Source: a virus. From it: a stretch of DNA of 25,960 nt. Location: IMG/VR virus record IMGVR_UViG_3300033153_002492, positions 1-25,960 of that record; one strand, given 5' to 3'. The translations under genes were made by a program, and so were the position numbers. Below, one piece after another: positions 1 through 25,960 of the stretch; within the stretch, counting starts at the first letter, position 1; each line of letters starts with the position of its first letter. A model generated the notes under the pieces. The model was not told the origin of the DNA. It saw only the letters and a list, made by a program, of their open reading frames with translations, and did no database searches.

Positions 1-828
1 GATGCTTTTGTATTTAAGATCAGAGAGATGTCTACTACTGTAGGTCTATTATCGTCAAGATGTATAGCTGAAGTCAAAGGTATGCACTTCATGCTAGCTG
101 ATGGTGATATTATATCTAATGATGGTAATAGTATTAAATCGCTTATCCATAAAAGAATCAGACGTCGTTTAACTTCTAATATGAGTACCGACGCTTATAA
201 CACTTCTTTCGTGGTTACTAATAATGTAATGAAAGAGATATGGTTTTGTGTACCAGAAGATGGTAACCCATTCCCTAATGTAGCTTATATTTATAACTGG
301 AAAGATGACACTTGGGCTATAAGAGATACACCTTGTATTGTCCATGCTAACTATGGTGCTCGCTCAGAACCTACTCAAACATGGGATACACAAGTTGGAA
401 CATGGGATGAGCAGATAGCGCCTTGGGGTGCCAAAGAACGTACGCCATTAGATGACTATGTGATGGCTGTATGTACAGATGGTACTTTATATCGACTAGA
501 TGGTGTTGTCCATAATGAGGGTTCTGAGGTATCTATACTAGAACGTACAGACTTCCCTTTAGAAGGACTTGATAAAGTAACTACTATAACAACTTTGTAT
601 CCTAGAATGGAAGGTACTAAACCTGTGAACATACAGCTAGGCAGCCAAGCCTATGCTGGTGGCCCAATATTATGGAAACCAGCTGTACAGTTTACGCCTG
701 GCCAAGATAGAAAAGTAGACATACGTTCTACTGGCGCATTACATACATGGCGTATTAGCTCAGATGATCCAGGCAACTGGGCGCTTAGTGGTATGGATAT
801 AGACTACGTAGTTGATGGACAAAGATAA
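1..828 (+). CDS. Virion structural protein, 5'-truncated (putative tail/connector-associated)
   Basis: The reading frame is open from the first base of the window, so the gene starts upstream; the internal ATG at 28 is not taken as its start. The visible part is about 275 residues, rich in aromatic and beta-forming segments, with a W-rich stretch in the middle (residues matching NWKDDTW and TWDEQIAPWG) and no transmembrane segment. From memory, proteins of this type sit in podovirus structural blocks just before a small GNAT-like protein and the long internal virion proteins, and are usually labelled tail or head-tail structural proteins. I cannot name a specific family. The stop shares one base with the next start, so the block is translated as a unit. 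The structural role is inferred mainly from position. Confidence 0.55.
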   Translation, partial: DAFVFKIREMSTTVGLLSSRCIAEVKGMHFMLADGDIISNDGNSIKSLIHKRIRRRLTSNMSTDAYNTSFVVTNNVMKEIWFCVPEDGNPFPNVAYIYNWKDDTWAIRDTPCIVHANYGARSEPTQTWDTQVGTWDEQIAPWGAKERTPLDDYVMAVCTDGTLYRLDGVVHNEGSEVSILERTDFPLEGLDKVTTITTLYPRMEGTKPVNIQLGSQAYAGGPILWKPAVQFTPGQDRKVDIRSTGALHTWRISSDDPGNWALSGMDIDYVVDGQR

Positions 829-1079
829 TGGGTAGAAATATAAGTAACGAGCAACCACCAGTAAGCACAGATGATGACTTAAAAGAATGGTTAGCACGTC
901 GTATGGTAGAACTTAATATAGCCTTTGGCCAGATAGAAGACTATGACGTATTATACCAAATACCTGAGAAGAACTTTGTTGGCATGGTAAAATACTTTGG
1001 TGCGGCTATACCAACTACAGCTATAACGGCTGAAGGACTATGGTGTTATAAGTCAACAGGATGGACACAAATAGTATGA
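828..1079 (+). CDS. Hypothetical small virion-block protein
   Basis: An 83-residue protein whose ATG overlaps the stop of the preceding gene by one base and whose TGA overlaps the ATG of the next gene (ATGA). It is acidic at the N-terminus and ends in a short hydrophobic segment containing WCYKSTGWTQIV. No signal peptide or transmembrane helix is evident and I do not recognise a family. The tight coupling on both sides supports it as a real gene of the structural operon. It may be a small head-tail joining or chaperone-like component, but that is only a positional guess. Confidence 0.6.
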   Translation: MGRNISNEQPPVSTDDDLKEWLARRMVELNIAFGQIEDYDVLYQIPEKNFVGMVKYFGAAIPTTAITAEGLWCYKSTGWTQIV

Positions 1080-1531
1080 GCAATATAACTATAGCAGCTG
1101 TGCCACAAACTCTTATTGAAGTTATATGGGATAGAGTTGAAGAGTTATTACAACGTGTTGTTAATGTGTCACATGGTGAGTTAACACTAGAACTTATTAA
1201 AAAGAATCTTATTAAAGGTGATTATCTACTTATTACTATAGCTAAAGGCAAAGATATAATAGCTGTAAACATATTAGAGATAAGAACATTCCAGTCTGGC
1301 ATTAAAGCCTTGTATATACCAATAACTGGTGGCGATGACCTTGACGAATGGATGCCAAGATTTTTAGAACTTGCTGAAGGTATAGCAAGAGATTATAGAT
1401 GTACTGAGATGAGAGGCCTAGCCGTTCGTGCCGGCTGGCTAAGAAAATTAAAACCCTACGGTTGGGAACCTGTTCACACAGTAATCCGCTGTCCCGTAGA
1501 ATATGGCAATGAACAAGTAGGAGAAGAATAA
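1076..1531 (+). CDS. GNAT-like phage protein of the virion block
   Basis: About 151 residues from the ATG at 1076. An in-frame ATG at 1061 exists, but 1076 forms an ATGA overlap with the previous stop, so I prefer it. The C-terminal half (motifs EMRGLAVRAGWLRKLKPYGW and VHTVIRC) resembles the small acetyltransferase-fold proteins often found next to internal virion protein genes in podoviruses. I see no convincing acetyl-CoA P-loop (R/Q-x-x-G-x-G/A), so enzymatic activity is doubtful and it may be a degenerate GNAT fold used structurally. Its stop shares a base with the next ATG. Confidence is good for the gene and moderate for the fold. Confidence 0.6.
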   Translation: MSNITIAAVPQTLIEVIWDRVEELLQRVVNVSHGELTLELIKKNLIKGDYLLITIAKGKDIIAVNILEIRTFQSGIKALYIPITGGDDLDEWMPRFLELAEGIARDYRCTEMRGLAVRAGWLRKLKPYGWEPVHTVIRCPVEYGNEQVGEE

Positions 1532-2529
1532 TGGGCGGCAGTTTAGGAAAGTCAGATAGCGAAAGCGAAAGTTTTCAAAAAAGTAATGCCTCAGGTACTA
1601 GTGCTGACCAAAGTAGATTTGGTAGTAATACTGGTAGCATGACAGGTTCTAATTTTGACCAAAATGTATGGGGAGGTCAGAGCCCTGCGTTACAAAATTT
1701 GTATGCACAAGCTGGTGGACTGTTTAACCAAACAAATCAAGGCATGCAAAGTCAAATAGGTGCGGTACAAGGTATGCAGAATGTAGCTGACCAAGCTAAT
1801 CCAGCATGGCAACAACAAATGCAAGGTGGCGCATACAAAGATATGGGTTTACAAGACCAGTTGATGGGTTCATTAAACCAATCGATGAATCAACCTAGTG
1901 CTATGACCGATATCAACGCTATGATTATGGGTGGTGAAGGTAATAACTATGCTGATGCTATGAAGCAACAGTATATGGATGACGCTAGTTTAGCACAGCA
2001 AAATATGATGTCTAATATGGACGCAAGAGCTGTAGCTGCCGGCCAGTCAGGCAGTTCGCGTCATGGTATTGCTCAAGCTCAAGGCATGCAAGATATTAAT
2101 AAGAACTTACAGTCTAACTTAGCTCAGACAGGCTTTGGTACATTTGATAAAGACTTAGACCGTAAATTACAGATTGCACAACAAGCTGACCAAGGTACAT
2201 TAGCTCGCCAACAAATGATGAGTGGTATGATTGGCCAACAGCAAGGCGCTATGGACCAAGGCTTACAAGGTGCCCAAAATCAACAGAATCTTGGTATGGG
2301 AACCTTCGCACCATATATGATGCCATGGCAAGCACAAGATGCTTATAGCCAATCTGTTGGTGGACCTACTGTGTTAAGTGGTGGTGATCAATTTGGTAGT
2401 TCATTTGGTAATCAACAAGCATCGTCTCAAGCTACTAATGACTGGAATGCTAGTAGTATGGGCCAAGCTGATTCTGATTCTAAAGGCTTTGGTATTAGTG
2501 GTGGTGTAGGTGGCGGAAAAGGAGGGTAA
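1531..2529 (+). CDS. Gln/Met/Gly/Ser-rich internal virion (ejection-type) protein
   Basis: A 332-residue, low-complexity protein very rich in Gln, Met, Gly, Ser and Asn. It opens with a Ser-rich segment (GGSLGKSDSESESFQ) and ends in a Gly-rich tail. The middle carries a segment AVAAGQSGSSRHGIAQAQG, a composition and motif style I associate with podovirus inner-virion or DNA-ejection proteins. There is no signal peptide or membrane helix. The strong ribosome binding site of the next gene (GGAGGG) lies inside its last codons, so the two are coupled. The function is inferred from composition and place, between the GNAT-like protein and two longer internal virion candidates. Confidence 0.55.
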   Translation: MGGSLGKSDSESESFQKSNASGTSADQSRFGSNTGSMTGSNFDQNVWGGQSPALQNLYAQAGGLFNQTNQGMQSQIGAVQGMQNVADQANPAWQQQMQGGAYKDMGLQDQLMGSLNQSMNQPSAMTDINAMIMGGEGNNYADAMKQQYMDDASLAQQNMMSNMDARAVAAGQSGSSRHGIAQAQGMQDINKNLQSNLAQTGFGTFDKDLDRKLQIAQQADQGTLARQQMMSGMIGQQQGAMDQGLQGAQNQQNLGMGTFAPYMMPWQAQDAYSQSVGGPTVLSGGDQFGSSFGNQQASSQATNDWNASSMGQADSDSKGFGISGGVGGGKGG

Positions 2530-2530
2530 C

Positions 2531-2878
2531 ATGGGTATCAATGTAGTTCCAAATACAACTAGGCCTGAGCCTACATTTTTTGAGATGTTAGGTTCTATAG
2601 GCGGCGGCGGCGGCGGCGGCGCGAACATACCTCAAAGTGGTTTAGCCTCATACCAACCTGCTATGACACAACAAGCCCAACCATTACAAATGGGATTTAC
2701 TGGCGCTGCTCAAGCAGACGACTTACAACGTTATATACAGAACTACTATAAAGATTTAAGTAACCAAGGTGACATGCAAGGTTTAATGAATATGGCGAGA
2801 GCTTTTCAACAACCTACGCCAACTATACAACAAGGTTATCAAAATCCTTATGTTACAGGTTTAATGGGAGCGAAATAA
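2531..2878 (+). CDS. Hypothetical Gln-rich virion-block protein with poly-Gly tract
   Basis: A 115-residue protein starting at the ATG at 2531, which has a strong GGAGGG ribosome binding site a few bases upstream. A GTG at 2510 in the same frame is less likely because it precedes that site. The N-terminal part contains a run of seven glycines encoded by seven consecutive GGC codons, unusual in this AT-rich genome. The remainder is Gln/Tyr/Met-rich (YQPAMTQQAQPLQMGF, QQGYQNPYVTGLMG), like its neighbours. The stop is one base before the next ATG. It is probably a minor internal virion component; no family is recognised. Confidence 0.55.
   Translation: MGINVVPNTTRPEPTFFEMLGSIGGGGGGGANIPQSGLASYQPAMTQQAQPLQMGFTGAAQADDLQRYIQNYYKDLSNQGDMQGLMNMARAFQQPTPTIQQGYQNPYVTGLMGAK
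2600..2620 (+). repeat. (GGC)7 trinucleotide repeat inside a coding region
   Basis: Seven perfect tandem GGC units encode seven consecutive glycines, followed by GCG. This is the longest GC-only run I noticed in an otherwise AT-rich sequence. Such tracts are slippage-prone; unit changes would lengthen or shorten the glycine run without shifting the frame. Confidence 0.9.
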
Positions 2879-2879
2879 C

Positions 2880-4085
2880 ATGGGTGCATTTAGCGAATTT
2901 TTAAGTGCTCGAGCTGAGCGAGATAATCCTGCTTACGCAAGACGAATGGCTTTAGGTAGAGAACAAGAGTACGAGCAAGGACAAAGAAATCTTATGGCTA
3001 AGATGGCAGGCCACATATATGGCCAGCAAGCTCAAGCCGCTGTACCAGATCAATTTAATGCTCGACCAGATGGTCAGCCAATAGAATTTGGCGCTCAGCC
3101 CGATGTACCTGGTGTTACTGCGCAACCAGCCTCTGGGCTCTTTGCTGAAGGTGTGTCAGATGATGTTAAGCTACAGTTAATGAATAAACGTATGCTTGAG
3201 TCAGGTATAGCTGGGTTTAATAAGCAATGGCAAGGTAACCAAGGCAACATGCAGAATAGTATGATGGGTAATCTTGGAGCTATGGCTAGACAGAAGCAAG
3301 CACAAAAGGTAGGCTCTAAGCCAACCTCAGCCATACAAAATTATCTTTATGGTCAAAAGGATCCAGCATTTGCTAAACAACAAATGGCTCTTAAACAAGC
3401 CGGATCTACAAAGATTGACATGAGTCGTTCTGATGAACCTATGACCATGGCTGAATTAAAGAATACTGAGATTGAGGATGGTGAAGGTGGTTGGATTACT
3501 CCTCCTATAGGGTCTACTCCTAGACAAGTAGGTGCATTAGGTGGTAGGGTTAAAGATAAACTATCTGCTGAAGCAGCTGGTAAGACCGCTATGTTACGTA
3601 CAGCTAAAGAATTGTTTCCAGTTATTCAAAGTAAGATGTTTGACTCTTCAGGTAAACCCGATATGTCAGTTATACGAGATGCATTTGCTATTACTTTGGA
3701 CCCAACACCTGGTGACTTTGTATCTAAATACTTTACTAGTGATGAGTCTCATGAAATTGCTAATGCTTTTGAAGTAGGTATACAAGGTATTACTAGAACA
3801 GAAACGGGTGCTGCCATGCCTCCAGAGGAGGTTAGAAATACTCGTAAGAGATTCTTACCTGGCCCAATGGATGGTGATGCAGAGATATTACAAAAATGGA
3901 ATGCTTACCAGTTCTTTATTAATTCTGCTTCAGCTATGATTGATCAAAATAATCGAGATGTTGGATTGTTAACTGAGCAAGTGAATAAAGCTGCAGATGC
4001 TGCATTTGCTCAGACAGCGAAAGATTCTACAAGTTCTTATGACCAAACCGAAGGACCTAAACCAGGATTAAAGTGGGTGGATTAA
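2880..4085 (+). CDS. Putative internal virion protein
   Basis: A 401-residue protein. The N-terminal third is charged and Gln/Ala-rich (ARAERDNPAYARRMALGREQ, then repeated QQAQ and MGN/MQN segments). The C-terminal two thirds look more globular, with helical stretches such as AAGKTAMLRTAKELFPVIQSK and a central FAITLDPTPGDFVSKYF segment. No signal peptide or membrane helix. It lies in a run of same-strand genes with 1-2 base spacings. Proteins of this size and composition just before a 700-residue partner are typical of the internal-virion/ejection set in podoviruses. This assignment is positional; I cannot identify a family. Confidence 0.5.
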   Translation: MGAFSEFLSARAERDNPAYARRMALGREQEYEQGQRNLMAKMAGHIYGQQAQAAVPDQFNARPDGQPIEFGAQPDVPGVTAQPASGLFAEGVSDDVKLQLMNKRMLESGIAGFNKQWQGNQGNMQNSMMGNLGAMARQKQAQKVGSKPTSAIQNYLYGQKDPAFAKQQMALKQAGSTKIDMSRSDEPMTMAELKNTEIEDGEGGWITPPIGSTPRQVGALGGRVKDKLSAEAAGKTAMLRTAKELFPVIQSKMFDSSGKPDMSVIRDAFAITLDPTPGDFVSKYFTSDESHEIANAFEVGIQGITRTETGAAMPPEEVRNTRKRFLPGPMDGDAEILQKWNAYQFFINSASAMIDQNNRDVGLLTEQVNKAADAAFAQTAKDSTSSYDQTEGPKPGLKWVD

Positions 4086-4086
4086 T

Positions 4087-6237
4087 ATGACTAGGTATGC
4101 AGAAGATGCACAAGGTAATAGAGTAGCTTATCGTCAGGCTATAGATAATCATGGTAATAAGAGTTGGCATCCAGTTGAAGAACAGACTGGTCTTCAGACT
4201 GTTAGAGGAGCTAATCCTGATAAACGTCCAGATTATCGTGAGCAGCATCGTCAAACAGTCGATGAAATGAATAAGTATGAGAAGGAGGTATCTTCTCGTG
4301 GTCCTGAAGCATATGCTCGTATGAAAGAAGCTAGAGATATGCCGTTTCTAAATAAGTCTGCCATTGTTGCAGGTCGTGAATCCGACAAGTTAATGGCAGG
4401 TGCTGGGGATGTTGGAGATTTCTTGCAAGATGTTGTATTACCTAAAGGACGTACAGGTATAAGAGCTTTTGACATATTTGATAAACATAGGAAAGCTTTA
4501 GCTGACACACCTATAGAGAGAACTATTGCTCGTGCTGAGGACCAAGGAAGTAAAGACGAGGTTTATAGAGAATTCGATGAAAATAAAGGTGGTGCAGCTA
4601 TTGCAGCTATGGCCCCTTATCTTGTATCTGGAGCCACTGCCGGTCCACTTGCTACGAAGACCGCACAGAGTGCAGTGACAAATCTTGCTAAAGGTGCACA
4701 AGCCGGTATAAGGTCAGGTAAAGGTTTGTTCTCTAGAGGAGTTGACAAACTAGCATCTGGCACAGCTTTTCCATTTTTAGGTAAAAAGATGAAAAAAGAG
4801 TGGACAGATCCAATGCTTTTAAAGTCTATTGCTAAAGGTAATAGACCTCCAAAAGGAGAGACTTGGAGAAAAGGTTTCTTAGGAGATGTATTAGGAGGTG
4901 GAGGTTTGGGTTTAGTTGAAGGAGGTATACATTACGATAATAACCCTATTGAAGGCTCAATAGCAGGAATGGGTGGCTCTGTAACAGGTAGATTTTTACG
5001 TCCATTTTTAAGTAAACGGCCTGTAAGTTATAGTTCAGCAGATCAAAAAATAATCCAAGAAGCCGAAGGCCTAGGTATGGATTTCTTTCCAGGTGGAAAG
5101 TATGGACATCGAGGTGATCAAGCTTTTGAAGCAGGTTTACGTAGTAGTAAGACTTGGGGTGAGCCCCTTGCTAGATATGATAGAGCTAACGCCGTTGCTA
5201 TGAATCGTCAAGCTTATAAAGCCATGGGTGTTCCTAAAGATAAAATTGACCAAATGACTCCTGAGGCATTACACTCTCATGTGACTGGTTTAAAGAAAGA
5301 GTATGAAACCCTTGTAGATGGTAGTACAGGTCGATTCTCTTCTGACAGTATTAATAAGATTAGAAAAGGTGGTAAAAGTTTTATAAACGACTTCAGTGAA
5401 GCAGGTATGAAGGCTAAAGGCGTAGTCGATTCTAGGCTTAATGACATCATGGGTAGAGTGCATAATACTAGAGATATGCTTACAGGTAAATATAGACCTG
5501 CCACATTCAGTGGAAAAGATTATCAGTCAATGTCTCAATCTATTAAGGATGAGTTAGATGGTCTTTATAAGAATAACGATATGGTCTCTTATAATGCTCT
5601 TAAGAAAGTACAAAAAGAGTTAGACAATGCTATGGATAACGGCATATCTTATGGAGGCAAAACCTCTTCAGCAGATTGGAAAGATTTAAATGAACGATAT
5701 GCTATGTCAAGGCTACTGATTGATAAAGGTATGGATATAACGGGTAAGTTTGATGCAGAGCAATTTGGTAAATACCTAATGTCTAAAGATGCTTATCGTA
5801 CTTTGACAGGTCAAGGGGGTCGTATCAAACCTCTTCAGAAGATGGCAAGAGCAAATTATTTATCTAAAGGTGAAGCTGGGTCTGATATGACAGGAACAGG
5901 TTTTGGAGACCATAGAGGTAAGATGTCTCATATGCAAGGATTCCTAACTGAAGGATGGGGTCGTAATATGCCTATGATTGATGCAGCTTATCTTAGTATG
6001 TATAAAAAAGGTTGGCCTGCTAGACATGGTCTATTAGGTATGGGCCGTAGTGGTGGAGTGTATGATCCTTTAACCATTATGAGAGCTCAAGCTCAAGGTA
6101 ATCAGCAGCATCCTATAGCGGTACAGAAAGTTAGAGAAACTAAAGACGCTACCGAGAAGTCTTTAACTAATATGGCTGATTGGACCGATGAAAAGTTATC
6201 TGAATTAGAGAAGTTCAAGAGAAGTTTGTTTGAATAG
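4087..6237 (+). CDS. Large internal virion/DNA-ejection protein (putative)
   Basis: A 716-residue protein, the last gene of the plus-strand structural block. After a charged N-terminus there is a hydrophobic Ala/Gly-rich stretch at roughly residues 168-200 (AAIAAMAPYLVSGATAGPLA) and another Gly-rich weakly hydrophobic stretch near 265-280, which could contact or cross a membrane during DNA injection. The C-terminal 400 residues are largely helical and charged, with repeated Lys-rich segments. No lysozyme or transglycosylase motif is visible. It is followed by the convergent junction with the replication arm. Role as a DNA-ejection protein is inferred from size, composition and place. Confidence 0.5.
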   Translation: MTRYAEDAQGNRVAYRQAIDNHGNKSWHPVEEQTGLQTVRGANPDKRPDYREQHRQTVDEMNKYEKEVSSRGPEAYARMKEARDMPFLNKSAIVAGRESDKLMAGAGDVGDFLQDVVLPKGRTGIRAFDIFDKHRKALADTPIERTIARAEDQGSKDEVYREFDENKGGAAIAAMAPYLVSGATAGPLATKTAQSAVTNLAKGAQAGIRSGKGLFSRGVDKLASGTAFPFLGKKMKKEWTDPMLLKSIAKGNRPPKGETWRKGFLGDVLGGGGLGLVEGGIHYDNNPIEGSIAGMGGSVTGRFLRPFLSKRPVSYSSADQKIIQEAEGLGMDFFPGGKYGHRGDQAFEAGLRSSKTWGEPLARYDRANAVAMNRQAYKAMGVPKDKIDQMTPEALHSHVTGLKKEYETLVDGSTGRFSSDSINKIRKGGKSFINDFSEAGMKAKGVVDSRLNDIMGRVHNTRDMLTGKYRPATFSGKDYQSMSQSIKDELDGLYKNNDMVSYNALKKVQKELDNAMDNGISYGGKTSSADWKDLNERYAMSRLLIDKGMDITGKFDAEQFGKYLMSKDAYRTLTGQGGRIKPLQKMARANYLSKGEAGSDMTGTGFGDHRGKMSHMQGFLTEGWGRNMPMIDAAYLSMYKKGWPARHGLLGMGRSGGVYDPLTIMRAQAQGNQQHPIAVQKVRETKDATEKSLTNMADWTDEKLSELEKFKRSLFE

Positions 6238-6264
6238 TTTTTCAGGCCTTAGTACTACTATTAG

Positions 6265-6325
6265 TATATAAACCGGTTGTAATAGAAACTATCTATTAAG
6301 TCTCTAAATATATCCGGTTTATATA
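6265..6325. terminator. Inverted repeat at convergent junction (candidate bidirectional terminator)
   Basis: A perfect 12-bp inverted repeat, TATATAAACCGG at 6265-6276 and CCGGTTTATATA at 6314-6325, encloses a smaller perfect 6-bp hairpin (AATAGA at 6281-6286, TCTATT at 6292-6297). It lies between the stop of the last virion gene and the stop of the convergent ligase gene. The flanks are T-rich or A-rich rather than a clean U-tract, so it is a plausible but not classic bidirectional terminator. Confidence 0.5.
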
Positions 6326-6340
6326 TTTTAGTTAACTACA

Positions 6341-7417
6341 TTATGAAGTTAGCCATCTGTCACAAGTAAGATGAAAAGGTATTCCGTATTCAGTAAGGTA
6401 AGCGAATGAGCAAGTCACCATCCCGCCAATGTATTGATCAGGAAAGTCCGCAACATGTTGTTTATCCAGCTTCGTGCCAGGCGCTACACCATCTACAGTC
6501 TTGCCATTTGGAAGTCTCATCGTTAATACCGCTGAGCCGTCTTTACCAGTATGAATATCGATTACTTCGTATTCAGCATCATATCGATACTTAATCTTTA
6601 ATAACCCTTTAGAACGTTTACCAGCTTGATAACCTTGACCATCGAGTCTCATCATAAGACCCTCATATCCTTGTTGTCTTACGGTATTAAATAACTTTGA
6701 TGTCTCATGTTTATTCTTTTGATACCAATATGGCTCTATTATAATATTCGGCTTACTATCTGATTGGGCTTGAGTATATCTTGTAATATCTACAAATCTT
6801 TCCACAAATGGTCTATCTTCAACTATATCATACACATGGTAATTCAAATCTCTAGTTGCATCTTGCTTACGCTTGATTCTAGAGTTAATATCTTTAAGCT
6901 CCATGCCATGGATATATACTTCACCATCTACAGTTTGGCCTTCTTTTAACCAATCCATCTGCTCCATAATATGGTCAAGAGTATCGATAGGTTTACCATT
7001 ACGTGTATAAGCTAGAAGGCCTCCGTTCTGTCTAGTGACTAGCATACGGTTACCATCAAGTTTACGTTGAAGAACAGCGCCTTTAGTATCAACACTATTT
7101 TGCTTATTAAATTGCTGAGCCAACATGGGCCTGAATAAATTAAGATCATTTTGGTTTTCATATTTATGAGCTTCTTCAATATTCTCTCTATAACCTTTAG
7201 CTCTTTGTTTAGATATACGAGACTTGATACGTAATACCATCTGTTCTCGTATGGTACGTCCACTTTTATTTAATTCAACTTGTTCAATTCGCTCTTGCAT
7301 CTTACCATTTAACTGCCCATAATGTATAATTACACGGGCAGAGTCAATCATAGCGCTTATACTCCATACTTGTATAGCTCCTGTTGCGGTTTTCTTATAC
7401 AATGTTATACTCTTCAT
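6341..7417 (-). CDS. ATP-dependent DNA ligase with N-terminal WGR-like domain
   Basis: A 358-residue enzyme, close to the length of T7 ligase. The nucleotidyltransferase motifs are all visible: motif I KLDGNR at 119-124 with K119 as the adenylated lysine, DGEVY at 164-168, YHVYDI around 193-198, YEGLM at 251-255, and motif V LKIKY at 273-277; an OB-fold domain follows. Residues 4-45 (LYKK...VWSI...VIIHYGQLNGK) look like a WGR-type DNA-binding domain, which some phage ligases carry. It would seal nicks during replication and repair. The start has a GGGAG ribosome binding site. It is the last gene of the minus-strand cluster and has its own candidate promoter just upstream. Confidence 0.93.
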   Translation of the reverse strand: MKSITLYKKTATGAIQVWSISAMIDSARVIIHYGQLNGKMQERIEQVELNKSGRTIREQMVLRIKSRISKQRAKGYRENIEEAHKYENQNDLNLFRPMLAQQFNKQNSVDTKGAVLQRKLDGNRMLVTRQNGGLLAYTRNGKPIDTLDHIMEQMDWLKEGQTVDGEVYIHGMELKDINSRIKRKQDATRDLNYHVYDIVEDRPFVERFVDITRYTQAQSDSKPNIIIEPYWYQKNKHETSKLFNTVRQQGYEGLMMRLDGQGYQAGKRSKGLLKIKYRYDAEYEVIDIHTGKDGSAVLTMRLPNGKTVDGVAPGTKLDKQHVADFPDQYIGGMVTCSFAYLTEYGIPFHLTCDRWLTS

Positions 7418-7457
7418 TTTGTATACTCCCAGAGTTTTTAATTTAAAAGTTTGTTAT

Positions 7458-7466
7458 ATTATACCA
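7458..7466 (-). promoter_or_regulatory. Extended -10 promoter candidate for the ligase gene
   Basis: On the minus strand the sequence reads TGGTATAAT, an extended -10 (TGn directly before TATAAT). No recognisable -35 lies 17 bp upstream. The leader contains AACTCTGGGAG as ribosome binding site. A complementary CCAGAGT lies upstream (minus strand of 7477-7483, inside the end of the deaminase gene), so a read-through transcript could pair the two. Confidence 0.45.
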
Positions 7467-7472
7467 GTAGAC

Positions 7473-7901
7473 TTACACTCTGGATAATATCCATTTACGA
7501 CCATTGGACTCCCAAAGCTCTTTTCCACTGACAGAGTAATCTTCGTTAAAAATAATACGTTCTATACTAGTTAGTAATAAAGCTTTTACACAAGAGATAC
7601 AAGGGGCCGTAGTGCAATATATTGTGTGAGCCTCAAATGGTTTCTCTAATGTTACTAGTGCAGAGATCTCTGCATGACTAGCTTGACACTTGTCTAGACA
7701 CGTACCACTCGCTGCCAATGCTCCTTTACAAGGTTTATCTAGACAAGACATTTGACCAGGTCCTAAACCATTATAGCCAGTAGAAAGAATACGTCCTCTC
7801 TCACTGACTATAACTGCACCTACCTTACGTCTAGTACACTCACCCCTTTTAGAGATAGCTCTAGCTATTTCCATGAAGTTTTCATCTTTTGAAGGTCTCA
7901 T
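7473..7901 (-). CDS. dCMP deaminase (zinc-dependent)
   Basis: A 142-residue enzyme converting dCMP to dUMP. The zinc site is clear: HAE in the segment CQASHAEISAL and PC-x2-C in TTAPCISCVKALL; the N-terminal KRGECTRRKVGAVIV and TGYNG segments are typical of the family, as is a Cys-rich insertion between them. The start at 7901 is chosen because its ATG overlaps the TGA of the upstream TS-fold gene (ATGA) and has GGAG eight bases before it; an upstream in-frame ATG at 7922 lacks such a site. It sits in the nucleotide-modification cluster, where it would shape the dCMP/dUMP balance; no canonical thymidylate synthase is visible in the window to use its product. Confidence 0.92.
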   Translation of the reverse strand: MRPSKDENFMEIARAISKRGECTRRKVGAVIVSERGRILSTGYNGLGPGQMSCLDKPCKGALAASGTCLDKCQASHAEISALVTLEKPFEAHTIYCTTAPCISCVKALLLTSIERIIFNEDYSVSGKELWESNGRKWILSRV

Positions 7902-8668
7902 AAAGGTGACTCCTGTAACCATTGACCAAAGTCGGATTTAAAGTTATCACTTATTAAGTCTATCACACTAGTGATTTCAGGATAATCAACGGGTGTGAAA
8001 GAGCTATAACCATCTAGTAACACCTTTTCAATCATGCTCCAATGCGGTTCATAAATATGGAGTGAATTAGCTTCAAATACCATTCGACCTCTAGGTAATT
8101 TCAAAGTAAGTGCAACCATCTCCCATAACCACCAATATGTAGGTAAGTCAGTACCTAAACCAAATACAGCATCAGAACTTCTGAATGATACCTGAATATC
8201 TAATGCACCATTAATGACTCTAAACTGTGGGCCTTTGCTACAGACAACATCCTTATTCCCGACCCATAGATGGTCTGTATTATTCATAGGTAGATAGGTT
8301 TGTCTTGAGTCAAGGTCATTTAACAACGTACTCACTACCCAATCAAATCCAGACATACCATTAATGTACGTTGGGTTAAACCAGTAATACCCATAATTAG
8401 AGAATATCTCACCTGTATCTTGCTGGATTTTACTCCACATCTTAGCATACTTAGCTATTCTGTCATCATATGGATCTGCATTTAGATACCATTGGAACTC
8501 TCTTTTAGCGTAACTAAGAGGATAGTTACGTGCTGAGTACGTAGACCAAGGATTATCGATCGTTCCTTGGAAACAGTCTAACTCTTTTATCTTCTGACCT
8601 CGAGGGGAGCTCTCTCTACCATGCTCCATTATTTCCTTCCATATATCATATACGACATAGTTTTTCAT
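7898..8668 (-). CDS. Thymidylate-synthase-fold enzyme, predicted dCMP hydroxymethylase
   Basis: A 256-residue TS-family protein. Landmarks fall at the spacing of E. coli thymidylate synthase, shifted by three: nucleophile C143 (C146), R163 (R166), D166 (D169), H204 and Y206 (H207, Y209), plus the E57/W60 helix. The residue at the position of the uracil-reading Asn177 is Asp, D174 (segment GLGTDLPTYW). In T4 dCMP hydroxymethylase the same Asn-to-Asp change gives dCMP specificity. I therefore predict conversion of dCMP to 5-hydroxymethyl-dCMP with methylene-tetrahydrofolate. The neighbours (dNMP kinase, MazG, carbamoyltransferase) fit a cytosine modification pathway. The usual PPC before the nucleophile is replaced by VVC. 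The alternative is a dCMP methylase or divergent dUMP enzyme. The start has a GGAG site. Confidence 0.8.
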   Translation of the reverse strand: MKNYVVYDIWKEIMEHGRESSPRGQKIKELDCFQGTIDNPWSTYSARNYPLSYAKREFQWYLNADPYDDRIAKYAKMWSKIQQDTGEIFSNYGYYWFNPTYINGMSGFDWVVSTLLNDLDSRQTYLPMNNTDHLWVGNKDVVCSKGPQFRVINGALDIQVSFRSSDAVFGLGTDLPTYWWLWEMVALTLKLPRGRMVFEANSLHIYEPHWSMIEKVLLDGYSSFTPVDYPEITSVIDLISDNFKSDFGQWLQESPL

Positions 8669-9137
8669 TTATCTTCTCCACTAATTTTTCATAAGAATCT
8701 TTACGCCAATCGAAATTTATATGGTCTACACCTTGCATATACTCTGAATATAAATCTCGGATTAATTGCTTCTCCTCTGTTATCTTTTTAAGATGGCCAG
8801 AAGGATAGTAAGACTTAGGCTCATGCACACCATCTCCACAAGCATATATAATAACCGCGTATTCAAGCATCTCTTCTAATCGTCTATTAAATAAGATTAA
8901 CTCTAATTCAGGAATACGATCATGGTCATATATAGGTCTAGAAATAGGAGTGACTCTATCCACAATATAACCATTCCGCAATCTCTCAAGTTGCTGACTA
9001 CATGCATCTAGAGCTTGCTGAGTATCACCTGGATTAGGACCACTATGGCTATAAGGTAGAGTAAAATCTACTCTAAGCTTTTCAGCTAAAGTAGACTTAC
9101 CACTTGCATTAGGTCCTTCAAGGATTATCGATTTCAT
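8646..9137 (-). CDS. Deoxynucleoside monophosphate kinase-like P-loop protein
   Basis: A 163-residue protein with a Walker A motif GPNASGKST at residues 8-16 and a DR motif at 60-61 (YIVDRVTPIS), the arrangement of thymidylate-kinase-like and phage dNMP kinases. It overlaps the TS-fold gene by 23 bases and the MazG gene by 20, so all three are co-translated. In this context the likely substrate is the modified monophosphate made by the TS-fold enzyme, as T4 gp1 phosphorylates hydroxymethyl-dCMP; that is inference. It could instead be a general dTMP/dCMP kinase or a polynucleotide kinase-like protein. Confidence 0.75.
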   Translation of the reverse strand: MKSIILEGPNASGKSTLAEKLRVDFTLPYSHSGPNPGDTQQALDACSQQLERLRNGYIVDRVTPISRPIYDHDRIPELELILFNRRLEEMLEYAVIIYACGDGVHEPKSYYPSGHLKKITEEKQLIRDLYSEYMQGVDHINFDWRKDSYEKLVEKINEKLCRI

Positions 9138-9525
9138 GTAATAATATCCCCGCTATTCTATCTTCAGGTGAAATCCATCCTTCAGGCTTAATTGCATCAG
9201 CGGCATTATAACCTTCACGACCAGCTTTTATACCTTTCTTCTTTCCCATATTTGCATCCATCACTGCAGTAAAACACTCATGGAGCAAGTCAGCTGTCAT
9301 ACCCATTTTATAAGCTACACCATAAGTGAATACAAGGTTATCTATTAATGCATCTAATGCACCAATAAAATCATTATGTTCACAAGCTTCAAGGAACTCT
9401 CCAACTTCTTCTTGCATTTGGTGGTGAGACAATCGAAATTCCTCTTCATCTTGTATGTGAACAGGTCTCTCATTAATACCTAAGATTTCCTTATTAAACT
9501 TTGCTACTTGGTTAAACTTATTCAT
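9118..9525 (-). CDS. MazG-type nucleotide pyrophosphohydrolase
   Basis: A 135-residue all-helical protein with the metal-binding pattern of the MazG/all-alpha NTP pyrophosphatase family: E39, E40 and E43 in QMQEEVGEF and D58/D62 in LDALIDN. Such enzymes cleave (d)NTPs to monophosphate and pyrophosphate. Here it lies between the carbamoyltransferase (4-base ATGA overlap) and the dNMP kinase. A phage that replaces cytosine needs a dCTPase to drain dCTP and supply dCMP, which is a reasonable inferred role. Other phage MazG proteins have been linked to (p)ppGpp or dUTP, so substrate is open. Confidence 0.78.
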   Translation of the reverse strand: MNKFNQVAKFNKEILGINERPVHIQDEEEFRLSHHQMQEEVGEFLEACEHNDFIGALDALIDNLVFTYGVAYKMGMTADLLHECFTAVMDANMGKKKGIKAGREGYNAADAIKPEGWISPEDRIAGILLHEIDNP

Positions 9526-11102
9526 TTCTTCACCTCTATTAATGTTACGAATCGATTAGTTGTGTCATGCTTTTGTTGATACTCATGAGCTTTCTTTATA
9601 TCACTTGCTGTTAAGCAAATAGGTTGTCCATGTATATTGAAGCTCGTATTTATCAATGGACCAAATTTATTAACTGATGGATATACAGGATGGTCTTCAT
9701 TAAGTACTTGAGGTCTTCCAGTAAAATAGTCCTCAAAAGGTAAATAATGTTTTACACCATCGATTTGTCTTCTAGTTTCCTTATAAGGTAATGACATAAT
9801 CATATGTTTTACAGATTTTATCACTTTATATGTGTGAGTAAATGTAAATTCATAGGTTCTTTCAGTCATAACCGGAGCCATAGGCATGTCTGTATCTCTA
9901 CCATTAGCTTTGTTTATAGCCTTACAGTTCCCCAAATATGGTAAAGCTATTGTGCTTGTATTACAATACGCTCGCTCACCAAACTCCATCTTATCTCTTA
10001 TCACATTTACAATAAAGTCATTACCTAAATAAAATTGTAAGCTTTCATTTAAATCTTGCACATAATGGAGCTTGTTACTTAATATACCTAATAGGTTTCT
10101 TTTACCCCAACATAGGTTATCAGGAATGATAAAGTCTTTATTATGATACTTATATACTCCTAAACCTGCTCCGCTATCACCAGATAAGGGCATCACGCCT
10201 ACTTTATTCTGAATAGCTTTAGCTATAGATCCATTTAGTTGGACATTCATAAATACACCACCAACTAGTAGTACATTTTTTATATCATATTTAAAGATGA
10301 AATGTTTTATACATTTCTCAACTATTCTTTGAAGGACAAAAGCTATTTGAGCCTTTTCTCTAGGTTCAAAATGTTTAGATAACATATCTATTACGGATTT
10401 GTGAACATAAGATAGTGCACTTAATGAGAATATTGGGTCACTCTCTTCATTGATAGGTATAGTGAGTCTTGATATATATTCACTAGATAAACTATCTGCA
10501 ATAGTTATTAAGCTATCAATCTCTGAAGGGTAAACACGTGAGGCAGCCGCATTAAGTTTCCACTCATCTTGATTCATCTTTAAGCCTACATAGTCTGTAG
10601 CATATTGATAAAGCAACCCAAGTGAGGCCTCATAATTATGGACAGAATGCACCGGCTCAGGTACACCATTTATTATCTTATAAATCGTAAATACCTCACC
10701 ATAATTACCAAATCCATCAGCAGTAATGATATGACAATCATCTGGTACTTCATCATTGAAATAAGCTAGTGCAGAGTAAGCGTGGGCTTTATGATGTGTG
10801 AAGTCTATATTTAAAGACTTTAAAGTGTGATTAGGGAATCGTCTATTAATATATGTAGGATTCCAATGTCGTTCAGACATCCTATCTATATCAGCTGTAG
10901 GCTCCCAATGGGATACGTATATAGTAACATTATCAGTTATATCATCCCATTTCATTAACTCTTCTATAGCTTCCATAGGGAATTGAGAGTCTGATTTCAA
11001 TTTGGATATTCTTTCATTCATATAACCATTAACTATTTTATTATCTTTAATAAGGATAGCTGAGCTACCATGGCCCAAAGTTAGTACTAAAGAATCTTTC
11101 AT
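9522..11102 (-). CDS. TobZ/NodU-type carbamoyltransferase, predicted DNA-base modifier
   Basis: A 526-residue two-domain carbamoyltransferase. The N-terminal ASKHA/Kae1-like domain has the metal motif HHKAHA at 103-108 and TADGFGNYGE at 127-136; GGVFMN at 281-286 and GDSGAGLG at 308-315 continue it. The C-terminal YrdC-like domain has FGERAYCNTS at 374-383 (a divergent form of the family's GPRALGxRS), MPMAP at 406-410 and LINTSFNIHGQPI at 483-495. Family members transfer the carbamoyl group of carbamoyl phosphate to a hydroxyl through a carbamoyl-adenylate. With a predicted dCMP hydroxymethylase, a kinase and MazG alongside, the likely acceptor is the hydroxymethyl group of cytosine. From memory, a metagenomic association study (MetaGPA) linked such a phage enzyme to 5-carbamoyloxymethylcytosine. 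Whether it acts on nucleotide or DNA cannot be read from the sequence. Confidence 0.88.
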   Translation of the reverse strand: MKDSLVLTLGHGSSAILIKDNKIVNGYMNERISKLKSDSQFPMEAIEELMKWDDITDNVTIYVSHWEPTADIDRMSERHWNPTYINRRFPNHTLKSLNIDFTHHKAHAYSALAYFNDEVPDDCHIITADGFGNYGEVFTIYKIINGVPEPVHSVHNYEASLGLLYQYATDYVGLKMNQDEWKLNAAASRVYPSEIDSLITIADSLSSEYISRLTIPINEESDPIFSLSALSYVHKSVIDMLSKHFEPREKAQIAFVLQRIVEKCIKHFIFKYDIKNVLLVGGVFMNVQLNGSIAKAIQNKVGVMPLSGDSGAGLGVYKYHNKDFIIPDNLCWGKRNLLGILSNKLHYVQDLNESLQFYLGNDFIVNVIRDKMEFGERAYCNTSTIALPYLGNCKAINKANGRDTDMPMAPVMTERTYEFTFTHTYKVIKSVKHMIMSLPYKETRRQIDGVKHYLPFEDYFTGRPQVLNEDHPVYPSVNKFGPLINTSFNIHGQPICLTASDIKKAHEYQQKHDTTNRFVTLIEVKK

Positions 11103-11141
11103 TTATAATCTCCAGTTTGCACGTCCTTGTGCGATTAATAT

Positions 11142-11972
11142 TTACCAGTCGTTTAATAAAGAATCAACATCTTTATCGTCTGATGCTGACTCTTTCTCAA
11201 AAGGGATGTCATCATCCTCTTCATCTACCTTTGGTAAAGCTCTTTTAGATTCACCTTTAGACTTGTTCTCTAAAGCTAGTCCACCTGAATCCCACTCTTT
11301 AGCTTGGCTTCTCTTATGAGCAGTAGGACCATGCTTCTCTCCAAGCATTCCCATTAGGTCAAACTCAAGCTTTGGAACACTTGCGTCTTCATCAAAATAG
11401 ATTTTTGTCACTGCAAATTGAGGTCCTGGAATCCCTTTAGATGCAAGTAACTTACCATAATTTGTAAATGCTTTAAGGCTATTAACTGTAATAGTCATTA
11501 ACCATAATTTGCAGTTATCTGCATCAGCTGAGAAGTCTTTTGCTTTAGCTACATAAATATGCTTACTATCTTTACAAGCTTTAGCTTTACCTCCAGACAT
11601 GCTTTTTGCAGAGCCCCAAATTTGATTAGGGCACTTAATACAGTTCTCATGCTGAGGCTCATTTATCCAATGGTCAGGGTTAACCCCATCCATAGATGAG
11701 CAATCAGGTGGATCGTTGCTATCAGGTGAATATCCATCGATATAAAAAGTGTGTGCTAAACCTCTTTCAGGACTCAAACCAATAATTATCACATTGATTT
11801 CTTGACCCTCTTTGGTCTCATCTTCACCCTCTTTAAAGCGAAAGACTTTACCTTTAGTTGAGATGCGAGGCACTCCGCCCGTTGCCACTTCCATATCTTG
11901 GGTAGTATTAACAACGGTCCCTTCAGCCATCATATCTTTAAGATAATCTGGTATTACTATGTCTTTACTCAT
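11142..11972 (-). CDS. Putative single-stranded DNA-binding protein with Cys cluster and acidic tail
   Basis: A 276-residue protein with a beta-rich N-terminal half, a Cys/His cluster (PPDCSS..., ENCIKCPN, KACKDSKH) that could bind zinc, and a highly acidic C-terminus ending in DVDSLLNDW. An acidic tail ending in an aromatic residue is the hallmark of phage and bacterial ssDNA-binding proteins (T7 gp2.5, T4 gp32, SSB), where it contacts other replication proteins. The place, in a replication/modification operon, agrees. I recall similar proteins in podoviruses with this PolA/primase/VRR-NUC set. A clear OB-fold signature cannot be confirmed by eye. Good AGGAA ribosome binding site before the ATG. 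Confidence 0.6.
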   Translation of the reverse strand: MSKDIVIPDYLKDMMAEGTVVNTTQDMEVATGGVPRISTKGKVFRFKEGEDETKEGQEINVIIIGLSPERGLAHTFYIDGYSPDSNDPPDCSSMDGVNPDHWINEPQHENCIKCPNQIWGSAKSMSGGKAKACKDSKHIYVAKAKDFSADADNCKLWLMTITVNSLKAFTNYGKLLASKGIPGPQFAVTKIYFDEDASVPKLEFDLMGMLGEKHGPTAHKRSQAKEWDSGGLALENKSKGESKRALPKVDEEDDDIPFEKESASDDKDVDSLLNDW

Positions 11973-11984
11973 TTTTCTTTCCTC

Positions 11985-12386
11985 TTACTTCGTAGGCTTT
12001 CTAAAATTCATGGCATACTCTTCAACCCAATCAATACCGGCTTCAGCCACATTTACACCGTCATCAATTAATTCCTTCGTATGGGTCTTATTAACATGCG
12101 AAGTGAATAAACCAAAGTCACCTGTCTTGATAGCATAATCAATACGAGCTTGTTTAGCATCTTCACCTGCACTTAATCTTGCATAAGTCTTAATGGTTTT
12201 AAAAGCTGTACCATCTTCAGACTTAAATGAATCAATTCCAGTCTCATTACTGATCTTTAACATTAATGTCTCAATCTCTAGTAACTCTAACTTTCTTTGT
12301 TTTTCAAAGGTATTATACTTAACACGTCGAGCATCAAGCTCTTCACGCAAGTGTCTATATTCTTTGATTAAAACTTTGATATCCAT
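11985..12386 (-). CDS. Hypothetical coiled-coil phage protein, first gene of the modification operon
   Basis: A 133-residue protein. The start is set at 12386 rather than 12392 because AAGGAG then has a normal spacing; it would abut the other ATG. Residues 1-50 form a charged heptad-like helix (YRHLREELDARRVKYNTFEK...); the rest contains FKSEDGTAFKTIKTYARLS and the SHVNKTHTKELID segment, a pattern I have seen in small conserved phage proteins encoded next to ssDNA-binding genes. No enzymatic motif is visible. It is directly downstream of a strong promoter and upstream of the ssDNA-binding gene, suggesting a recombination or replication accessory role. Confidence 0.6.
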   Translation of the reverse strand: MDIKVLIKEYRHLREELDARRVKYNTFEKQRKLELLEIETLMLKISNETGIDSFKSEDGTAFKTIKTYARLSAGEDAKQARIDYAIKTGDFGLFTSHVNKTHTKELIDDGVNVAEAGIDWVEEYAMNFRKPTK

Positions 12387-12412
12387 GGTCATCTCCTTTC
12401 AATTAAAATAAT

Positions 12413-12467
12413 ATTATATCACAGGTTAAACAAAGAGTACAATTGTTTTTGCAATGTATCTCAAAGT
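12413..12467 (-). promoter_or_regulatory. Promoter P1 of the modification operon with upstream CATTG element
   Basis: Reading the minus strand: TATAAT at 12418-12413 preceded by TGA (extended -10), a 17-bp spacer, and TGTACT at 12441-12436 as -35. Ten bases further upstream lies CATTG (minus strand of 12452-12456), and one helical turn beyond it CTTTG (12462-12466), the same layout as at 20474 and 22718. The upstream half-site extends into the last codons of the helicase gene. Confidence 0.75.
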
Positions 12468-13825
12468 ATATCTTCATTATAAATTTCTAACATAGACTGA
12501 GCAGTGATTTCAGTCTCATCTAATTTTTTGAATATTAAACTCTCAAATTTAGATGAGATTAATTTTATTATCACTTGTCTTTTAGTTTGGCCAATACGTC
12601 TTATGCGTCTTATAGCCTGTCTTAGTGTCTCGTTACCCATGATTGGTCCAAAGAAAACTAACGTATGCGATTTAGTTAAAGTAATACCATGGGACATAGT
12701 GACTACTTGAGCTACTAACACTCCTTCATCTGTAGACTGAAAATTATCAATGATTTCTTTACGTCTATTTAAGGATACTTTTCCATATATTATATCCGTA
12801 TGGATTTTCTTCTTAGTAAGATACTCTTGAATTATCTTGATACTCTCTACTGATTGACAAAAGATAACTAACTTTAGTCCTGCTTCATTATATATACTTA
12901 CCAATTCATCAAGCTTTGGGTTGATATTTGTCCTAGATATAACCCCTTCCTCAGTCTTAGTAGAGCCAGTTAATATTTGTATCAAGCGAATCATTTTTAC
13001 ACCCGCTGTGGCTGCAGTTATTAATCCTTCTTTAACTTCAGCAATTTGATGCTTTAACATTTCCTTAAATAATTTAACTGTCTCTTTAGGTAGCTCAACA
13101 TATCTTTCTTCAAAGACTAATTCAGGTAAATCTACACAATCTTCTAAAGAGAATTGTATAGCAGGTGATAAGGTTTTATTTACAATTATCTCAGCACCTT
13201 CTCTAGGAATATACTCATACATATTCACTTGGTAATATATGAGCTCTCTATATCTACTGAAATATTTAGTAGGTAAGTTGACAGGATTTACTGCTTTAGC
13301 TATACCAAAAGAGTTGATCAAGCCACCCGCCACTGGGGACCCTGATAATCCATATACAGCCTTGACTGTTTTAGCCATACGTTGCATGGCTTTAGACCTT
13401 TTGGATTGAGCGTTAGCAAAGGTAGTCACTTCATCTATGATAAGCACATCAGGTTTGAGGTTAATTAACTCCTTCTCAAAATTTCGGACTGCATCGGTGT
13501 TAGTCACATATATATTAGAGTCTGAGTTAAGGCTCTCTAAACGTTGCGACCTCGTACCATGCACAACCACGGCCTTCCTATATGGACAGATAGCTTCAAT
13601 CTCTTTAATCCATACCACATGGAGAGTAGACAGGGGCGCTATGATAAGGATCTTCTTAATCTTATTAGCATGGATTAACATGTCAATAAACCATAAAGAG
13701 GTTGCTGTCTTGCCTGTCCCCATATCTAACCAAAGATATGCTCTCTTATTAGACAACATAAACTTAAGAGTCTTCTCTTGGTGGGCATAAGGACGCATAT
13801 CACCAAAATATTGATAATCATCCAT
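12461..13825 (-). CDS. SNF2-type SF2 helicase/translocase
   Basis: A 454-residue DNA helicase/translocase. Motif I is MGTGKT at 35-40, motif Ia IIAPLSTLHVVW, motif II DEVT at 131-134, motif III GLSGSP at 159-164, and motif VI LRQAIRRIRRIGQT near the C-terminus with the arginine finger. The IGQT ending and spacing mark the SNF2/DEAD-like phage helicases that accompany VRR-NUC nucleases and PolA in many podoviruses. Expected role: replication or recombination on branched DNA. Its start shares one base with the stop of the small upstream gene (TAATG). Confidence 0.93.
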   Translation of the reverse strand: MDDYQYFGDMRPYAHQEKTLKFMLSNKRAYLWLDMGTGKTATSLWFIDMLIHANKIKKILIIAPLSTLHVVWIKEIEAICPYRKAVVVHGTRSQRLESLNSDSNIYVTNTDAVRNFEKELINLKPDVLIIDEVTTFANAQSKRSKAMQRMAKTVKAVYGLSGSPVAGGLINSFGIAKAVNPVNLPTKYFSRYRELIYYQVNMYEYIPREGAEIIVNKTLSPAIQFSLEDCVDLPELVFEERYVELPKETVKLFKEMLKHQIAEVKEGLITAATAGVKMIRLIQILTGSTKTEEGVISRTNINPKLDELVSIYNEAGLKLVIFCQSVESIKIIQEYLTKKKIHTDIIYGKVSLNRRKEIIDNFQSTDEGVLVAQVVTMSHGITLTKSHTLVFFGPIMGNETLRQAIRRIRRIGQTKRQVIIKLISSKFESLIFKKLDETEITAQSMLEIYNEDIL

Positions 13826-14010
13826 TATGTAGCCCTCTTTAATAATTTGATAAGATAAGCTTTTTTATCTTTAAACCAGGGTGGGTAAGAACCTGTGACA
13901 TGCCGCTTACCTCTCACTCCTATGGTTATAACAGTCTCATATTCATGAAAGATAACGGTACATTTGACTTTTCTAAAAGTCAGATCCTTCTTCTTTATTA
14001 TTGGTTCCAT
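13825..14010 (-). CDS. Hypothetical small basic protein between VRR-NUC and SNF2 helicase
   Basis: About 61 residues from the ATG at 14010, chosen because AGGA lies seven bases upstream; an in-frame ATG at 14034 has no such site. The gene begins within the last codons of the VRR-NUC gene and its TAA overlaps the helicase ATG by one base, so it is translationally coupled on both sides. It is Lys/Arg-rich, predicted beta strands followed by a basic helix (WFKDKKAYLIKLLKRAT), compatible with a DNA-binding helper. No family recognised. Confidence 0.6.
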   Translation of the reverse strand: MEPIIKKKDLTFRKVKCTVIFHEYETVITIGVRGKRHVTGSYPPWFKDKKAYLIKLLKRAT

Positions 14011-14305
14011 CTTTGATTCCTCGTATAAAAGCATCTAGGACGGCCTTATCTTTCCCATATATGGTGAAAGCGTATGCTCCTGATGCATTGATTTTTGAGA
14101 TTTCGTGTTGTTGTAGTCTAGTCAATTTACCATTAGGCATCTTAACTTCTATTGCATAAAATTTACTGTCTATGGCCATCACCAGGTCAGGAATACCTCT
14201 CCTGGAAGTGTACTGACCTTGAGGTACCTTAAATAAGTATAACTTATCACCTAAAAATTTCTTTAAATAATCTTGTATCCATCTTTGGACATCTGATTCT
14301 TTCAT
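13973..14305 (-). CDS. VRR-NUC domain nuclease
   Basis: A 110-residue stand-alone VRR-NUC protein of the PD-(D/E)XK superfamily. The core is GIPDLV (D40), AIEVK (E53, K55) and a Gln in LTRLQQHE (Q65). Stand-alone phage members are structure-selective nucleases, probably acting on branched DNA with the adjacent SNF2-type helicase. The ATG has CTGGAG as ribosome binding site, which is part of a sequence able to pair with an upstream copy of CCAGAGT in the leader. Confidence 0.92.
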   Translation of the reverse strand: MKESDVQRWIQDYLKKFLGDKLYLFKVPQGQYTSRRGIPDLVMAIDSKFYAIEVKMPNGKLTRLQQHEISKINASGAYAFTIYGKDKAVLDAFIRGIKDGTNNKEEGSDF

Positions 14306-14310
14306 ATGCG

Positions 14311-14382
14311 CTCCAGAGTTTATTTTAAAATTTAACTAGTATAGTTACCAGTAAGAAAATACTCTGGTAACTATCTATTATA
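14311..14382 (-). promoter_or_regulatory. Structured leader of the VRR-NUC gene with candidate SD-pairing switch
   Basis: An 11-bp perfect inverted repeat (ATAGTTACCAG at 14341-14351, CTGGTAACTAT at 14364-14374, 12-base loop) lies between the upstream nuclease stop and the VRR-NUC start. On the transcript, CCAGAGT (minus strand of 14361-14367) can pair either within this hairpin or with ACTCTGG (minus strand of 14313-14319) that holds the ribosome binding site. A TATAAT occurs at 14382-14377 on the minus strand without a convincing -35. There is no U-tract, so a terminator is unlikely. Confidence 0.45.
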
Positions 14383-14384
14383 GG

Positions 14385-15080
14385 TTATTTTTTAACAGGA
14401 CACTGACCACTAGTCGCTGCGCACCAATTACAATATTGGTTCTTTTTGAACTCAAAGTCACCATCTTGGTTGACAATTGTATGAGCATTGTCAAAATCAG
14501 ATTTGATAGACTCTAATTGGTCTCTACTAAACTCAACTTTGATAGTCTTCTTATGCTCTACAAATAAGTAAGAACTCGTTATCTTATTAATCTTAGGATA
14601 TAGACTAAATAACATGGCAGCTGTCAATTTTAACTGAGTTGTAGGACCATCTTCATAGTCACGTACTTTACCAGATTTGAAGTCAACAATAAGTAAGGTC
14701 TCTTTATCAAGAAATACTAAGCAGTCAATGATAGCTCTATATTTTACAATATGGGGCTTATCAAACCAGTCACACTTTAACCACTCTTGGTTAGTGGCTA
14801 TCTGTTTTTCTGCGAATATGTTACCATTAGACGCCTTATGCATGCCTTCTAATATAGGTATAGCATTCGTTGTGTGCGCATTCATGGAAGGCTTACTACC
14901 ATTATCTTTAAGGTAATTAATATAATCCTCAAGTTGCTTATGAATTATATTTCCCTTAACAAAAGCGGGATTATTAGAGTCATCAGGAAACTCTTTAGTA
15001 ATATATTTAAGCTTGAACTTCAATGGACAAGCCTCATAATCTGATAAACGACTAAAACTAAGTGCAATCATACTACTCAT
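14385..15080 (-). CDS. RecB/Cas4-type PD-(D/E)XK exonuclease with Fe-S cluster
   Basis: A 231-residue nuclease. Visible core: GNIIH (H47), D119 in AIIDCLV, D133 and K135 in IVDFKSGK, and Q149 in TTQLKLTAAML. One N-terminal cysteine (C18, YEACPLKF) and three C-terminal ones (C217, C220, C227: C-x2-C-x6-C) match the 4Fe-4S arrangement of AddB and Cas4. It probably degrades DNA 5' to 3' or resects ends for recombination or RNA primer removal, filling the role of a T7-like exonuclease. Its ATG overlaps the stop of the polymerase gene by one base. Confidence 0.9.
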   Translation of the reverse strand: MSSMIALSFSRLSDYEACPLKFKLKYITKEFPDDSNNPAFVKGNIIHKQLEDYINYLKDNGSKPSMNAHTTNAIPILEGMHKASNGNIFAEKQIATNQEWLKCDWFDKPHIVKYRAIIDCLVFLDKETLLIVDFKSGKVRDYEDGPTTQLKLTAAMLFSLYPKINKITSSYLFVEHKKTIKVEFSRDQLESIKSDFDNAHTIVNQDGDFEFKKNQYCNWCAATSGQCPVKK

Positions 15081-16918
15081 TACAAACTCCTTATATCTGC
15101 GAAATTATCACCTATACCACCATCAAAAATAAGGGGTACAGTTTGCTCAAAACCAAGCAATTTACCATAATCATAATGGTTCATATACTCAATAACATCT
15201 TTACCAATTGCATCTGCATTCTCTTCAGGAATGAAGTAAGCTATCGAGTCATGCACTTGGCTTACTAGAATAAGGTCAGGCCAACCTTTATTTATCACTC
15301 CAATAGCTGCGTATGTAAGCATCGAACCACCACCTTGGATAGGGTGGTTAATAGCTGAAGATTCACCTTTCCAGCCAAATGATTCGATAGCATATCTCCA
15401 TCCCCCAAATGCTGAAGCATATCCTCTAGATTTACCTAAACTAATGGCATTCTTCCAGTATTTGACAACCCCAGGATATTTACGTTTGAATGAGGATAAA
15501 TAAGATTGAGCTGTCTGTATAGATATATCATATCCATAGGTTGCAAAGAATTTACCGGCTAATGCTTTAGCACCAATACGATAGAAACTAGATAGACCAG
15601 TAAGTTTACCTGCTTGTCTTTGTTCTACAATCTCTTCAGGTTTACCATTCATATTTGCTTTGACAATGTCTGCATAAGGAGTACCAAAGATTTCCTCAGT
15701 TAAGTCAGAATGTAAGTCTACACCCTCACTATATGATTCAATCATGGTAGGCTCGGGTGCTTCAATCGCCATTACACGTCCCTCTTGTGCACCAAAATCC
15801 ATGTATAGCACCTTATATCCTGCTGGTGCCTTCATGCATCGTTTAACATTTTTGTCTTTACGAGGAAGCTGGTGTAAAGCGATAGATGTCTGCCAAGCTT
15901 GTTTCTTAAAGAATTTAGTTGTGTAAGTCATACGCCCTGTGATAGTGGATAATAACCTTGGTTGCCCATGTATTTTATCTTGGCTTAAGTAATTAGTGCT
16001 ATTCTCAAATCCTTTTACATACTTGCTTAACATGGTAGCACAAGTTTTGTACTCCATAATTAGGTTTAACTCAGGTCTGTCTTTGGCATATATTTGATGT
16101 AGTCTTAATAGATTCTCTGCTGATGTGGAGGGTGCACCTTTAGGGGTAAGTCCTTGAGGAGTAAGTTTCCAATCATCAAATAATAGTCTAGCTAATTGCT
16201 TAGGTGAGGTTATCACAGAACCTTCTATTCTTAGCTCATCTAATAATTCGAGCTGACGTAATTCAAGAGTCTCTTTATATTTAATCACTTCACCCATGTC
16301 AACAGGTATGCCTACCACATAGCCTTCAGCAATAGGAAATATAGAATTACAAGCTATTATATAACCTCTATAGTTATCACGCTTATGCAAATGGCCTTCA
16401 AGATATTTAGCAATTAGATATGTGGCCTCAACATCTAATTTATTACGATCAAGCCAATATTCAAAGTTTTCACCTGCTGTTATTTTCTGTTTCTTTACAT
16501 CAATAAATTCTTCTAATTTAGGCCAATCTTTTAAATATCTTTTAGCGCTATTAGCAAGTGAATAAGATAATTTTAATCTGTCAGCTTTTTGACCATTCAC
16601 TAGCCATTTGTTTAGAATTGCTGTGTCTCTCCATTTGATGTGTCTTAAGCGGTCAGGTCCAACGAAAGCAATTAGAAAGCTTACATCAAATATGGTGTTA
16701 GTACAGTATACTTCTTTACCTTCTAATAACTCTAACAAATCAATCACTTGACTTCTAAAATCAGGGTTTTTGTGATTTAAACAAGCCACTAAGCCCTTTG
16801 GACCCCATGCTGATACAGCTGTTATTTCTGATTCTCCGGTAAGAACTCTATATGGTTCTAATGCAAAGGGTTTATCAGTAGCTTGTATAGGCGCGGTTTC
16901 GATATCTAAACTATACAT
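15080..16918 (-). CDS. polA: Family A DNA polymerase with 3'-5' exonuclease domain
   Basis: A 612-residue replicative polymerase. Exo I LDIET (D5, E7), Exo II NTIFDVSFL (D78), Exo III RNKLDVEAT (D162, with Arg where T7 has Tyr). Polymerase motif A is YMDFGAQEGRV (D374, E379); motif B runs from R434 through K438 to Y446; motif C is QVHDSIAY (D557, with Ser in place of the usual Glu). The position equivalent to E. coli Phe762 is L442, and the Gly after the O-helix Tyr is Arg447. Leu at this position is the variant reported as abundant in marine virioplankton. There is no 5'-3' exonuclease domain. The start shares a base with the stop of the preceding gene. Confidence 0.96.
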   Translation of the reverse strand: MYSLDIETAPIQATDKPFALEPYRVLTGESEITAVSAWGPKGLVACLNHKNPDFRSQVIDLLELLEGKEVYCTNTIFDVSFLIAFVGPDRLRHIKWRDTAILNKWLVNGQKADRLKLSYSLANSAKRYLKDWPKLEEFIDVKKQKITAGENFEYWLDRNKLDVEATYLIAKYLEGHLHKRDNYRGYIIACNSIFPIAEGYVVGIPVDMGEVIKYKETLELRQLELLDELRIEGSVITSPKQLARLLFDDWKLTPQGLTPKGAPSTSAENLLRLHQIYAKDRPELNLIMEYKTCATMLSKYVKGFENSTNYLSQDKIHGQPRLLSTITGRMTYTTKFFKKQAWQTSIALHQLPRKDKNVKRCMKAPAGYKVLYMDFGAQEGRVMAIEAPEPTMIESYSEGVDLHSDLTEEIFGTPYADIVKANMNGKPEEIVEQRQAGKLTGLSSFYRIGAKALAGKFFATYGYDISIQTAQSYLSSFKRKYPGVVKYWKNAISLGKSRGYASAFGGWRYAIESFGWKGESSAINHPIQGGGSMLTYAAIGVINKGWPDLILVSQVHDSIAYFIPEENADAIGKDVIEYMNHYDYGKLLGFEQTVPLIFDGGIGDNFADIRSL

Positions 16919-17262
16919 TATATACTTCTCCTTATACTTATTCTATGATTGTGATGTGTGACAATATAACTATATTTATTACACACTTTTATTATACTAC
17001 GTAACTCGTCATTTGTAAACGAGGTATTACAAAGGTCATTGTAATTAAAAAATATCTTTAATGTGACTTCATCCATTTGTAATATTAAGTCATTAGGTAA
17101 CTCCTTATATGGGTTAGTAAAGTATGTCTTGTAAGGATATATGTCAAAGTATCGTAATGCTTTGTCAATCTGACCTTTCACCATGCACAAAGAGCCAGCG
17201 TATGAAGTCACTAACATACGAAGCTCTAAGGCATATAAAATATGCTTATCTGAATATATCAT
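16918..17262 (-). CDS. Hypothetical protein between primase-helicase and PolA
   Basis: A 114-residue protein rich in Tyr, Asn and Ile, with mixed helix/strand character and a basic C-terminus (HHNHRISIRRSI). Its ATG overlaps the primase-helicase stop by four bases (ATGA) and its TAA overlaps the PolA ATG by one, so it is translated together with the core replisome genes. No motif identifies a function. The place suggests a replisome accessory such as a clamp-like or processivity helper, but nothing in the sequence shows that. Confidence 0.6.
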   Translation of the reverse strand: MIYSDKHILYALELRMLVTSYAGSLCMVKGQIDKALRYFDIYPYKTYFTNPYKELPNDLILQMDEVTLKIFFNYNDLCNTSFTNDELRSIIKVCNKYSYIVTHHNHRISIRRSI

Positions 17263-19607
17263 TCTGGGATTAGATTTACTACTTTTTCTGTTGAGAGGTT
17301 AAAGTTATGGGTACTTAAATTTCTAAGGCCTATTATCTTTGATATCTCTGATTTAACCGTACGACGAATACCTGAATTCATCCAATGGTCAAAGTTTCTT
17401 ACTGTATAACATATATACTTTCTAGTTGAGCCACCCATAGGTGTAATCATATCCATGTCTTCATCATAAGATACTAATGACATTGAGACTTGTTGAGTGT
17501 GAATATTATCTTTATAAACAATAGGTACTTTTCTTAGTATATTTCTAGACAATAATTCTGATATTACAGTGTCAACTTTAGTCGATATCTTTATCTTATC
17601 TAAGAATAATTGTATGGTTTGAACTGTTTGGATGTCACTAGCAAATACGAAGGATTTATGATCAATGAATTGCTCAAATTTAGGTAGGTAACTTATTCTT
17701 GTTAAACCAATATATTCTTCTTTTATAGCATTGTGAGGACAATCTCTATTATGCTTCATTTCAAGGTATCCACAATTACTCAAATAACTATACATCTTGT
17801 ATCGGGCATAATCTACGTCTTTCTGTTGTATGTCAACATTTATACTGTCTTTCTCCGCTTGAGATGAACCATGAATACCTATTATACCATGCGCGAGTAT
17901 TAATGTCTCATGGTCAAGCTTAACACCTTTAGACTCACTCTTATACAGACGTCTATCTCCCTCATCTACTGGAAAGTCATTACCAGCGTTGCTTGTCATT
18001 ATAAAGCGGATAAATATAGGTGACTGTACTGACTCAGCATATTTGTTTTGTCGTGTATATCCATCCGTACCAGTTATTCTTTTAAAGGCTGTATTCACTT
18101 TGTCATGCAAGTTATTAGACACTTTAGTAAAGTCATTGAGGAATCCCATACTGCAACTAAATAATTCTGAGTTAAAGTCTTTATCTAATGACCCTACATC
18201 CAAGTCTCTACAATTAGACTCTCCACACAATGCTCTCACTATCTTTGTTAATGTTGTCTTACCCGACCCACGCACCGTACCAAATATATGGAAATGCCAG
18301 GCCGGTCTAAAAGATGGCTCGAGTATGGACATCCCTAACCATTTGATAAACCAATCATAATCCTCTTTTGAGGACATCACATTTGATAGGACTCTAAGAC
18401 AGGCTTCAAATATCTTCTCACCTACAAGTGTATAAGGTTTCTCACTTCTATCTATTCTTACAAATGTATTGTAATAGTTTCCATCCATATATCCATCTTG
18501 TGAGCAACATCGCACTACGCCATTGTCAAAGCGAGGGTCAAATATTGTGTCAACTACAGTTTGTCTGTCTACATCCTTCATCCATAGGTCACAAGGATTC
18601 ATCCGTTTGGTTTTAGTCTCACCATTATTTGACGTGTGCTCAATGGTTACAAATCTGTTCTCTAACTCTTTTTTCAAGTCTTCAAGCTTAACCACTCTAC
18701 CTGACTCATTGTCAATCACTTTCTGATTAGTGGATATATAAATCTTATTAAGAACCATCTCTTCAATTATGTCGTCTACTTTGTCAGTAGCTCGTTTATA
18801 CTTATCCCATGCTGAGTCATAATCAGGCGCTTCACCGTCTGTATTGTCACAATCTCTCAATCTTGCTTTAATAAGTATCTCAACAAAGTCATCAGGTAAA
18901 CTCCTTCGTGCCAAGTCCATAGTGAATGCTAATATTTCTTGGTCTCTATATCCTTTACCTATGGGAAGTCCAAAGGTTTTTGGGTTGTCTTTCTCAATCG
19001 TGACATTCTTCACATTGACAGAACCAGACCTACCTATTTGGATGTTAATAGGTATGTCCATAAGTTCACTGTCTTGTATTAACTTGTACTCTCCTTTACC
19101 CTCCACTATGCTCCCTGGACCAAGCACATATCCCCCGCCATGACGTATGTCAACACCTGTAGAGTCGAACCCTATCTGTATCTCTTCCCAACCTTGTCTA
19201 TCATCCTCATCTGTAAATAGTACTTTGAGGTTTGCCCCCTGCTTGGGAGTATAGTGTATAGGTTTATTATAATATAAATGGAGACCACCCGATGGGGATT
19301 TTACTGCAAAGGTGTCAACTGGTAAACCTTTCTCTCTCATATATTTAAGTGAGGCTTTACCATTTTGTCCAGGTTTGACGTCTATGTCAACGATAAGTAA
19401 GTTAGGCCCTGCAATCACTGCATAAGATGAGAATCTTTTAGCCCATTGGTTGAATATGTTTATGTCTTTGCTTGGTTTCTGTGTATCGGGGTCGTCTTCT
19501 TCGAAGTTCTTCCATTTTATAGCGGGTTTAGATTTTGAGGATACTGGGATTATAAATACATTAAATTTTTGAGAAATTGCTTCAGCTATCTCAGGCCAAT
19601 CATTCAT
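17259..19607 (-). CDS. Primase-helicase: prim-pol domain fused to SF3 helicase
   Basis: A 782-residue two-part protein. Residues 1-180 form a bifunctional primase/polymerase (prim-pol) domain: basic KPAIKWKNF near the N-terminus, the catalytic IVDIDVK (D74, D76) and SGGLHLYY (H110). Residues 430-560 are an SF3/D5-type helicase: Walker A GTVRGSGKTT (443-452), Walker B-like MGFLNDF (ND in place of DE), sensor MTSN (537-540) and the Arg finger segment DEGDRRLY. The C-terminal 200 residues resemble the wing/primer-binding tail of D5 proteins. It would unwind the template and prime synthesis for PolA. The ATG is preceded by AGAGGA, which sits in a stem with the 5' end of the transcript. Confidence 0.93.
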   Translation of the reverse strand: MNDWPEIAEAISQKFNVFIIPVSSKSKPAIKWKNFEEDDPDTQKPSKDINIFNQWAKRFSSYAVIAGPNLLIVDIDVKPGQNGKASLKYMREKGLPVDTFAVKSPSGGLHLYYNKPIHYTPKQGANLKVLFTDEDDRQGWEEIQIGFDSTGVDIRHGGGYVLGPGSIVEGKGEYKLIQDSELMDIPINIQIGRSGSVNVKNVTIEKDNPKTFGLPIGKGYRDQEILAFTMDLARRSLPDDFVEILIKARLRDCDNTDGEAPDYDSAWDKYKRATDKVDDIIEEMVLNKIYISTNQKVIDNESGRVVKLEDLKKELENRFVTIEHTSNNGETKTKRMNPCDLWMKDVDRQTVVDTIFDPRFDNGVVRCCSQDGYMDGNYYNTFVRIDRSEKPYTLVGEKIFEACLRVLSNVMSSKEDYDWFIKWLGMSILEPSFRPAWHFHIFGTVRGSGKTTLTKIVRALCGESNCRDLDVGSLDKDFNSELFSCSMGFLNDFTKVSNNLHDKVNTAFKRITGTDGYTRQNKYAESVQSPIFIRFIMTSNAGNDFPVDEGDRRLYKSESKGVKLDHETLILAHGIIGIHGSSQAEKDSINVDIQQKDVDYARYKMYSYLSNCGYLEMKHNRDCPHNAIKEEYIGLTRISYLPKFEQFIDHKSFVFASDIQTVQTIQLFLDKIKISTKVDTVISELLSRNILRKVPIVYKDNIHTQQVSMSLVSYDEDMDMITPMGGSTRKYICYTVRNFDHWMNSGIRRTVKSEISKIIGLRNLSTHNFNLSTEKVVNLIPE

Positions 19608-19615
19608 GGTATGTC

Positions 19616-19697
19616 CTCTGGTAATAGGTTATTGCAATGGAGCGTGGTACTATGCGGCCTGGTGATCAAGCCAGGCGACACAGATTGCTTACCAGAG
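19616..19697 (-). ncRNA. Structured 5' leader of the primase-helicase mRNA sequestering its ribosome binding site
   Basis: In mRNA (minus) orientation the predicted transcript begins close to CTCTGGTAA (19697-19689), which is perfectly complementary to TTACCAGAG (19624-19616); the latter contains the start of the AGAGGA ribosome binding site. A second helix, GCAAT (19688-19684) with ATTGC (19638-19634), continues it after a 9-base bulge. Inside is a GC-rich hairpin, GCCTGG (19676-19671) and CCAGGC (19662-19657), with an 8-base loop holding the palindrome TGATCA. Three stacked helices closing on the ribosome binding site point to translational control. No known riboswitch class or tRNA consensus is recognised. 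Confidence 0.6.
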
Positions 19698-19705
19698 CAA
19701 TATAT

Positions 19706-19734
19706 ATTATAACATAGTGAGTCTCAAAAGTACA
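19706..19734 (-). promoter_or_regulatory. Promoter P2 of the replication operon
   Basis: On the minus strand: TGTACT at 19734-19729, a 17-bp spacer, and TATAAT at 19711-19706 preceded by TGT (extended -10). The expected start is about at the 5' arm of the leader stem. It lacks the CATTG element seen at P1, P3 and P5; instead copies of CTTTGT/ACAAAG lie just upstream in both orientations. Confidence 0.75.
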
Positions 19735-19782
19735 CAAAGAAATACAGGGATATCTTTGTGACTTTAGTCTCTATATCATAGA

Positions 19783-19810
19783 CAAAGAAAAGGCTCAGTT
19801 AAGAGCCTTT
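19783..19810 (-). terminator. Rho-independent terminator after the acidic-protein gene
   Basis: A perfect 8-bp stem, AAAGGCTC at 19789-19796 and GAGCCTTT at 19803-19810, with a 6-base loop. In the minus direction it is followed by a T-rich run (TTTTCTTTGT). It lies about 40 bases past the stop of the gene at 19850-20401 and upstream of promoter P2, separating that gene from the primase operon. Confidence 0.85.
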
Positions 19811-19849
19811 CCAACAGGTTTTATAGTGTCTTACCACTCACCACCATGA

Positions 19850-20401
19850 TTAGTCGAGTAAGTCATCTACTGCGTCTACTTCCTCTTCAGACACTGTGTC
19901 TTCAGATTGGTCTGCATCGGTCTCACCTAATGTCTCTTTGGGCTTCGTGCTACGCGGATTAGCTGTATTATAGGTAGCACGTGCATCTATAATAGATACC
20001 GCGTCATTTGCAAAATCCATTCCAGCAATCTTGTCAATCACGCTTAAGCTATACTCATTGTCACCTTCCTGAGTAGTTGCAAGCTTACGTTTGTTAGCAT
20101 CGGGGTTAGCCATGATAAGCTCATCATCTTGACCACGTACGAAGTTAGCTTCAATGGTTTCTGCAGCGGCAGCAAGATCTTCAGCAGACCATTTCATGTC
20201 TTCAACAATATATTTCTGGTTAGACCCGCTTTGGATATCAGCGATTTTACCAGCTGTAGTGAAATATAGTTTAGCCAATGCAGACTTATTCTCTGTATCT
20301 TCATGAAACTTGATAAACCATACAAGACACATAGGCATCTGACCTTTACAAAAACGTTGTGACTCAACTTTTGACTTCTCTTCTTGATTCTCTTCACTCA
20401 T
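19850..20401 (-). CDS. Unknown phage protein with acidic C-terminal tail, own promoter and terminator
   Basis: A 183-residue protein with a charged N-terminus, a central compact region (MCLVWFIKFHE, LAKLYFTTAGKIADI, MKWSAEDLAAAAETIEANF), and a C-terminal 35 residues dominated by Asp/Glu ending in VDAVDDLLD. The tail resembles those of ssDNA-binding proteins and of DNA-mimic or histone-like phage proteins, but no fold is recognised. It is a single-gene transcription unit: promoter P3 about 75 bases upstream and a strong terminator just downstream, an arrangement fitting an abundant early protein. The ribosome binding site is purine-rich (AGAAGAG). Confidence 0.65.
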   Translation of the reverse strand: MSEENQEEKSKVESQRFCKGQMPMCLVWFIKFHEDTENKSALAKLYFTTAGKIADIQSGSNQKYIVEDMKWSAEDLAAAAETIEANFVRGQDDELIMANPDANKRKLATTQEGDNEYSLSVIDKIAGMDFANDAVSIIDARATYNTANPRSTKPKETLGETDADQSEDTVSEEEVDAVDDLLD

Positions 20402-20473
20402 GATATTTTCTCTTCTTTTTAAAATGTGGCCCTAAGCGCTGAGCCACTAAGCGTTTATTTAATTTGTAGGAAT

Positions 20474-20528
20474 ATTATATATTGCTTTGTACTAAATGTA
20501 CATAATTAATTGCAATGGTTTACAATGA
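20474..20528 (-). promoter_or_regulatory. Promoter P3 with upstream CATTG direct repeat
   Basis: On the minus strand: TATAAT at 20479-20474, a 17-bp spacer, and TGTACA at 20502-20497. Upstream, after exactly 10 bases, is TCATTGTAAACCATTG (minus strand of 20513-20528): two CATTG half-sites one helical turn apart. The same 16-mer with one change occurs at the same distance from promoter P5. The promoter reads into the acidic-protein gene. Confidence 0.8.
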
Positions 20529-20545
20529 TTTATTTTGTCTTTGCT

Positions 20546-20785
20546 TTAGTCTCCCTCTAAGATGTCAGTCTCTATTTGCTCTAATACCTCTTCGCTCAGC
20601 ACTCTCATTAGGTCGAAACCATCTCCCTTAGGTACATCAAGGTAAACTCCAGTTAGTTCAACCTCATCTGCTTCTCCAGGATAGCAGTTCTCAGGCGGGC
20701 CCCATAGTTTAGGCGCGCATCCTTTACTAAAGTCAAAATATACATCGAAGTCTATGTCATCTATAGTTATACTTTTATTGCTCAT
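20546..20785 (-). CDS. Hypothetical small acidic phage protein
   Basis: A 79-residue acidic protein with the segment FDFSKGCAPKLWGPPENCYPGEADEVELTG compressed around a Pro/Cys-rich turn, followed by LEQIETDILEGD. The pattern (aromatic strand, then PP/PGEA, then acidic VEL) resembles small conserved proteins found in many phage early regions, whose function is unknown. Its ATG overlaps the stop of the preceding gene by four bases (ATGA). Last gene of the early minus-strand operon; P3 follows. Confidence 0.6.
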   Translation of the reverse strand: MSNKSITIDDIDFDVYFDFSKGCAPKLWGPPENCYPGEADEVELTGVYLDVPKGDGFDLMRVLSEEVLEQIETDILEGD

Positions 20786-21309
20786 TCTTCACTCTCCCAT
20801 TCATATTCCCAGTTCTCGGCTGTACCAAGGACTTTGAAGGCTATGATGTCATCATGCCCACCGTCCCAAAGCCAAGCCGTCCCATAATCGCAGTGCCCAT
20901 TTCGTTTATCAATAAGGTTTTTTCTTCTATACTTAACTTCTATTTCTAACCCTTCAGGCAAAGGACATTCACCACCTTGCCATGAGTGCCAGTGGTCTTG
21001 GCGTATGCGGCATTCTTTATAGTAGTTATCTGAGTAACTGTTAAAATATCCATGTTCATCTATGTAATCTAATTTACCTATTGTATCTCCATGCCTTGTT
21101 TTATTCCCAAACTCCATATCAATATCACTACCTATCATCATGTTTAGATCAATGATTTTTGGCTGTGGTTTAGGTGGATTGATAATATATTCAGACAAAT
21201 CAGACTCTAAATTAGGCGACATCATTACAAGTGGTGCTAGCATAAGTCCATTATCATTTTCTGCGAGTTGTGCGTACCACTCACTTAGTTCTTTTGCTTT
21301 CTTATTCAT
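20782..21309 (-). CDS. Hypothetical early phage protein, Trp/His/Gly-rich C-terminus
   Basis: A 175-residue protein. The N-terminal 60 residues are helical then Pro-rich (INPPKPQPKIIDL); the C-terminal half has many Trp, His, Tyr and Gly residues (QDHWHSWQGGECPLPEGLEIEVKYRR, then WLWDGGHDDIIAFKVLG, both shortened here as separate motifs). A 'D-D-I-I-A-F/Y-K/R-V' ending after a Trp/His segment is recurrent in small conserved phage proteins of unknown role. ATG overlaps the previous stop (ATGA) and is preceded by AAGGAG. No catalytic signature is visible. Confidence 0.6.
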   Translation of the reverse strand: MNKKAKELSEWYAQLAENDNGLMLAPLVMMSPNLESDLSEYIINPPKPQPKIIDLNMMIGSDIDMEFGNKTRHGDTIGKLDYIDEHGYFNSYSDNYYKECRIRQDHWHSWQGGECPLPEGLEIEVKYRRKNLIDKRNGHCDYGTAWLWDGGHDDIIAFKVLGTAENWEYEWESEE

Positions 21310-21632
21310 ACATACTCCTTACATGAACATGGTTTAGCTAGATGCGCTAAGCTCCCCACATGCCATAGTTTTATCATCTTATTATGCCAATCCATAAGTA
21401 CCATTATGTCAGCTCCATTAATAGGATTTGTCGTCTTAGACGGATTCGTCAAGACCGCTTTAACTGACTCATTAGCATACTCATTATTTAGAGCTCTGTG
21501 CATTCTATTTTTAATCGTAGATATAGTCACTATGCACTCTGGTAATTTAGACAGCTCAACCATTGTTAGCCACTTACCTTTATAAAGAAACTCTTTAGCT
21601 ACTTTCTCATACACTTGTCTCATCTCAATCAT
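21306..21632 (-). CDS. Hypothetical early phage protein, possible winged-helix N-terminus
   Basis: A 108-residue protein with start placed at 21632, where TAATG couples it to the upstream stop and AGGAG sits eight bases away; an in-frame GTG at 21641 would abut that site. Residues 20-50 (KWLTMVELSKLPECIVTISTI then KNRMHRAL) read like a helix-turn-helix or winged-helix that senses or binds DNA. The C-terminus carries CSC just before the end. Could be a small early regulator; evidence is secondary-structure impression only. Confidence 0.55.
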   Translation of the reverse strand: MIEMRQVYEKVAKEFLYKGKWLTMVELSKLPECIVTISTIKNRMHRALNNEYANESVKAVLTNPSKTTNPINGADIMVLMDWHNKMIKLWHVGSLAHLAKPCSCKEYV

Positions 21633-21868
21633 TAGTTCCACTCCTCTGCGTCTAGTGCCTCAGCAGTACCAAAACAGCATGGACCACAAAGCCCCATGTG
21701 CTCTGTCACAATACCATCCTCCATTATGCATACCGTAGGCACTCTGTCACATATGTCACATGCATACTCATAACTAGGCACGTACCGTGTCCCTTTATTC
21801 CACCCATTTGAGTCACCAGTTGGGTGTTTATTAGTACGGTCATAATCTTTCTCACCTTTCCTACTCAT
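21632..21868 (-). CDS. Small zinc-ribbon-like protein
   Basis: A 78-residue protein with two CxxC pairs, CDIC and CGPC, separated by about 23 residues, the pattern of a zinc ribbon, plus one more Cys (CC) after the second pair. The N-terminal 30 residues are polar and probably disordered. Such proteins in early operons often bind nucleic acid or RNA polymerase, but the target cannot be read here. It overlaps its upstream neighbour by four bases (ATGA) and the downstream start by one. Confidence 0.62.
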   Translation of the reverse strand: MSRKGEKDYDRTNKHPTGDSNGWNKGTRYVPSYEYACDICDRVPTVCIMEDGIVTEHMGLCGPCCFGTAEALDAEEWN

Positions 21869-22053
21869 TTTTTGTCTCCTAATCCACCAAAATGTGCACA
21901 GTGAGCGGGTATAGTTTTGTCAATGAGAATTGTCTCACCTTTAGAGCCTATAATATGCTCTTTACAAGTATACTCGTCCCTATACGCTACGCACTCCACA
22001 TTGCATTTCGTTTTTATTAATGGGCAATACCATGATGCACTATAATTATTCAT
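21865..22053 (-). CDS. Small Cys-rich early protein
   Basis: A 62-residue protein. The frame stays open to 22173, but the ATG at 22053 has AGAGGA directly upstream and overlaps the end of the preceding gene by only eight bases, while longer forms would lie almost wholly over that gene. Cysteines and histidines (YCPLIKTKCNVECVAY, YTCKEH, AHCAHF) suggest metal binding. Unknown function. Confidence 0.55.
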   Translation of the reverse strand: MNNYSASWYCPLIKTKCNVECVAYRDEYTCKEHIIGSKGETILIDKTIPAHCAHFGGLGDKK

Positions 22054-22246
22054 AATCCTCTTCGAACCCCTCGTCTCCATAATAAGGAAGCTTAGGCTCC
22101 TCAAGCTCAACGAACCATTGTGCGTTCTCATAGCGCTCGCAATAAGTAGGCCCGGACTCCATGGCTTGTGCATATGTTAACCCATTCGCTTCGCACCATA
22201 TTGACCGATCCTCACCCTCTATCATAATCCTATATTTTCTCTCCAT
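22046..22246 (-). CDS. Hypothetical small acidic early protein
   Basis: A 66-residue protein beginning MERKYRIMIEGEDRSIWCEA and ending in an acidic tail (YGDEGFEEDYE). The N-terminal strand, then a helix with ANGLTYAQAME, resembles a ferredoxin-like half-fold common in tiny phage proteins. Its ATG follows the stop of the 46-residue membrane protein by one base, and GGGGAGG lies just upstream within that gene. Unknown function. Confidence 0.58.
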   Translation of the reverse strand: MERKYRIMIEGEDRSIWCEANGLTYAQAMESGPTYCERYENAQWFVELEEPKLPYYGDEGFEEDYE

Positions 22247-22247
22247 C

Positions 22248-22388
22248 TCAACCTCCCCATGGTATAGGCACGTATCCTAACCACATTCCCATTAATGTTA
22301 ATATTATTGCGAACACAACCAAATCCTCTACCTGTGCACTCGCCCCTGCTAATAGCATTAGCACTACGCTAATAATTATCCACTCCAT
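22248..22388 (-). CDS. 46-residue membrane protein with two hydrophobic segments
   Basis: A short gene: ATG at 22388 with AAGGA eight bases upstream, stop TGA at 22250-22248, one base before the next ATG. The translation has two hydrophobic stretches: residues 3-18 (WIIISVVLMLLAGASA) and about 23-39 (LVVFAIILTLMGMWLGY), joined by a short acidic turn (QVED), and ends PIPWGG. It could form a helical hairpin in the inner membrane, or the first segment could act as an uncleaved or cleaved signal (AGASA-Q). Possible roles are membrane anchoring, superinfection exclusion or a holin-like activity; its early-operon place makes the last less likely. Confidence 0.65.
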   Translation of the reverse strand: MEWIIISVVLMLLAGASAQVEDLVVFAIILTLMGMWLGYVPIPWGG

Positions 22389-22463
22389 AGTAATATCCTT
22401 TAATTGTCTCATAGTGGCAAAATAGCCATGATAACTCCCTCATAACGAGCTACCATTGTTATT

Positions 22464-22670
22464 TTACTCAATAATTATCACTATTTCTCTCTCGAACCTC
22501 ACCTGTTCTATCTCGAATCCCTCAGCACTACGCTCGAGCTCATACACTGTAGTATTGTCATTAATTTGTATGACCTTACTCCCAAGCCCTGTCATATGGT
22601 CAATATTATTGTCTCTCAAAGCTTGAGATATCTGATTTAAACTATCAAAAGAGTTACATTCAATTCTCAT
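22464..22670 (-). CDS. Hypothetical small protein, first gene of the early minus-strand operon
   Basis: A 68-residue protein starting MRIECNSFDSLNQISQALRD, with alternating helix and strand and an acidic/hydrophobic end (FEREIVIIIE). GGAG precedes the ATG. It is about 50 bases downstream of promoter P5, so it is the promoter-proximal gene of the 22670-20546 operon. No family recognised. The 75 bases between it and the membrane-protein gene hold only very short frames without convincing ribosome binding sites. Confidence 0.55.
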   Translation of the reverse strand: MRIECNSFDSLNQISQALRDNNIDHMTGLGSKVIQINDNTTVYELERSAEGFEIEQVRFEREIVIIIE

Positions 22671-22695
22671 TCCCGTTCTCCATGTGATGTCACAA

Positions 22696-22725
22696 TTGAA
22701 TAACTGCGACTGTAATTATTATAAT
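22696..22725 (+). promoter_or_regulatory. Plus-strand promoter candidate overlapping P5
   Basis: TTGAAT at 22696-22701, an 18-bp spacer and TATAAT at 22720-22725. Its -10 overlaps the -10 of minus-strand promoter P5 (22718-22723), so polymerases could not occupy both at once. It would read into the 27-codon frame at 22759 and the non-coding repeat region. Confidence 0.4.
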
Positions 22726-22772
22726 AGGTACGCTTGTTAATGTAAACGGAGGAATACAATGATTTACAATGA
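22718..22772 (-). promoter_or_regulatory. Promoter P5 of the early operon with upstream CATTG direct repeat
   Basis: On the minus strand: TATAAT at 22723-22718, a 17-bp spacer, and TTTACA at 22746-22741 (five of six to TTGACA). After exactly 10 bases comes TCATTGTAAATCATTG (minus strand of 22757-22772), matching the P3 element in 15 of 16 positions at the same offset. It reads into the gene at 22464-22670. Confidence 0.8.
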
Positions 22773-22842
22773 ATTTATTCACAGCAGAGGGATTATTATC
22801 TTTGCCATGATAGTCTTTAATAACTCTCTGGAGCATCGTTAA
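22759..22842 (+). CDS. Possible 27-codon leader peptide
   Basis: ATG at 22759 with a perfect GGAGGA six bases upstream, ending at TAA 22840-22842; the product starts MIYNEFIHSRG and is hydrophobic in its second half. It lies downstream of a plus-strand promoter candidate. Against it: its first codons coincide with the CATTG regulatory element of P5, which is conserved at P3 where no such gene exists, so the frame may be fortuitous. Confidence 0.3.
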   Translation: MIYNEFIHSRGIIIFAMIVFNNSLEHR

Positions 22843-22920
22843 CTTACAAACTAGTTCTCTGGAGCGCTCTGACTACCATAATAGTTAACTCTGTTAAGTT
22901 AAAAGTTACTCTCTGGAACA
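22824..22920 (+). repeat. Three direct repeats containing CTCTGGA
   Basis: Near-identical 11-12 base elements with core TCTCTGGA(G/A)C recur with CTCTGGA at 22826-22832, 22857-22863 and 22911-22917. Spacings of 31 and 54 bases are close to whole helical turns (3 and 5), so the sites would face the same side of DNA. A 9-bp inverted repeat (TTAAACTTA at 22922-22930, TAAGTTTAA at 22948-22956) follows. They may be iterons or regulator sites. Confidence 0.65.
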
Positions 22921-23103
22921 TTTAAACTTAATGCGGTTCCTAATTTGTAAGTTTAATTGGGACTATAAGATTAGAGCATGATTATATTAACATTAGTCTT
23001 CCATTAATATACTAATATAACAACTTCGCAGAGTTTTTTGAAGATTTCCATTTAGTTTTTTTTAATATGACCAGAGAAGGGGGATAGTTTGCACTACGCG
23101 CCA

Positions 23104-23182
23104 GGACTTATTGAGAATATGTAATGAAATCAATAACATAGATGATTCGTAAGTCCATGTTGTGGTTTTATTGATTTATTAC
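23104..23182. ncRNA. Pseudoknot-like interleaved inverted repeats
   Basis: GGACTTA (23104-23110) is complementary to TAAGTCC (23150-23156). Interleaved with it, GTAATGAAATCAATAA (23121-23136) pairs with TTATTGATTTATTAC (23168-23182): 15 base pairs with one bulged G. The order a-b-a'-b' is that of an H-type pseudoknot. It could form in RNA of either strand; strand and transcription are unknown. Confidence 0.4.
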
Positions 23183-23202
23183 TTATTAACTTATTATTAT
23201 AT

Positions 23203-23310
23203 AAAAGTAGAAATAGAAAAAGAAGAAAGAAAGGGAAAGATAAGTAGATAGTATATATTTATATATAATTATAAGTTTTAAATTTAGTAAGTTATAAGTT
23301 TTTATTTAAC
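23203..23310. other. Polypurine tract followed by AT-rich stretch with direct repeats
   Basis: Positions 23215-23240 are 26 consecutive purines on the plus strand, within a 38-base tract holding only two pyrimidines. The following 65 bases are almost only A and T and contain two copies of TTATAAGTTTT (23269-23279 and 23292-23302). This pairing of a one-sided purine strand with a low-melting stretch resembles DNA unwinding elements of origins. Confidence 0.55.
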
Positions 23311-23343
23311 TCTTGTGCTTAGCGCATAGTTTATTCGACGCAT

Positions 23344-23365
23344 AAAAAAGCCCGCCGAAGCGGGC
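23344..23365 (-). terminator. Strong rho-independent terminator of the HTH gene
   Basis: On the minus strand GCCCGC-TTCG-GCGGGC forms a 6-bp GC stem closed by a UUCG tetraloop, followed by six T. It lies 25 bases past the stop of the gene at 23390-23809 and insulates it from the non-coding region. Confidence 0.95.
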
Positions 23366-23389
23366 CAGTCTCGCCTTCAATCAATATGG

Positions 23390-23809
23390 TTAGGCAGCGA
23401 GTTGCAAGGGACCAACAAATCTCTCAGTCCAGATTTCTTCATTGGTTTTACTTTCGCCGAACTCTTCAATCTTAACATCTCTGAACGTGTATCCTCCTTG
23501 GACGCTATAGACTTGACCACGACTAAGACCTGTTTCATCGGCAATCTGTCTCGCTTTCTGATTGCAGCGATCGCCGTACATGATTTCCCAGGCATCGAGT
23601 CTAGTCATTTTACGTTGGCTCTTAGGGCCGTAGTCACGTTCTTTCTTTTCGCCTGTCACACGCTGCTTAGTGCGTAGTGCGACGTGCTGTGTGTCATGCG
23701 TCTCAAGCATGGCGCAAAGCTGTAAGACATGTTGAGTAAGAGTCTTAACCGTTTGTTTCTCACTTAAGATGTTGATTACTATGGAGTTAACTGCATCGTT
23801 ATTATTCAT
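23390..23809 (-). CDS. HTH DNA-binding protein, putative phage transcription regulator
   Basis: A 139-residue protein as a single-gene unit with its own promoter (P4) and a strong terminator. The N-terminal 45 residues look helical and could dimerise (VKTLTQHVLQLCAMLETH); a basic linker follows (GEKKERDYGPKSQRK); residues about 70-110 (LDAWEIMYGD, KARQIADETGLSRGQVYSV, GYTF) read as a helix-turn-helix with A-x3-G in the turn and SRGQVYSV as recognition helix. It looks more GC-rich than its neighbours. It is the only clear DNA-binding regulator in the window, and so the best local candidate to bind the CATTG elements of P1, P3 and P5 or the palindromic TGTACA -35. AAGGA precedes the ATG. Target sites are inferred. 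Confidence 0.7.
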   Translation of the reverse strand: MNNNDAVNSIVINILSEKQTVKTLTQHVLQLCAMLETHDTQHVALRTKQRVTGEKKERDYGPKSQRKMTRLDAWEIMYGDRCNQKARQIADETGLSRGQVYSVQGGYTFRDVKIEEFGESKTNEEIWTERFVGPLQLAA

Positions 23810-23821
23810 GGTAGTTCCTTT

Positions 23822-23834
23822 AAGGCTAAGCCTT
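23822..23834 (-). promoter_or_regulatory. Small hairpin beside the ribosome binding site of the HTH gene
   Basis: AAGGC (23822-23826) and GCCTT (23830-23834) form a 5-bp stem with a 3-base loop immediately upstream of the AAGGA ribosome binding site of the HTH gene. It may tune translation or mRNA stability; effect unproven. Confidence 0.35.
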
Positions 23835-23867
23835 CTTAAACAGCAGCTGAATGCTGATGTTAGAGTA

Positions 23868-23922
23868 ATATTAATACGTTTAAATCGCTTTGTACACGTT
23901 TATTTATATTTATTTACGAAGC
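23868..23922 (-). promoter_or_regulatory. Promoter P4 of the HTH gene
   Basis: On the minus strand: TGTACA at 23896-23891, a 17-bp spacer and TAATAT at 23873-23868. The 16 bases starting 10 upstream of the -35 (minus strand of 23907-23922) share GTAAA and about 9 of 16 positions with the P3/P5 element but lack the CATTG half-sites, so activation may differ. Confidence 0.65.
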
Positions 23923-23937
23923 TGTTAAGAATCATAC

Positions 23938-24034
23938 ACTTAGCGCTTAGCGCTATGCTCTGTTAGCGTCGCCTAATACGCTCACGGACGTAAGGGGGGC
24001 TTACGCGGGTCTGTCAATAACACACCATCGTGGC
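23938..24034. other. GC-rich hairpin and TTAGCGC repeats, candidate packaging site
   Basis: TTAGCGC is repeated head to tail at 23940-23946 and 23947-23953, with a further TTAGCG at 23963. A perfect hairpin CGTAAG (23989-23994), five G, CTTACG (24000-24005) sits in a GC-rich island (about 23980-24010) within AT-rich flanks. No frame here is supported. Position upstream of the terminase genes and next to tandem repeats suggests a cos or pac element. Confidence 0.45.
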
Positions 24035-24120
24035 GAGTTATTAGCGCTACACACTATATTAGCTTTTACTAATTAATGAGTTACTAGCGCTACACACTAT
24101 ATTAGCTTTTACTAATCAAT
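24035..24120. repeat. Two 43-bp tandem direct repeats upstream of the terminase genes
   Basis: Unit 1 (24035-24077) and unit 2 (24078-24120) are 43 bases each and identical at 41 positions; the differences are T/C at the fourth-from-core base and T/C near the end. Each contains the palindrome TAGCGCTA (24042-24049 and 24085-24092). A short degenerate third start (TTATTAGC) follows at 24121. Repeats beside a GC-rich hairpin and before a terminase small-subunit gene recall the terminase-binding R sites of cosB. Confidence 0.85.
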
Positions 24121-24368
24121 TTATTAGCATTCGCTTATATACCCAATTAACTTTATATAACTAACCCAGAATGCAATCTGACCTATCTACATAGTACTCT
24201 GGTTCAATCTCAGGGCCCAGCCTATATGTTTATATTAGTAAAATTTAGAAGTCCCTATAGCGCTCTATTTAAACTCTATGTACCCAGTGCCCAAGAGAAT
24301 CTAAATATGGAGTAAGTAATCCTTTGGGATAACCAATGTAATTAAACTAAGTTATTTTAACCCACTGG
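24121..24368. other. Gene-free AT-rich stretch before the terminase promoter
   Basis: No supported gene, terminator or RNA is seen here. It has short palindromes (GGGCCC near 24213, TAGCGCT at 24258-24264) and a T-arm-like GGTTCAATC without matching stem. It may be part of the packaging region defined by the repeats to its left. Confidence 0.4.
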
Positions 24369-24397
24369 TGTACATATGGAAATAACTATGTTATAAT
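24369..24397 (+). promoter_or_regulatory. Promoter P6 of the terminase genes
   Basis: TGTACA at 24369-24374, a 17-bp spacer and TATAAT at 24392-24397 preceded by TGT (extended -10). The last bases of the spacer and the -10 (ACTATGTTATAAT) are identical to promoter P2. No CATTG element lies upstream. The transcript would start about 20 bases before the terminase small-subunit start. Confidence 0.8.
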
Positions 24398-24425
24398 ATT
24401 AATAAGATTGAGGAAAGGAAATAAG

Positions 24426-24650
24426 ATGGGACGTATACTTGACATGCTGCAGGAGAGGAAACCAGGATATCATCCGCTTGTGTCTATTCTTGAGCTAACC
24501 GATGAGTGCATGGTAGACGACCATAGGCTTAAGTTGGACTGTCATAAGGCTATAGCGAAGTATGTAGAGGCTGAGCGGAAGAGCGTAGACATAAAAAGCG
24601 AAGATGGAAGCGAATTGATAAAACTTATCATTAACGTGGATGACGAGTGA
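24426..24650 (+). CDS. Putative terminase small subunit
   Basis: A 74-residue protein starting at the ATG at 24426, which has AAGGA seven bases upstream; a TTG at 24408 in frame would include the ribosome binding site and is rejected. Helical, with ELTDECMVDDHRLKLDCHKAIAKYVEAERK in the centre, too short for a full HTH-plus-oligomerisation small terminase but similar in size to small subunits of several podoviruses. Its stop overlaps the GTG start of the large subunit by four bases (GTGA), and it follows promoter P6. Assignment rests on this position. Confidence 0.6.
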   Translation: MGRILDMLQERKPGYHPLVSILELTDECMVDDHRLKLDCHKAIAKYVEAERKSVDIKSEDGSELIKLIINVDDE

Positions 24651-25960
24651 GAGTCATAGAGTACAATGCTAGTAAGACAATGCGGAAGTTCCATAATAGT
24701 GAGAAGTTCGTAAGGACACTCATGGGACCAATCGGCAGCGGGAAGTCAGTGGCGTGTGTAGAGGAGATGATGCGGATATCTCTGAGACAAAAAGCATTTA
24801 ATGGAGTAAGGAAGAGTCGTTGGGCCGTGGTGCGAAACACTTACCGCGAGCTACTAGACACAACCCAGGAAACATTCTGGGACTGGGTGCCTAGAGAGTT
24901 AGGACACTATTCAGCTTTAAATAGCAAGTTCACACTGAATTTAAAGCTAGATGACGGGACTACAATGCATACAGAGTTCTTATTTCGTGCATTAGACAAA
25001 CCAACAGACATTAAAAAGCTATTATCGCTTGAGATAACTGGGATGTGGTTGAATGAGGCTAGAGAGATACCAAAGCAGGTGCTTGACATGGGCATTGGGC
25101 GTTGCGGTAGGTATCCTTCTAAGCGAGACGGTGGACCAACATGGTTTGGGGTTATAATGGACACTAACCCCCCAGACAGCGACCATTGGTATTATAAGTT
25201 GTTTGAGGAAGAGTTGCCAAATAACCATGCAATCTTCCACCAACCTAGTGGCGTGAGTGAAGAAGCAGAGAACACAGATAACTTGCCACCAGATTATTAT
25301 ATTAATATGCAAGCTGGTAAAGACCAGGAGTGGATTAACGTGTATGTTCATGGTAATTATGGGTTCATAGCAGATGGTAAGCCTGTATACCCAGAGTATA
25401 AGGATGACATACATGCTACATCGGACGAGCTGCCACGCGCGGGCTCAGGCAAGATATATATTGGCATAGACTTTGGGCTAACCCCTGCTGCTAGCTTTGG
25501 GCAAATTACAGCTAGCGGCCAGTTCCAGATAATAGACGAGTTAGTAACGTTCGACATGGGTGCTGTGAATTTTGGCAAGTTGCTAAAAGAGAAGATACAA
25601 AATGAATATTGCGGATGTGAACTTGAGATATATGCTGATCCAGCTGGTGAGCAGCGAGCCCAAACTGATGAGACTACTCCGTTCCAGATTTTATGGAATC
25701 AGGGAATTGAGGCATGGCCTTGCTATACCAATGACCGACCCTATTATACGTCGCGAGGCTGTAGCAGACTATTTACAACGGCTAGACTTTGGCGGTAAGC
25801 CGGCATTAATAGTTGGGCCAAAAGCAAAAATGGCTAGAAAAGCTTTTGCTGGTGGATATAAGTATAAAAGGTTACAAGTAGGTGGTGAAGCGCGGTTTGT
25901 GGACAAGCCTGACAAAGGTAAGTATTCTCATATCTCTGATGCTATTCAGTATATGTTCCT
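24647..25960 (+). CDS. Terminase large subunit, interrupted by a 4-bp duplication and cut by the window edge
   Basis: GTG start overlapping the small-subunit stop. The ATPase half has Walker A GPIGSGKS (27-34) and a Walker B-like ITGMWLNEAREI (NE at 136-137). The RNase H-like nuclease half has YIGIDFGLTPA (D275) and EIYADPAGE (D331). The annotated frame reads through residue 363 (TND), then runs into a non-homologous tail and stops at 25798. In the +1 frame from 25740 there is an open continuation to the window end, 73 residues beginning PIIRREAVADYLQRLDFGGK and including HISDAIQYMF with the third nuclease Asp. At the junction GACC occurs twice in tandem (25733-25736, 25737-25740); deleting one copy restores a continuous protein. 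Sequencing error, a real mutation or frameshifting remain possible. Confidence 0.92.

Follow-up and report, generated by a model that had tools for sequence, protein, structure and literature searches.

A five-gene phage operon predicted to replace cytosine with 5-carbamoyloxymethylcytosine

The operon and its surroundings

The window, by which we mean the whole stretch of DNA analysed here, is an IMG/VR virus record of 25,960 bases with a G+C content of 38%; it is an incomplete 26-kb fragment that also encodes a terminase and virion genes. Its minus strand carries a replication module in which Pfam and PHROGs recognise a Prim-Pol primase, a family A polymerase, an exonuclease, an endonuclease, a SNF2-type helicase and a ligase. 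Inside this module, with the helicase on one side and the ligase on the other, sits a five-gene operon on the same strand, encoding a carbamoyltransferase, a MazG-like enzyme, a kinase, a thymidylate synthase (TS)-fold enzyme and a dCMP deaminase. A sequence-only reading had proposed five overlapping genes at positions 7473-11102, and all five open reading frames are indeed present and co-oriented, with overlaps between neighbours of 4, 20, 23 and 25 bases. Pfam and PHROGs agree with that reading in naming the carbamoyltransferase, the MazG-like protein, the TS fold and the dCMP deaminase. A DNA search of the phage collection with the operon region found no similar record.

The carbamoyltransferase

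The 526-aa product of the first gene (9522..11102, minus strand) is a 5hmC-type carbamoyltransferase with the two-domain NodU/TobZ architecture (PF02543 and PF16861, both 1.4e-16; phrog_1601, 1e-55). The sequence-only reading mentioned that phage carbamoylation of hydroxymethylcytosine had been reported from metagenomic association work, which was published in 2021. Yang et al. (MetaGPA, eLife 2021;10:e70021, PMC8670742) demonstrated in vitro that a metagenomic carbamoyltransferase converts 5hmC to a modification that they named 5-carbamoyloxymethylcytosine. With carbamoyl phosphate and ATP, their enzyme acts on single-stranded DNA, less on double-stranded DNA and RNA, and on triphosphates including 5hmdCTP, while 5-methyl-dCTP is not a substrate (PMC8670742). 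The same authors found that carbamoyltransferase, TS, PF01503 and dCMP-deaminase domains co-occur, and predicted the existence of some phage with 5-carbamoyloxymethylcytosine in its DNA (PMC8670742).

The window protein aligns end to end with this proven 554-residue enzyme (33% identity, 257 bits), and the solved O-carbamoyltransferases TobZ, GdmN and NovN, which belong to the same two-domain fold family, are more distant from it. We built a tree of 62 carbamoyltransferases by a quick method with SH-aLRT support and no bootstrap; its outgroup of 10 rows, some on long branches, consisted of sugar, antibiotic, cyanophage and plasmid carbamoyltransferases. The tree separates the 10 outgroup rows, with an SH-aLRT of 100, from a clade of 52 rows in which the window and the proven enzyme are joined by 50 viral relatives or MAG-borne copies; the window and the proven enzyme also fall together in a subclade of five rows (SH-aLRT 92). 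A scan of genome contigs gave no firm host, since its matches were three members of the clade, all on short MAG contigs, and two of the outgroup.

We inspected the positions corresponding to W408, G421 and R423 of TobZ, which have been linked to cytosine modification (PMC8670742). The TobZ sequence itself is not in the alignment, a search for it with the C-terminal part only having found nothing; its numbering was transferred to GdmN and NovN from the spacing of motifs. The three residues are V/C/T in the window and I/C/T in the proven enzyme, compared with W/G/R in GdmN and NovN and usually elsewhere outside the clade. At the R423 position all 52 clade members have Thr and all 12 sequences outside have Arg; at the G421 position 44 of 52 clade members have Cys, while Gly is found in 12 of 12 outside; and no clade member has Trp at the W408 position. 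In TobZ, GdmN and NovN, whose acceptors are small molecules, Gly and Arg stand at the positions that are mostly Cys and always Thr in the 5hmC clade.

At four positions (K105, N184, A186 and S310) the window protein differs from near-invariant residues of the clade, and its acceptor could thus differ from that of the proven enzyme. Its nearest relative (L053) has only N184 in common with it, carrying L and C at the A186 and S310 positions. These changes in the window lineage fit an alternative in which the DNA base is 5-hydroxymethylcytosine or some other derivative and the carbamoyltransferase acts on a surface sugar, a small molecule or a further modified cytosine; so does the fact that sugars and antibiotics are the usual acceptors in the NodU/TobZ family, whose cyanophage members adjoin sugar genes. 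We consider this improbable, given the grouping with a proven 5hmC enzyme, the retention of the specificity-linked residues and the close coupling of carbamoyltransferase genes across the clade to TS-fold genes of the type described below, and given that PHROGs and annotation of the window genes recognised no sugar genes.

The TS-fold enzyme

The TS-fold protein (7898..8668, minus strand, 256 aa; PF00303 2e-17, phrog_160 1e-31) is a predicted dCMP hydroxymethylase. It has a catalytic cysteine (C143), a serine (S144) replacing the histidine of position 147, and an aspartate (D174) at the position equivalent to E. coli 177. The numbering reference is E. coli ThyA. D174 aligns with D179 of T4 gp42, the sequence of which was taken from the T4 record, and the dCMP-specific Asp claimed from the sequence alone is thereby located. 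The best PDB match is T4 dCMP hydroxymethylase, and the family profile gives 175.7 bits for T4 gp42 compared with 109.6 bits for E. coli ThyA.

Near the clade carbamoyltransferases, 57 of 57 TS-fold matches have Asp177, a count that includes near-duplicate contigs and second copies; the search profile is able to pick up Asn-type ThyA as well. When whole records were searched, two clade phages proved to encode an Asn177/His147 ThyA away from the carbamoyltransferase, which has the Asp177 enzyme beside it; these two phages are a within-genome control for the association.

Asp177 by itself cannot distinguish a dCMP hydroxymethylase from a dCMP methylase, and the Asn-to-Asp change alone yields 5-methyl-dCMP in model thymidylate synthases, according to literature as cited in PMC8670742. 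The enzyme might then make 5-methylcytosine DNA as in the Xp12-type phages, with a carbamoyltransferase unrelated to DNA. This seems very improbable to us, as both the profile scores and the best PDB match favour the T4 hydroxymethylase, and a carbamoyltransferase that depends on a hydroxyl is conserved next to the TS-fold gene, the proven enzyme being inactive on 5-methyl-dCTP (PMC8670742). We infer that the product carries a hydroxymethyl instead of a methyl group.

The kinase, the MazG-like enzyme and the deaminase

The kinase (8646..9137, minus strand, 163 aa) has no match in Pfam or NCBIfam and was detected only via PHROGs (phrog_761 thymidylate kinase, 1.5e-12); it is the one step that would have escaped a scan with Pfam here. 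Its AF2 model (pLDDT 93.1) has as top Foldseek match YorR of the Bacillus prophage SPbeta (3kb2), followed by deoxyadenosine and thymidylate kinases, and YorR also comes first in the profile search. A P-loop Gly-Lys and a DR motif are invariant among the relatives. The NMP/deoxynucleoside kinase fold and these two motifs fit the initial designation as a dNMP kinase. Profile searches detected no homology to T4 gp1. The position of the gene in the cassette suggests 5-hydroxymethyl-dCMP as the substrate of this candidate kinase.

The MazG-like protein (9118..9525, minus strand, 135 aa; PF01503 8e-7, phrog_671 9e-20) is an all-alpha nucleotide pyrophosphohydrolase of the MazG/DR2231 type, with residues of metal-ligand type (E39, E40, E43, D58 and D62) that are invariant in 18 relatives. 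DR2231 is its closest solved relative both by sequence profile and by fold (AF2 model pLDDT 92.5, matched by Foldseek), and profile searches gave no usable similarity to the T4 gp56 dCTPase. The initial proposal that the operon could drain dCTP is not established by these comparisons: since DR2231 was crystallised with dUTP analogues and dUMP, a dCTPase is possible and dUTP is an equal candidate, and the substrate may be dCTP and/or dUTP. Many phages that do not belong to the carbamoyltransferase set also encode relatives of the window protein.

The deaminase (7473..7901, minus strand; PF00383 1e-19, phrog_174 1e-37) has the zinc motifs HAE and PCxxC, and its PDB matches are the dCMP deaminases 2hvv and 1vq2. 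Translation probably begins at 7901, giving 142 aa, and not at 7922, which would give 149 aa. As read from the translations, the ATG at 7901 is the second of the open reading frame, has CAGGAGTCACCTTT ahead of it and forms an ATGA overlap with the stop of the TS gene.

A DR2231-like fold, a deaminase and a dTMP-kinase-like fold would all suit dTTP supply, and one could imagine a cassette for thymine alone (dCMP deaminase, dUTPase-like MazG, TS and dTMP kinase), with the carbamoyltransferase unrelated. However, the TS-fold enzyme lacks the Asn and His of the dUMP type, and clade phages that have an ordinary Asn/His ThyA have it elsewhere. We rejected thymine supply as the sole function on this Asp/His evidence and give it almost no credence.

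The cassette in relatives

Within the flanks fetched for 52 IMG/VR relatives, a TS-fold gene is present in 47, a deaminase gene in 30, a kinase gene in 29 and a MazG gene in 21. The order carbamoyltransferase, MazG, kinase, TS, deaminase, all on one strand, is found in 20 of the 52, one of which (L017) is Xanthomonas phage Xp15 itself. Five relatives have no TS-fold neighbour: in four of them the carbamoyltransferase lies at a contig end, and the remaining one (L051) encodes an Asp177 enzyme at another place on its record. Besides Xp15, the five-gene order is seen in three Acinetobacter phages (MD-2021a, HHU4 and Effie) and on a MAG contig assigned to Acidimicrobiia. As both order and orientation recur in unrelated contigs, the layout is not due to chance. 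Bacteroides phages have a different arrangement, with a carbamoyltransferase and two TS-fold genes. No TS-fold gene was found near the outgroup carbamoyltransferases in flanks of 3-9 kb, and the neighbours of the P-SSM2 carbamoyltransferase are sugar genes.

A proposed route to carbamoylated cytosine

We read the operon as a phage cassette that would swap genomic cytosine for 5-carbamoyloxymethylcytosine, and put the probability of this reading at about 0.82. Its core, which had already been proposed from the sequence alone, is that dCMP would be converted to 5-hydroxymethyl-dCMP and then carbamoylated; this is well supported by sequence comparison, the carbamoyltransferase belonging to the same clade as the proven enzyme and having a TS partner of the dCMP type.

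The TS-fold enzyme would use dCMP and methylene-tetrahydrofolate to make 5-hydroxymethyl-dCMP, which the P-loop kinase, together with a host NDP kinase, would raise to 5-hydroxymethyl-dCTP. The carbamoyltransferase would then use ATP and carbamoyl phosphate, through a carbamoyl-adenylate intermediate, to place a carbamoyl group on the hydroxyl of 5hmdCTP and/or of single-stranded DNA at the fork. Either or both of dCTP and dUTP would be the unwanted triphosphate that the MazG-like enzyme clears; the deaminase would set the balance of dCMP and dUMP for thymine supply.

As the proven enzyme acts on both 5hmdCTP and single-stranded DNA, sequence cannot fix the timing of carbamoylation, which may fall at either stage. 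Cytosine would presumably be replaced in full, and the modification may shield the DNA from bacterial restriction enzymes. A narrower version, in which carbamoylation takes place at the nucleotide level, the polymerase uses 5-carbamoyloxymethyl-dCTP and the kinase picks the modified monophosphate over dCMP, is tentative and in our view rather unlikely; if it holds, cytosine would be hypermodified entirely before replication, whereas in T4 glucosylation comes after DNA synthesis. In the literature we found, there is no virion DNA measurement of 5-carbamoyloxymethylcytosine for any phage with this gene.

Comparison with known systems

Since 2021 the modified base, the enzyme that makes it and the co-occurring domains have been known (PMC8670742), and a search of the open literature found no later work on the modified base and no relevant phage papers besides that one. 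The window shares with the MetaGPA system its clade, the specificity-linked residues, the Asp177 TS-fold partner, and the presence of PF01503 and dCMP-deaminase domains in the same contig. It differs from it in that the carbamoyltransferases are only 33% identical, a few near-invariant residues are changed, and the five genes stand in a fixed order that includes a kinase without a match in Pfam. The expectation that this operon would add the nucleotide-level steps is only partly borne out, because activity on 5hmdCTP, like the domain co-occurrence, was already reported in PMC8670742; the kinase is an addition. To it can be added the fixed gene order, the within-genome contrast with ThyA and the named cultured phages. 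The supply steps that remain are indicated by the conserved kinase and MazG genes, and the window is an unusually complete example of a carbamoylated-cytosine operon.

The pathway to glucosylated 5hmC in T4 is similar in plan, with a dCMP hydroxymethylase, a kinase, a triphosphatase, a deaminase and a transferase acting on the hydroxyl, and gp42 is homologous to the TS-fold enzyme. Unlike in T4, the group transferred would be carbamoyl instead of glucose, and the kinase and pyrophosphatase are not detectably homologous to gp1 and gp56.

Xp15, Effie and HHU4 are cultured phages with this five-gene cassette, so that both the existence of such DNA and any resistance to restriction can be checked in them. 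The window shares with Xp15 (Alachuavirus), MD-2021a, HHU4 and Effie the order polymerase, exonuclease, helicase, carbamoyltransferase, MazG, kinase, TS, deaminase and ligase, although the proteins are only about 28-43% identical.

Among the relatives of the carbamoyltransferase locus, the TS-fold proteins adjoining the carbamoyltransferase in L021, L022, L026, L027, L028, L055 and L057 retain Asp177 (E. coli numbering), the dCMP-type residue, and have lost other TS residues, and the same is true of the first TS copy in L006, L032, L039, L047, L049 and L052. The changes consist of E58 to Q, M, L or I, mostly together with D169 to E or N; given these losses, the altered proteins may differ in chemistry or cofactor use. 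Four Bacteroides-type loci (L006, L032, L039 and L052) have two TS-fold genes close to the carbamoyltransferase, with active-site residues intact in one copy and altered in the other.

Outside the carbamoyltransferase set, the MazG of the window (9118-9525) has close relatives in many phages of Pseudomonas, Stenotrophomonas, Achromobacter and Microbacterium, and thus this gene may serve several base-modification pathways.

Immediately upstream of the carbamoyltransferase, in the window's replication module, is a conserved 276-aa protein (11142-11972) with relatives in related phages, which matches only unknown-function families in PHROGs. It contains a stretch rich in Cys, and its C-terminus is acidic, resembling that of a single-strand DNA-binding protein. 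The gene at 11985-12392 matches phrog_13900, "minor head protein", a name that is probably wrong; here and in related phages alike, the gene sits within the replication module.

In the outgroup cyanophage P-SSM2 (L071), genes for a sugar kinase, a nucleotidyltransferase and a phosphoheptose isomerase adjoin the carbamoyltransferase (5001-8596 of that locus), an arrangement that suggests a role for that enzyme on surface sugars.

Follow-up and report, generated by a model that had tools for sequence, protein, structure and literature searches.

A predicted dCMP hydroxymethylase in a carbamoyltransferase operon of an uncultured phage

An uncultured phage harbors a thymidylate synthase (TS)-fold enzyme that is very probably a dCMP hydroxymethylase, encoded in a five-gene operon that would feed the carbamoylation of 5-hydroxymethylcytosine (5hmC) and lead to DNA containing 5-carbamoyloxymethylcytosine. 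The operon lies in the window, i.e., the whole stretch of 25,960 nucleotides analyzed from the IMG/VR virus record IMGVR_UViG_3300033153_002492. The assignment draws on the sequence identity of the five genes, an active site aspartate, the predicted fold, a conserved cassette, and an association of the aspartate with the carbamoyltransferase, all of which were established in this analysis. The residue signature (Asp177 in E. coli ThyA numbering) and the pathway were described in 2021 (Yang et al. 2021, eLife 10:e70021, PMC8670742), and the window is a further instance of both. The present work adds the correct strand, the cassette, a linkage backed by controls, and a set of named, cultured phages whose DNA can be examined for the product.

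Active Site and Fold of the Hydroxymethylase

The gene is encoded on the minus strand and opens with ATG; a plus-strand reading of the same interval was rejected, as stops occur throughout. Its product matches PF00303 (E = 2e-17) and the PHROG thymidylate synthase family (1e-31). In a sequence search of the PDB, T4 dCMP hydroxymethylase is the best match (E = 4e-11) and the CMP hydroxymethylase MilA the next, both ahead of ThyA. Local alignments scored against shuffled sequence give z values of about 15 for ThyA and about 24 for T4 gp42, and together with the PF00303 and PDB matches they therefore place the homology far above chance.

Residues E57, W78, I81, Y92, C143, S144, R163, S164, D166, D174, H204, and Y206 correspond to E58, W80, W83, Y94, C146, H147, R166, S167, D169, N177, H207, and Y209 of E. 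coli ThyA, respectively. Membership in the TS fold is indicated by the PF00303 match combined with the catalytic Cys (C143) and the Arg, Ser, Asp, His, and Tyr residues of the substrate site (R163, S164, D166, H204, and Y206). The first-pass annotation had claimed that C143, R163, D166, H204, and Y206 keep the ThyA spacing and that Asn177 is replaced by D174. Both claims hold: the offset is constant at 3 residues, and alignment equates D174 with N177 as well as with D179 of T4 gp42 and the corresponding Asp of MilA. The predicted base-reading geometry of D174 is derived from the alignment and a ligand-free model. The further proposal that this Asp is of the cytosine type agrees with profile, fold, and tree, all of which group the enzyme with dCMP/CMP hydroxymethylases and not with ThyA. 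An identity as ThyA was rejected on the Asp in place of Asn177 and the Ser in place of His147, as well as by tree and fold.

The triplet ending in the nucleophile (VVC) had also been regarded as non-standard and as a hint of a separate lineage. The motif had been read correctly, but it is not odd, since hydroxymethylases differ at this segment: T4 has FMC, MilA has VAC, and carbamoyltransferase-linked relatives mostly have TVC. E. coli ThyA itself has APC, not PPC. Given this variability, VVC was rejected as a lineage mark, and the argument drawn from it finds no support.

A family profile of 41 relatives scores highest with T4 dCMP hydroxymethylase (4.5e-38, 134 bits) and MilA (1.5e-33, 119 bits), followed by ThyA (≤103 bits) and AfhB (9iqu, 78 bits). 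A structure prediction, as the first-pass annotation had recommended, was obtained for the window protein with 40 relatives as input. The model is confident (mean pLDDT 96.9, pTM 0.93), and its nearest structural matches are the hydroxymethylases MilA and T4 gp42, which rank first in Foldseek. In a second structural aligner, the Z scores are 26.5 for MilA, 23.5 for T4, 22.5 for 9iqc, 22.4 for the best ThyA, and 21.6 for 9iqu; because scores within 1 count as ties, MilA is clearly ahead, while T4 is only slightly above the others.

The entries 9iqc and 9iqu, which are among the better structural matches, represent a different chemistry on the TS fold, namely the flavin-dependent dCMP 5-hydroxylase of phage HY126 (AfhB), which would yield 5-hydroxycytosine. 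That the window enzyme is of this type is improbable in light of the profile preference for T4 and MilA over AfhB and the retention of the folate-related catalytic residues of ThyA and dCMP hydroxymethylases (E57, W78, Y92, C143, and D166). In addition, the known substrate of the carbamoyltransferase is a hydroxymethyl group (PMC8670742).

Phylogeny

The putative dCMP hydroxymethylase was placed in a tree of 54 sequences together with gp42, SPO1, and ThyA representatives, as had been called for. It falls into an Asp-type clade of 36 rows that includes T4 gp42 (support 98/98), with ThyA outside. The Tevenvirinae gp42s form their own clade (100/100), to which the window enzyme does not belong; instead, it clusters with its IMG/VR relative and two other contigs (100/99), and this clade groups with Xp15 and the Acinetobacter phages with a support of 89/83. 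The suggestion of a lineage separate from that of T4 is thus correct in that the two occupy distinct clades, but both remain within one Asp-type clade. Because they share this clade, Asp174 looks inherited rather than independently switched. According to the tree, the window enzyme is not a gp42, nor did it arise as an independent mutant of ThyA.

SPO1 gp29 keeps the Asn and is placed outside the Asp clade, with long branches in the tree (SPO1 and one Bacteroides copy) rendering deep placement uncertain. A SPO1-type dUMP hydroxymethylase was rejected on this position. An ordinary thymidylate synthase or SPO1-type enzyme with a harmless Asn-to-Asp drift would share the fold and the catalytic core, yet this reading is exceedingly improbable: the Asp is invariant in the Asp-clade rows, whereas Asn is found in every ThyA control (see below), and SPO1 gp29 itself retains Asn. 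Moreover, 5hmdUTP is not a substrate of the carbamoyltransferase assayed in 2021 (PMC8670742), which argues against a dUMP hydroxymethylase.

Operon and Carbamoyltransferase

Table 1. Genes of the proposed cytosine modification pathway and associated replication genes in the window
Predicted product	Coordinates	Strand	Supporting features
ATP-dependent DNA ligase, next gene downstream	6341..7417	-	PF01068 3e-19; phrog_114 2e-57
Deoxycytidylate deaminase (dCMP to dUMP)	7473..7922	-	PF00383 1.4e-19; phrog_174 dCMP deaminase 1.4e-37; PDB dCMP deaminase 2hvv 2e-15
TS-fold Asp-type pyrimidine (dCMP) hydroxymethylase, predicted	7898..8668	-	256 aa; C143 nucleophile, D174 base-reading, S144 at the ThyA His147 position
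Small P-loop kinase-like protein, inferred hydroxymethyl-dCMP kinase	8646..9137	-	163 aa; phrog_761 thymidylate kinase 1.5e-12
NTP pyrophosphatase (MazG/PRA-PH type), inferred dCTP-removing	9118..9525	-	PF01503 8e-7; phrog_18404/671 pyrophosphohydrolase; PDB NTP pyrophosphohydrolase 3nl9 7e-4
NodU/TobZ-type carbamoyltransferase, inferred 5-hydroxymethylcytosine carbamoyltransferase	9522..11102	-	PF02543 and PF16861 1.4e-16; phrog_1601 1e-55
Family A DNA polymerase, same replication module	15080..16918	-	PF00476 2.5e-42

Five minus-strand genes, encoding the carbamoyltransferase, pyrophosphatase, kinase, hydroxymethylase, and deaminase, overlap end to start (Table 1), a geometry that suggests translational coupling. 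The end of the hydroxymethylase gene shares 25 bases with the dCMP deaminase gene, and its start overlaps the small kinase gene. A carbamoyltransferase is therefore linked through overlapping genes to an Asp177 TS homologue, a pyrophosphatase, and a dCMP deaminase. This context had been missed in the first-pass annotation. The small kinase has sub-threshold cytidylate-kinase and P-loop matches in Pfam and no match at a meaningful E-value in the PDB; its putative assignment is based on the one PHROG match. The DNA ligase gene accompanies the cassette in many relatives, and the best phage matches of the family A DNA polymerase are the same cassette-bearing phages.

The carbamoyltransferase has both its N and C domains (PF02543 and PF16861, respectively), and H103-H104-x2-H107, D129, and D309 are invariant in the alignment. 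V367, C380, and T382 occupy the positions at which the antibiotic carbamoyltransferase GdmN harbors W, G, and R. Their spacing of 13 and 2 residues is that of W408, G421, and R423 of TobZ, and mapping via GdmN and this spacing would make the two sets equivalent. The three TobZ positions were singled out in the 2021 paper, as were Asp177 and position 147 of the TS homologues (PMC8670742). The T382 equivalent is T in 76/77 linked phage rows and the C380 equivalent is C in 65/77, while the comparison set, comprising five distant, unlinked carbamoyltransferases from a bacterial genome scan, has R, G, and R at the V367, C380, and T382 positions.

Distribution of the Cassette and Linkage to Asp177

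The cassette is found in the same order in Xanthomonas phage Xp15 and in the Acinetobacter phages MD-2021a, HHU4, and Effie; in these records, the enzyme is labeled thymidylate synthase or hypothetical protein. Dozens of viral contigs also have the cassette. A literature search on the DNA chemistry of Xp15 returned nothing relevant. The nearest relative found (58% identity, tblastn) resides on a 42.5 kb IMG/VR contig. There, a dUTPase_2/PRA-PH-like gene (L002, 8720-9136) overlaps the end of the hydroxymethylase gene and replaces the upstream pyrophosphatase, and the stretch examined yielded no dCMP deaminase. The Bacteroides BF phages encode two Asp-type TS copies and a carbamoyltransferase. 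In Bacteroides phage BF503P4 (L007, 7052-7813 and 9887-10567), one of the Asp-type copies is devoid of the Glu58 and Trp80 equivalents and has a branch length of 5.0; this divergent homologue is perhaps a non-catalytic partner or the bearer of a new activity.

A scan of viral contigs with the single sequence retrieved one relative only, and a profile was used instead. Contigs were gathered both with a TS profile and with a carbamoyltransferase profile that is blind to the TS residue, and the two sets were merged; the TS profile was of the Asp type, such that only the carbamoyltransferase-first scan escapes this bias. This carbamoyltransferase is present in 67 contigs or records, of which 62 also have a TS homologue, invariably with Asp177 (62/62). 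Because some of the counted loci share a contig or are closely related, they do not represent independent events. The TS homologue is absent from the stretch examined in the other 5/67, in some cases because the contig ends. Viral control contigs fetched with E. coli ThyA have Asn177 in 80/80 and His147 in 73/80 cases, and this carbamoyltransferase in 0/80. The Asp set has Thr, Asn, or Ser at position 147, where the ThyA controls mostly have His. The ThyA Trp83 position is replaced in the Asp set, mostly by aliphatic residues (Ile, I81, in the window). The resulting rule, backed by controls, is that viral carbamoyltransferases of this clade are accompanied by Asp177 TS homologues. The hydroxymethylase assignment also corrects a likely misannotation as "thymidylate synthase" across many phage records, including those of the cultured Xp15 and Acinetobacter phages.

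Three MAG stretches from the bacterial genome scan (L146, L147, and L148; Acidimicrobiia, Patescibacteria, and Epsilonproteobacteria) also harbor a cassette-like carbamoyltransferase and an Asp177 TS homologue, and are probably phage contigs binned with their hosts.

The linkage bears on the reaction that is catalyzed. If the reductive step of TS were kept, the enzyme would be a dCMP methylase producing 5-methyl-dCMP, as the DNA of phage XP12 (5mdC) would need. W78 (ThyA W80) and D166 are indeed retained, and an Asn-to-Asp ThyA switches from dUMP to dCMP and yields 5mdCMP in vitro (literature quoted in PMC8670742). A methylase nonetheless has little chance of being correct, as a carbamoyltransferase encoded in the same run of overlapping genes implies an acceptor with a hydroxyl group and the characterized relative is inactive on 5mdCTP (PMC8670742). 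In addition, the residue at the Trp83 position is aliphatic, as in T4 gp42, and the nearest solved structures are hydroxymethylases. Because of the carbamoyltransferase cassette, hydroxymethylation is far likelier than methylation.

A dCMP hydroxymethylase could also coexist with a carbamoyltransferase that serves another purpose (e.g., modification of a small molecule or a surface sugar), leaving plain 5hmC in the DNA. NodU/TobZ-type enzymes act on many small molecules, and cyanophage S-SSM7 encodes a more distantly related carbamoyltransferase that is not part of such a cassette. This arrangement is quite improbable here in view of the gene overlap, the recurring linkage, the occurrence of the T382/C380 residues in linked rows only, and the biochemical demonstration for a family member encoded in the same genetic context (PMC8670742). 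Specifically, LC-MS demonstrated that one such carbamoyltransferase converts 5hmC to 5-carbamoyloxymethylcytosine (5cmdC) in DNA, RNA, and hm-dCTP; the characterized enzyme is inactive on 5mdCTP and 5hmdUTP (PMC8670742).

Proposed Pathway

The reactions of the 5hmC carbamoylation pathway, the substrates of the kinase and the pyrophosphatase, and the biological role are inferred. The MazG-like pyrophosphatase would convert dCTP to dCMP, which would be attacked at C6 by C143, with D174 reading the N3/N4 edge of the cytosine. In a 5,10-methylene-THF-dependent reaction, the C5-methylene intermediate would be quenched by water to form 5-hydroxymethyl-dCMP. The small kinase would then phosphorylate hm-dCMP to the diphosphate, and a host kinase would complete hm-dCTP. 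With carbamoyl phosphate and ATP, the carbamoyltransferase would transform the 5-hydroxymethyl group into 5-carbamoyloxymethyl, acting on either hm-dCTP or new DNA, while the dCMP deaminase would channel some of the dCMP via dUMP into dTMP synthesis. The family A DNA polymerase would incorporate the modified nucleotide, and the end product would be phage DNA with 5-carbamoyloxymethylcytosine, presumably protected from nucleases. T4 employs a parallel set consisting of the dCTPase gp56, gp42, the dNMP kinase gp1, and the dCMP deaminase cd.

It is conceivable, albeit doubtful, that carbamoylation takes place at the nucleotide stage, such that the enzyme acts on hm-dCTP and 5-carbamoyloxymethyl-dCTP becomes a direct, ready-made substrate of the family A polymerase, in contrast to T4, which glucosylates its DNA after replication. 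The overlap of the carbamoyltransferase gene with genes for dNMP/dNTP enzymes points in this direction, and the possibility was raised in the 2021 paper following the observation of activity on hm-dCTP (PMC8670742).

Virion Module

The terminase, virion proteins, and ligase of the window (28-6237 and 24647-25798) resemble those of the podovirus Cronobacter phage Ss1 (61% for the terminase and 28-37% for the others), whereas the replication and modification genes (7473-19607) resemble those of Xp15 and the long-tailed Acinetobacter phages. The replication module of Ss1 is of another kind, with a DNA polymerase III alpha and a TS-like gene of its own. These affinities indicate a module exchange between an Ss1-like virion and Xp15/Acinetobacter-like replication-modification genes. 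A 716-aa protein (4087-6237, plus strand) that adjoins the ligase is weakly similar to Ss1 orf23 (28%) and has no PHROG match; it is possibly an ejected internal virion protein. In the terminase large subunit (24647-25958, plus strand), homology is lost after residue 363 and the remaining C-terminal portion is encoded in a different frame up to the contig end, whereas Ss1 has an intact 475-aa protein. A single-base assembly error or a genuine frameshift is the likely cause of the break.

Comparison with Known Systems

The predicted genes and residues of the window fit every part of the 2021 5cmC description that could be tested here. In that description, contigs of cytosine-modified phages carry the same domains, i.e., TS, carbamoyltransferase N/C, PRA-PH, dCMP deaminase, MafB19-like deaminase, and ligase (PMC8670742). 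The window likewise combines on one contig a TS homologue with Asp177, a carbamoyltransferase with N and C domains, a PRA-PH pyrophosphatase, a dCMP deaminase with a MafB19-like match, and a DNA ligase, and it shares the departures at TS position 147 and at the carbamoyltransferase positions equivalent to TobZ W408/G421/R423. It differs in that it belongs to one specific uncultured phage whose virion module is of the podovirus type, has Ser at position 147, where Thr is commoner among relatives, and carries a small kinase gene between the hydroxymethylase and pyrophosphatase genes, none being named in the consulted passages of the 2021 paper (PMC8670742).

Among solved proteins, T4 gp42 (PDB 1b49 and 6a9a) is the best sequence match. 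It shares the base-reading Asp, the catalytic core, and an aliphatic residue at the ThyA Trp83 position with the window enzyme, yet the two are only about 23% identical and belong to separate clades. T4 glucosylates its 5hmC, whereas the pathway of the window would carbamoylate it. MilA (PDB 5jnh and 5b6d) has the closest fold and an Asp at the same place, with about 22% identity, but acts on ribo-CMP in mildiomycin biosynthesis. Xp15 (gp36), Effie, HHU4, and MD-2021a share the cassette order, a homologous replication module, and Asp177 with the window; in contrast, their enzymes are about 35% identical to that of the window, and their virion module is long-tailed rather than podovirus-type.
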